Shown here: in pieces, positions 1 to 64,000 of the stretch | Layout: each line of letters opens with the position of its first letter | Position numbering within the stretch: the stretch's first letter is position 1 | Assembly (NCBI GenBank): GCA_944474755.1 | Contig: OX104112.1 | Location: 88,177,756 to 88,241,755, forward strand | From: Limnoperna fortunei | Taxonomy: Eukaryota > Mollusca > Bivalvia > Mytilida > Modiolidae | Length of the DNA stretch: 64,000 bases | Reading direction: 5' to 3' | The notes under the pieces: model-generated | The model's input: only the letters and a program-made list of their open reading frames with translations | Database searches by the model: none | What the model was told of the DNA's origin: nothing | Position numbers and translations under genes: made by a program

Positions 1-56
1 CTGGAGAAACATAGGAATCTGGTGACTACATAAACACTATATTTGTTTTATATCTG

Positions 57-175
57 TGTGAGCTTAAGCCCAGGTAAATCAAATTTGGTCCAGTGGAATC
101 TTATGATGAGTACTACATTAAAGTTATTGGATTAGGTCAGTTCCTATGTAACCATGACAATAATTGGTATAAAGG
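57..175 (+). repeat. Fragment of interspersed repeat, same family as 13850-14390
   Basis: The stretch matches part of the longer repeat at 13850-14390: both carry the words AAATTTGGTC, CTTATGATGAGTAC, CTACATTAAAGTT and CAGTTCCT followed by GTAACCATG. It is a diverged fragment without visible ends. Confidence 0.5.
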
Positions 176-312
176 CAGGAAAACTATAAATCCTTGTCAG
201 TTAAGATTGGAGTTGAGACACCCTCCCGCAGTGAAACTCAAACCCAGAACCTAAGTGTTGACAGGCACTTGATCAATAGTAAAATGACTATGTTAATCAC
301 TCATCCACAAAG
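170..312 (-). mobile_element. tRNA-derived SINE fragment
   Basis: Read on the minus strand this is the middle of the SINE family seen complete at 59836-60109: the words ACTATTGATCA, GTGCCTGTCAACACT, a degenerate B-box region, ACTCCAATC and TGACAAGGATT occur in the same order. The left and right ends are eroded. Confidence 0.6.
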
Positions 313-431
313 GGCTCTGTAATCAAGAGAAGACCAAGACCCCTAAAAATAAGAAATGCACATAACAAAGAGACTCCAGACCGGTAGGCGGAATTGCACT
401 TGTGAATACTACTTTACCAATTGAAAGTTAT

Positions 432-812
432 TATACCCCCGCAAACTTGTTTGGGGGGTATATAGGAATCACCCTGTCTGTTTGTATGTCCGTCTGTCCA
501 CATCCCTTGTAAGCGCTTCTCCTCCTACACTGCTTGAAAGATTTTATGAAACTTTACCTAAAGGAAGAACACCATATGTAGATATGCATGAAGAATTTTC
601 GCAGCTGTCCGATATAATTCAGGGGAGATAATTGGACTTTTTAAATATAGTATTCAATGGGAGACCTCGTAAGCGGAACTCCTCCTACACCGATTGACAG
701 ATTTTTATGAAACTTTACCTGAAGGAAGAACATCATATGTAGATATGCATGAAGAATTTTCGCCGCTGTCCGATATTATTCAGGGGAGATAATTGGACTT
801 GAAGCGAAGCGG
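432..812. mobile_element. Non-autonomous TIR element with an internal tandem duplication
   Basis: It starts with a TATACCCCC terminus and ends with GAAGCGAAGCGGGGTAT, which reads as an inverted ATACCCCGC. Inside, a ~140-bp block is present twice in tandem (around 505-645 and 670-805); both copies contain CTCCTCCTACAC, GAAACTTTACCT, CATATGTAGATATGCATG and TTCAGGGGAGATAATTGG. No coding capacity is seen. The termini resemble small DNA elements common in bivalves; that family link is from general knowledge. Confidence 0.55.
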
Positions 813-2265
813 GGTATCCATTTGTGAGCGTGCTCACAGTCCACACTTGTTACTTCTGTCAAGTCGGGCTCTAATTACATACACCTGAATACAATTTGAG
901 TTTTCTTGTCACTAAATCCTTTTCACTTTTTAGCCATGTCCTATATTTTTTAAAGAAATCTTCATGTCTGTGCGTGATTTTTGCTGTTCCTGTTTTAAAT
1001 AATACGTATTTATCCAAGTACAATGTATAACCTGTAATCAAGGCCGACATAAACCGCATGATCCAAAAGCCAATATCTTCGTTGGTGACAGTTTAAATTT
1101 AAATGGGAGGCTATCAGTTAGTTCTGTAACTGGGGGGCATCTAGCTTCATTTTTAATAATACAAAGCATTTCAGCCCGATTCCAGTGTGTAAAAATGCAT
1201 CCGAGTTCCGTTCGATTTCATTTCCACCTGGTCCTTGTACGGCTGGTGTAGCTTCGATTTGCACGAATAAAACTCCACAATTAAAAAATACATTGTGATT
1301 TTAGGATCTTATGTATAACTTTCATGACGTTGTTTATTCATGGATTCCATATTTGTAAGAAAATTTGCTTCCATTTGGTTTGTTTACATCTCGGTAACAA
1401 TCTTGTTGACGCTTTTTAATACATTTGGTACACTTTGGCGTCGAATGGAAAAAGCCGATTTGCCGACGTTCCGAATGTATACCCCAAGATTTCGTAGCCA
1501 CGATTCTGATTGGCTACCGGAGAATCTATGCATATGACCCCTGACGTGACCTGTAATGGGATGTTGTTAGATCTACACGCAGCGACCATAGCAAAAAGGG
1601 GGGAGCAAGTGAAAGATTTAATTTTAATTAGATTGGAATTAAACAAATCAATTTTCTAGCTCAAGCATGTTTTAGTTTATTATAGGCATAAAAGGGGGTG
1701 TTTATCTACTCGTCATTTGTTAAAAACTTTAGTTTATAATTTTTAGTTCAATTTCGCATCATTTAATATGTTATATTGCTGTCTGTATCATGAAGATTTA
1801 GTTTGTCAAAATAATTTTGGTTTGTTCCAAATCTTGATATTTTTACCACTTAATTATTCTGCTTTTAAAATTTAAGAGTTTTATGTATCTTGGTTTCTTC
1901 TAAAAGTGGAAATTTATGTCATTGTATTATCAGTCTCAATCCGGACTTATTTAATGTTTTGTATCTTGTTGAACAATCGGGTTTCCTTACTTACTTTATA
2001 ATTAAGGGTCAGTTGTTTCTATTTAAATATAAAAAACAACAAATAAACTACTTAAGCTCAATATATAAATATGTGTGACTGACCTATTGTTGACATATTT
2101 AGCCGAAGCTCAATTATTAGAATTTGATAGGATTTCAATATTTACTTGTTAAAAGCAACATTATTTTAAATTTCTTGTCCCTCAATTCTTCTTTTGAATT
2201 GAGTAAACATACAGTGTTGCATACATTTGTGTTAAAGATAGCATTTGTAGTTTGAATGCTACGCT
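813..2265. other. Non-coding stretch, nothing recognised
   Basis: AT-rich sequence. The short open frames have no family signature and no splice context. No repeat with recognisable ends is seen. It lies upstream of the first Ig repeat unit and could contain undetected 5' exons of that gene. Confidence 0.4.
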
Positions 2266-2666
2266 ATTCAACCTTTGACAATTCTATTTTCTGTTGATTA
2301 GCTTGACCAACGCATGTATGTGCAAAGAAATTGCCATTTTTAGCAAAGGCTCCCATATACCATCTCATATGGATGTATAGCAACTGAAATTGAAATTTCA
2401 CTAAATATCATTTCGCAATAATTAAGAGTTATTATATAAAAATATATGCACGATACAATGGAGACATTTGATATAAAGAAGTGTGTGTACCTAATGTAGT
2501 TCTTATGGATTCGGAATCTTATAAAATTCTAATGGAATCGTATAGATATAATGTTACCCTTTTTAAAGGTATTTTAAGTACCTTCCACAAAGATGAATAG
2601 CTTGTAGATATTTGTGCAAATATGTTACCTTCATGGGTATTGGTCAATCCTTTTAATACTTTTCAG

Positions 2667-2954
2667 CTTCTTTGACAGTCAATGCTCCAATAACAAGTTA
2701 TACTCCAACAATAGGAGCATCTGTTACCCTAAATTGTGTTGTAACGTTTGGGATTGCTACTTCAATAACATGGCTTAACGAGACTTTACCCATTAATATT
2801 ACGATAAACAACAGACTTTCTGGTGGAACAGTTTCTACACCACCTTTAACCATTACCAATGTACAGCAGTCAGATCAAGGCTACTATGTCTGTCAAGCCA
2901 GGGAAGACGTTGGAACTACTGTTAATACCAACACAATAATTCTGTCTCCACAAG
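2667..2954 (+). CDS. Ig-domain exon A1 (immunoglobulin superfamily gene)
   Basis: One exon encodes one complete Ig domain of 96 residues. The B-strand Cys is in SVTLNCVV, the core Trp in SITWLNET and the F-strand Cys in SDQGYYVCQAR, the classic D-x-G-x-Y-x-C motif. Two N-glycosylation sequons (NET and NIT) lie close together, suggesting an extracellular domain. The exon follows a pyrimidine-rich acceptor ending TACTTTTCAG and stops at CAAG|GTGATT. Both junctions are phase 1, so it can be skipped or repeated without changing frame. Compared with its tandem copies it differs at a few residues (TFGIA, ETLP, ARED). Binding partner and full gene product are unknown. Confidence 0.88.
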
Positions 2955-4741
2955 GTGATTATTTGTTTGTTTTAAATGCCTGCAAAATTCTTGTTCCGTT
3001 ACTTGAACGAACTAAAGCAGGGACAAATAATACCTTTTGTACTCTTTACCGTTTTTGAATAAGGGGTCGAGCTTTGTTTTTCTTTTCAACAAGAGCTAAA
3101 GCTTATTTAACAATAAAATTGCCGTTTTATTAATAATGCTGCCCAGGATATATGATTTTGGTTTCTGTAGTATCCCATTAATCCTTCTATTCTTTTGTTC
3201 TTGAGAAAAAGGACCTCCTTCAAAGAAGTTTAATCTTTTATGAATTTTGATTTTAAATTTTAAGGTTTATAAAAAAAAATTCTAAAAGTATGTATGTAAC
3301 AATTCTTTTTATTTAATTCCTTTAATTTTTTTAATGAAAGGCGACAATTGAGACATTAAAGTCAATTTGTTTCAACTAGTAATGATGTATTGAATGGGAT
3401 TTGGGTATGTGATTCCTTGTAAAATTAGATTTTAGAAGTGTGTCGACTGATTTTGTTTCTTTTACAACTTTTGAATGATTATGTGTCTAAGGACTAGTTT
3501 TCTGTTGTGTGTCAACATATTTTTTTTATATTTTTACATCTTTCAAGAAATTAGTGGTAAAAGGCAATTATTTGCTTTTACAATCTAAATATGTTTTGTT
3601 TTGAATTTACAACTCAATGTTGGTGCATTATTTATTTGTATTTTAATTGTACGGGTATTTACCATTATGTCTCCATAATTTTCTGTGTTGTTTTTTTTTT
3701 GGCGATATATTTGGGCTGGTAGGACATATTTTATAACGTTATGTGGGATCCCATAAACAAAATTTGTAAACACACACCACGTAATTTATTTAGTAAAATA
3801 TATTAACTACTGCTATAGTTAACCTTTTACGTTCCGACAATAAGTGACTTGCAGATAACAGGGGAAAGTGTTATAAAACATAATGAAAACGATACCAACC
3901 TTATAAGATAAACTTATGTTATCTTAATAAATTATACAACTAAACAGTTTTCCTCTCACTGAATTTTACCGGATTCTCAATTTAATTCTTATAATTCATT
4001 GTCGGCTTTCAACGGAAAGTATCTTTAATTCAACCTTTGACAATTTTATTTTCTGTTAATTAGCTTGACCAACGCATGAAAGTGCAAAGAAATTGCTTTA
4101 TTTAGTAAAGAATCCCATACCATCTCATATAGATGTATAACAACTGAATATTGAAAGTTCACTAAATGTCATTTTGCAATTATTAAGAGTTATTAATATA
4201 TACAAATATATGCACAATACAATGGAGACATTTGATATAAAGTAGTGTGTGTACCTGATGTAGTTCTTATGGATTCGGAATCTTATAAAATTCTTATTGA
4301 ATCGTATAGATATAGTGTTACCCTTTTTATGAGTATTTTAAGTACCTTCCACAATCTTTACCTTTTTAGGAAACGGATTAATATAAGTCTGTAACGTGTT
4401 TCGTGATCCTAAAATTGTATACGATGTATTAACTATGCTCAGTACCACGAATAAAATATGTTTACACTAATCTTTACCTTTTTACGATTTTCGCCAGGAA
4501 TTTAGCATTTACACAGTGTAAGTCTGCCTAGGACTTACATAAATAAAGCCGCATTTACCAATTTTATTACTAGCTTTAGCTTTTTCTTGTCAGAATGTAA
4601 TGAGGCTCGAAGATCATTAAAATGGTTATTTATAATATATAAATCTAATATAACATATTGAATAAAGATGAATAGCTTGTATATATTTATGCAAATATGT
4701 TACCTACATGGGTATTGGTCAATCCTTTTAATACTTTTCAG

Positions 4742-5029
4742 CTCCGTTGACGGTCAATGCTCCCATAACAAGTTATACTCCAACAATAGGAGCATCTGTT
4801 ACCCTAAATTGTGTTGTAACGTCAGGGATTGCTACTTCAATAACATGGCTTAACGAGACTATACCCATTAATATTACGATTAATAACAGACTTTCTGGTG
4901 GAACAGTTTCAACACCACCTTTAACCATAACCAATGTACAGCAGTCAGATCAAGGCTACTATGTCTGTCAAGCCAGGGATGACGTTGGAACTACTGTTAA
5001 TACCAACACAATAATTCTGTCTCCACAAG
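4742..5029 (+). CDS. Ig-domain exon A2
   Basis: This is the second tandem copy, again 288 bp and phase 1-1, with acceptor TTTTCAG and donor AAG|GTGATT. The canonical Cys-Trp-Cys triad is intact (TLNCVV, ITWLNET, YYVCQARDD). It differs from A1 at few positions: SG for FG after the first Cys, ETIP for ETLP and RDD for RED. It lies in a long unit with the extra ~120-bp upstream block. The frame stays open past the donor for about 100 bases, which is intron read-through and not domain sequence. Confidence 0.88.
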
Positions 5030-6687
5030 GTGATTATTTGTTTGTTTTATATGCCTGCAAAATTCTTGTTCCTTTAGTTGATCGAAGTAAAGCAGGGAAT
5101 AACAATAGCTTTCATACTCTTTATCATTTTTAGATAAGGGGTCGAGCTTTGTTTTTCTTTTCAACAAGAGCTATAGCTTTTTAAAGGATTAAATTGTCGT
5201 TTTATTAATAATGCTGGTGAGGATATATGATTTAGGTTTCTGTAGCATGCCATTAAATTTTCTATTCTACTGTTCTTGGGAAAAGGACCTCCTTTAAAGA
5301 TGTTTAACGTTTTATGAATTTTGATTTTGAATTTTAAGGTTTATAATTTTGTTTCTAAAATTATGTATGTAACAATTCTTTTAATGTAATTCCTTTATTT
5401 TTTGTAATAATTGAGACATTAAAGTAAATTTGTTTCAACTAGTTATGATTTGTTTAATTGGATGTGGGTATATGATTCCTTGTAAAATTAAATTTTAGAA
5501 GTGTGTCGACTGATTTTGTTTCTTTTACAACTTTTGAATGATTATGTGTCCAAGGGCTAGTTTTCGGTTTTGTATCAACATATTTTTTTATATTTTTACA
5601 TCTTTCAAGAAATTCATGGTAAAAGTGGCTATTGATTGTTTTTTACAATGTAAATATGTTTTGTTAAAAATTTACAACTCAACGTTGATAGCATTATTTA
5701 TTTGTATTTTAATTTTAAGAGTATTTACCATTATGTCTCCTTAATTTTCTGTGTTGTTTTTTTTTGGCGATATATTTGGGCTGGTGGGACATATTTTATA
5801 GCGGTATGTGGGATCCCATAAACAAAATTTGTAAACACACACCACACAATTTATTTAGTAAAATATATTAACTACTGCTATAGTTAACCTTTTACGTTCC
5901 GACAAAAAGTGACTTGCAGATAGCAGTGGAAAGTGTAATAAAACATAATGAAAACAAATACCAACCATATAAGATAAACTTATGTTATCTTAAGAATATG
6001 TACAACTAAACAGTTTTCCTCTCACTGAATTTTACCGGATTCCCAATTAAATTCTTAGAATTCATTGCCGGCTTTTAACGGAAAGTATCTTTAATTCAAC
6101 CTTTGATAATTTAATGTTCTGTTAATAAGATTGACCAACCCATGTATGTGCAAAGAAATTGCTTTATTTAGCAAAGACCCCCATACCATCTCATATGGAT
6201 GTATTTCAGCTGAAAATTGAAAGTTCACTAAATGTCATTTTGAAATAATTAAGAGTTATTATATAAAAATATATGCACAATACAATGGAGACATTTGATA
6301 TAAAGTAGTGTGTGTACCTGATGTTGTTCTTATGGATTCGGAATCTTATAAAACTCTTATGGAATCGTATAGATATAATGTTACCCTTTTTATAAGTATT
6401 TTAAGTACCTTCCACAATCTTTACCTTTTTACGACTTTCGCCAGGAATTAAGCATTTACACAGTGTAAGTCTGCCTAGGACTTACATAAATAAAGCAGCA
6501 TTTACCAATTTATTACTAACTTTAGCTATTTCTTGTCACAATGTAATGATGCTCGAAGATCATTAAAATGATTATTTATCATATATAAATCTAATTTAAC
6601 AGATTGAATAAAGATGAATAGCTTGTAGATATTTGTGCAAATATGTTACCTACATGGGTATTGGTCAATCCTTTTAATACTTTTCAG

Positions 6688-6975
6688 CTCCGTTGACGGT
6701 CAATGCTCCAATAACAAGTTATACTCCAACATTAGGAGCATCTGTTACCCTTAATTGTGTTGTAACGTCAGGGATTGCTACTTCAATAACATGGCTTAAC
6801 GAGACTATACCCATTAATATTACGATTAATAACAGACTTTCTGGTGGAACAGTTTCAACACCACCTTTAACGATAACCAATGTACAGCAGTCAGATCAAG
6901 GCTACTATGTCTGTCAAGCCAGGGATGACGTTGGAACTACTGTTAATACCAGCACAATAATTCTGTCTCCACAAG
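6688..6975 (+). CDS. Ig-domain exon A3
   Basis: Third tandem copy, 288 bp, phase 1-1, complete Ig domain with both Cys and the core Trp. It has TPTLGAS where other copies have TPTIGAS, and NTSTI where they have NTNTI. The intron just downstream resembles that of A1 more than that of A2, in keeping with duplication of a two-unit block. Confidence 0.88.
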
Positions 6976-8757
6976 GTGATTATTTGTTTGATTTAAATGC
7001 CTGCAAAATTCTTGTTCCGTTCCTTGAACGAAGTAAAGCAGGGACTAATAATACCTTTTGTACTCTTTACCGTTTTTGAATAAGGAGTCGAGCTTTGTTT
7101 TTCTTTTCAACAAGAGCTAAAGCTTATTTTAACAATAAAATTGCCGTTTTATTAATAATGCTGTCCAGGATATATGATTTAGGTTTCTGTAGTATGCCAT
7201 TAATTTTTCTATTCTACTGTTCTTGAGAAAAAGGACCTCCTTCAAAGATGTTTAATCTTTTATGAATTTTGATTGTAAATTTTAATTTTTATAAAAAAAA
7301 TTCTAAAAGTATGTATGTAGCAATTCTTTTTATTTAATTCCTTTAATTTTTTTAATGAAAGGCGACAATTGAGACATTTAAGTAAATTTGTTTCAACTAG
7401 TAATGATGTGTTGAATGGGATTTGGGTATATTATTCCTTGTAAAATTAGTTTTTAGAAGTGTGTCGACTGATTTTGTTTCTTTTACAACTTTTGAATGAT
7501 TATGTGTCCAAGGACTAGTTTTCTGTTGTGTGTCAACATATTTTTTAATATTTTTACATCTTTCAAGAAATTAATGGTAAAAGGCAATTATTTGCTTTTA
7601 CAATCTAAATATGTTTTGTTTTGAATTTACAACTCAATGTTGGTGCATTATTTATTTGTATTTTAATTGTAAGAGTATTTACCATTATGTCTCCATAATT
7701 TCCTGTTTTGTTTGGTTGGCGATATATTTGGGCTGGTGGGATACCTATTTTATTACGGTATGTGGAATCCCATAAACAAAATTTGTAAACACACACCACG
7801 CAATTTATTTAGTCAAATATATTAACTACTGCTATAGTTAACCTTTTACGTTCCGACAATAAGTGACTTGCAGATAACAGGGGAAAGTGTTATAAAACAT
7901 AATGAAAACGATACCAACCTTATAAGATAAACTTATGTTATCTTAAAAAATTATACAACTAAACAGTTTTCCCCTCACTGAATTTTACCGGATTCCCAAT
8001 TAAATTCTTAGAATTCATTGTCGGCTTTCAACGGAAAGTATCTTTAATTCAACCTTTGACAATTTAATTTTCTGTTAATTAGGTTGACTAACGCATGAAT
8101 GTGCAAAGAAATTGCTTTATTTAGTAAAGAATCCCATACCATCTCATATGGATGTATAACAACTGAAAATTGAAAGTTCACTAAATGTCATTTTGCAATA
8201 ATTAAGAGATATTAATATATACAAATTTTTGCACAATACAGTGGAGACATTTGATATAAAGTAGTGTGTACCTGATGTAGTTCTTATGGATTCGGAATCT
8301 TATAAAATTCTTATTGAATCGTATAGATATAGTGTTACCCTTTTTATGAGTATTTTAAGTACCTTCCACAATCTTTACCTTTTTATGAAACGGACTAATA
8401 TAAGTCTGTAACTTGTTTCCGGATCCTAAAATTGTATACGATGAATTAACTATGCTCAGTACTACGAATAAAATATTTTACACTAATTTTTACATTGTTA
8501 CGATTTTCGCCAGGAATTTAGCATTTACACAGTGTAAGTCTGCCTATGTCTTACATAAATAAAGCCGCATTTACCAATTGTATTACTTACTTTTGCTATT
8601 TCTTGTCACAATGTAATGAGGCTCGAAGTTCATTAAAATAATTATTTATCATATATAAATCTAATATAACAGATTGAATAAAGATGAATAGCTTATATAT
8701 ATTTATGCAAATATGTTACCTTCATGGGTATTGGTCAATCCTTTTAATACTTTTCAG

Positions 8758-9045
8758 CTTCTTTGACGGTCAATGCTCCCATAACAAGTTATACTCCAAC
8801 AATAGGAGCATCTGTTACCCTAAATTGTGTTGTATCAACAGGGATTGCTTCTTCAATAACATGGCTTAACGAGACTATACCCATTAATATTACGATTAAT
8901 AACAGACTTTCTGGTGGAACAGTTTCTACACCACCTTTAACCATAACCGATGTACAGCAGTCAGATCAAGGCTACTATGTCTGTCAAGCCAGGGATGACG
9001 TTGGAACTACTGTTAATACCAACACAATAATTCTGTCTCCACAAG
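8758..9045 (+). CDS. Ig-domain exon A4
   Basis: Fourth tandem copy, 288 bp, phase 1-1. It has the most distinctive loop of the five: CVVSTGIASSITW where the others read CVVTSGIATSITW, and TDVQQSD for TNVQQSD. The change lies between the first Cys and the core Trp, the BC-loop region that often contacts ligand in Ig domains. It sits in a long unit like A2. Confidence 0.88.
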
Positions 9046-10693
9046 GTGATTAATTGTTTGATTTATATGCATGCAAAATTCTTGTTCCTTTAGTTGAACG
9101 AAGTAAAGCAGGGACTAATAATAGCTTTCATACTCTTTACCGTTTTTGAATAAGGGGTCGAGCTTTGTTTTTCTTTTCAAAAAGAGCTATAGCTTTTTTA
9201 AAGGATTAAATTGTCGTTTTATTAATAATGCTGGTGAGGATATATGATTTAGGTTTCTGTAGCATGCCATTAAATTTTCTATTCTACTGTTCTTGGGAAA
9301 ATGACCTCCTTTAAAGATGTTTAATGTTTTATGAATTTTGATTTTGAATTTTAAGGTTTATAATTTTGTTTCTAAAATTATGTATGTAACAATTCTTTTA
9401 ATGTAATTCCTTTATTTTTTGTAATAATTGAGACATTAAAGTAAATTTGTTTCAACTAGTTATGATTTGTTTAATTGGATATGGGTATATGATTCCTTGT
9501 AAAATTAAATTTTAGAAGTGTGTCGACTGATTTTGTTTCTTTTACAACTTTTGAATGATTATGTGTCCAAGGGCTAGTTTTCGGTTTTGTATCAACATAT
9601 TTTTTAATATTTTTACATCTTTCAAGAAATTCATGGTAAAAGTGGCAATTGATTGTTTATACAATGTAAATATGTTTTGTTAAGAATTTACAACTCAACG
9701 TTGATAGCATTATTTATTTGTATTTTAATTTTAAGAGTATTTACCATTATGTCTCCTTAATTTTCTGTGTTGTTTTTTTTTGGCGATATATTTGGGCTGG
9801 TGGGACACATTTTATAACGGTATGTGGGATCCCATGAACAATATTTATAAACACACACCACACAATTTATTTAGTAAAATATATTAACTACTGCTATAGT
9901 TAACCTTTTACGTTCCAACAAAAAGTGACTTGGGAAAGTGTAATAAAACATGATGAAAACAAATACCAACCATATAAGATAAACTTATGTTATCTTAAGA
10001 ATATGTACAGCTAAACAGTTTTCCTCTCACTGAATTTAACCGGATTCCCAATTAAATTCTTAGAATTCATTGCCGGCTTTTAACGGAAAGTATCTTTAAT
10101 TCAACTTTTGATAATTTAATGTTCTGTTAATAAGATTGACCAACGCATGTATGTGCAAAGAAATTGCTTTATTTAGCAAAGACTCCCATACCATCTCATA
10201 TGGAAGTATTGCAGCTGAAAATAGAAAATTCACTAAATATCATTTTGCAATAATTAAGAGTTATTATATAAAAATATATGCACAATACAATGGAGACATT
10301 TGATAAAAAGTAGTGTGTGTACCAAATGTAGTTCTTATGGATTCGGAATCTTATAAAACTCTTATGGAATCGTATAGATATAATGTTACCCTTTTTATAA
10401 GTATTTTAAGTACCTTCCACAATCTTTACCTTTTTACGACTTTCGCCAGGAATTTAGCATTTACACAGTGTAAGTCTGCCTAGGAATTACATAAATAAAG
10501 CAGCATTTACCAATTTTATTACTAACTTTTGCTATTTCTTGTCACAATGTAATGAGGCTCGAAGTTCATTAAAATGATTATTTATCATATATAAATCTAA
10601 TATAACAGATTGAATAAAGATGAATAGCTTGTAGATATTTGTGCAAATATGTTACCTTCATGGGTATTGGTCAATCCTTTTAATACTTTTCAG

Positions 10694-10981
10694 CTCCGTT
10701 GACGGTCAATGCTCCAATAACAAGTTATACTCCAACAATAGGAGCATCTGTTACCCTAAATTGTGTTGTAACGTCAGGGATTGCTACTTCAATAACATGG
10801 CTTAACGAGACTATACCCATTAATATTACGATTAATAACAGACTTTCTGGTGGAACAGTTTCAACACCACCTTTAACCATAACCAATGTACAGCAGTCAG
10901 ATCAAGGCTACTATGTCTGTCAAGCCAGGGATGACGTTGGAACTACTGTTAATACCAACACAATAATTCTGTCTCCACAAG
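10694..10981 (+). CDS. Ig-domain exon A5
   Basis: Fifth and last tandem copy, 288 bp, phase 1-1, complete Ig domain identical in type to A2 and A3. The homologous intron sequence after it is truncated: similarity to the other units stops near 11280, and an unrelated partial Ig exon follows at 11512. Confidence 0.88.
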
Positions 10982-11511
10982 GTGATTATTTGTTTGTTTA
11001 AAATGCCTGCAAAATTCTTGTTCCTTTAGTTGAACGAAGTAAAGCAGGGACTAATAATACCTTTCGTACTCTTTACCTTTTTTGAATAAGGAGTCGAGCT
11101 TTGTTTTTCTTTTCAAAAGAGCTATAGCTTTTTAAACGATTAAAATGCCGTTTTATTAATAATGCTGGTGAGGATATGTGATTTTGGTTTCTGTAGCATG
11201 ACATTAAATTTTCTATTCTACTGTTATTGAGAAAAGGACCTCCTTCAAAGATGTTTTATGAATTTTGATTTTGATTATGTTATCTTTAAAAATTGTACAA
11301 CTAACAGTTTACTCTCACTGAATTTTACGGGATTCACAATTTAATTCTTAGAATTCATTCCGGGCTTTAAACGGAAAGTATCTTTAATATTAAAATCTTG
11401 GTTTAAATAGTTAAGTCTTAAATTTGTATTTAGATACAGTAAATTTCAGACAAGTAAAATATGTTCTATATATTGTAACATATATTTATTGATAAATAAC
11501 TAGTCTTAAAG

Positions 11512-11786
11512 GAACCCCATCGGTTGTGACAATTGCACAACCATGGTATTCTCTACTAGCTGGACAACAAATAACTCTTGGATGTACATACTTATCTCCA
11601 AACAGTCCAGCACGGTCTGCGTTGTGGAGATTTACAAATTCACAAGGTGTTGTAACAGACCCAGTTGTCATTTCGTTATCAGGCACCATGATACAGCTGA
11701 ACATTTCTGAAGTGGTGGATCCACACACCACATTCAATCAAACAAACAAATTATTTTCTCCATCTGTTGTGTATAATTTTGATTAG
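11512..11786 (+). CDS. Truncated Ig-like exon
   Basis: The frame entering at AAAG|GAACCCC (phase 1, like neighbouring exons) reads an Ig start: TPSVVTIA, a B-strand with Cys in QQITLGCTYLS, a core Trp in SALWRF, and a strand with IQLNISEVV. The expected D-x-G-x-Y-x-C segment never appears. The frame ends in a stop after YNFD with no clear donor. Either the domain is split and its second exon is lost or unrecognised, or this is a decaying exon. The acceptor pyrimidine tract is weak. The 3' limit given is the stop, not a proven exon end. Confidence 0.45.
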
Positions 11787-12158
11787 TTAGCGTTTTCAGA
11801 CTCATTTCAAAGCATTACCATAAAAGTTATCGTTAATTTACAGAATAAAAATATAAGTCAATATGATAAAGTAAAAACCAAACAATTTAAGTTTGAATCA
11901 AACTTAACTTTCGCATAAATAATTATTACTCACTCATACAATAATTTTACGAGGTCGAGTTTGATTTAACAAACATACATAGCCTTTACACGAGTAAATT
12001 GTTTTACACTTAGTTACAACCGCAACGCGATTTAACCAATGACTTTTATGGCTGGTTGTGTTTGTCAATATCAAGTCGTAATCCAATCATACTGATAAGT
12101 TTAGTTCTCATTTTGTATTTTGTTGAAATTTGTTAAAACCATATTTTCTCTCTTTTTT
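11787..12158. other. Intronic spacer, nothing recognised
   Basis: AT-rich sequence between the truncated Ig exon and the left end of the foldback-like element. No exon signature or repeat with ends is visible. Confidence 0.4.
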
Positions 12159-13343
12159 ACGAAAGACTAGAAGGCTCATTCGAAATTCGAGAATCGAAAG
12201 TCGAAATTCGTGATTCGAGATTCGAAATTCAATATAGTTATAACCTATCAGATTGCGTGTGACATAATCGTCTACCAATCAGAATAGTTCTTATATATTC
12301 GAGATTCGAGATTTGAAATTCGAAATTCGAGATTCGAAATCGAAAATCGACATTCGAAATTCAATATAGTTATAACCAATCAGATTGCTTGTGACATAAT
12401 CCCTACCAATCAGAATTCTTTGGTTATATCGAAACTACATAAAATTTGGTTGAGTAGTTTTAGGGGAGTTAAAGCGAAAACCATGATTATTGAGGATTAC
12501 TGAAAATGTATAAGTTCAAAGAGCTATAACTACCATATAATTTTGGAATCAACAATTCTTGCTAATATGCACAACTACATATATGGTGTACTAGCTACAT
12601 ACCAAGTTTCATAAAATTGTGTATAGTACTGAGTAGGTTCAGAGGATTTGTGCTGATAAGATTATCAATGGGTATTTTCAGCACATTTCTAAGTTCAAAA
12701 GGCCAAAAAAAGCCAGTGGAGGATCCACAATTTCGAAAAGGAGAGGCCACTGACTGGCCTAGGGGGGGCCACTTTGGTCATGCTTCAATGATTTCCTATA
12801 TATCCAGCCAAATTTTTCCGTCAAAAGGGAGGGCCCCTCTGGATCCACCCCTGAAAGCCCCCACACAAAATTTGAGGGCCAAAATGCCCTGATAACATGC
12901 ACAAAAATACATATGGTGTACTTCCTACACACCAAGTTTTGTTGAATTCCGTTTAACATGTACATTTTTGTTTCTTGATTTGTAAAATCAAGATGTTATT
13001 GTGAACTGAATTAAACTGATCAAATAACAAATAAAGCTGATAAATTTGATTTTTATAACAAAACCATGTTGAACAAGTCATTCGTTGACAAATATGTCGA
13101 CTGTTAAAACACCAAATAAACATAATAGCACGTGGCTACGTTTATATAAGAATTATTCTGATTGGTAGACGATTATGTAACACACAATTTGATTGGTTAT
13201 AACTATATTGAATTTCGAATTTCAATCTCGAATTTCGAATTTCGAATCTCAAATCTCGAGCTTCGAATTTCGAATCTCGAATTTCGAGCTTCGAATGTTG
13301 AATCTCGAATTTCGAATATCAAATGAGTCTTCTGGGCTTTCGT
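12159..13343. mobile_element. Foldback-like element with long inverted repeats built of TTCGA-rich subrepeats
   Basis: The left end (ACGAAAGACTAGAAGGCTCA, 12159 on) is the imperfect inverse of the right end (ending TCTTCTGGGCTTTCGT at 13343). Inside each end come many ~9-10-bp subrepeats of the type GAAATTCGAGATTC. Then follows a block with TATAGTTATAACC and a CCAATCAGAAT word, present twice in the left arm (about 12231-12305 and 12361-12425) and once inverted in the right arm (13142-13212). The ~700-bp middle has no coding capacity. This architecture is that of foldback-type DNA elements. It sits in an intron and ends 15 bp before the next Ig exon. Confidence 0.75.
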
Positions 13344-13358
13344 ACTTTTTCGTTATAG

Positions 13359-13661
13359 GTACACCAGTTGTTGTAATTCCTCAAAATTTGTATTCTGGTT
13401 TATACAGGAACCAAGTTGTTATTAAATGTATAATTCAGTCGGCTAATCCTGCAGCTACTGTTGTCTACTGGCAGAAAAATGTTAACAATGTGATAAACCG
13501 TATTAATAATGGTGATTGTGGTTATCAAGGAAGTACACCTACCACACCATCTCTGACTATTAACTTTACAAGAACCAGCGATAATGGCGTATATACCTGT
13601 TATGCTACTAATGCAGTTGGTACAGGCTCCAGCAATCCCACCAATTTAACTATTTCTGGAG
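13359..13661 (+). CDS. Ig-domain exon B1
   Basis: A 303-bp exon with both junctions phase 1 (acceptor TTTTTCGTTATAG, donor GGAG|GTAAGA) encodes one Ig domain of 101 residues. It has a first Cys in QVVIKCIIQ, a core Trp in VVYWQKN and SDNGVYTCYATNA as the F-strand motif. An extra Cys lies in GDCGYQG. The open frame upstream of 13359 runs through the terminal repeat of the foldback element and should not be counted as protein. A close paralogue is at 20322. Confidence 0.87.
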
Positions 13662-13849
13662 GTAAGAAGTTGTTGTATAGCCTATAAAGCTTGGTGCATT
13701 TCGAAAGTATATGTACCTGCATATTGTTTTATGTTTCAATCTACAAGTGTTACAATGAGTCAAGAAGAGTAAAAACATATGAAATATTTGCTGTAAAAAG
13801 GATATTTAAGCACAATTTTGGCCAGACATCAGATAGTTTTAATGTAATT

Positions 13850-14390
13850 TGTCCCGCCTGACGATAGTCGCTGGAGGCGAGATATATGTATGAGAATCCG
13901 GCGTCGGCGACGGCGTAAATACTTGGACATCTTGCTTCATATCTTAAGTCTAAGCCCTTGGTCCATCAAATTTGGTCGAGTGGTAGCTTATGATGAGTAC
14001 TTGCCAGACATTTACTTTTCACCTGACCTTGATCTCACTTTAATGGTCCAGCGACTACATTAAAGTTTTTGGGTTACGGCAGTTCCTCCGTAACCATGCA
14101 TGGTATGATGACAATATTTGGGATATAAGTTGCTTATGATACGTTTCACCAGACCTTGACCTAAATTTCATGGTCCAGCGACTATGTTAAAAAAAATTTA
14201 TTAGGGCAGTTCCTGTGTAACCATGCATGGTAGGATGACAGTATTTGGTATATTGGTTGCTATTGATTAGTACATGAGTGTCTCGTAGGTTTCAACTGAC
14301 CATGACATCAATTTCACGTTCCAGTGACTAATTTTAAGTTTTTGTATTAGGTCCGTTTCTCTTTAACCATGCATTGTATTTTTTTAAATA
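13850..14390. repeat. Interspersed repeat with ~130-140-bp degenerate internal units
   Basis: Three to four internal units recur, each with a GGTCCAGCGACTA-like word followed by GCAGTTCCT and GTAACCATGCATGGTA (about 14045, 14172 and 14312). The left part, around TCCCGCCTGACGATAGTCG and GGCGTCGGCGACGGCG, is GC-rich compared with its surroundings. A fragment of the same family is at 57-175. No open frame is seen. Confidence 0.55.
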
Positions 14391-14954
14391 ATAACAATTT
14401 AATACTATTTACGTAATGCTTATGACGTAATTTTTTTCGTTACCTGTGCTGAATGTAGGCAAGAATTTTTCTTTGTACACACTTGTTCCAATGTGCCAAA
14501 CATATTGGATGTTTGCTACCTCACGGTTTCTTATACCGCTGCTGATGTTATTATATGGACTAGCCAGAACTTAGAAACCATCTTTTTTACACAATGGTTG
14601 TCGGTCTATTTTTCATAAAGCTGCAGCTGTAATTCATAGCATTACTCAAAACATTAATGGTATTTTTGTTACAGGAATTCTGCCTTCTGATTTTTCATTC
14701 TCTATTTCATTCGCTACTGTCAGATTGAATGGATGAGACAGAATTCGTAATATATATTCTTAAAGACTCTAAATATAAAGTCATTTGCTTGTATAGGTCT
14801 ACTTTATGTGTGTAATTCCACTTAAGCTGTGTGATTCTAAAGGGACTAGCCAGACAGTTTATAGCTGTTCGTTTTTAACATGTCTGCTGTTGTTTTATTG
14901 CTAAGATGCTTCCGGTGACTAGTCGCATCATTCACAGTTTTTTGTTTTTTACAG

Positions 14955-15248
14955 GATTGCTTTCTGTTACTGTTTCCCCTTCTACTGCCAATGTGATTCA
15001 ATGGAATTCCCAGACAATACAATGTATTGTAAATGGACAGCCATCCGCTACGCAAATTGAATGGATAAAAGACCAAACTACAACACTAAATATTTCCAAC
15101 AGTAATGGAAAATATACAGGTGGCACTGTCAGCAATCCTGCCTTGACAATAACACGCTTTCAACCAACTGATGCTGCACAATATGTCTGTCGCGCAACCA
15201 ATGCAGCAGGAGTGGCACCTAGTTTTCCTTCTACCTTAACAATTATTC
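14955..15248 (+). CDS. Ig-domain exon C1
   Basis: A 294-bp, phase 1-1 exon (acceptor TTTTTTACAG, donor TTC|GTTAGT) encodes one Ig domain of 98 residues with canonical Cys in QTIQCIVNG, Trp in QIEWIKD and the motif DAAQYVCRATNAAG. The sequon NIS lies in the middle. Its paralogue at 17470 has lost the first Cys. The last codon is split Arg (C|GT), the same ending as in 17470 but unlike exon types A, B and D, which end in Gly. Confidence 0.87.
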
Positions 15249-16173
15249 GTTAGTATATTCTTAACCATGTTTTTGTAGTTGTGTTAAGTAGTAATGTTTA
15301 GTATTTGTACTATATGATCCGACAATAATGCATTCAACATTAAAATTTGATGCATAACAAGATGATTTAGTGGATTAACCTATTATAGACTAGTAGTGTA
15401 CAACATCCATACATTATTTGATAAAAGTGGCCGCGTTTATAGTTACATTTAAAAATAAACGAACAATAGACACATGGTTTTTTCAGAATTACGCCAGGTA
15501 TTTAAGAATTTTGCAGCTTATTTTTATAGAATGTTTATAACATTCCAACACTTTAATTACATGTATAAAACTTTAGTGCGCACGGTGGCAAGCATAAAAA
15601 ATATGACAACCATTTACGCACATTAGAAATCTAGATTGTCAACTAACTAAACACTACACTTAAAAACTGTAGTTTTATGTTTTTGCTGTAGTTTACTATA
15701 GAAGTTAAAACTAGATCTTTTAATAACAATTCCTTATTTTTAAATCAAATATTTATATGGTTTTCTAAATAATTTAAATTTTAGACGTAGCCGTGAAAGT
15801 TATATATTGTTAATAAATAACTTGAAATTTAACTTTGAAGCACTTAAGACTGGAATAAATCAAGTATTATGACAAACATTTTCATACGAAATCCCACGTT
15901 GACACAGAATGTTATTAATTTATTATCAATTTAAATACAACATGAATCGCACATAATGTATGTTGCAATTTTTTAATGTATTAACACAATATAATTTAAT
16001 TTGATTTGTAAGCTGAAATCTGATTGGTCAATTCAAATCGGGCAAACCATATTATAAGAAATAACTTGCGTGACCTATGACCTATTCTAACGCCGTTAAA
16101 TTCAAATAGTTCCACGACGTCATCGCCGCTTTTACCGCAAAAATTGATAAGATTTATAGTTAAAATTAAATTA
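15249..16173. other. Intron, nothing recognised
   Basis: AT-rich intron between exon C1 and the hairpin element at 16174. No further exon or element with definable ends is seen. Confidence 0.4.
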
Positions 16174-16328
16174 TAAGGAATATTTCAAATTTCTGAACAG
16201 ATTATACGATATAATATGGTTTGGGTCTGTTTACACCATTCATAAACCGCTTCGCGCTTTATTAGGCGTAAACAGACCCAAACCATATTATATCGTATAA
16301 TCTGTTCAGAAATTTGATGTATTCCTTA
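16174..16328. repeat. Near-perfect hairpin (palindromic MITE-like element), 155 bp
   Basis: Arms of about 60 bp are inverse complements with only two visible mismatches near the outer ends (TAAGGAATATTTC versus TAAGGAATACATC). They enclose a loop of about 33 bp. The arms contain GATATAATATGGTTTGGGTC and its inverse. It lies 78 bp before the Ig exon at 16407. Confidence 0.8.
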
Positions 16329-16406
16329 AATAATGTTTGTATTAATATCAATAACAGAATATGAATACAATTTAAACCTGCTTATTTGTATTGTACGTTT
16401 TTGCAG

Positions 16407-16715
16407 AGCCTCCGTCTGTATATATTTCACCACAAAGTGGAAATGCAAATTATGGAGCTAGTTTATATACAATACAATGTGGGGTATATGGAACAGACCT
16501 ATTTTTTGCATCATGGACCAAGACCCCAATAAATGGTGGATCGCCAACAACATTAGTAACAGGAAGCGGAAAATATAACATAAACACTATTCCCACAAAT
16601 TCATTTCTAACCATTTATAATATTGTTGAGGAAGACGAAGCTTACTATGCATGCACAGCGCAAAATTCAGCTGGAACAGGAACAAGTTTATATGCATGGC
16701 TTAATGTTGTTGGAG
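16407..16715 (+). CDS. Ig-domain exon D
   Basis: A 309-bp, phase 1-1 exon (acceptor GTTTTTGCAG, donor GGAG|GTTTGT) encodes a 103-residue Ig domain. It starts PPSVYISPQSG; the first Cys is in YTIQCGVYG, the core Trp in FASWTKTP and the F-strand motif in EDEAYYACTAQNSAG. In the F strand, Glu-Ala replaces the usual x-Gly of D-x-G-x-Y. This is the only exon of its type in the window. Confidence 0.86.
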
Positions 16716-17469
16716 GTTTGTGGTTTTCGTTTGAAGAAAAAAAATATAAAACTTTTTTGCAATATAGTAGCCTATATTGGGTCCTTTCATTAATAGTATC
16801 ATAATAGTATCAACTGTGTACTATATTACTTGACACAATGTTAATCATATTAAAATGTCAAATATATTTAATAAGTTTTTTTGTTTTACTCATTTTGCCA
16901 ACAACAGTAGTATAAGGGCATGTTTTGGGGACATTTAAAAGCCTTCATTTAACAAATATTCTTTGATCATTTAATTCATTAATTTGAATACAAAACTAAG
17001 ACTTTTCAAAGTTAGTGTTTAGTTAAATGTAGTATTGGTATATTTCCCTAGTAATGGACTGCATACTTAGCTTAAAAATACTATTTCGTTTAAGTTTTTT
17101 TTTGTGTACAAAATTATACATGTATTATTCATTCCTTGTAAGCATTTTGGAAATGGTTTAGAGTTTAAATATTTCCCCGCGATCGATGGCTTCTTACTTT
17201 ACTTGATGGCTTCTGGAATGATTGTTGTTGAAATATACAAAACTTAAAACTGCGACTTACTTCAAAATATGAATTTTTATTTTGTAAGTACAGAACAATC
17301 AACAGCTTCATCAGTCAATAATGCTTCTCTGAAATTTGTATTAAATGTGTTTTTTGTCTACCTATAAAATGTAATTAATACGTTTGGTGCGGTTTAAAAG
17401 CAATGAAAAGTCTAGTTATCCTTATAATAAATGGTAAAACACCATATTAACAAGAATATTGTGTTTCAG

Positions 17470-17772
17470 CTACACTTAGTGTAAGTGTGTCGCCTACCGC
17501 TGCTAATGTAATTCTGAACAACAATCAAGTTATTCAAGGTAAAGTCAGTGGTTCACCATCAGCAACTGCAATAAACTGGTATAGAAGGATAAATAACATA
17601 GAAACTGCTATTCAGATAGCCAGTAGTAATGGCAAATATTCTGGTGGATCAGTGTGTTCTCCCGCTTTAACTATCAACAACTTCCAGTCATCTGATGCCG
17701 GAGTTTACCTGTGCCGAGCATCAAATGCTTATGGAACAGCTACCAGTCCAGATGCAGTTCTAACATTTATTC
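17470..17772 (+). CDS. Ig-domain exon C2 lacking the B-strand Cys
   Basis: A 303-bp, phase 1-1 exon (acceptor TGTGTTTCAG, donor TTC|GTATGT) is clearly paralogous to exon C1: SPTAANVI versus SPSTANVI, SNGKYSGG versus SNGKYTGG, and PALTI in both. The F-strand Cys is kept in DAGVYLCRASNAYG. The position of the B-strand Cys reads Gly (VIQGKVSG against TIQCIVNG in C1). A new Cys appears in GGSVCSPALTI. The domain therefore cannot form the usual disulfide but could form a different one. The frame is intact and the splice sites are good, so decay is not the obvious explanation. Confidence 0.85.
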
Positions 17773-18035
17773 GTATGTATTAACTCTCTGCACAATCTAA
17801 CTTATCAGTTTCCCCTTCATGTTACAAATATGTAGTTCTAATATACAGGAGGGAGCTATCTCCCATCCTACCAGCTGTATTTTATTGGGTAACAATGACG
17901 TTTTGTACTTCAAAATTGATAAATTTCACTTCTCCGGAATTTACATATGTTTACATTATTGCTTTAAACGAAGTAAAAGTTTAAAAGATGACATTTTATT
18001 CATTCCTCTAAACAATTGTATTTATCGTTGGTATT

Positions 18036-18300
18036 AGTCCCCTGCTGGCTTCGCCGAAGGGGACTATAGGTTTGCACTCCGTCCGTCGGTTTGTCAGTCA
18101 ATCCTTCAGTCCGTCACACATGTTTTCCTGACTTATTTCTAGACGCTTGCAGATATTGAGTTGATATTTTGTATGTAAGTGAACCATGATGATTTACAGA
18201 CCAAGTTTGAATATCGTTCCGGAATTATGGCCCTTGGACTATGATCAATTCAACATCAACATTAAATCAGTAAGATAACTCGAAAGTTTTAATCCAGATA
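18036..18300 (+). mobile_element. Non-autonomous DNA-element fragment (GGGGACTATAG terminus)
   Basis: The segment starts AGTCCCCTGCTGGCTTCGCC, continues with GAAGGGGACTATAGG, which forms a small terminal inverted pair, and then carries CCGTCCGTCGGTTTGTC. Only one end is recognisable; the right end is lost or undefined. Similar sequences are common in bivalve genomes (general knowledge, not checked). Confidence 0.45.
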
Positions 18301-18867
18301 TATCAATTTTATTCATTAAAAATACAGATCTTAATATTTAATGATGTAACTGTTATTATTTGCATTGTAAATTGTTATGATGTTACGGTCATACATTTTG
18401 TATGTTGTGGAAATTGTCATTTTTATTGTTAATAAAATGTATTTATTTTTTCCGAGATATCTGTTGAACTTTTAGCAATACAGAATCATATATCGTCCAC
18501 TCTTTCTCATTTTTTTCATATAATGTAATTTATATCAAAACATCTAAAAGATCTTTTTATGCTTTAAAGAGGGGCAAAACGAATAGTAAAGACGAAAATT
18601 TGTAAAAATATGAATAAAAACCACATTTTTTCTCTTTCCTATTACCAGTACAGCTGTTAATCATTTATTTCTTGAATTTGCCATCTTTTGCAATGTGCAA
18701 CTCTATACTCTGCCTCAATCACATAAAGATGACTACTTAACCAAGGAAATTGGTTTTTCAATTTTTTTATGTTGATCATATCACATTTCATATAAAAATT
18801 AATTAGTCAAAAGTTGTTGTAACAAAGGTATGGACATTTTTAAAACCAGACCAAATTCGTACTAGCG

Positions 18868-18978
18868 GTTATAACATTTATTCATGCAACCATCATATAT
18901 TTAGCTGACTCAACAACAAACAAATTTACGTTGTCGTGTCAGCTAAATATATGATGTTGCATGAGTAAATGTTACAAC
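18868..18978. repeat. Hairpin element, 111 bp
   Basis: The left arm (GTTATAACATTTATTCATGC) and right arm (GCATGAGTAAATGTTACAAC) are inverse complements over about 48 bp with a few mismatches, including CATATATTTAGCTGA and its inverse. The loop is about 14 bp. Confidence 0.7.
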
Positions 18979-19003
18979 AAACAAATTTTAGATATATATA
19001 ATA

Positions 19004-19190
19004 ATGCCCAAAACGTACAGCACAGAAGGTTTCAACGCATTTACAAAGTCACAAGATATTAATGTAACATTCCGTTCTACAATCCACAATCCACCATTTA
19101 AAATGACAGTTTCAGTGCTGCTAATAAAAGGGAAATATCTAGCGACAAATTTAATTGCTACAGAAGTGAGTGGACTACAACATTAGATGT
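19004..19190 (+). pseudogene. Possible decayed Ig-like exon
   Basis: An open frame of about 60 codons reads TYSTEGFNAFTKSQDINVTF and ends in a stop. The pattern is reminiscent of the D-E strand region of C2-type Ig domains, but no Cys and no F-strand motif follow. A similar trace, NSTFTTHEKHDGPLVKYTAI, is found around 22955-23040. Both lie between recognised Ig exons. The call is weak and rests on position and a loose pattern only. Confidence 0.2.
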
Positions 19191-20321
19191 AGCTGGAAGT
19201 ATGTAATCTCTGTGATCTGTAATGTCATTATTTGTTTTTATTTGGTTACAGTGATAATTTGATTCAATTATTTGTGTGGCACCGTGGGTCAAGTAGCCTA
19301 CGTAGCCATTTATTTATAATCGTTGGTTTGTGAACACGGGTTTTGTTAGTTTGAAAATTACTTGGGGCAAATTGTGTTTAACTCCAACATAACTTGATCA
19401 CGATTGTCCGTTTCCATTGCTATTCTATTCTGGTACCCTGACGATGATATAGTCATGAGCCTAAGCGGCCTTCAGATATAACGTCAGGTCAGGAGCATTG
19501 GATTTCAACGGTGACATTCGAGTATTCTCTAGACTGACCATTAGTATTATAGATAAGTTCAAGTAGAACGAACGTATTATGACGTCATTCTCTTTGTGAC
19601 GTTCAATGTTTACATTTCGCAGCTTAGTTTACATTATGATTTCATAATTTAAACGTAAAGGTAAAATATAATTTATATTTAAAATTTATAAAAAAAGGTA
19701 TTCCCAGATTTAAAAAAAGATTGGCATGTGCATGTGATATTAAATGGCGTCATATAATCAACCAATGAAAATGCCTATATCGGAGGTCCTGGCCTGGTGT
19801 TATATTTGAAGTGAAGCTTGCGTCAATGAAAAATATTGCACAAGGATACCAGGTTAATTGCTATTCTGGCATTCTCACTAAAAACTAGGCACCAACAGCT
19901 GAATTTGGCGTAAAACCACATTCAAATAATGAATTCATGCTTTTAAATCTATTTTTGTCAGAATTACAATACTCAACTCAAATCTTTGCTATAAGAGTTT
20001 TTGTTAATTTAGAGAAAAATACTGACAATATTAATTTTATTAAAGTAAAACAACTAATATTGCCAATAAATATAATATAGGTATTTTATAATCCTCTCAT
20101 TCTAACTTGTGAATTTAATAATATATATTTTTAAGTTCAACAAAAATTGATTGCGAGTATGGAACTTTTTCCACATATGCTGCGCCAATTTACATTAATC
20201 GAAATGGGCTGGTTGCGTTTCTCAGCGTGTTTTTCTACTCTGATTTTACAAATTGGTACATGACTAAAGTCATTTTTGTTTTAATTTGTATATTCCGTAT
20301 TTTCTGTCTGTTTTATTTTAG

Positions 20322-20624
20322 GTCAACCAGTTTCTACCATTCCTCTTAATTTCCATTCCGGTATCTACGGGAACCCAGTTATTATTGAATGTATAATTCA
20401 TTCGGCTTCTCTTGAAGTTACTACTGTCTACTGGGAAAAAAATGTAAACTGTGTGATTACCCGCATTAATCATGGTGATCCTGGTTATCAAGGAAGTACA
20501 CCCACAACACCTTCTCTGACTATTAGTTTTGCAAAAACCAGTGATAATGGTGTATATACCTGTTATGCTACAAATGCAGTCGGTACAGGCTCGAGCAATC
20601 CTACAACTTTAACCATTTTTGGAG
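20322..20624 (+). CDS. Ig-domain exon B2
   Basis: A 303-bp, phase 1-1 exon (acceptor TTTTATTTTAG, donor GGAG|GTAAGT) encodes one Ig domain of 101 residues, paralogous to exon B1. The first Cys is in VIIECIIHS, the Trp in TVYWEKN and the F-strand motif is SDNGVYTCYATNAVG. An extra Cys lies in NVNCVIT, a different place from the extra Cys of B1. The exon is open throughout. It is the last clear Ig exon in the window; no transmembrane exon could be identified downstream. Confidence 0.86.
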
Positions 20625-20666
20625 GTAAGTTTTTTTTATGTTGCCTACGGGGCTAAGTATATTTTT

Positions 20667-20835
20667 ATAGGATATTGGGCGGAGTGAATATCCAAAATAT
20701 GATCACGAGTGCCGCATAACGCATCTGTTTAAACGAGTGCGCGGAACTTGTTCTGCGCACGAGTTTAATCTGATGCTTTATGCGGCACGAATGATCATAT
20801 TTTGGATATTCACGATGCCCAATTGATTATCCTAT
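20667..20835. repeat. Long hairpin element, 169 bp, next to Ig exon B2
   Basis: Arms of about 75 bp pair as inverse complements (for example TGAATATCCAAAATATGATC against GATCATATTTTGGATATTCA), with a loop of about 9 bp and one 5-bp insertion in the outer right arm. The arms include GTGCCGCATAA and TTATGCGGCAC. It begins 43 bp after the exon B2 donor. Confidence 0.78.
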
Positions 20836-22040
20836 TTATTATATAGATCAAAATTTTTTTCGTAAAATTTTAATGCTTAATCCTAAATTTTATGAACGGC
20901 GGATGAACATCTGTATAGTACAAAACCAACTGCAATTTTGGCGGAAAAAACCCGAGAGTGCAAATAAACGATAATTTTCACATGCGATTTACAGCGATTT
21001 CTGTCACTCGGAAAATTCGATATTTCATCTCTATCTATATAATAAAAAGTATATGTACTTGTTTATTGTCTTCTGACAGATTTTGTTACTTGTCACCTGT
21101 CTTACAAGCATTTTTAAATCGTTAAATCATATGTAAAATGTTGACCTTAAATTATTTCTATATTCTTATATTTTTTCAGAGTAAAAATATATTTATATTT
21201 TATGTTACAAAACATATTTAGATTTCATTTATCTTCCAGATTAAAAATAGATAATTTCAATGTACATGTTGTTATTTTAATTGCTTTACATATTTGTTGT
21301 TTGCTTTTTGTTTTTTTTATATTCCAAATACTATTATGATATTAGTATATTAGTCATATAAAGATTGATTTATGCTGGAACACGCGACTTCCCTATTATA
21401 TTTATATTCAAACACCACGACTTTCCAAACCGTACTACCATCTATTTTTATATTTATTTCATATTTGTGCTTCTGCAATAGTATTATTAGCTTTGTAGAT
21501 ATATTAGCTATTTATATATAACTATAATATTTTGCTTGGGTTATTGTATACTAATTTGATGTTAACGTATATACGGTTATGTTATGTTGCTACTGCACAA
21601 ATTATAACTGATTGTGGTGATTAATTGTGCAAAAATTTTACTTGTTATGTCAAAATTTAAGTTTAAATTTACACTTCCTTTCAGTATTATTTACTCAAAC
21701 ACAGACTACTGACTTGTTTATATAATTCAAAGCAAATAAATAATTGTGTTTCGATTAAAGTTTATACCGGTAGCTTTTTCAAGTTATCAAATCAAAAGCA
21801 ACCGCAATTGTCTAAAGATTTATTTATTCATACTAGGTAATGCTGACAACTACTTGTGCAATATACACACATGAATGTTTATGTTAAATTTTATATTGAC
21901 ATTGATATAATTAAATGATAATATGTTTTGTATAAATAATCCTTAATGGTTTTCAGTTTTGAACAACATTGGTATGTCATTAACGTGCATTGAATTGCAT
22001 TTATTGCATTGAGCTGTATTTGGTTTGATGGAAAATAATT
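20836..22040. other. Intron or intergenic stretch, nothing recognised
   Basis: AT-rich sequence without exon signatures or repeats with visible ends. Confidence 0.4.
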
Positions 22041-22320
22041 ATGCCACCGCTTCGAAGAAGAACGGGGTATACTGGTTTACCCCTGTCTATCCGTCCGTCA
22101 TCCGTCCGCAACTTAACTTTTGTAACAGTTTTCTCATCAACTACTTTTTACAACCACTTGAAATTTTATATGTGACCTTATCATGTGGTCCTGCATTGAT
22201 CCGTTTTCAGGTCTGTCGCATATCTATTTCCTGTTTACCAAATCAGTCAATTCAATGGTATACTAAGTATGCTAAGCTATACTTAGCGAGCAGTATACGT
22301 AGCACACGGGCTATTAGTTT
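22041..22320 (+). mobile_element. Non-autonomous TIR-like element fragment
   Basis: It begins ATGCCACCGCTTCGAAGAAG, then ACGGGGTATACTGGTTTACC with CCGTCCGTCATCCGTCCG, the typical start of a small bivalve DNA-element family. The right part contains ACTTAGCGAGCAGTATACGT followed by AGCACACGG. The open frame across it is incidental. Confidence 0.45.
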
Positions 22321-23377
22321 ATATTGCTGCTATTTACTTGTTCCATATTTTATAATTTGTACCATTTAATTTAAAGAACAATTTACAGAACTCCGACATA
22401 ATGCAAGTACGGAAAGTGTTTGAAAGACATGTATGTATGTAATTAAAACAAAACCTGGAAACATAGTATTTATTGCTTGCAAAACAAATGACGATTTTAC
22501 GATTACCAGTTACTTGAGTTTTGTATTGAGTTTTGAGTGTACAAATAGTTGCTGAAATAACCCCTGCACAATGTCAACTTCTGTACTTGTAACTGAACTT
22601 GAATCACTTGCATACAATTTTACAGTTTTGTCTGTTATAATAGTCCTCAGCTTAGTTTCTAGTGACGTGCCCTAGCTGAACTCGATTTGCATCGTCATTG
22701 CTTTACGATTTCGATTTCTACTAGGTTTTATCGATTAATAAGAAGACATATGCATGTTGTGTACGAGTTTTATGCATTTGCAATAAAGCCTGTTTAATAT
22801 GTTGGTCTTACTTTATTTATAGTGTTCAATGTAGAACAACTCTAACACAGTTTTATTCAGTTACAGCCACACAACGAGCAAAAAAATCATATCCAGCGAC
22901 ACCTATAAATGGTATCAATCTAGTGAACAGATTCCGCTAAATTCGCAACCTTTATAAGAAATTCAACATTTACAACACACGAGAAACATGATGGTCCTTT
23001 GGTCAAATACACTGCAATCGCAATGTCGTATTCCTACAACAATTTATAGATTTTCAACAAAATGTAAAATATTTTAAAGATTAGTTTATCATTTAACCCT
23101 TTTTTAATTTTATGACATTTCTGCTTTTAGGTGTATATGTATATAAGGTTGCAAACTCGTCTAAAGAAATAATCAACAAATGTTCGTACGGAATGTTGGA
23201 TCATTACGGTAGATAACGATACTGTACAGACTAAAATAATAATATAGTCCTTTAAAAAGTTGTACAACAACATCTAGATACATAATTAAAGCGAAAACAA
23301 AGTTTTACACTTTAAAAATTGCACAAAGATTTCGACTTTCCAACAGGCTTCTAGTTATTTCTTAAACACATAATGTA
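22321..23377. other. Non-coding stretch with a faint Ig-like trace
   Basis: No confident exon is seen. Around 22955-23040 one frame reads NSTFTTHEKHDGPLVKYTAI, a possible remnant of an Ig exon. At 23131 an acceptor-like TTTCTGCTTTTAG precedes about 28 open codons ending in a stop, with no family signature. Confidence 0.3.
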
Positions 23378-23408
23378 TATTTATTTATTTATTTATTTAT
23401 TTATTTTT

Positions 23409-23467
<59 letters not shown>

Positions 23468-23487
23468 TTATTATTATTATTATTATT
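23378..23487. repeat. (ATTT)n microsatellite
   Basis: About 22 copies of ATTT, interrupted once by a run of T, followed by a short ATT run. Confidence 0.95.
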
Positions 23488-23564
23488 TAACTGTTAATGG
23501 GAGATAACTATATTTCATGTTTTGATCTTTTTTCAGGATTCAATCTCTGAACCATATTCTTCGC

Positions 23565-23606
23565 GATGAATATTTTAGGTAAAACTGGAATGATATTTCT
23601 ATCGTA
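23565..23606 (+). CDS. Possible first coding exon of a tetraspanin-like gene
   Basis: Downstream of a TTTTTTCAG acceptor-like site, an ATG opens MNILGKTGMIFLS before a stop. Tetraspanins often start with a short charged head before TM1, and a tetraspanin-like TM1/TM2 segment follows at 23978. No donor joins the two in a consistent phase, so the link is only positional. Confidence 0.2.
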
Positions 23607-23977
23607 CTAAATATTACTTCCGTTGTAACTATAGAATTCTTCTATAAATGTTGTTCTTCTCTTTCGAGCTCTTATCTTGTAACTTTTGCCCCAGAGATTT
23701 ATCAAAGAAATCAGAAGAGATATCATCAATCAAAATCAAATTATTATGGAGAGACATAAGTGGACATGAAACTTAACAAAAACGTTTACTATCAAGACTA
23801 AAATTTGGATTTGAACATTTTTGTATTGTGTTCAGACAAAGAAATAGGTAGTAATACATGTATTTAACAGAACGGAAATGTGAAAGAAAGGAATAACTAC
23901 GAATGTTCTGTCGTATTTGTGTAATCATCGTTGACATAACTTTAAAAATCTTTCTTTTTTTTGCTAAATATTTTTAG

Positions 23978-24205
23978 ATTCTTCGACTTGGATTGATAGT
24001 TGCAGGTGGAGTACTACGAGAAAAGAGTGCAAAGGTTAACAGTAACATTGTTTGACAAGATTGGTATATATATCCCAAGTTTACTCTTGGCGATTTATAG
24101 AGGATTCTTTTTATCTTGGTTATCGCCATTGGAGTCATTACATTCGCTATATCGTCATCAGGAACTTTCGGGGCATGCTGTAAAAATAGACCCTTACTTA
24201 TAACT
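23978..24205 (+). pseudogene. Tetraspanin-like TM1 end, small loop and TM2 segment with shifted frames
   Basis: After a strong acceptor (GCTAAATATTTTTAG) the first frame reads LRLGLIVAGGVLREKSAK, like the end of tetraspanin TM1. The next frame reads TLFDKIGIYIPSLLLAI, like the small loop. The first frame then resumes with ILFILVIAIGVITF and GTFGACCKNRPLLIT, the TM2 end with the conserved G-x-C-C and N-x-x-L-L pattern. A good donor (ACT|GTACGT) closes the segment. Two compensating shifts are needed to read it as one exon. The alternative is two exons split by a 66-bp intron (AAG|GTTAAC to TTTATAG). Either a decayed exon, a sequence error or a tiny intron is possible. Confidence 0.5.
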
Positions 24206-26147
24206 GTACGTATAATAAACTCTTGTGTTAATTATTTTTCCAACTGTAATATTAATTATATTATATTATATTTCACATAAAACAAACTATACACTATGTC
24301 TGTCTTTTTATTTTTGGTATTTCACAAGAATCCTAGATTGTCTTGAATTATAAATTACGTTATAGTAATGTACAAAAATAATATATCATGATATCATTTT
24401 ATTACTCAACATAATAAAGCTATAATATATCTAAAAATATATATTACAAAGATAGCTTAGCTATAACGTTTGAAATAGATTGCTATTTTTTATAACAATA
24501 TTTATATACTTGAAAAGATATAATATCCCCTTATTTTAATCAGGCAATAAAGGAATGAGATTTGAAAATATTGTTTTCCTACGTTGCATGTTTGATGTTT
24601 TAGTATGGCAGCAGAGATATTAATGATGGAATGATCTAGAGAAAAAGATAATTTAAATTAAATGTTTGGTTAACGTCCATCGAAAAGTATTTCAGCTTTA
24701 TACTGGACGAGAACAAGTTGAGAAAGGCAACAGGGAAACGTGTCGGACCAACGGGAACAATAATTTTGACCGCCATAGGAAAAGTATATAGTATTGGGAA
24801 GGGACGGAGAATGTAGCCTGTTGTAGCGGCTATAAAGAGCCTACTCAAATATAAGGAAATCTTCTACTACATTAAATATCAAAACTCTATACACATGTAG
24901 TGTTTTTACGATTTGAAATTATTTTAAGAATGATAATAAATTCCTTATGACACCCTTTTTCTTTCCTTCAGATTATTATTTACCTTTTTTTTCCAGTGAG
25001 ATCAAATCATATGCTATCTGACAGGTTGTTAAGAAAACGCTATAAAACAAAATTGTGTAACGTGATTTTATTAATACAACACTTATTATTTGTTACGAAA
25101 TGAACAGGCACGATGCGTTACTTTGAGTATACTATAGTGTTATTAACCTTCTGATTCGGTATTGTCCCTGGTTTGGACTCAAGATTGGCTGTATTAGTTC
25201 CGACACCCGTAAGGTCCATGGTCAATATAACCGACCAAAAGTCGATAAAAGGCCAATACAGAATCGGTCAATTCGTAACAATTTTATTAAAGAATCCAAA
25301 GAGTAAATATGGTCTTGCACCAACAGTCTGAATAACTAGCCAGTGAAATAGTGTACAACATACAGTTCAACATACAACCCCTGTTTAACCAAAATAACCA
25401 AATATCTAACGATTACCATCTTAAAAAGTTAAGAAAGGTGCGACAAATTTTTCTCATCATCAATCTGAAGCAACACAAATAACATTGCTGATTTGAAAGA
25501 CCGGAAGTGAGATTCGGAATTATGATAAGTTACTAGCCGTTAATTTAAACCAATTTATTAACTTAATTTATGTAATTACCCACTGAATAATCGTTTCACA
25601 AATTAATTCATAAATCCGCAATAATAAAAATTTGTAATGTTTTCCAGAAATTGCAAATTATATATATTCTTTGTTAGTTTGATTCTGGTTAGAATGAACA
25701 TAAAATAACATAATTGTAAGTTTTTGACTAAACGACGAAGATGCATTTCACTATTTTCTTGAATGCCTTAGAATAAAAAAAGCATTGTAGATCCAAAGTT
25801 ATTCTTATATCAGTATTGAGATCTAGCTATGTTAATCAAATGTTTTATTTTGCAATTTTAACAGAGTTTAATTTTATTCTTTGATTTAGAAAAACGAACA
25901 TTCGTCGTTTCCACTTTGGATTTGTAGTCATAGCATGATCCAATAACAACAGAAAGTGGTTTTTTTCATATTTAAACTTTTATTTGCAGATAAATGACGA
26001 ACTAAAGTCTGAATTGATAAAATTATTAAGCGTCTTGAAGGAAACAATGGCGATATTTATAGCGTGAAACCTTTTTTTCTTGTTGGCAAGTATACATACA
26101 TGTATATTATCAATGACATGTAAACACATATTGTTAGGGGGTGGGGG
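24206..26147. other. Non-coding stretch with one SINE-like fragment
   Basis: AT-rich. Around 24664-24840 a fragment (TTAACGTCCATCGAAAAGTA, CGGGAACAATAATTTTGAC reading slightly differently, then GTAGCGGCTA and GAGCCTACTC) matches the repeat at 42525-42880. No tetraspanin TM3 exon could be recognised. Confidence 0.4.
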
Positions 26148-26357
26148 GGTCTCGGTGGCCAAGTGGTTAACGCTAGTCAGTCATCTACATTTGATCACGT
26201 GCCTGTCAACGGGTTTCAGCCTTAGTGTGGCAGGGCGTGCTCGCTTTCAAATTAATTGACAACGATTGCTAGTTTCCTACCGAAGTTAAAAATCTGGTCA
26301 TTGAGATATAGCTGACAAATTTCTGGAAGGGGTATTAAACCTTATTCAAACATAGTG
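26148..26357 (+). mobile_element. tRNA-derived SINE
   Basis: It starts with a tRNA-like head (TCTCGGTGGCCAAGTGGTTA), followed by GATCACGTGCCTGTCAAC, a degenerate B-box region, AATTGACAACGATTG and a GATATAGCTGA...ATTAAACCTTATTCAAAC tail. It lies 160 bp outside the retrotransposon. Confidence 0.75.
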
Positions 26358-26520
26358 TTTGTTATAATGATGCATTGTACAGTTTTTATCTTAAACATTA
26401 AAATCTTGTCACTTTCTTCCATAATGTCTTAGACATTCTCTCTATGAATATATTAAGGTCTGATATTGCATTAACAAATATTTTTGCAAGTAAATATCTT
26501 TTCTTTAAACTTTATACTTC

Positions 26521-27849
26521 TGTAGTAGAGTTACTTTAGGCCTTTAAATAAGGTAAACTCACTTCCATGGGTTCTACATTTTATTTCGAATTTTAGATTC
26601 CATGAATTACAGGTAAACAATCAAAAAGCCCTGTAATAACAATAATATACAAATAAGACTAAATATAATAATATTAAGTATCATAAACTAGCAAATGATT
26701 TACATTTTCTAGCAGTTTTAAAAATATTACTTTTGTCTCATTATAGATACAACATCTTAAATGTTATTTTAAAATGTGCAAGTTCTACTAAGTTCATATG
26801 CTCGTAATTATATACGAGCAAGAACCAAAATAGGTTTAAATCTGTAAATGACAAAACCCGAAATATAAATACACGAAAACGAGCAATCAAGTGTTAAAAA
26901 TCGAACAAGACATTAAAGTTTGCATGCTAACTAGCAAACTATCACAAGTGGTTAAATACTGCATAAAACACATAGAAACATACCTCACGTGTAGGTGTGA
27001 AGGCTCTTACAAGAACTTCAGTAACATTGTGTCAATGATATACAATATTCTCTTTGACCTGAAGTATAAATATTTGCGACCTTAAATTTTGTATTAACTA
27101 TATACAAATCTGCTAAGTCTAAAAAACTGTATTATCTCCCTTTCTTGAATCGAAAATTAGATTATTTTCATTATGTACACAAGTTGATTATTATCTGTCA
27201 TTAAAACAACTAGCTGAAATTACTGATATTATAGGTTATGTAGTGAACTATTAATTTAATAGTTTTAAAGTTAAATTATCAATTTTATGCAATTCCTAGT
27301 TATAAATTGCAAGTTCTGCTTAGTAATCATACTATAATTTAAAAGCAAGTTTATAAGAAATTGGATTATAATATTTAATACGATATTAAACTTTAAATGC
27401 TCACTCACTCCACCACAAATCACTCACTCAAACAAAACACATACATTTTCACAAATATCTTTTACACTGAAATGTCACAGGATTTGACTATTATGATACT
27501 AGGAATATTAGTAAAGACTGACCTTAAAATATAGAATAGACTGTCCAACAAGATCCAAAATCCAAAGATATACAAAAAAATATAATGGCCACCAAAAATG
27601 ACAACTAGCCAAAAGTATGAACAAAGAAAGAACGAGACTAAAACAATAGATTCCCGCCAAGAATAAGTTGACCAATAAAATAAGAAAATACAGTCACACC
27701 TGAACGAACACAAAGTATAAAGTACTGCAATTGAAATAATATGCAAATTAGTCAGATCTGTTAAGATAAATCATAAAATATATAATATTTTATGAAACTA
27801 ATAACACTACAAACAAATATAAAAATATCAAAACTGTAGCCCTATCACA
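26521..27849 (-). repeat. 3' LTR of the gypsy element
   Basis: 1329 bp, the same length as the other LTR. I see four single-base differences between the two copies (near 26747, 26890, 27089 and 27573), implying recent insertion. The open frame at 27462-27746 is incidental and is cut short in the other LTR by one of these differences. Confidence 0.96.
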
Positions 27850-27861
27850 CACTCCCCCCAG
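27850..27861 (-). promoter_or_regulatory. Polypurine tract at the 3' LTR
   Basis: On the minus strand GGGGGGAGTG directly precedes the LTR start TGTGATAGGG. This is the expected place for plus-strand priming. Confidence 0.7.
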
Positions 27862-27888
27862 CCATAGAAGGACGTCCCGTCATTCTGC

Positions 27889-30800
27889 TTAGCAATGGTG
27901 ATGGACTAAATCTAAAATGGCTAAAGCTGTCTCTTTCTGTAAAGTAGAAAATAAAGGGGTATTAGTAAGAGAAATGAGGTATTCAGTTCTCTTTTGCCAT
28001 TCCGGTGTTGGTTCTGTTTGGACAGTTGACGTCAAAGGTCTAACAGAAGAATTCACAGCTGCCATGTCGTACTGACCGGAGGAGATCCAAGCTGGTGGTT
28101 TTCTATCTCTTCCTGATCGGCGGACAGGAATAGGTGGTGAAACAACTTGAGGCGACTCATCAAGTGTGTTCTCTTGATGTTCAGCTGTCTCAACAACCTC
28201 AACAGTAGCGGAAGCGCTTCCCTCAGCAGTCGCATGTTCCTCTCCAAGATTGTCCTCGGTCTGAGCGTCCTCAGGTGGAACAGTGACATCCTGTGCTGGT
28301 TGTATCTCCAAAGTAGTTTCATCAGTGAGTGTTGTTTCACTGTCTACTGTTCTTTCCAGCACATATTCCACATCAAACATGTCAGTAGATTCATCATCTG
28401 ACTCATCCGTGGCGTTATCTGAAGTGGATTTCTGGTCTGTAATTTTCTTCTGTAGCCTCGTACGTGGTCTTGGTATTGGTTTTGGCCTCTCTGGTTGTAC
28501 ATGGTTATTTTCCCTAATGAATCCGACGGGAAGTAATAGATTCCTGTGTAGATTCTTGGTCCGTCCCTCGCCATCTTCCCTTATAACTGTGTAAACAGGA
28601 ATATCAGGATTCTGTTGATCAACTACAACATAAGGGATTTCTTCCCATTTATCAGCTAATTTGTGTCGGCCATCATGTGCTACGATCTTAACTAGGACAC
28701 GGTCTCCTTTATGTATGGCGGCTCCTCTAACACGTAAATCATAGTTTTCCTTCTGTGTTGCTTGTGAATTCCTGGACGTTTCTGCTGCTAACTGGTAAGC
28801 ATGTGATAATCTGTCACGTAGATCTGCAACATACTTGGTGAAAGGCAGCTTCACATCCTTTCGTAGTCCAAAAGCAAGATCAATCGGGAGTCTCGGATTC
28901 CTGCCAAACAAAAGGAAATATGGGGAAACGCCCGTTGACTCATGCCTGGTGCAATTGTATGCGTGTACCAATGCTGCAATGTACGCTTTCCAGTTGGTTT
29001 TCTGACTTGGTTCCAATGTCCCCAGCATGCTGATTAGAGTCCGGTTAAAGCGCTCAGGCATTCCATTTCCCATAGGATGGTAAGGAGTGGTTCTGGACTT
29101 TTGCATACCAAGAAGAGTGCTGAGTTCTTTAATCACCTTACTTTCAAAACTTCCTCCCTGATCAGAATGAATCCTCTCAGGAATTCCGTAATGAATAACA
29201 AAGTGATCAAAAAGAGTCTGTGCCGTGGTCCTCGCTGTCTGGTTACGGGTTGGTATAGCTTGAGCGTATCTCGTAAAATGGTCTGTGATGACTAGTACAT
29301 CTTCAAATCCACCTTTAGATCGCTCCAGCTTCAGGTAATCTAGACACACGAGTTGCAGAGGAAAATGTGTCTCTATGCTTACCAACGGTGCTCTCTGATT
29401 GGTTGGAGTCTTGTTCTTAATACATCGTCCACATTGTCGTATCCAAGTCTCTACATCTTTATCCATTCCAGGTCAATAGAATCTGTCACGGATCAAAGAC
29501 ATAGTCCTATCTTTCCCCGGATGTCCCATGTCATCATGAAGAGCTTCCATCACAACATGAAAATGTGCTGACGGTAGGACTAACTGGGTTTTTCTGTCAT
29601 CATTGATGGTGACTTCACGATAAAGCACACCATCCTTAACGATGAGGTTGTCAAACTGTCGCAAAAGTGGTGTGGTTCCAACTTCCGCAGTTGTCGGTTT
29701 GTGTCCCTCGATGACATGTTTTACAAAAGTCTTAATAAGTGGATCCTTGGCTTGTGACTTCGCCCAATCGACTATGTCCTCAATCATATCCTGTCCATCT
29801 GTTGGTATTAAATCAGGATTGACGGCTATACTCTCAATGTAAGCCTTTGGAAGACTGGCGTTACAGATGGCCTGGACGGATTCTATGGAGATAGTATCTC
29901 GTCTGTTCAAATCAACGTCTACAGTCTGTGGTCTACGACTAAGTCCATCTGCATCGTTATTCTTCCTTCCTGGACGATAGAGGATCTCAAAGTTGAAATC
30001 GGCCAAGGCTGCAAGCCATCGATGTCCAGTAGCGTCGAGTTTAGCAGTAGTGAGCACATAAGTGAGAAGGTTGTTGTCTGTTAATACGGTGAAGCTGTTG
30101 CCAGTCAGGTAGTCTCTAAATTTATCACAAATAGCCCACTTCAGTGCCAGGAATTCCAACTTATGCGGTGGGTATCTGCTCTCAGCCTTCGATAACCCTC
30201 GACTGGCATAACATATGACCCGTTTCACACCATCTTGTTCTTGGTAGAGGACTGCGCCTAGTGCTGTACCAGAAGCATCAGTGTGCAATTCGTAAGGACA
30301 GCCGCTGACCTCATATCCAAGGATGGGTGCTGTAGTCAGGTGTTGCTTCAACAATAAGAAAGCATCCTCTTGTTTCTGTCCCCATTGCCATGGCTTTTGT
30401 TGTTTCTTAGATATTTTCTTGGTTCCGGGATTTGGCATTAGCTCGGTCAAAGGTTTGCTAATCTTACTAAAGTCTTTGATAAACCGGCGGAAATAGCCCA
30501 CAAAACCAAGAAAGCGTCTGACATCCTCTGGGTTGGATGGTTTTGGCCAGGTCTCAACTTTTGCTGTTTTATCTGGATCTACTTCTATTCCTTCAGCTGA
30601 TACAACGTGACCAACATACGTCACTTTTCTTTTGAAGAAGGCACACTTATCAGGCGCTAACTTCAAGTTGGCTTGTCGTATTCGGTGAAAGACATGCTCT
30701 AGATTCTCCAGGTGTTCGTCGTACGACTTCCCAAAGATGATCACGTCATCGATGAAAATACAGCATATCACGAGATGACAATCAGATAAACAGTTTTCCA

Positions 30801-32310
30801 TCATGCGCTGGTAGGTTGCTGGAGAATTAGTAAGACCAAATGGCATCCGGTTATATTCATAAAATCCCAAGGGACCAACGGTAAATGCTGTTCTTTCCTT
30901 GTGGTTTTCAAATATTTCTATTTGATGGTAACCACTCTTCATATCGACTGTGCTGAAGAATGTGCTTCCGGCGAGACAGTCAAGAAGTTCTTCTATTCTA
31001 GGGAGACTATAGCTATCTTTCTTCGTTACAGAATTCAGCTGTCGATAGTCCACACATAGTCTTAGGTTGCCATTCTTTTTCCTCACCAGCACAACGTTCG
31101 ATGCCCATGGACTGTGCGATGGTCTGATGGTACCAGCAGAGAGTAAATGACGAAGGTGATCTTTAACTTCATCGTACATCGAAGATGGTATGCGACGATA
31201 TCTCTGCTTAAAAGGCTTTTCATCCACTAAATCAATCCGGTGTTTAACCTGTGTGTGGCCTAGATCTCCATCATCTTTTGCAAATATATCCACATAATCT
31301 TGTATCAGTGTAATACCAGCTTCTAACTGCTCCTCGGTGAGGTCACTCTTGGTAATCTTAACTTGTTCTAAAATATTTGGTATGACGGATGGTGATGACT
31401 TTTCCTCTTGCTCCAATGTAACAGGTTGAACCTCACATATAACTGCTTTGGGTGGAATAGTAATGGTCCTGGTAGTAAGGTTCGCTATTTGAACATTGAT
31501 GGTTCCGTTCTCCTTATATCTGTAGTTGATAAGTCCAGGCTCAATTTCTAAGTCTCTCCAATTTGGCTGAAGTTTTGACGAATGAAGCATAGCAGGAGTT
31601 AAACTGTATGGTAGTTCCTTATCAAGATATCCTTTTATCTGTGTTCTGGTGTTGGGTGTAATTGTAACTGGTCGAGTAACTGCATTCCTGACTACTGCCA
31701 AAATATTGTTGTTTCGGTTCAACTCCTTTTCTCGAAGGCTGATGGAACGAAAAGCAAGATACCATGGCGTAGTCAAATCGCAGGATTGAAGAAATCGATC
31801 ACCATGTTCCTGTTTAATGTCATCCATGATTGGTCGTAGAATGTTGGTTCCAATCAACAAAGGTACATGGGTGTTGTAGTGACTGTCAGGAACGACAAGT
31901 AGTACACATGGGTATGTGGTGCTTTGGTGTGGCAGCTGAAGTGTTGTCTCAACTAAGCCGATGTAGGGTAACTGTTGTCCTCCAGCACACTCTATATCTA
32001 AGATGGTATCAATAGTTTGAAGATTAACTGAAGATAAATTGTTGGAATAATAAGTCTGACTGATGGTAGACACTGTTGATCATGTGTCAAGTAAAGTCTT
32101 CACTTTATTACCATTGAGTAACACGTCTGTCTCAGTTGGATTTCCAAAAAGTCCTTGAGGTATTTTCCTATTTTCAGTGATTGTAGGACCTGGGGTATCT
32201 GTTTCTAAGCCTAGTGACGGTCCTGTTCCATAGGCTTCCTGGAGTTTAACCCTTGGTATTGTTTCGGTGGGTTGGCACATCCAATCCTCTTGTGTCCTTC
32301 TTGACCACAT
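27889..32310 (-). CDS. pol: Gypsy pol: protease, reverse transcriptase, RNase H, integrase (two in-frame stops)
   Basis: One frame on the minus strand, entered from gag by a -1 shift at 32250-32244. Order: aspartic protease (VLLNGNKVKTLLDT, about 32135-32083); reverse transcriptase with SGYHQIEI, MPFGLTNSPATYQ and FIDD (30755-30744); RNase H with TDASGTALGAVL; integrase with an HHCC zinc region and a D-D-E core (LDYLKL, SDQGGSF, PERFNRTL); then a basic GPY-like region and an acidic, Ser/Thr-rich tail. A TGA at 32082-32080 replaces the residue after the protease catalytic Asp-Thr, and a TGA at 29475-29473 replaces the residue before PGM in the integrase zinc region. Both stops break an otherwise open frame, so this copy is probably not autonomous. 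Confidence 0.95.
32185..32250 (-). promoter_or_regulatory. Predicted -1 ribosomal frameshift signal (slippery site plus pseudoknot)
   Basis: Within the 100-nt gag/pol overlap the minus strand has GTTAAAC (32250-32244), placed so that gag reads TTA AAC. After a 6-nt spacer comes a perfect 7-bp stem (AAGCCTA 32237-32231 with TAGGCTT 32213-32207). Its loop contains AGGACC (32224-32219), which is complementary to GGTCCT downstream (32190-32185). Slippery heptamer, spacer length and H-type pseudoknot all fit the standard -1 frameshift design. GTTAAAC is a known slippery heptamer. Confidence 0.8.
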
Positions 32311-33308
32311 CTATAACAAACTATTTTCCTCCCAGTGTCTGGTGTCGATGAGGCTAAGTTTTGTTGAGTGTCATCTGTTCTCCATTTCTGATTCTGTTTC
32401 GGTCTATAGTTCCCTCGATTCTTACCATAATTAGGATTACGTCTATATTGGTTTTGTTGCTGTTCCATTTTGTCAAATCTCAAATTCAGGTTTTGGATCA
32501 TTCCTCTGAATTCCTCCATCTTCTTGTCAATCGTTGATTCTTCTGATGATGATGCAGCAGCCTTAGCAGGTTGAGGTTTCCTTGGTTTTCTTTCCAGATG
32601 TTCCATCTCTATCTGTCTTAATGCAACGCGGAGCTGGTCAAAATCCTTAATAGCATCATACTTATGACCTGATATGTCCTTTAATTCACTCCTAAGTCCA
32701 GTCCATAACATTGAACGTAGCATCTCGTTTGTATCTTTCTTCTGAATAATGTTCTTCTCAACAATCTTTCCAATGATGGTTTCCAGTCTACAACTCCATT
32801 TGGTAACTGACTCGTCATCCTCCTGCCTTGCACGATAGAATTGTGCTAATAAATCCTCCTTGCGTTCCACATCTCCATATATGCTATCTAATTTCTCCAA
32901 GATTTCCACCACACTAGCTTTAGGACCAAGGTTCATAGCAATCATACCAGCATCTCCTTTTAATGATCGTCTAACTGCGTAATTAATACTTTCTGGATCA
33001 TACAGATGATCAGCCATGAGTCCACAAATTTCATATCTCCATAAGGCATAAGTGGTTTCTCCTTTGTTGTTACTTCCAGAAAATGTTGAAATCCTTGGTG
33101 GTTCTCTCATTTTTGGTATTGGTATATACTCCTTTGTCTTAGTAGACTCTTGTTCCTTTTTTACTTCTAATTTGCCACTGGTTGATAAATATTGAAGCAT
33201 CCAATCCTTCAAACTTTCAGCATCATCCTTTCCTGGTGTTGACTTAACTTCCTTCTTCAATAACTTAAGAAATGCAATATCCTCTGGTGATATTTGTTCT
33301 GGATCCAT
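32211..33308 (-). CDS. gag: Gypsy gag polyprotein with CCHC zinc knuckle
   Basis: 365 codons from the ATG at 33308 (MDPEQISPED). This start is chosen because the few upstream codons use no ATG. A central region without motif recognition matches the size of gypsy capsid regions. A Gln/Asn/Arg-rich stretch follows, then one zinc knuckle of the form C-x2-C-x4-H-x4-C (CYRCGQEGHKRIGC), which binds RNA during packaging. The gag stop lies 33 nt after the slippery site. Confidence 0.93.
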   Translation of the reverse strand: MDPEQISPEDIAFLKLLKKEVKSTPGKDDAESLKDWMLQYLSTSGKLEVKKEQESTKTKEYIPIPKMREPPRISTFSGSNNKGETTYALWRYEICGLMADHLYDPESINYAVRRSLKGDAGMIAMNLGPKASVVEILEKLDSIYGDVERKEDLLAQFYRARQEDDESVTKWSCRLETIIGKIVEKNIIQKKDTNEMLRSMLWTGLRSELKDISGHKYDAIKDFDQLRVALRQIEMEHLERKPRKPQPAKAAASSSEESTIDKKMEEFRGMIQNLNLRFDKMEQQQNQYRRNPNYGKNRGNYRPKQNQKWRTDDTQQNLASSTPDTGRKIVCYRCGQEGHKRIGCANPPKQYQGLNSRKPMEQDRH

Positions 33309-33360
33309 TATAGACAAGTAAAGAGTAATACAAAAACAAACTAAGTCAATAAATCTACAA

Positions 33361-34110
33361 GGAAAAAAAATATTTTAAAGTACCTACAAAATCAGAAAGA
33401 TGTGAAAAGCTACAATAAATAAAAACTGAAACCTACAAATATACACACTGAAAGTATATAAAAAGAACAAAACTATCTGAAATGTAGAAAGAAAAAAAAA
33501 TTAGATTAGCTACAATAGGAAAAAATACTGATTAAATTACCTATAATTAGAAAAACAATGATTAGATTACCTACAAATAAAAAAATATATATAATTAAAT
33601 TGGCTACAATTGAGAAAACAAAATAATTAAATTGCCTACAATTGAGGAAACAAAATAATTAAATTGCCTACAATTGAGAAAACAAAATAATTAAATTGCC
33701 TACAATTGAGAAAACAAAATAATTAAATTGCCTATAGTTAAAAAAAATAATTAAATTGCCTACAATTGAGAAAACAAAATAATTAAATTGCCTATAATTG
33801 AGAAAAAAATTATTATATTATCTACAAAAAAAAACTATTTATAGTACCTATAATAGGAAACAAAAATATTTATTATAGTACCTACAATGACAAAAATATT
33901 TATTATTGTACCTACAATAAGAAACAAAAATATTTATTATAGTACCTACAATAAGAAACAAAAATATTTATTATAGTACCTACAATAAGAAACACAAATA
34001 TTTATTATAGTACCTGCAATAAGAAACAAAAATATTTATTATAGAACCTACAATAAGAAACACAAATATTTATTATAGTACCTGCAATAAGAAACAAAAA
34101 TATAGTTTAT
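33361..34110. repeat. Two AT-rich minisatellites in the gypsy leader
   Basis: One array (about 33595-33810) repeats a ~32-33-bp unit containing AATAATTAAATTGCCTACAA. A second (about 33840-34110) repeats a ~34-bp unit containing AAATATTTATTATAGTACCT. Degenerate units extend toward gag (33361-33590). Both unit types share a CCTACAAT-like word, so they may derive from one ancestor. They lie between the primer-binding site and gag. Confidence 0.85.
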
Positions 34111-36054
34111 AGTAAACAAATAAGTAATAAATAATCAATATGACCTACCTGCAGGATACACAACCTAAACTTGGATATGAGTTGTAAAGCTTTTAAGTTC
34201 ACAATCTCACCTCAAAATTAAATAATAATACAAATAATTATTAAATTTAATGTTTGTGCACACAAAAAAAAATATATATACATATATATCACCAAAATGT
34301 ACCGAACAAAATCAAAGAATAAGATCAGACAGACCTATAGTGTCACAGCACAACACCAACAAGACCTGGGGTAGAAATTAACCTAAACTAGATTTACCTC
34401 CCCTTATACTGAAGAAAACAATAAGTAGAGAAAATACTCAATGTTAGTAAAAGGGATAGGATATTTGGTATAAAGGTAATAATGTCAAGGATAGTTGTTA
34501 GATGGACAAATGTGTTACAGAAAGACAATCTTCTCTACACTAGTATACTATTTTATATCAAAGTTTAAATTAAAGTTTAAATTAATTTAACCCTGATGAA
34601 AATTCGTTTAACTTTCAAACAAGTTTAAGTTTATCAAAACCTAGCAGTTTTGTTGTACAAACAATTGGTGTACACAATGACACCACAATACAGATCACAG
34701 AAAAATACAATCACAATACATGTACATGTCAATACACACAATACGGTTAAAAGAAAAATACAATCACAATATCTATACACATAACCAATACAGACATATA
34801 CATATAGTAACACAAGTCTCACACATACATATAAGTACACAAAACTATGAACATACTACAAAAATGTACCAATATGTGGGAGTGTAATACCAAAATGGGT
34901 ACTAGATGCAACAATCGCTAAGTCTCAATGAGCGCAAAATCTCAAAAATGAATTTTAAAATTACCGGTGTAAACGAAAATCCTATGTGTAATAAGTCTAC
35001 AAATATCAAAAATGATTTATTTTCTAATATACCTAGTGTATATGCGTGTATGTCAGATATGAAATACTTTCACGTCTTATAAAAGTTAAAGTGAAAGCAA
35101 AAGTATAATAATATAAACAGGAACTGCTAACCCACTTCCGGTTAACCTGTGACCTTGACCTCTCTATGGGGTGGGGGTAGGGGGGTATGGTCAAAGTAAG
35201 GTGATCACACTAAGTTCAACTATAAATCAAATCAGTTAAATTACCAAAAAAAAATTATAATAAAATGAATCAATTAAATATTGATATGTTATATAAATTT
35301 ACAGTACTGTTTCAAGAACTGCAGAGAAAATGTATAAGTATTTTTAAGAAGTTATTTTCTCTTTCTGTATTAAACAGAAAATTTTTTACTATACTCGTCA
35401 AATTTCACGTCAGGGATCACCACAGCTCAAAATCCAAGGGTGGTGCAAGTCGGAAGATGATCCATTTCCATACTCATAAAAATTTTAGAGTGACATTTAT
35501 TTATTCATAATAGTGTTATCAGTCTTTGTTTTTGTTTTCCCACTTGTGTTTTTGCTACCAGTCACAATATACATGTATTTTTGTATTTAAAAACTTCATT
35601 TTTTTAAGAATAAAGTCAAACTTTTAGTATGAAGCTCAAAATTCAAGGGTGGAGGAAACAAATTCAAGAGTGGAGGAGCACCGCCCTTGAATAGCCTGTG
35701 GTGAACCCTGCACGTTGTTGTTTTTTCTTTAAATATTAATCATGAATACATACTAACAAATTTTAGACGAACATTAAACATATACAATATTGATGGATAA
35801 ATAATAATAATAAAATAATAGTTACCACAACACACTAAACACTGCTAAATCCAGTTGTGTCCATGCACAAGAATCAGTGTCCACTGTCCAGTGTTGTTGT
35901 TGTCCTAGATGTTGACCACCGCGGTGACCGGAAATACGAAATGTCAATACGTAAACAATCACTAACAAGTCAATGACGTATAACTGGCCAGTAAGTGTCC
36001 CTTGAAAAATCCAATACACAACAACTTTCGGAATCACTAATTCGATGAATAAAT
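34111..36054 (-). other. Gypsy 5' leader, no gene recognised
   Basis: About 1.9 kb of untranslated leader between the minisatellites and the primer-binding site. Short open frames (for example 34634-34840 and 35822-36070) show no motif and are taken as chance. Confidence 0.5.
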
Positions 36055-36069
36055 CCACGTTGGGCGCCA
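36055..36069 (-). promoter_or_regulatory. tRNA primer-binding site
   Basis: Three bases inside the 5' LTR the minus strand reads TGGCGCCCAACGTGG. A TGGCGCC start is typical of sites complementary to a tRNA 3' end. The tRNA species is not assigned. Confidence 0.8.
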
Positions 36070-36072
36070 AAA

Positions 36073-37401
36073 TGTAGTAGAGTTACTTTAGGCCTTTAAA
36101 TAAGGTAAACTCACTTCCATGGGTTCTACATTTTATTTCGAATTTTAGATTCCATGAATTACAGGTAAACAATCAAAAAGCCCTGTAATAACAATAATAT
36201 ACAAATAAGACTAAATATAATAATATTAAGTATCATAAACTAGCAAATGATTTACATTTTCTAGCAGTTTTAAAAATATTACTTTTGTCTAATTATAGAT
36301 ACAACATCTTAAATGTTATTTTAAAATGTGCAAGTTCTACTAAGTTCATATGCTCGTAATTATATACGAGCAAGAACCAAAATAGGTTTAAATCTGTAAA
36401 TGACAAAACCCGAAATATAAATACACGAAAACGAGCAATCAACTGTTAAAAATCGAACAAGACATTAAAGTTTGCATGCTAACTAGCAAACTATCACAAG
36501 TGGTTAAATACTGCATAAAACACATAGAAACATACCTCACGTGTAGGTGTGAAGGCTCTTACAAGAACTTCAGTAACATTGTGTCAATGATATACAATAT
36601 TCTCTTTGACCTGAAGTATAAATATTTGCGACCTTAAATATTGTATTAACTATATACAAATCTGCTAAGTCTAAAAAACTGTATTATCTCCCTTTCTTGA
36701 ATCGAAAATTAGATTATTTTCATTATGTACACAAGTTGATTATTATCTGTCATTAAAACAACTAGCTGAAATTACTGATATTATAGGTTATGTAGTGAAC
36801 TATTAATTTAATAGTTTTAAAGTTAAATTATCAATTTTATGCAATTCCTAGTTATAAATTGCAAGTTCTGCTTAGTAATCATACTATAATTTAAAAGCAA
36901 GTTTATAAGAAATTGGATTATAATATTTAATACGATATTAAACTTTAAATGCTCACTCACTCCACCACAAATCACTCACTCAAACAAAACACATACATTT
37001 TCACAAATATCTTTTACACTGAAATGTCACAGGATTTGACTATTATGATACTAGGAATATTAGTAAAGACTGACCTTAAAATATAGAATAGACTGTCCAA
37101 CAAGATCCAAAATCAAAAGATATACAAAAAAATATAATGGCCACCAAAAATGACAACTAGCCAAAAGTATGAACAAAGAAAGAACGAGACTAAAACAATA
37201 GATTCCCGCCAAGAATAAGTTGACCAATAAAATAAGAAAATACAGTCACACCTGAACGAACACAAAGTATAAAGTACTGCAATTGAAATAATATGCAAAT
37301 TAGTCAGATCTGTTAAGATAAATCATAAAATATATAATATTTTATGAAACTAATAACACTACAAACAAATATAAAAATATCAAAACTGTAGCCCTATCAC
37401 A
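36073..37401 (-). repeat. 5' LTR of the gypsy element
   Basis: 1329 bp, nearly identical to 26521-27849. On the minus strand it would carry the element promoter and transcription start; no TATA box position is proposed. Confidence 0.96.
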
Positions 37402-37532
37402 CTTCAACGTCTAACAAAACATGAATATCATATACATGTATATTTGTGTAAATCAATTATGTAAAAGAAACAGTAGCAGTAAAATATCTACCACCTTTCT
37501 TTATTTACACAAACATTTAGTAGTTGGTTGAG

Positions 37533-37952
37533 TAGTCTCGATCACCCAGACGCATATATAATAGCGTCTGGGATCACCTCATTTTAATTTCGCTACCAAT
37601 AGGTGGAGACAAACAATGATTCTATTTTTAGAGCCATATTTTTAAACCAGGAAAACCTTGCAAACATATCAATAGTTATAATATGACGTCACAGTAAGAT
37701 TCACTCTTGATTATGCATAACAATAATATTTGTTTAATTAATTGATAAAGTATTATTTTATAAAAATATTCAAATGTAAACTTTGGTACAATTTGTTGTA
37801 CACTTCTTGATATGAACGGAAGTAATTTTTTAGACAATAAAAATATCATCCAATCAAAAATTACGCCCAGTTTTGGGCGTAATGATAACGAGTTTAATAT
37901 AGAGCTGAATCCAGACGCACAAATGTAATTAAGCGTCTGGATGATCGAGACT
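37533..37952. mobile_element. MITE flanked by TA, TIR GTCTCGATCA
   Basis: The left end GTCTCGATCACCCAGACGC and right end GCGTCTGGATGATCGAGAC are inverse complements with one mismatch. Each end is followed inside by another inverted CCAGACGC word, giving sub-terminal hairpins. The element is flanked by TA on both sides (37533-37534 and 37951-37952), as expected for Tc1/mariner-type target duplication. It has no coding capacity. Confidence 0.75.
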
Positions 37953-38700
37953 ATTGGTTGAGTTGGTCGTACAAAATCGATATGGAAGAAGCCTCTTTTT
38001 TTCCAAAAACGTTTGACATCGTTGGTAACATACTTTCTGACTGTGCAATTAAATTTGTAGAGTATTTTATACACGAGTATTGTCATAGGTAAAATGGAGT
38101 GTGGAACGTATCGAAATCGGCCGTTAGATACCGGCGAGTCTTTAAGCCCGTGAGTTGAAGTGGTAAAGGCTAAATCTCACCGGTTACAATGAGTAATGAA
38201 TATTCATTAGTAGCGTTCAATTATAAAAAATGACCGAAGAGGATCCGATGAAATTCCGGTTATTTAACGTTTTGTTTTTGTTTGTATAAAAACAAATGTA
38301 ATTACAGCTCCATGTGTATTAGTTAACAGATATAATTTAAATAATTAATGATACTGATCTGTTTGTTTTGATCGAGTATTTTTGTAGTTCAAATTGAAAA
38401 AAGGGGGAGAGGCGTCCATGTTATAAGAAAAAATGTATCGTCATGTATTATGAAGTTCTCGCACCGTATCGTCGTGTTATTTACTTCAGTTTCAGAACAA
38501 TCACATCCATTTTTTTCTGCCATAGTTGTTGCATTTGCTTAAAAAAACATTTTTCGGGGTTATAAAAAGTAGCCCATATTATCTACTTAAAAATATTGTT
38601 AAAATATGCACTATTTTTGTATGCCCAACACACTGCGCTATTTGTATATGTTCGATCTCTTCTTATTATCTTTTAATGGGAGTCAATAATCTGACGAAGG
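37953..38700. other. Non-coding stretch with one isolated core of the 68-bp repeat
   Basis: Nothing coding. At 38173-38190 the sequence CTCACCGGTTACAATGAG is an exact copy of the inner core of the two large arrays, preceded by GAGTTGAAGTGGTAAAG, which resembles the spacer of the right-hand array in the other orientation. Confidence 0.6.
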
Positions 38701-38844
38701 ATGGAAAAACCGGAAGAGTTTTTTGGTATATTTTTGACTATAACTTGTGAACGAATTAACATATCGATGTAATTGAAACGGATTCTGAAAGATAATAACA
38801 TTTTCGACGCAATGAATATAAAATGATTTAATTATATCCATTTA

Positions 38845-39680
38845 AATTATTTAAAACTTGACCGGAAGTGTATTTTTTCTCCACTAAAATTAAACACGAT
38901 TTTTCAACTTTGGTACTAACGGTGTTTCATTTATCAAACCTGGTCAAAAGTGGTTAATACATTCCTCTAGTAAAATTTATTACCAAATCAGTGATATATA
39001 ACTAAATTTAATTTATAAAGAGGAAAGTTGTCAAAAGTTGACCGGAAGGGTCTTTCGTTGGAGTATTAAGTACAGTAAAATTTCTACTTTGGACTGAATT
39101 GTAAAAACATGCAAAACTCCGGTCAAAATCGGTTAACATATTCCTCTAGTAAATTTTATAGCAAATATATTGATAAATAACTTAATATTATTCATAAATG
39201 GGAAAGTTGTCAAACAGTTGACCGGAATGGTGGTCCGCGTTGGAGTAATATGTTCAGTAAAATTTCAAATTTGTACTCGATTTGTAAAAACATGCAAAAC
39301 TCCGGTCAATATTGCTTAAAATATTCATCTAGCGAATTTTATAGACAATCTATTAAAATATAAATTAATTTTATTTGTAAAAGAAAAAGTTGTCAAAAGT
39401 TGACCGGAATATTGGGCTGTTGCAAGGTGCCGTTTCATAAAGTGATCGTTAGCTTAACGTGCACGTTATCCCATTTAAATTGCAAGGGATAACGAGTACG
39501 TTAATTAGCGATCGCTTTATGAAACGGCACCTTGGAGTATTATGCACAGCAAAATTTCAACCTTGGACTTAATGTGTAAAAACAAACAAAACTGTCAACC
39601 TTGGTTAATATATTCCTCTAGTAAATTTAATAGCAAATTATGTGATATCATATATATTTTGTTTTGTTTGGATTATTTCA
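38845..39680. repeat. ~180-bp tandem repeat, about four units, with a MITE inside
   Basis: Degenerate units contain TTCCTCTAGTAAATTTTATA (38965, 39143, 39325 in variant form, 39611), AGTTGTCAAAAGTTGACCGG and AAAACATGCAAAACTCCGG. Spacing is about 178-184 bp; the last gap is longer by the length of the hairpin element at 39424. The array directly precedes the 68-bp array. Confidence 0.75.
39424..39533. mobile_element. Palindromic MITE, 110 bp
   Basis: Arms of about 48 bp starting AAGGTGCCGTTTCATAAAG and ending CTTTATGAAACGGCACCTT are inverse complements with few mismatches, around a ~13-bp centre. It interrupts one unit of the ~180-bp tandem repeat, so it inserted after that array formed. Confidence 0.8.
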
Positions 39681-39720
39681 CGATTGATAGAGCAAGCTTC
39701 ATATATCTTTTTTTGCATTC

Positions 39721-41741
39721 GTATCTCACCGGTTACAATGAGGTGCGATATTCAACTGATTATGCACCAACTTATAATGACCAAACTTGTATCTCACCTG
39801 TTACAGTGAGGTGCGATATTCAACTGATACTGCACCAACTTATAATGGCCAAACTTGCATCTCACCGGTTACAATGAGGTGCGATATTCAACTGTTAACG
39901 CATCAACTTATAATGAGCAAACTTGCATCTCACCTGTTACAATGAGGTGCGATATTCAACTGATAATGCACCAACTTATAATGACCAAACTTGTATCTCA
40001 CCGGCTACAATGAGGTGGGATATTCAACTGATACTGCACCAACTTATAATTGCCAAACTTGCATCTCACCTGTTACAATGAGGTGCGATATTCAACTGAT
40101 AATGCACCAACTTATAATGACCAAACTTGTATCTCACCGGCTACAATGAGGAGCGATATTCAACTGATAATGCACCAACTTATAATGACCAAACTTGTAT
40201 CCCACCGGCTACAATGAGGTGCGATATTCAACTGATTATGCACCAACTTATAATGACCAAACTTGTATCCCACCGGCTACAATGAGGTGCGATATTCAAC
40301 TGATTATGCACCAACTTATAATGACCAAACTTGTATCCCACCGGCTACAATGAGGTGCGATATTCAACTGATTATGCACCAACTTATAATGACCAAACTT
40401 GTATCTCACCGGCTACAATGAGGTGCGATATTCAACTGATAATGCACCAACTTATAATGACCAAACTTGTATCCCACAGGCTACAATGAGGTGCGATATT
40501 CAACTGATACTGCACCAACTTATAATGGCCAAACTTGCATCTCACCTGTTACAATGAGGTGCGATATTCAACTGATAATGCACCAACTTATAATGGCCAA
40601 ACTTGCATCTCACCGGTTAAAATAAAGTGCGATATTCAACTGTTAACGCATCAACTTATAATGACCAAACTTGCATCTCACCTGTTACAATGAGGTGCGA
40701 TATTCAACTGATAATGCACCAACTTATAATGACCAAACTTGCATCTCACCGGTTACAATGAGGTGCGATATTCAACTGTTAACGCATCAACTTATAATGA
40801 CCAAACTTGCATCTCACCTGTTACAATGAGGTGCGATATTCAACTGATAATGCACCAACTTATAATGGCCAAACTTGCATCTCACCGGTTACAATGAGGT
40901 GCGATATTCAACTGTTAACGCATCAACTTATAATGACCAAACTTGTATCTCACCTGTTACAATGAGGTGCGATATTCAACTGATACTGCACCAACTTATA
41001 ATGACCAAACTTGTATCTCACCGGTTACAATGAGGTGCGATATTCAACTGATTATGCACCAACTTATAATGACCAAACTTGTATCTCACCGGCTACAATG
41101 AGGTGAGATATTCAACTGATACTGCACCAACTTATAACGACCAAACTTGTATCTCACCTGTTACAATGAGGTGCGATATTCAACTGATAATGCACCAACT
41201 TATAATGACCAAACTTGTATCTCACCGGTTACAATGAGGTGCGATATTCAACTGTTAACGCATCAACTTATAATGACCAAACTTGTATCTCACCGGCTAC
41301 AATGAGGTGCGATATTCAACTGATTATGCACCAACTTATAATATAATGACCAAACTTGTATCTCACCGGTTACAATGAGGTGCGATATTCAACTGTTAAC
41401 GCATCAACTTATAATGACCAAACTTGTATCTCACCGGTTACAATGAGGTGCGATATTCAACTGATAATGCACCAACTTATAATGACCAAACTTGTATCTC
41501 ACCCGTTACAATGAGGTGCGATATTCAACTGATTATGCACCAACTTATAATGACCAAACTTGCATCTCACCGTTTATAAGTTGATGCGATATTCATTTGA
41601 TAACGCACCAACTTATAGTGGGCAAACTTGTATCACTCCGATTATAATAAGGTGCAATTTACAACTAATAAGGCACTAACTTATGCCAACCAAACTTGTA
41701 TTTCACAAGTTAGAATGAGGTGTGATATTAAAACTGAAATA
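39721..41741 (+). repeat. 68-bp satellite array, left (about 29 units)
   Basis: Tandem 68-bp units, each with a core containing CTCACCGGTTACAATGAG followed by GTGCGATATTCAACTG, then variants of ATAATGCACCAACTTATAAT and GACCAAACTTG. Unit subtypes (ATTATGCAC, ATACTGCAC, TTAACGCATC) are interspersed; one unit has a 4-bp insertion (near 41341). The last three units are strongly decayed. The core is an imperfect dyad (CAYCTCA ... TGAGRTG). The same core occurs in opposite orientation at 54643-56478. Confidence 0.95.
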
Positions 41742-42520
41742 CAACCATTTAATAATATTATTATTATTTACAATATATATAATGTATATAATATGACATC
41801 TACTTAAATCTGAACAAATATGATTAACAACGTTTGTTTTTTATCCTCTTCACTTATGTAGACGTGTTTATTTCAGTACATCTAGACAGTTCGTTCGATT
41901 CCCCGTAATTACTTCCTGATAATTGCATATGAATTTTAACAATAAACTCTTTTAGAATTACTCCATATATGTAACAGTCTGCCAGTCTAAAAATGTAAAA
42001 TAACATAATTAGTATATAATAAAAGAAGACACAAAGGAATACTTTAATACAGTGTAAACCATTCTCAACTTATTTGTTTGATTTGTTTCTTTGTCTCTAT
42101 TGGTGTTCATATTAATAATCTGTTTTAATTGTGGCCCAGCGTTTCCATATTAATTTGAGATTTATTTGCTTTTATTTAAATCTAAATGTCAAGTTCGTGT
42201 CCTGTTTTGTAAATAGAGTGTTATTCATTGATCTATATTTTATTATACGTAAACGATATAACATATAGTGAACAGTTAATTAACTAATTTTTGTGATGTT
42301 TTACGACTTTTCCTCTTAATTAAAATCTTAATTTTCATTTAACCTTTAGCCTACTTACTGTGGATACACTGTAAAAATCTGTTTCAGTTTGCCATTTTTT
42401 ACATTCTTTATTTGCCTTGACTTTGGACCACTGTATGGGCGCCTATAGAGAAATTTAAGAAAATAAAATTATGCAAACTTAAAATTTAAGCCACTGAACT
42501 AGGTTTTTAGTCGCCCTTTA
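41742..42520. other. Non-coding stretch, nothing recognised
   Basis: AT-rich sequence between the left satellite array and a SINE-like repeat. No coding or structural signal is seen. Confidence 0.4.
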
Positions 42521-42524
42521 ATAT

Positions 42525-42880
42525 GATTGATTGATTGGATGTTTGCTTTACGTCCTGCGAGCATTATTTCAGCTATATTCAAGACGGGAACAAGTTAACA
42601 AACAATAAATCGATGGAATAAGGAACACAGGGAACACAATTTTGACTGTCACTGGAAAAGTATGGAGTACTGGGTAGGGTCGGGGAATTTAGCCTTCTGT
42701 AGTGGCTACAATGAGCCTACTCTTTTTCGAAATCTACAAAGGGGTCTTTATCGTGCAAGGAGCGTGGCACTCTCCAAACACGTTACCCACAATGGTCCGC
42801 TACCAGGTTTTCCGTATTATGACCTGACAACCCCCCAACGAGAGGGTCTCCCCTATCCGCCACCCGGGGACGTCCTTTAA
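42525..42880 (+). mobile_element. SINE-like interspersed repeat, second family
   Basis: It begins TTGGATGTTTGCTTTACGTC, continues with CAGCTATATTCAAGACGGG and ends with an ACCCGGGGACGTCC word. A diverged relative is at 24664-24840. The open frame across it is incidental. Comparable repeats with a TTTAACGTCC start are common in bivalves (general knowledge). Confidence 0.5.
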
Positions 42881-43265
42881 TATGAATAAAATATTAAGAA
42901 GATTTAAAAGATAGAATACATGAAGTCTTATCGAAATTCTCATTTTCGTAACTTACTTTGGATCAGAAGATGTATATACGAGATCCTTTGCTAACATGAC
43001 ATGGAGATGATGTATTGTCTGAAAAAGTGTAAAACGGATTTTCTCAATTTACTGTATCTATAGATATAAAATATATTATAACAACATTTAGAATTAAATT
43101 CTAACCAGAGTAGATGGCAACCATATATATTGCGACTAATATGTGTGAACGTTGCGACAGGTGAAACAAAATTAACTTAAGTAGTGTACAACATGTTTAT
43201 TTATTTTTAATTTGTTTAATTATTGTTATTCACTTTTGAAAAAAAAGTTTTGTTTGAAAGTTTAA

Positions 43266-43510
43266 CAGTGGCCGAGTGATTAGTTATCTACTATTAATCA
43301 CGTGCACGTCAACACTGAGTTTGCAGGTTCCGGTCCCACTGCAGGCAGGATGTGTTCAACTCTTAACTTAATTGACGATCATTGCCTGTTTTCATAATGA
43401 ATGTCTTGGCTTTTATCTCGGTGCACCGGCTTCATCTCCCAATAAAAAATTGGACTCCACGATATAACTATAAAGTTGCCACCATTCATACAAAAATCAC
43501 AAACAAATCA
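43266..43510 (+). mobile_element. tRNA-derived SINE, eroded
   Basis: GTGGCCGAGTGATTAG head, TACTATTAATCACGTGCACG, CAACACTGAG, GCAGGTTCCGG B-box-like word, TTAATTGACGATCATTGCC and an ACGATATAACTATAAAG tail follow the order of the family at 59836-60109. Confidence 0.65.
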
Positions 43511-44430
43511 ACACGTATCTTCTAAATACCTTTGAGTTTCCAACATCACCGCCAAAACCATGTGTAACACGCTCTCTGTTGTACACTTTTAGCGGATTTT
43601 TCATAAATTCATGATGTCTTTTGTGACAATCTAGATGACTACAACATAATGTAGAAATTAGTATATGTTATAGAAATAAAATCCTGGAAATATATTTATA
43701 AATCATCAACTGTGAACTAAAAAATGAATTTCTGCAAAATGTAAAAGGCGTTAAATACTGGCTTTAGGCTTAATCTTATATGGCAATAGATGACCCAAGC
43801 AAAAAGATCCAGTCACAACTCTACGTCTTTATTGTAATTCTCCAATAAAACTGTTAATAGACATTTCTAACCCTGATCTGAATACAACTTTGTTCATTTT
43901 TTTCCTGACGTTTAGGACTTTAAGTTATTATCTTAACCACATAAAAGCTGAAATTGTTTAATGTTAGACTGAAAAAGCAATTTAATTTCAAGTCCTAATG
44001 TCAGACTGCTCAGTTATTTTGATATGTCTGATTTTATGATAGCAATCATTCGCGTGTGCATATAATGAGCAGACATTGTATTAGCATACTTACCAGGTAA
44101 CTTCTTGGCATTCCATTATGGGATACATACTTTCTTTCATACATTCATACTAAAGAGAATAATTTTACGTTTATAAATAATGTGATATTTTTACATGGAA
44201 TACAAATGTAATATTATTTAAATAAAAAACAGAAACGTGTAAAATCAGGATATTTAGCGCTGTTGTTTACAGGTTGTATATAGCATTGCATTTGTCTCAT
44301 TAATCTTCCCTTGTACACATAGCTCTGATTGATCTCCGTGTTCTAACATATCTTGATTAAAGTATTACAGTATCAATTTCTTTCACTATATGCAATATAA
44401 TAAAATGCATTTGAACATCGCAGGGTAACT
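43511..44430. other. Non-coding stretch downstream of the transposase-protease gene
   Basis: No exon recognised. On the minus strand an AATAAA at 44440-44435 lies about 80 nt after the stop codon and is the likely polyadenylation signal of the gene above. Confidence 0.45.
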
Positions 44431-44519
44431 AATATTTATTCTATATGATCTAGAACATTAGGCATCATCATTAAATATGTGTACTATGTTAATAAAATCA
44501 GTATTTGTATTGCATATTA

Positions 44520-45354
44520 TTACAAGTATACCCGATTAAAAATACTAACATTTCTATTACATATTTGTACAGTCAACAAAAATGTCCTTGGATCTCCATC
44601 TAATTCATCATCTGAATCTAAAGTTTTATCTAATTCATCATCTGAATCTAAAGTTTTATCCGTATTTTTTTCAACTTCATGTTCTGCAATTTCTTGTGTT
44701 GTTGGAATTTCCTCCATATTACCTAAAATCGCATGTTCAAAACGTTTATTAAATTTTATATGAAGCACTTCAACATGCATGTTTGCTATTTCAAAATGCC
44801 TTCTAACAACTAATGAAGCATTAATGCAGCAATTCAACTTACTTTGTATTTTGAGCGTTTTCACGTGAGATGGATTCAACTCAAAAATATTTGCAGGTGT
44901 AATTTTAAAATCTGAATATGTATAAATATGAACTATATTATTAACATAGAACTTATGTACATACCGATCAAAATAACTGTTTATTAATTATGAAGAACTA
45001 TTATCTCAAATTATACAGTAAAATAACATTTTCTAGTAATCATATAGAAAACAAATTTATAACATTTATCAGGCTAAACAAAAATGAAATAACATTCAAT
45101 ATATGTTGAAAAGACAATAATAGTTGTAAAGATTGGTAACTTGAGTCAAGAGGTAGACATAACTACTTTAGTTTTCTGGTACTTATAGCCTATTGCAGAT
45201 ACATATAAATAAAATATATAGTACATTTAGTCTTTATGAACTTACTACTGCATTCAGTAATGCATTGACCAATAACATGTCTCATGGCTCTGATCCCTCT
45301 TGCTGAAGAGTCAAAAAATAAATCCTCTTCATCATTTAAAATTAACTCTGCAAA
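44520..45354 (-). CDS. Exons 21-22: protease C-terminal helix and acidic tail
   Basis: Exon 45354-45246 reads FAELILNDEEDLFFDSSARG and IRAMRHVIGQCI, the helix following the nucleophile in C48 proteases. The last exon (44911-44520) has no recognised domain and contains two tandem copies of DKTLDSDDEL, encoded by a 30-bp direct repeat near 44601-44660. The stop is at 44522-44520, followed about 80 nt later by AATAAA on the minus strand. Confidence 0.75.
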
Positions 45355-48300
45355 CTAAAAAAAACAACAAAGCAATTCTAATAAATAGGAATACTCATAT
45401 TCCTTTACCAAAATTAAATTGGTACTAGTATGCAGAAATTTTTAGAATTTCTTCAAGAATTTTTTAATTGGTTGATTTATTTCAATATGATTTTGTGAAA
45501 TAAAAATGTTCTATAATTAATTTGTTTGATTCCTTTAATTTTGAAAATATTATTATAAACATGTGCTTTTGTTTTGTTAATATGCTAATGAAGGTTAAGA
45601 CCTCAGATTTGGTCATGCTAATATATACTTGACCAGAGTTTGTTTCGTCCAACACTGACAACCTAATGCCTTTGGACTAACATAACTATTTATATTGTCA
45701 CTAAATATTACTAGTATATGATTCATCACTTGAGGTCACTAGTATAAGATTAGGCACTTGATGTAACTGGAATCTGATTTGCTACTGAAGTCACATGGAT
45801 CTTTTTGGAAGGAAATTTCTACACATAAATGATATTTGGCTTTGATAGTTCACGCAGAAATTTTTGGGCAGTCTCTGTATAGACGAATTTCTACCCAGTT
45901 ACAATGTCCTATTGTTTTGGAGTTCATAATTCTAAAAACATACTTGATGTATTTTGTCTTCAAAATTCAAACGAGATTTTTTTTTATCAACAAGGTATCC
46001 ACGATTTGACTACTATCTTTCTGCATACCACAAGAATTCACGAGAATACACAAGGACATTACATATAAAATGCCCCGTTTAGTTTTCAAATGTATTTATT
46101 TTTTAATATACTAAATACCTTTAAGATGAAGACACCACAAGAATTGGAGTCATACTGTTTCCCGTGTCTTTTAATTTGCACGCTCCAGTTGTCAACAAGA
46201 CTATTACCAATTCCTCGGTTGTATCTTTCAGCAAGAAACAAACTGTCAGAAATTGAAAAATTTAATAAATATTTTCGATTATAGCAAAACACAGGCATAT
46301 TGTTGTTAGTATTTTTGATATCTGATCTTTAGAATGAGAATTCCACATAATTTTTTAATGGCATTTATTTCATATTAAAATTAGCTTTACCTTATACATA
46401 ATTTTATAAAAACTAATACAAAAGGATTTAGTAATATTTTCTACATCTTCCGACTCATGTTCGTTGGAAACATTATGCATACTTCTATTAGTTTTCAAAA
46501 CAAACGTACATCCAACACTGCAAATATTTTTGTCGTTTTCTTATCGGTTCGCCTAATGAATTCAGGTACAACAACTGACGTGTTTCTGGAAAAATAACCT
46601 AAAACGAACAGCAAATGAAAAAAAATAATTATGTTGTGTTTGTTTGAATCGGGTTTTATGTAACTTTTAGCAATATTACAGCACTATCATAGAGATATCA
46701 TTGTAAAATGTAGTTTATATTCATATTTACGGATATTTACAGCTGCGTATTGTTTGCTAATGTTGGTGTCTGGGTGGAATACGTCGGTTTTGCTATATTG
46801 TTCGTTCATTTGTAGCTTTGTTTTAGTCATTAAGTTGAAACCATTGTGAATTTATTGTTACCATAAAAGTTTGTATTACATTAACAACCATATATTTCCG
46901 CAATACAGGTTTGTTAATATGTTAAGCCGCACAGGTCTTTTGAGACGACAATACTGTTTTAATTGTATGCGAAAATGCTATATTACGTATTCTTGTGATC
47001 ATATAAAATGGAAGGGAAATAAGAAACCATATAGACGTACGTAACAAAAATAACTATTTTTAATTATAAAAGATTGTTTTTATTAATACCATTAAGGTCC
47101 AATGAACTCCATTTTCATTAAGTCCACCAATAAGGATATCATACTCATCAATGTTAACCTGAAGGAAAAAACTCTTATATAAACTTTTATTTTCAGATCT
47201 TTATATGCGTTGTCTTTGCAGCAAATTAAAACAAATACACCTACATTCTGTCTTGAGACTAAAGACAACGCGAACATTTTGAAGTCGAATATAAATCTTT
47301 ATCTCAAAAGAAGAAAGTCCACATTAAATTAGACAAATTTAACTCTCAATTTGTATAACTATTCCAGCTGCATCAGTATGAAGCATATTAAGTATTTCAG
47401 CGTAATTCTCTAGTCTACTATCTTATCTAAGAGTGATTTTTCAGTCACTACAATGAATTTGTTCCTCTATTTGTTTGTTTGTTTCAATTGGGTTTTACGC
47501 CACTTTCAAAATTTCATGTCATTGGAGGAAGAAGCGGACGTATCATGTTAAAAACCCTGACCTTCTGAATGAAAAATGACAAGCCTTGTCCTATTGTTTA
47601 AGTCATGCATATGTTTTGAGCGTTTGTTGAGGTTTAATAATGACCATGTGTTTGTGAATTTGTTGTTAATGTTAATATACTCAGTAATATGTAACTAGTG
47701 TTCACAATTGTAGTTTTATTGCCTTTTATTTGTGGTATTATATGGTTCAGAGATCTCTATAAGATGTCTTCCACCAAATGACCTAAACATGTCTTATCAT
47801 TTTGTAAATCTGAACTTAATCACACATCACAACAGTTAAGACTTGCCTCACTGAGAAAACCGTGGACTGGGAAGGGATCCTCTAAATTAATCACATCACT
47901 GAAAATAGATGACATAATTTCACACGGTATGAACCGCACACGTTTCCCCTGCAATGACAAACATATTGATATTCTAATTAGCACTATGACACATAAATAT
48001 GTAACATTGAATCCAATTCATACAGATGAAAACCAAGTACATGAACCATAAATAATAGAACATTTATTCCACAATATATGCAGGTTAGATGATTTTTTAG
48101 GGAGTACAAAAACTAAATTACAGTCTTAGTTCACCAGTAACACAAAAAATTTTAACTATTACTCGGGCAGTAAAGAAACTGATGTAATGGGGTTTTATGG
48201 AACTGGTGAATTTGTAACGTCGTTTAAAGTTGTAAAAATGAGTTTAACCTTAGCAATTCTTTAACATACCTTGCAATTTCTACATTTTAAAGATATATAT

Positions 48301-51300
48301 GCATTCACTACCTGAAAAAAATAATTACGCAGGTATACTACCTTTAAACAATAAACATGTTTTATAACAAGATACCTACCGTGAATTTTCTTCTACTTAG
48401 GCAAAATCTATCGGAATTGTAAACATATATTGGTTTTATTTCATTATATAACAAAACATATTATATACAACAATAATATGATATAGGTTTCCTTATAAAT
48501 GATAACACGCTAATAATGTACTGGACGAAAAAATATACGCTGTTATTCAGTCTGGAACGTTTTGTCTTTTTTGCAAAGTACTTTTGTTGCAATGCATAGG
48601 GACCACGTTTGTGCATTTTACTAACATTTATATGTGAATGATTCGTATTGTTTATCGAATGTCCAATAATATATACTCAGCATTAAAATCATTACTACCA
48701 ATCGCCAAATTTAAGCGACTACTAAACCTGTACTTACTTCATCTGGTAATAGAGTATCTAAATCATCAAAGCTTTGCTGGGTTATCTTATAACCAACAAC
48801 ATCCAATACAAGGTTCCCTCGATTAAGATTAACTAAAATGAAAAATAGTGGATTTGCAAATGTTATGGTTTTTCGACAATGCAAGAAAATTTAGTTTGAC
48901 GTCTGTCAATATACTATATAAATCTAAAATTTAAGGATTTATGTTAAGATGACGATGTTATGTATAACCCATCGTTTGAGAACCGTGTTAGCAAGAACAA
49001 TACAAATATTATTTTAACAGTTACAAACTCTAACTTCCGACAAAATATATATATATGTATGAACATATTGGCTGTGAATTAACTTACCAATATTATCGTA
49101 CTCTTGCACTTGTGCAACTGGATCCTTAAATGCAACCGTTTTTCTTATTTCTAAAATAAAATTGCATGCTTCTTATTTAATCTTTCAATATAAAACATTC
49201 TACCTACACTTTCTGAAAACTTATTATATGGTCTAAAGATAATCATTACTATTGTTTGACTCCCAATGCAGGTGGTATAATCAGTTCCAATCTATATTGA
49301 CAAGGACTTACCAATTGTCCTAAGGGCGAGCGTTTTTACCATTAAAAAATAATATCTAAAGTGGCGTTAAGCCCAATTCAAACAAAACATAATTTTCTTA
49401 ATATAGTTTGATAACGAACGTGTGTTTGGTAACAACTTGCAATGAAGAACAAAATAACGAGAGACTAAACACACTCATTTCTCTATAAATTATGTTTACC
49501 AATCATACTTACTTTTCACTCGGTTCCCGTCTGAATCAGTTTCTTTTGTCTTTTTCCTTTTTCCTCCTTGTTAAATATTAATATATTAAAAGTTGTATGC
49601 TTAACTAAATGTTTATTATGTCACTAAATACTAAATAAACGAGGATGCACTGTTGAGCTTCATTTAAAGATACGTACTGTAAAGAAATTTAATGGTCCAC
49701 AACACAATAACTAACTTATTTATGTAAAGTTCATTATCTTTTTGTCTGTTTATTGTTCCTGTGTTTTATTGGCGATCCAATGTCTACTATAAAAGTATGT
49801 ATATTTATTAATTTTCAGGATATACAATATATTGGACATCTAAACAATTCAAATAATATATATGTACCTGATTTGACTTCCACTGGCTCTTCATTCAATT
49901 GATATTCATTGCTGCTTGCAGTATGCGCTGATGATTCTGAAAAAATGTCATATCACTACCAGAATGTGGAAATGAACATTTTGTTTGTGATACAGAAAAG
50001 CAATTTTACCCAATTGGACTTGCAAGTGTTCTGCATTGTTGTCAGTGTTGATTGAAGTATGTGCTGAAGATTTTGAAAATAGATTTCATATTACTGCAGT
50101 ATTTGGAAATAAATATATTTTGTGCCACAGAGCTAACATTTATTGCTGTATTTATTATATTTGACGTTCGTTTTGTTAAATAACTTGTTATGTCTGTCCA
50201 TACATGGATCAACTTTTAATAGTCAACATGATGTCATTAGAAAATCCGAACTTTTTGGTTTGAATTAAATATTCACAAATCAACGTGGTAAAAGAATTTT
50301 AATAATGTACTGACGGAGTATAAAAATTTAACAAAAGTTTATGTTATAACGGCAATTTTTAATACAAGTTTGCCCACGTCTTGTTTATAAACTGTTTAAT
50401 GTAATACATCATGAATCTATATTTACCTGTACACGCATCTTTTAAAACTTCGTTAATTTCCACTGGGATATCACATGTCCCATCGATAATAATGCATGAA
50501 TTTTCTTCACTTTGTCTTTTCCTTGTCCTTGTAAGATTTACTTTTAATTTTCTTCTTCTGTTTGTTCTCAATGGTAATTTGTTTCTACACTTCTTTTTTA
50601 CAGTTTTTCTAGTTATCTGTCGACGGGGCAGACCATTTTCTAGTGGTATCAACTTCTGCGATTCTTCGAATACAACATTTAAATGATGTATCATTGTTTT
50701 AAGTGACTGTTCATTATTTAATTTATATATGTTATTTTGAATGTCCTTCAAAATATGACTGCATGATGTTATTAGCTTCCCATAAGTTACTCCTTCTGTG
50801 GTATCAGTTGACAGGACAGGTTGCATGTCATTTGTATCTAATGAGATAACATCTTCATCATTTGAGGTAAACATGGACGATTCTGATGACAATGCAAAAG
50901 AGGACATGTCTATAACTACCGGATCTAGGTTAAAATGTGGACAGTCTCTATATGCAGGTGGCAAAGTTTCCCAATCCCAGTTTTCTACATGTGTAAAAAC
51001 AGCTAGCATGTGCTTACAGGGTAAGTGGTGTTTACCCCAGTCAATGCATTGGCATGAAGGTCCATTGTGATCTAAACTAACATAATAATTTAAGTCGGAG
51101 TCTGCACTTTTCACACGATAATTTCCAGTAATAATAACGTCTTCTGTTATGTCATCAGGATGGATAGAAATGTTTGGAGGTAGTCTTGCTATGCAATGCT
51201 CTATAAACATCTTTGGACGGTTCTTTAAGAAATCTGGAATGCTCACATGATACCGCTTGCAAATGTCCAAGCTTTTCACGTTGTACGACATGTAGCTGAA

Positions 51301-54300
51301 AATAAAGTGAGATTTCTAATATTGATAATGTTGTTAAAATTTTCATTTTATTTAAAACTCCATGATAATCTAAAAGTGGATACGTGTGGAATTTCAGCTA
51401 AACATGTTGTTACGGTACCTATATAATACGATGGAGCTAAAGAAGTCCAAAATTTTAAAAGCACACAGACTTATGATTAAAAATTTAATATTAAATAAAT
51501 GTAAATGTAAATTTAAAACTCACTCGTCATAACTTTCTCTCAGAAATGTGTCTATCAGTGTTGATACTAATGTTGTCAGGCTTCCATCTCCATAATGTTT
51601 CAGGTAATTTTCTTTTAAATCTCGATGTTTACGTTCCAATCCATTGGTGGTATTAAGTCTCACATTTACAAGATGTTTTCTGAATGCAAATACCCATCTC
51701 TGAAAACAAAATTCTTGACTTTACATAAATGGTGGGCGATAACTAAATTATATTATAATACTGCACCGGAAATTTGTATTGAAATCTAATATAAATAATT
51801 ATTCCATTTACTTTTCCTGAAAAGGGCAGTGATCTCTCTCAAAAATATGTTCCTTGGAGCCGTTTGTTAGCTAAATATCAACTAAATGCAATATAGCTTT
51901 TACACACAGTCCTATCACGAACGCATTCAATATTTACTGCCTAGCTCAAGATGTTACGTTATATGCATTATTCACGAGGAACATGTTAAACTCTATGCTT
52001 TACAGACAATTGTGTACTGTCTCATCTTCTATCACATGTACAATACTTGTAATAACACAAGTACAGAACTAACTTGGTATTCAGGAAACCATTTTCTTTC
52101 CAGCCAAGACTTCAATTTTGGATTACTTTGATATACATTGCTGGTTTTCAGCTCATCAAGATGATTGTCATAGTCATCCTGAGTAGAAGAATTTGCTATC
52201 TTTCGTAAACTAAAATAAAAACATCAGATAATTGTAATATCCATCAACTGCAATTACAACTTTAAAAGCCAGAAAATGGACAAAACAAGAACAAAATGAA
52301 AAGGTGGTACGTAGTAAAATAATTAAATAATAAGCATGGAGAACAGTACAATTTATTCTGTCAAAGGCAAAAAGAATATTTCTGAGGGACACACAGAACC
52401 AGAACAAAAAATAAAATATGTACATAATTACACTGAGTGATTATTCCATTTGAGCAAACAAAGTTTCAAGATATAAAAATCTCTCCCCCTGTTATTTAGA
52501 TAATGCACTAATTTAGTTACAAAAACTGGCTATACATTTCTGATCAACTGAATAATAAAGTTAATCATCTGATATGTTCATGTGAAGAAAAAGATTTACA
52601 TGTTGCAAACATACATTTTTAAAACTTCATCTTTGTTGTTTGTCAACCCATTCTTGAGTTCCTTTAACCATCTATCCCGTGCCTGTTCCCTATGGAAGGT
52701 ACAAAGGTACGTGGAACATCCTGGAAAAAAAATCATAACAATCATAGCATTATTAGCTATTATGAAAACTACAGTTAGCTATACACATTTTGGAATTCAG
52801 TTTTTTGTATTAAAGTTCACATTTCCTATTAACAGATTTATGGTTTCGGACAAAATGACGTAACTTGATTATCACATACGTCCCTCCTTCCATCTATGAA
52901 TCAGTATTTATGTACACTGTACTATACAAATTCACAATGATCCGTCTGTAACGTAAAAGCTCTAATTGAAACAAAGATTGAAATACTAAATATTCAGAAA
53001 GAAATTGATTTGTTTTCCATTCTGAATACATATAGCATCTATGTTACCTGGAAAAACTTCCTCAATTGCAGCGATTTCTCTTTCATCAAAATCAGTCAGA
53101 AAATTTGATGGCATCCATTCTGGATTCCAATTTTTAAAGATGGTAAGAGCTTCAGCAATGCAATTTTTAGATTCATTTGAAGCAATAAATGTACCACAAA
53201 TGGAATAGCCAACATTGGTCTGCACGCAAAGGAGAAAAAGAGGCAGATCATACTTGCTGGTGTTGTATGTGGCATCCAGCAAGCATAGTTCTTTCCCGTA
53301 CAACATGAGCAAACGCTTTTGCCATGAAGTTTGATGAGCAAATAGGAATCCAGAAGGATGGGAAATTTCGTCTGATTCCTGTTCTTGCTCACACTCAACC
53401 TGTTCCCTGAAATATAAAGGTGTTTACACGTATACTGCGGACTGTTATAAAGGTTTCATTATTGCGACATTTTTATAGAAACTGGGTTCTTAGTACCAAG
53501 ATGTTAAACAGTATTAAGATTTTGCGGTAATATTGTATTGAATGGACACAAAACTCAAATTTCTATTTTCTGCTGTATTGTTTGTATACGAATTCAGTTA
53601 AGTATTTGGAAATACTGAGCTACATAAATCTTTTAAAACTAAATTACCATATTCAACACTTAAAAATGATAAGTGTATTGTGACCTCTACAATTGTGGGT
53701 GTTGGTAACAATAGTTTCAGGGCACCTTGTTACACACATAAATCACGATAAAAAAATACTAAATTTTAGGTTTATATTTCGCGTTTGTTTGACACAGTGT
53801 ATTTTACTTAAACAAAGGGAATAGAAAACGACGGAGATATCATGTCTGAAACTACCAGGACGCAGAAGTTACTTACGCAGTTTTAACATAAAAATAATCT
53901 GTTGGCCTTTCTGTTTTCCATGCATTAACCATGCACTGAAGATTTTGCTGATCCCCAAGTGAAAACCTGAAACGATGATAATAATATATCCGTATTTTCA
54001 AGGTTATTTAATGTGATTTAAAATGTTGTTATTATTTTTACAAAATTTTCAAAAGATTTCTCCTTCCATACTAAAAGAAGTAATTCACCATTCATTCAAG
54101 TACTGTTATAGAGCAACTGTGTCATATTTCAACACTTTGTACAACTATCTCTCTGGATATATAAAAAACGTTGCTTACAATACTCTTTCTCTCATAATGT
54201 TTTGCAAACTTATCTTTTTGACTGTATCAGTTGTTGTGCAACATTTTAGAACAGTCTTTTAATTGTCACCAAAGACTTAACTAGTAGAAAACAATTTTGA

Positions 54301-57300
54301 TATAGTTTGGTCTAAATATGTGAAAATATTGTACGTAAGGACCCATTTATTTCTATAACATATTTTGTTATTTTTTGGTTTTTTTTTAAGTATTACAAAC
54401 CTTGATTTCTGCAACGTATTATAGATGTGATTTCTTATATCCTTAGTACTGGGGAAGTAACGCCTATTGTTTCTGGAAACTGCTATTCCAGGAAACATTT
54501 CCTTAGATACATAGTTATCCAGGAATACTTTGACATCGGACACTTTTCTTATACCGAGCATGGCTAGTTCCGTAATTTTCTTTCTAATCTTGTTTGCAAG
54601 TGGTTGGCAATATCCAGCAAACTGCAATAATTAATTTCAACTTTTAATAGGTTGAATATCACACCTCATTGTCACCGGTTAGATGCAAGTTGAGGTATTA
54701 ATGATGAACATATAAACGGCTAATAATCACACCTCATTGTAACCGGTGAGATGTAAGTTGAGGTGTTAAAGATGAACATATAATCGACTGATTATCACAC
54801 CTCATTGTAACCGGTGAGATGTAAGTTGAGGTGTTAAAGATGTACATACAGACGGTTAATAATCACACCTCATTGTAACCGGTGAGATGTAAGTTGAGGT
54901 ACTAAAGATGAACATATAATCGACTGATTATCACACCTCATTGAAACCGGTGAGATGTAAGTTGAGGTGTTAAAGATGTACATATAAACGGCTAATAATC
55001 ACACCTCATTGTAACCGGTGAGATTTAAGTTGAGTTGCTAAAGATGAACATATAATCGACTGATAATCACACCTCATTGTAACCGGTGAGATGTAAGTTG
55101 AGGTGTTAAAGATGAACATATAATCGACTGATTATCACACCTCATTGTAACCGGTGAGATGTAAGTTGAGGTACTAAAGATGAACATATAATCGACTGAT
55201 TATCACACCTCATTGAAACCGGTGAGATGTAAGTTGAGGTGTTAAAAATGAACATATAATCGACTGTTTATCACACCTCATTGTAACCGGTGAGATGTAA
55301 GTTGAGGTACTAAAGATGAACATATAATCGACTGATTATCACACCTCATTGTAACCGGTGAGATGCAAGTTTAGGTGTTATAATGACTGTATAATTGGCT
55401 GTATATGGCACCTCATTGTCACCGGTGAGATGTAAGTTGAAGTGTTAAAGATTAACATATAAACGGCTAATAATCACACCTCATTGTAAGCGGTGAGATG
55501 TCAGTTGAAGTGTTTATGATAAAAATATAAACGGCTAATAACCACACCTCGTTGTAACCGGTGAGATGTAAGTTGAGGTCTTAAAGATGTACATATAAAC
55601 GGCTTATAATCACACCTCATTGTAACCGGTGAGATGTAAGTTGAGGTGTTAACGATGAACATATAAACGGCTAATAATCACACCTCATTGTAACCGGTGA
55701 GATGTAAGTTGAGGTGTTAAAGATGAACATATAATCGACTGATTATCACACCCCATTGTAACCGGTGAGATGCAAGTTTAGGTGTTATAATGACTGTATA
55801 ATTGGCTGTATATGGCACCTCATTGTCACCGGTGAGATGTAAGTTGAGGTGTTAAAGATGAACATATAAACGGCTAATAACCACACCTCGTTGTAACCGG
55901 TGAGATGTAAGTTGAAGTGTTAAAGATGAACATATAAACGGCTAATAATCACACCTCATTGTAAGCGGTGAGATGTAAGTTGAAGTGTTTATGATAAAAA
56001 TATAAACGGCTAATAACCACACCTCGTTGTAACCCGTGAGATGTAAGTTGAGGTGTTAAAGATGTACATATAAACGGCTAATAATCACACCTCATTGTAA
56101 CCGGTGAGATGTAAGTTGAGGTGCTAAAGATGAACATATAATCGACTGATAATCACACCTCATTGTAACCGGTGAGATGTAAGTTGAGGTGTTAACGATG
56201 AACATATAAACGGCTAATAATCACACCTCATTGTAACCGGTGAGATGTAAGTTGAAGTGCTAAAGATGAACATATAATCGACTGATAATCACACCTCATT
56301 GTAACCGGTGAGATGTAAGTTGAGGTGTTAACGATGAACATATAAACGGCTAATAATCACACCTCATTGTAACCGGTGAGATTTAAGTTGAGGTGTTAAA
56401 GATGAACATATAATCGACTGATTATCACACCTCATTGTAACCGGTGAGATGTAAGTTGAAGTTTTAAAGATGTACATAACATTTTTTGTCCAATCCTATT
56501 GACAAGTTAGTCATAGGCTGTTTGAAAATTAAATTTACATTTAAAAAAATACCTCTCCCGTCAGGTGATGTTTATGGTGTTCAACCTCTGGAAAATTGAT
56601 GTAAAATCTTGCTTCTTTTTCCACTAAACCAATTGCAACATCTGCTTTTATTCTTTGAGTAATCTGCCGTTTGGCCCACTCCGACACCAGTCCATCAACC
56701 TATACATAGATTGTTTGTTTGTTTGAATGCTGTTTAACGCCAATTTTCAGAAATTTTTCAGCTATATCATAGCGTCCAATTTTCATTGAGGGAGGAAGCC
56801 GGAGTACCCGGAGAAAACCCCAGACCTTTGGTAGGAAAACTGGCAATCGTTGTGAGTTAAGCTTGGAGTCGAGCGCGCACTGCCCCCAGTGAGACTCGAC
56901 CCCGCAATCTCAGTGTCTCAGTGTGACAGACCATGTGATCAATAGTAGACAACTACCTTAATCTCTCGGACACCGAGGCTCCCTATACACAGAGTATTGT
57001 TGACTGTTGAACTGACTGACGCAATGTTAACAATACATATACTAGTTTTCTTTACTAACCAGAACATTTATTGCAGGTAAATTAATTTGTCCCCAAAATT
57101 TCAGATATAATATTAACATACAATTAGAACTCTAAGTGTTACTTGTAAGCATCTTCATGAATGGTATTCCAATTCTTAATATTTTGACTATTAGGACGGA
57201 CTAACATTTTTAAGTAGTATATGTAACTTTACCCTATATTGTGGTAGTTTGATGACTACTACTACTTTAATAGCAGCAAGACATCCCATTTTCTTCGTGT

Positions 57301-57917
57301 CCTGCAAATGTCTTCTTCTCTTTGTGCCGTAAACGTGGTCTTTGATCTAATAATATAAAGAAAAATGTGATTCCGTTCGGCCGTTAATGTAAAAACAGTC
57401 CAATATTTTGTAAAAGGAACGATTTAAATACGATATAATCCAATACCAAGGATAGGAATAATATTTCTTAATTAAAATGTCGTCTCAAAAACATTTCAAT
57501 TAGCGGGTGCACAATCGTCATCAGGAAAAAACTGTATGTTTTTTTGTTTAACATCCAAAATTTATTTTTAAAAAAAATGATGCGCGCTAAGCCTAGAGCT
57601 ACAAATCATATTAGAGCGGCCTTTGCAGAACTTATGTACAATACATGTAAATAATTACTGGTAAAATACCTGACAACTGGACTCCTGTGGCTTATTTTGA
57701 TCAACTTTTTTCTTATGCTGTGCACCATTGTGACATTCAAATATTTCATGTCCTACTATGAAAAATGGGATGCCATCATAATCAATTGATGTTCCGTCAG
57801 GCCAACTTTTACTCCAAAAGACCTTTTTTCCATTAAAAGTTTGATCTGATGAAATGAATAACTGTGGATTTATTAATAAAATATGTGTTTTGTCATGTCT
57901 ATGAAGTACATTTTTGT
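44520..57917 (-). CDS. 22-exon gene: CARF-like region, MULE transposase, SWIM finger and Ulp1-type protease in one frame
   Basis: Minus-strand exons, high to low: 57917-57670, 57346-57233, 56699-56553, 54621-54401, 53966-53877, 53406-53048, 52720-52615, 52209-52074, 51699-51524, 51295-50427, 50063-50010, 49936-49868, 49566-49513, 49150-49088, 48832-48738, 48311-48270, 47948-47847, 47158-47090, 46598-46510, 46242-46119, 45354-45246, 44911-44520. Every junction has AG acceptor and GT donor (one GC donor) and all phases match, giving at least 1241 residues without a stop. Domain order, counted from the first visible residue: CARF-like 1-270, DDE transposase 270-530, SWIM near 605-630, basic and acidic linker to 900, Ulp1/C48 protease 905-1110, acidic tail. 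The start codon lies upstream and was not found. The likely role is transposition with a built-in SUMO-protease-like module; the catalytic state is unproven. Confidence 0.85.
46119..46598 (-). CDS. Exons 19-20: Ulp1/C48 protease with Asn at the acid site and the nucleophile Cys
   Basis: Exon 46598-46510 reads VIFPETRQLLYLNSLGEP; exon 46242-46119 reads WSVQIKRHGKQYDSNSCGVF. The Cys of S-C-G-V-F is the nucleophile and the Gln six residues before it is the oxyanion-hole residue, both with Ulp1 spacing. The residue 17 after the catalytic His, where Ulp1 has Asp in Y-D-S-L, is Asn here. The donor AT|GTACGT joins exon 19 in phase 2 to exon 20. Confidence 0.85.
47090..48832 (-). CDS. Exons 15-18: Ulp1/C48 protease, N-terminal half with catalytic His
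   Basis: Exons 48832-48738, 48311-48270, 47948-47847 and 47158-47090. They read ITQQSFDDLDTLLPDE then VVNAYISLKCRNCK, the Ulp1 substrate-groove pattern (D-x-L-x-x-L...D-E-V-I-N-x-Y) with Leu where the usual Trp of W-L-N-D stands. Next come FIPCEIMSSIFSD and VNIDEYDILIGGLNENGV, ending HWTLM; the His of H-W is the catalytic His. The third exon ends in a GC donor (GAG|GCAAGT). All junctions here are phase 0. Confidence 0.82.
49088..50063 (-). CDS. Exons 11-14: short low-complexity linker exons
   Basis: Four small phase 1-1 exons (50063-50010, 49936-49868, 49566-49513, 49150-49088). They read HTSINTDNNAEHLQVQLG, SSAHTASSNEYQLNEEP, GKRKKTKETDSDG and VAFKDPVAQVQEYDNI. Exons 11 and 12 begin alike (AHTS, AHTA, preceded by TCTTCAG/TCATCAG-type sequence) and probably arose by exon duplication. 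They bridge transposase and protease. Because all are symmetric, each could be skipped without a frame change. Confidence 0.7.
50427..51295 (-). CDS. Exon 10: SWIM zinc finger and basic linker
   Basis: The largest exon, 289 full codons. It carries a SWIM finger of the form C-x-C-xn-C-x-H (CQCIDWGKHHLPCKHML, plus positions about 51007-51056), a domain typical of MULE transposases and thought to bind DNA or protein. An acidic and Ser-rich stretch follows, then a strongly basic one (RRQITRKTVKKK, TNRRRKLKVN, TRKRQ), a likely nuclear localisation region. The upstream acceptor TTATTTTCAG joins in phase with exon 9. Confidence 0.92.
51524..51699 (-). CDS. Exon 9: MULE third acidic residue
   Basis: It reads RWVFAFRKHLVNVRLNTTNG followed by LERKHRDLKENYLKHYGDG. 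The Glu in T-T-N-G-L-E (plus positions near 51640) is at the place of the third catalytic acid of the MULE DDE triad. It ends in phase 2 at GAC GA|GTGAGT. Confidence 0.88.
52074..52209 (-). CDS. Exon 8: MULE helical region
   Basis: It reads LRKIANSSTQDDYDNHLDEL and ends SWLERKWFPEYQ, the W-x-x-x-W-x-P-E/Q-Y stretch before the final acidic residue. Acceptor TTTTATTTTAG, donor CAA|GTTAGT, phases 2 and 0. Confidence 0.86.
52615..52720 (-). CDS. Exon 7: MULE C-x-x-H region
   Basis: It reads STYLCTFHREQARDRW, the C-x2-H motif between the second Asp and the last acidic residue in MULE transposases, then NGLTNNKDEVLK. Acceptor TTTTTTTTCCAG, donor AAAAT|GTATGT, phases 1 and 2. Confidence 0.88.
53048..53406 (-). 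CDS. Exon 6: MULE transposase core with first two catalytic Asp
   Basis: 119 codons. It begins with an acidic stretch (ECEQEQESDE), then FAHQTSWQKRLLMLYGKE, then the first catalytic Asp in LCLLDATYNTSKY and the second in FLTDFDEREIAAIEEVFPG. These are the usual MULE sites: a hydrophobic strand ending L-D-A-T and a D-x-x-x-x-E-x-x-A helix region. It ends in phase 1 (CCA G|GTAACA). Confidence 0.9.
53877..53966 (-). CDS. Exon 5: linker before the DDE domain
   Basis: 30 codons, phases 2-2 (CGTTTCAG|G, GC|GTAAGT). It reads DQQNLQCMVNAWKTERPTDY, matching the DQEN-L...W...P-x-D-x-F linker that precedes the transposase core in this family. Confidence 0.8.
54401..54621 (-). CDS. Exon 4: CARF-like/MULE N-terminal domain
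   Basis: Starts after ATTATTGCAG with FAGYCQPLANKIRKKI and includes DNYVSKEMFPG and NRRYFPSTKDIRNHIYNT. The NRR-Y/F-P-s-x-x-D-I-RNH-x-Y motif is the most recognisable signature of the animal CARF-like/MULE group. It ends in phase 2 (TCA AG|GTTTGT). Confidence 0.85.
54643..56478 (-). repeat. 68-bp satellite array, right (about 27 units), inverse of the left array
   Basis: Tandem 68-bp units, each with CTCATTGTAACCGGTGAG followed by ATGTAAGTTGAGGTG and a variable part (AACATATAATCGACTGATTA or AACATATAAACGGCTAATAA). The core is the exact reverse complement of the left array core, and the remaining 44 bp align at about half the positions without gaps. The first unit (GTTGAATATC before the core, GATGCAAGTTG after it) is closer to the left array than the rest. 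The array fills most of the intron between exons 3 and 4 of the transposase-protease gene. Confidence 0.95.
56553..56699 (-). CDS. Exon 3: CARF-like region
   Basis: 49 codons, phase 0-0, from GTATAG|GTTGATGG to GGAGAG|GTATTT. It reads EARFYINFPEVEHHKHHLTG, followed in the next exon by FAGYCQPL; this HxxHxxxGE-FAG junction is characteristic of the family as I recall it. The intron after it is 1931 bp and contains the right 68-bp array. Confidence 0.78.
56711..56982 (-). mobile_element. tRNA-derived SINE, nearly complete, minus strand
   Basis: Read on the minus strand: GGTGTCCGAGAGATTAAGG head, TACTATTGATCACATGG, GGTCGAGTCTCAC B-box region, TCTCCGGGTACTCCGG and a GATATAGCTGAAAAATT ... GTTTAACAGC...CAAACAAACAAA tail. 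It lies in the intron between exons 2 and 3 of the transposase-protease gene. Confidence 0.85.
57233..57346 (-). CDS. Exon 2: basic and zinc-like segment (CARF-like)
   Basis: 38 codons, phase 0-0. It contains KRRRHLQDTKKMGCLAAI, a pattern found in CARF-like and MULE N-terminal regions, where the Cys with upstream Cys/His may bind zinc. Acceptor ATTATTAG, donor AGG|GTAAAG. Confidence 0.75.
57670..57917 (-). CDS. Exon 1 (first recognised): CARF/ALS2CR8-like N-terminal region
   Basis: It reads KNVLHRHDKTHILL, then FWSKSWPDGTSIDYDGIPFF and IVGHEIFECHNGAQHKKK, ending at CAG|GTATTT (phase 0). The DGIPF...G...ECHNG pattern recalls the N-terminal part of CARF-like and animal MULE proteins, an assignment from memory of the family. 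The acceptor chosen follows a long T tract (TAACTAAAG). Upstream exons are likely but unrecognised. Confidence 0.65.
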
Positions 57918-58091
57918 CTTTAGTTAAAAAAACAACAAATAAATATCTCCACAATTAAGGTCGTGTTAACAGTTGATACTGTGGAAATTGAGATATTTGA
58001 TAGTAAGCAATTGGTTAACACGAGTTAATATAGCAGGAGCGGACTCGGTCAGGGGAGTAGAGAGGCATGCCCCACTACCCCAAATTTGTCC

Positions 58092-58322
58092 AGGACACTC
58101 GGTGGCCGAGTGGTCAATGTAGTTCATCTACTATTGATTACGTGGTATTTCAACACTGAGATTCACTGAGGGCAGGGTGCGCTCGACTCGAATCTTTATT
58201 TGATAAGTATTGCCAGTTTTCCTTCGGAAGGTAGGGGGTTTTCTCCCCAATAACAACTGGACGCAATGATAATGCTGAAAAATTGTTTAAATTGGCGTTG
58301 AACAATATTAAAACAAAAAACC
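58092..58322 (+). mobile_element. tRNA-derived SINE
   Basis: ACTCGGTGGCCGAGTGGTCA head, TACTATTGATTACGTGG, CAACACTGAGATT, GGGTGCGCTCGACTC, AGGGGGTTTTCTCCC and a GCTGAAAAATTG...GGCGTTGAACAATATT tail follow the family order. Confidence 0.8.
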
Positions 58323-58829
58323 AAATGTACCCAGCCACTATTGTAATTTTACGTATAGGTACCTCTACTTATTATACTATTTTGAAATATATCGACCTCT
58401 GACATCTAGAATTATCAAAAGTGTCTTTACTCATTGCAAATTCTCATATTTCATATAATCAGTAAGTGTACAGACGTTCCACGAACACTGGATTTACCCT
58501 TTTAGTTTTCAAGTAAGGTAATGTATAGTGAACTATTACGGTAAACGGATGTAGCTTTTTTTAAACAGGGTAAACATGTTCTAAAGGAAAGAATGGACTG
58601 AATATTAGAATTGTTTCGACAAAAAATGTGCAATTTTTAATAACAAATTAGGATTGCCGAAGAGCGATCCCCTAAGATTGGTCATATGCTTACAGGCTAT
58701 CTACATCGATATTATGAAGAAACTTTCATCTGAAGCTGTTCTAGCTGTAGGAAAATATACAGGGACAGGGTTGAAACTTCAAATATTGAATCACAAGTGA
58801 CCCAACACCTCGTTTTTTAATTTAACCAT

Positions 58830-59420
58830 GTGTATGTATGTGTCAATTTATTAATGAGTACGTGATTTATATCATTCTGTGTAGAAATATACGGATGGGA
58901 AGTGTTTAAAACCAAGGTAATTTATCAAGTGATATGTGATCCCCCCCCCCCCCCCACACACACACATTTTATGTAGGTCATTGTAATGCAACATATGTTT
59001 GATGAATTCATGAATTCTTTTCTCTGTGAAATGCTTCACGGCTAAATAAATATTTGTTATCTGACCATGACTTATATATGTATGTTGTAGTTGTATCATT
59101 TAATTATTCAATGAAACCATATGTATTTATGCGTAATTTCATTAATGAGTAATATTGTTATATTGATTCTATAAAAATTATATGAATTGGAAGTGTTTAA
59201 AACTCAGGTAATTTATCAAGTGATATGTGACACCTCTCCCGCCCCCCCCCCCCCCCCCACACACACACAGATTTTATTTATTTATAGGTCAGTGTAATGT
59301 AAGATATGTTTGATGAATTGATGAATTCTTGCCTCTAGGAAATGCTTCACCGCTAAATAAATATTTGTTATCTGATCTTTGACTTATATATGTTGTTGTA
59401 GTATCATTTTCATGTACATC
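58830..59420. repeat. Tandem duplication, ~291-bp period, with poly-C and CA runs
   Basis: Two diverged copies share GAAGTGTTTAAAAC, GGTAATTTATCAAGTGATAT, a C15-18 run followed by (CA)n, GATATGTTTGATGAATT-like words and CTAAATAAATATTTGTTATC. The word GGTAATTTATC is at 58916 and 59207. No gene is seen. Confidence 0.8.
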
Positions 59421-59835
59421 AATACTTTCTTTGACCTTCTGATAACATTTTACATATGGCAATGCAGCCATAGTTGGCGCTCTTATTCTGGTTTCTAAGT
59501 TCCGGTATCAAAAGAAACACAAACACATATTTTATAATTTTTAATGCTGAACCGACAGAGCTTCACAAGACATTTTAACGTGAAATTTTATGCTTATAAG
59601 TTCTTACATACGTTTTTTTATCTCCTATAGACTTTTGTTGTTTAATATCCAGCATACAATTAGAACGCCTGAAACAAGAACGTTACCATAGCAATGTTCG
59701 TGTTTCTTATTGGATGCCACGAGTAGTGATGAGGGCGCGTGAACTCATCTCAACATGACATCGACCGTTTACGAAAGAATAACATATCCATCATATTGCT
59801 GAACCTGAAACACAGCCAAGGAAAAATCGTCTGGG

Positions 59836-60109
59836 TGGGGCCTCGGTAGGCGTGTGGTTAAGGTAGTTCGTCTACTAGTGATTATGTGGTCTTTCAACCA
59901 TGAGATTACGGGTTCGAGTCTCGAGTCTCGCGGCGGGCAGTGTGTACTCGACTTTAACCTTAATTGACAAGGATTGCTAGTTTTCCTACCGAAGGTCGGG
60001 GGGTGTCTCCGGGTACTCCAGCTTTCTCCTCAATAAAAACAGGACGCCATGATATAGCTAAAAATTGCTGAAACAGGGGTTAAACAACATTCAAACAAAC
60101 AAACAAACA
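59836..60109 (+). mobile_element. tRNA-derived SINE, best-preserved copy
   Basis: GGGGCCTCGGTAGGCGTGTG head (A box), GGGTTCGAGTCTCG B box with a small local duplication, AATTGACAAGGATTGCTAG body, GGTGTCTCCGGGTACTCC, and a GCCATGATATAGCTAAAAA ... GTTAAACAACATTC tail ending in three to four CAAA repeats. It serves as the reference for the other copies in this window. Confidence 0.88.
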
Positions 60110-60475
60110 ATCCATGACCCGGCTTTTCAGATCCGGTTGACCAACTGTTACAACTTGGTCAAAAGATAATAAAGTTACATAAACTACTGGAAAAGATTAC
60201 CGAAGGAAAGCCTACTGCATTAGGCAGAATATTGGCACAAACTGTAGACGAATGTGGATTTCATAGAAGACACGCAGTTTAAACGTCTTCTTCACCTATA
60301 AAACATGAACGACATAATATGGCTGAAAATGGCCGAGTAGCATTAAACCCCATTTAAATAAACAAAATAATAAACACTTTTGAGTAATATTCCTTATATC
60401 TGTAGTCAGATAGTGAAACAAACATATACTTAAATATGTCCTGTAAAGTCTATGAACATCTACAATTTTTTTTAG

Positions 60476-60664
60476 TTTAATTGTTGTGGTGCAAAAGCCC
60501 AATCAAAAGAGGATGAATTTGCCTTGACTTCATTGGCGGCAACACGTGGCTCAGACATTATACCTGGTTACTGTTGTACTGAGGCAAAATTATCTACAGC
60601 GGCTTCTTTATCTGTGACAAACTGTACAACAACGCCAACTTCCTCTATTGCACATATAGAAACT
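60476..60664 (+). CDS. Tetraspanin large-extracellular-loop exon
   Basis: A 189-bp exon, phase 0-0, with acceptor ACAATTTTTTTTAG and donor ACT|GTGAGT. It begins FNCCGAKAQ, the invariant CCG of the tetraspanin large loop at its usual exon start. It continues with IIPGYCCTEAKL, where the second Cys pair stands, and NCTTTPT with another Cys and a sequon. The Cys pattern fits a loop with two or three disulfides. Tetraspanins are four-pass membrane organisers. A TM2-like segment lies at 24 kb on the same strand; the exons for TM3 and the start of the loop were not found. Confidence 0.75.
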
Positions 60665-60894
60665 GTGAGTACTGAGTCATTAAATTTCGCATATAATATT
60701 TGGTTTCATAAATTGTTTTACTTAATGTAGTATGCATTGTACTGCAAAGCTTAAACGTAATCATATAAGTTTCAAAAATGAAATGGGCCTTTTAGAATAC
60801 ATCGCTGCAGATAGTACAATATTTACAACGATCTGTGCGATAATATTATTTGTCGAAGTAAGAATACAAATGTAGTTAATCCTCTACAACAATT

Positions 60895-61200
60895 TAATCT
60901 GGGATCCGGGAACGGTTCTCAGGGCTCGACCCATAGAGCTGCTGAGAGCGTCCCCAGGTGGTGGATATTGATGGGCCTCTCGTTAGGCTGGTATCTTACT
61001 GGGAGGGTTACCATATGCAATGCTTGACCCAGAGAGGTACAGGCTGCGTCCCCATGCAGGTGGAGAATATGATAGATCCTCGTTGGTTGGTAGATTATAA
61101 TACGGAAGCCGTACCGCGAACTGCAGTGTGTAACGTGTTTGGAGAATGCAATTATCCTTGCAGTATAACGACTGCGTTTGTAGATTTCTAAAAAAGTATA
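60895..61200. repeat. GC-richer segment, probable repeat of unknown family
   Basis: The segment is clearly more GC-rich than its surroundings (GAACGGTTCTCAGGGCTCGA, AGGTACAGGCTGCGTCCCC) and open on both strands for over 70 codons, but neither frame has a recognisable motif. Base composition suggests an inserted element. No second copy in this window was recognised. Confidence 0.3.
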
Positions 61201-61710
61201 GTCCCATTGTATACTAAGTGCTCAGTCAGTGCCCAATACTCTAGAATTGTGTTCCCGTTGGTTTATTCAATTTCCCCGTCGATTAATTGTTTTTTTTAAT
61301 TTTGTCGCACAAAAATGAATGTTTATTTTGATTAATGAAAACCTTTGAAAACATTTCGTTTAATTACTTTTATAGTTCGGATGCACATTTGTGTGTGTTT
61401 TTCATTTACAACACATAACATAACCATATCCTTAGGTTTGGGCTCATCAAATGACAGATAAAAGACGTCTCTTGGCATATTAATTTTTTGCAACTATTTT
61501 CCAGAATGTTTCTTGATGCGCCCTGAAGAACAGACATGAATGTAGTATCACCAAGAAATTTCAACATTCTAGTTATCTCTAAATTCAAAGCTGTTTATAA
61601 AAGAAGGCTGGAAATATCGTCCCAGCTTGTCTCCATATATATATTTGCATTCCTCTCATTCGGGCTAACCCTTAAAAATATTTTATTTGTACAACATCAA
61701 AGTATTTAGT

Positions 61711-61920
61711 ATCGGCTCGGTAGCCAAGTGGTTAAGTTACTTCATCTCATATAGATCACGTGGTCTTTCTATACTGCAGGCAGGGTGCAATCGACTCCAA
61801 GGATTTCGTACCAAAGGTTGGTGGCTTCCTCCCCAATAAATAGCGGACGCCATGATATGGCTGGAATGATTCGCCTAAAGTGGAGCTAAACGTCATTCAA
61901 ACAAACAAAAAACAAGCAAA
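61711..61920 (+). mobile_element. tRNA-derived SINE, internally deleted
   Basis: CGGCTCGGTAGCCAAGTGGT head, GATCACGTGGTCTTTC, GCAGGCAGGGTGCAATCGAC and a GCCATGATATGGCTGGAATG tail ending CATTCAAACAAACAAA. The B-box region is partly lost. Confidence 0.8.
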
Positions 61921-61960
61921 GAATGTAGTGTTGTTTATGAAACCATGTGTCTTTTTGCAG

Positions 61961-61993
61961 TGTGTTGATGGCGTATGTGCCGTTATTATGACT
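61961..61993 (+). CDS. Possible small tetraspanin exon after the loop exon
   Basis: After a good acceptor (GTCTTTTTGCAG) 11 codons read CVDGVCAVIMT in phase 0, before GTTTAA, which may be a donor or may simply run into an in-frame stop. A Cys start (usually G-C) is what follows the loop exon in tetraspanins. The evidence is thin. Confidence 0.25.
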
Positions 61994-62509
61994 GTTTAAG
62001 TATCGATTAATATAACAAACAACAGGCACAGAAGTTTGGAATTACACAGTTTGAATAAGGCGTCTCCGGCACCTTAAGACGATTTTATACAGACAGTAAC
62101 AATTTTGTAGACTTACTTGTTAATATTAATTTTAAAATAAATATACTTTTTTTTTAATTTTGTCCATCTCTTAAAATGATGGTTGTACACAATGTGTGTG
62201 TTTGTGCAGTTCTCATTTTTTAGCTCCCCGGTAACGACTACGTATAAATAAAAAAACATTTTAGACATACTGGCTCAATAAATGTAACTGAGCAAACGTA
62301 ACTATTAAATTTATACCGCTGAATTAAGTAAGTTACCTATAAATTTCATTGGATAAAAGACGTCACGCGAAATCTAAATAAATATATCACAAATTTAGTA
62401 GAATTTTTTGCGGTAAATAGCAACTAGTATTTTAGCAATTTATTCCCTCGATTCGAAAAAAGGGGAATTCTGTTTTACCCTTGCCCGCTCGTCCGTTTGT
62501 TCCTTCAGG

Positions 62510-62722
62510 GGCCTCGGTGGCCGAGTGGTTAAGGTAGTTTGTCTACTATTTTTCACGTGTTCTGTCAACACTGAGATTGCGGGTTCGATTCTAACTGCAA
62601 ACAGGGTGTACTCGACTCCAATCCTAATTGACAAGGATTGCCAGGTTTCCTACCGCAGGTCGGGGGTTTTCTCCGGGCACTCCGACTTCCTCCTTAATGA
62701 TATACCATCAAACAAACAAAAG
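62510..62722 (+). mobile_element. tRNA-derived SINE
   Basis: GGCCTCGGTGGCCGAGTGG head, CAACACTGAGATTGCGGG with GGTTCGATTCTAAC B box, GACAAGGATTGCCAGG, CGGGGGTTTTCTCCGGGC, then a truncated tail ending CATCAAACAAACAAAAG. Confidence 0.85.
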
Positions 62723-64000
62723 CTTGTTCATTCTTCCGTAATAAAAATTGATCGTAGTTTTCTAAGCAACTAAATGATACAGAAGCCTGATATTTTGCAT
62801 AATGCTTCATCCTATAGTACCAAGTGGTGTACTGCTTGTAACTGGGAAAAACTTTATACAGCTTGTGTTATATGTTGTATATTGTGCCGAATGAAAATAA
62901 AGCAAACTGAAGTTACGTTGAAATCGGTATCGGTTTATACGATCCGGACTCGTTAAAGACCTGTAATTATACAATGAGAAAAGGTCTGAAATCATGAAAA
63001 CTTCATTTTAATTATCCCAGACATCTTAGTTGTTGAAACGCCATGCTGACTACAATTTTGCATCTCGAAGGTTTAGTGGTATAGATGGTCATGTTAACAG
63101 GTGATTTATATATAAAATTTATATTAATTATAATTTTTAATATGATATTTCAAAATATCTTCGTAATATAATAATCGGTAAGCTGTACTGGTGGGGTGTA
63201 AATATCTACAATCACGATGAAAAATCTATATTTTAAGAGAACTTAATATACCAAGTACAATGCAGTGTTGCTTTTTAAGGAATTTAGTTGTGTTATTGTC
63301 GCACATACAATTAATAAACAAGGTTTGTTTTCTGAGGGCTTAATCTAAATGGTTTTAATGCACAACAAATACAAGATTTTTCCTTTCAATAATTCAAATG
63401 GACAAATATAGAATCAATTGATGCTGCGAAGACTTTGGTAGAGCGATTTTACGTACAGCAGCCTCTTTACATGTTTATGGCCCTGCATTACACAATATTT
63501 AAAATATTTAAAGCGTCATTTGAATAGAGCTAAATTCTTGGAGGCGTGGCCTACTATCCCGTGTACCTGTGACCATCAAATGCATCAATGAGTGGCGTCA
63601 AAGTTATAAAACTGGTAGACCGTAATACGATCATTACTCTGGACTCGTGTGAGTATTACTAATAATGTGATGGTTCAGACGTATTATCAATTATGGCTGT
63701 CCTTATAAAGGTTGTTGTTTTTAATTTATGGAAACAGGTATATGCTTTAAGGTGATTCTGGAGACAGCCATTAAGACCAAATTTTACAAACCGATACGCT
63801 GAAATATTCTTATTGTTAAAAAATTAGCCAATTTGAAGAGACCTAGAATAAATCAATTAACATCAAACAACACAACATAAAATATACATAAATAGTAAAT
63901 TTTCTTCACGGTTTATGAAGACGGTAAAAATAAATATAACATAAAATCAAAAGAAAATGACATAAAATCAAACAGATGAAACGACAAATATAAAATATAA
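62723..64000. other. Non-coding stretch, nothing recognised
   Basis: AT-rich sequence to the end of the window. Short open frames carry no motif or splice context. Confidence 0.4.

Follow-up and report, generated by a model that had tools for sequence, protein, structure and literature searches.

A giant Mutator-like element in Limnoperna fortunei that probably encodes a transposase joined to a Ulp1-like domain

INTRODUCTION

Ulp1 or OTU domains have been reported across unrelated transposons, and the presence of Ulp1 domains in animal Mutator elements, those of hydra and lancelet, was noted in 2010 (PMC2836005). These are among the closest known counterparts of the locus analyzed here: they too have Ulp1 (pfam02902), and a figure legend mentions Ulp1 domains in 'Mutator TPases', although we can compare them by description only, and that description does not give length, exon number, ALS2CR8, SWIM or motif arrays (PMC2836005). 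Ginger1 elements likewise join a DDE transposase to a C-terminal Ulp1 or OTU protease in one protein, with 0-4 introns, but their transposase is of the Gypsy-integrase type without a MULE/SWIM core and the elements are 2.6-7.1 kb long (PMC2836005). In plants, the Kaonashi/VANDAL group consists of Mutator elements with a Ulp1 domain, as here (PMC13317346, PMC5735166). Minisatellites are named for Rehavkus and for the aphid element Phantom in a classification of Mutator-like elements (MULEs) whose main text does not use the words Ulp1, protease or peptidase; 'Ovarian Tumour Gene' is named there for MuDR-6_HM (PMC6446971).

Here we describe a region of the Limnoperna fortunei genome that we read, with a probability of about 0.83, as a giant MULE cut-and-paste transposon of ~22 kb, in which one gene is predicted to encode a single protein with transposase and Ulp1/SENP-like parts.

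RESULTS

A 21-exon gene in a single reading frame

The window, by which we mean the whole stretch of DNA analyzed, comprises 64,000 nucleotides of assembly GCA_944474755.1 (contig OX104112.1, positions 88,177,756-88,241,755, forward strand). We modelled a gene of 21 minus-strand exons that runs from 57915 to 44520 in a single frame with no internal stop, giving a product of 1203 aa:

Exon 1, 57670..57915, minus strand: start of the ALS2CR8/CARF-like region; exon from 57917, first full codon at 57915, no Met
Exon 2, 56553..56699, minus strand: ALS2CR8
Exon 3, 54401..54621, minus strand: ALS2CR8; also in the comparison with the relative
Exon 4, 53877..53966, minus strand: gene model and relative
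Exon 5, 53048..53406, minus strand: MULE core, with D279 at 53276-53274 and TDFD 340-342
Exon 6, 52615..52720, minus strand: C-x2-H motif, C361/H364
Exon 7, 52074..52209, minus strand: gene model and relative
Exon 8, 51524..51699, minus strand: catalytic E457 (TTNGLE)
Exon 9, 50427..51295, minus strand: SWIM finger (51066-50988) and basic linker
Exon 10, 50010..50063, minus strand: linker, less certain
Exon 11, 49868..49936, minus strand: linker, less certain
Exon 12, 49513..49566, minus strand: linker, weak acceptor, less certain
Exon 13, 49088..49150, minus strand: linker, less certain
Exon 14, 48738..48832, minus strand: start of the conserved protease region
Exon 15, 48270..48311, minus strand: 42 nt; one exon with exon 16 in the relative
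Exon 16, 47847..47948, minus strand: 102 nt; GC donor
Exon 17, 47090..47158, minus strand: protease His962
Exon 18, 46510..46598, minus strand: Asn979, Asp in SENP2
Exon 19, 46119..46242, minus strand: Gln1025 and Cys1031
Exon 20, 45246..45354, minus strand: end of the protease domain
Exon 21, 44520..44911, minus strand: acidic C-terminal tail, duplicated 30-bp unit, stop codon

The splice sites have AG acceptors and GT donors, apart from the single GC donor of exon 16. Exon borders were picked by eye for fit, and independent support, from Pfam and from a relative of ~60% identity, therefore weighs more. The original prediction of a many-exon minus-strand gene with matching phases and no stop is borne out by phase agreement at 20 out of 20 junctions and by the open frame of 1203 aa, with the count of exons corrected from 22 to the 21 modelled. 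The gene had also been called intact, which is true of the frame, open throughout the modelled exons, yet goes too far, since the 5' exon and the right end of the element are both missing. Exon 1 lacks a Met, and a stop at 57957 precedes its open frame, indicating that a 5' exon is absent from the model; neither this exon nor a 5' start codon was located for the window gene. An exon read by eye, with its ATG at 59471 and its donor just past 59351, fits the phase of exon 1 but is only a candidate, since it overlaps a local duplication of ~80-83% and has no special conservation. The least certain part of the model is exons 10-13 (54, 69, 54 and 63 nt), which are all of phase 1-1, such that omitting any one of them leaves the reading frame unbroken.

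Domains of the predicted protein

A Pfam search of the joined exons returned ALS2CR8 (1.5e-18) and ZSWIM1-3_RNaseH-like (2.1e-13) above their curated cut-offs, together with MULE (PF10551; 2.8e-12, 47.3 bits against a cut-off of 27.6), Peptidase_C48 (PF02902; 3.1e-10, 40.7 bits against 20.7) and SWIM (PF04434; 2.5e-6, 27.3 bits against 19.6). Consistent with these matches, the MULE-type DDE core has D279, D340 or D342 (TDFD 340/342) and E457, along with C361-x2-H364, and C575/C577/C587/H589 form the C-x-C-xn-C-x-H pattern of a SWIM finger. The predicted order of CARF-like region, DDE core, C-x2-H, SWIM, linker and Ulp1 domain is thus upheld by both the Pfam matches and the named residues. Among solved structures, the transposase part had no match better than E 0.18.

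The protease-like domain is similar to SENP2 (E 8e-8), and H962, C1031 and Q1025 align, respectively, with the catalytic His and Cys and the oxyanion Gln of SENP2 and are retained in the relative. Opposite the Asp of SENP2 (YLDSMG), however, lies Asn979 (LYLNSLG), so that the catalytic Asp of a His-Asp-Cys triad was not found; the relative also has Asn at this position (LYLNPLG). The replacement of the catalytic Asp by Asn makes protease activity doubtful, and the domain is best described as C48-related rather than as a proven C48 peptidase.

A diverged relative keeps both halves

A relative (C2:30.70 Mb) is ~60% identical to the window gene, with exon lengths that are the same or nearly so and with the protease exons kept. 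Exons 3-9 measure 221, 90, 362, 106, 136, 176 and 878 nt in the relative and 221, 90, 359, 106, 136, 176 and 869 nt in the window, exons 17-19 are equal in length in the two (69, 89 and 124 nt), and a single exon of 144 nt in the relative corresponds to exons 15 and 16 (42 + 102 nt) of the window. Exons 1, 2, 10-13 and 21 lay outside this comparison. For the relative, only splice sites in the expected phase were considered, and the agreement in phase is therefore partly built in. Pieces of the relative also match ALS2CR8, MULE, SWIM and C48 above the Pfam cut-offs. Between window and relative, the 634 transposase codons compared give a pN of 0.264 and a pS of 0.78, and the 179 protease codons give 0.267 and 0.74; constraint is equal on the two halves. 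By hand comparison, transposase and protease share strand and order, within 30 kb, at four of 15 diverged loci (C2:30.7, C11:10.36, C13:45.55 and C6:86.38 Mb), and at the other 11 no protease match was found within 30 kb at the sensitivity used.

One fused protein or two genes

A single fused transposase-protease protein is the most likely product predicted from the sequence, because the stretch that separates the transposase from the protease core has no in-frame Met: none occurs between aa 695 and 921, and the first lies inside the protease region. That position also speaks against one mobile element in which the MULE transposase (exons 1-9) and the Ulp1-like part (exons 10-21) are separate genes, the plan of plant Kaonashi/VANDAL, where Ulp1 is one of the element's three genes (PMC13317346). 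We consider such an arrangement improbable here. The poor definition of linker exons 10-13 would suit it, as would two AATAAA words in intron 9, though the sequence is AT-rich; this intron, however, is just 363 bp long, the relative has an exon 9 donor at the equivalent position, and reading through that donor soon meets a stop, at 50361 in the window and after nine codons in the relative, with peptides that are dissimilar. The claim that the transposase itself includes the protease as a domain therefore gains support from the frame, the exon lengths of the relative, the missing Met, the equal constraint and the stops beyond exon 9.

Element ends, copies and age

Intron-bearing copies were found among own-genome matches on six other large contigs: C5, C6, C7, C11 (two copies), C12 and C13. 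We set the ends of the element by comparing copies, which have a sharp homology edge in common; a search for terminal inverted repeats (TIRs) within the window alone returned mainly repeats also found in SINE-like sequence.

Whole element, window copy, 38162..59517, minus strand: 21,356 bp, from homology edges with other copies
Left terminal inverted repeat, GGTAAAGGCTAAATCTCACCGG..., 38162..38258, plus strand: beyond the gene's 3' end; length from the C11 copies

Three loci have both ends. The copy at C11 53609429-53631237 (21,809 bp) carries the target duplication (TSD) TTCTTGATA on each side and that at C7 4361292-4376886 (15,595 bp) carries GTTTTTTAG, whereas the copy at C11 37437199-37459471 (22,273 bp) is flanked by the 9-mer GTTATTTGT, the left one offset by 3 nt; perfect adjacent 9-bp duplications are thus present in two of the three. 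TIR identity is 85/97 in the first C11 copy (53.6 Mb) and 87/97 in the second (37.4 Mb), over an alignment of 97 bp, and 44/45 in the C7 copy. The first C11 copy extends 192 bp beyond the end of the window copy and finishes in the right TIR. For the window copy we found no right TIR, up to 4 kb past the window, and no TSD partner.

Non-exon substitution relative to the window is 0.4-2.3% in six out of seven compared copies and 5.9% in the remaining one (C6:54.6 Mb), and these low values indicate recent insertions. Between the window and the first C11 copy, exons differ by 0.75% and non-exon sequence by 1.13%, a small difference among young copies. This C11 copy has all 21 exons, exon 2 with two 1-bp insertions; both ends and an open frame did not occur together in any examined locus, as far as sequence was fetched. 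In the protease half the same pair differs by one synonymous and three non-synonymous changes (ratio 0.76), too few to judge selection, and comparison with the decayed copy on C5 gives a ratio near 1 for both halves. The window copy seems to be missing its right end and is for that reason probably immobile. Its modelled exons nevertheless keep the frame open, and action in trans is conceivable.

The original prediction had left the choice between a giant element and a host-captured gene. Dispersed copies, TIRs and the perfect 9-bp TSDs in two of three two-ended copies resolve this choice toward the giant element. That the gene was instead domesticated by the host and is gone from its transposon is very unlikely: the modelled exons are open and constrained against a distant relative, and the window copy apparently lacks one TIR, but its non-exon sequence differs by only ~0.4-1.1% from the C11, C7 and C12 copies and shares their left end, as a young insertion would. 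Segmental duplication of a host gene without transposition could place a large intron-bearing unit on several contigs but is scarcely credible, as the start and end bases of the copies coincide and carry inverted repeats, and two of the three two-ended copies have the perfect target duplications just described.

Satellite arrays of the TIR motif

Two 68-bp satellite arrays, mutually inverted, lie within the window copy and contain ~52 occurrences of a 20-bp TIR motif, ATCTCACCGGTTACAATGAG, which the original prediction did not mention.

Left 68-bp satellite array, 39721..41737, plus strand: 29.6 units; motif oriented as in the left TIR
Intron-2 68-bp satellite array, 54658..56478, minus strand: 26.8 units; minus-strand motif, matching the right TIR of other copies

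The spacer of the intron-2 array is unlike that of the left array. The strand polarity of the motif is kept in four of four examined copies, the C7 copy having no left array, and the genome holds 278 exact copies of the motif compared to 0 for a reversed control. In the right array the motif is better conserved than the spacer (0.976 versus 0.880); in the left array it is not (0.950 versus 0.953).

DISCUSSION

How such an element might work can be proposed from its parts. The gene is read right to left in the window, and its product would comprise a CARF/ALS2CR8-like N-terminus, DDE core, C-x2-H, SWIM and, after a basic linker, a Ulp1/SENP-like domain at the C-terminus. The 20-bp motif of the TIRs and arrays may be bound by the CARF-like and/or SWIM domain, the DDE core would cut the element ends and insert them with a 9-bp stagger, and the tethered Ulp1-like domain might strip SUMO, or another modifier related to it, either from the transposase or from element-bound repair/silencing factors. 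A more specific version, which we regard as rather doubtful, is an anti-silencing transposase that would bind the arrays of the TIR motif and coat the element, its His-Asn-Cys Ulp1-like domain de-SUMOylating silencing/repair factors. On that same tentative footing, one animal protein and one DNA might unite what plant VANDAL elements divide between genes. The arrays of the TIR motif provide a ready DNA target for testing.

The fusion is old enough to persist in a lineage of ~60% identity, with both halves equally constrained, and yet its family has young copies; the element therefore probably requires its protease-like domain. At ~22 kb, and with >20 exons in its gene, this MULE is far over the range of 1.4-10.0 kb given in a recent arthropod survey (PMC13359780). 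Annotation that requires one long open frame, such as the ORF over 300 aa demanded for a bivalve library (PMC10294476), may overlook or split such elements.

Among known systems, the Mutator groups in Dupeyron et al. 2019, including MULE-Mollusca and MULE-Cg, have SWIM fingers, TSDs of 8-11 bp and TIRs of like length (PMC6446971). The present family agrees in its DDE core, its TIRs (in two C11 copies and the C7 copy), its dispersed copies and its TSDs, which are adjacent and perfect in two of three two-ended loci and offset in the third. Among animal MULEs, Muta1 of Aedes aegypti is active and has subterminal repeats as well as TSDs of 8-9 bp, and its sister family Muta6 has a C-terminal SWIM finger; the consulted parts of the Muta1 account, in which Ulp1 was not specifically sought, mention no protease domain (PMC5225508). 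Kaonashi/VANDAL elements differ in being non-TIR and in carrying Ulp1 in the accessory gene KIU (one of three), outside the transposase (PMC13317346, PMC5735166), whereas here TIRs are present and the protease exons are in frame with the transposase. VANC-type anti-silencing involves an element-encoded protein on tandem motifs and loss of DNA methylation, of which the motif arrays are the part seen here. The vertebrate genes ZSWIM1/3 and CARF resemble the present protein at the level of Pfam families, through the ZSWIM1-3 RNaseH-like and ALS2CR8 models, and are host genes not known to carry a protease domain. Overall, transposase-Ulp1 fusions are already known, and it is the size, intron number and layout of this one that are unusual.

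Gene structure and domains

Rebuilt from the window sequence, the minus-strand gene at 44520-57917 keeps the joined exons and matching phases of the original prediction, but has 21 exons rather than 22, encoding 1203 residues up to a stop at 44520. Phases agree at 20/20 junctions, with AG acceptors and GT donors throughout except for a GC donor at exon 16. No methionine was found in modelled exon 1, whose frame is bounded upstream by a stop at 57957, and the model therefore lacks at least one 5' exon. All motifs named earlier are present in the rebuilt protein. Pfam, run on the joined protein, confirmed the predicted domains (ALS2CR8, MULE, SWIM and Peptidase_C48), with every reported match above its curated cut-off.

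Pfam matches in the joined protein
aa 90-202, ALS2CR8
aa 259-356, ZSWIM1-3_RNaseH-like
aa 277-364, MULE
aa 571-597, SWIM
aa 944-1047, Peptidase_C48 (profile positions 75-187 of 217)

Exon 21 carries an exact 30-bp duplication (44598-44660, 2.1 units) encoding an acidic DKTLDSDDEL repeat, and the copy on contig C5 has an additional stretch within this exon. A repeat of ~280 bp, by eye resembling a tRNA-derived SINE, lies at 56706-56984, 59837-60115 and 62507-62700. The first of these is in intron 1, adjoining the exon-2 acceptor, and the words flanking it, ctgtgtata(g) and ctatgtatag, suggest a target duplication that included the splice acceptor. GC content is 0.43-0.45 at window 28001-32000 vs 0.28-0.38 in the remaining 2-kb steps.

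The gene lies in a Mutator-superfamily transposon

Searching the genome (1.335 Gb, 285 contigs, with the window at C2:88177756-88241755) with the joined protein gave at least 44 matches (38 candidates scored among 465), with intron-bearing copies on C11 (two), C7, C12, C5, C13 and C6. DNA comparison of stretches of eight loci (only 10 kb each for C13 and two C6 loci) showed that the unit common to the copies spans window 38162-59517, far past the gene, with abrupt edges. These edges are terminal inverted repeats (TIRs) starting GGTAAAGGCTAAATCTCACCGG. Three copies have both ends.

Copies with both ends
C11 53609429-53631237, 21,809 bp
C11 37437199-37459471, 22,273 bp; exons 3-15 not found there
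C7 4361292-4376886, 15,595 bp

The TIRs align over 97 bp in the two C11 copies (85/97 and 87/97 identical) and over 45 bp in the C7 copy (44 identical). Perfect 9-bp target duplications, TTCTTGATA and GTTTTTTAG, are adjacent to the element at 2/3 of these loci; at the third, the 9-mer GTTATTTGT is found on either flank, 3 nt off the TIR at the left. TIRs and 9-bp target duplications are hallmarks of the Mutator superfamily, and the window feature is a transposon. Between the giant element and the host-captured gene left open by the original prediction, the dispersed copies, TIRs and target duplications thus decide for the giant element and against a captured gene. A further group of MULEs, whose frames lack introns and span 982-1152 aa, occupies six contigs (loci L002-L007, on C3, C6, C2, C8, C4 and C10); L002 and L003, the two frames compared, encode nearly the same protein, and Pfam gave no C48 match in L003.

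Counted outside exons and outside the intron-2 array, substitution relative to the window copy is 0.44% for C11:37.4 Mb, 1.0-1.1% for C7, C12 and C11:53.6 Mb, 2.2-2.3% for C5 and C13, and 5.9% for C6:54.6 Mb. Since these values are low, several of the insertions are young. Every modelled exon is open in the window copy, where the shared part stops at 59517. The C11:53.6 Mb copy runs 192 bp further, to its right TIR; this piece was not found elsewhere in the window or in the next 4 kb, and a search for another occurrence of the 9-mer at the left end of the window copy found none. A larger insertion at 59517 may put the right end further off. C11:53.6 Mb retains 21/21 exons, of which exon 2 carries two insertions of 1 bp each and exon 10 ends in a 6-bp gap; C5, C12 and C6:54.6 Mb have in-register stops, and in C7 only exons 1-19 were matched, the matches to exons 1, 8 and 9 being gapped. 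Within the stretches compared, no locus combines both ends with a frame open throughout.

Transposase and protease parts probably form one protein

Indirect evidence favours a single protein, as originally proposed: the open frame, exon lengths in a diverged relative, equal constraint on the two halves and the lack of an intervening methionine. The relative, ~60% identical at C2:30.703-30.714 Mb, has the same exon set and order on a single strand. For exons 3-9 and 15-20, splice sites were sought there, retaining candidates in the expected phase alone; each end of each sought exon has at least one candidate, exons 15 and 16 being a single exon. The search did not impose exon lengths, which nevertheless agree closely.

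Exon lengths, relative vs window
Exons 3-9: 221, 90, 362, 106, 136, 176, 878 vs 221, 90, 359, 106, 136, 176, 869
Exons 15+16: 144 vs 42+102
Exons 17-19: 69, 89, 124 in both
Exon 20: 112 vs 109

Two pieces of the relative exceed Pfam cut-offs, one with ALS2CR8, MULE and SWIM, the other with C48. Non-synonymous difference between window and relative is 0.264 in the transposase half (634 codons) and 0.267 in the protease half (179 codons), with synonymous difference near saturation (0.78 and 0.74). The window protein has no in-frame methionine between aa 695 and aa 921, the latter inside the protease region. If translation continued beyond the exon-9 donor, it would end at 50361 in the window and 9 codons on in the relative, giving unlike peptides.

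Fifteen diverged loci (below 75% identity in the joined-protein search) were compared by hand with genome-wide protease matches (135/155 candidates scored). Four of them (C2:30.7, C11:10.36, C13:45.55 and C6:86.38 Mb) are followed on their own strand, no more than 30 kb away, by a protease match; at that sensitivity the other 11, including one on the short contig C145, have none within 30 kb. At two more loci, C2:38.30/38.29 and C12:27.163/27.150 Mb, a MULE match is paired with a protease match of 43% identity.

The solved structures closest to the protease domain by sequence are SENP2 (E 8e-8) and then SENP1 (8e-6). Catalytic residues of SENP2 are matched in the alignment by His962, Gln1025 and Cys1031, and Asn979 stands opposite the catalytic Asp of SENP2, as does an Asn in the relative (LYLNPLG). 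A His-Asn-Cys set occurs in papain-type proteases, so the domain may be proteolytically active; given Asn for the catalytic Asp, we call it C48-related rather than a peptidase. Long open frames of 767, 824 and 382 aa at C9:68104453, C1:56037111 and C13:30084635 each contain a match of 32-35% identity to the protease part, the last with a TAG within the match.

A TIR motif recurs in satellite arrays

The TIR includes a 20-mer, ATCTCACCGGTTACAATGAG, which is also the part common to two arrays of 68-bp satellite units within the element, a feature absent from the original prediction.

Satellite arrays of 68-bp units
39721-41737, 29.6 units
54658-56478, 26.8 units, within intron 2

Apart from the motif and a few bases after it, the unit sequences of the two arrays differ. 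In all four copies scanned (at most 2 mismatches), every motif found points the same way as the nearer TIR: the window's 26 forward motifs, one of them in the TIR itself, are confined to the left half and its 27 reverse ones to the right half; forward/reverse counts are 20/36 in C11:53.6 Mb, 72/69 in C11:37.4 Mb and 1/34 in C7, which is without the left array. The whole genome holds 278 exact motif copies vs 0 for a reversed control; among the matches listed, these fall in known copies, in additional clusters on C4, C5, C6 and C7 and singly on C2 and C3. Motif conservation exceeds that of the spacer in the right array (0.976 vs 0.880), but not in the left (0.950 vs 0.953). The arrays are most naturally read as sites that the element-encoded protein would bind. 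Loci of ~4.4 and ~5.8 kb at C4:43116844-43121235 and C6:57576153-57581967 have outer TIR motifs facing inwards, the C6 locus also holding protease pieces with stops; both are possibly internally deleted derivatives.

Comparison with known elements

The kind is already known, since Ulp1 domains in hydra and lancelet Mutator elements are mentioned in a passage of PMC2836005. In the portions of the open-licence literature on MULEs covered (Dupeyron 2019, PMC6446971; an arthropod survey, PMC13359780; a giant-transposon review; and a bivalve survey, PMC10294476), we saw no MULE with an ALS2CR8 region, a length of ~22 kb or a gene of more than 20 exons; the arthropod survey gives, in the part covered, lengths of 1.4-10.0 kb.

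The element has transposase, SWIM and C48-related domains in one frame, defined ends, target duplications, young copies and motif arrays. Its CARF-like and/or SWIM part would bind the motif, the DDE core would perform cut-and-paste, and the C-terminal domain may act in a SUMO-related manner on the transposase, repair factors or silencing. The Ginger paper (PMC2836005) proposed that Ulp1/OTU domains take part in transposition, for example via repair, and subterminal repeats are likewise named in an excerpt on Muta1, an active mosquito MULE (PMC5225508). Comparable parts are here joined in what is probably one protein and on one DNA.
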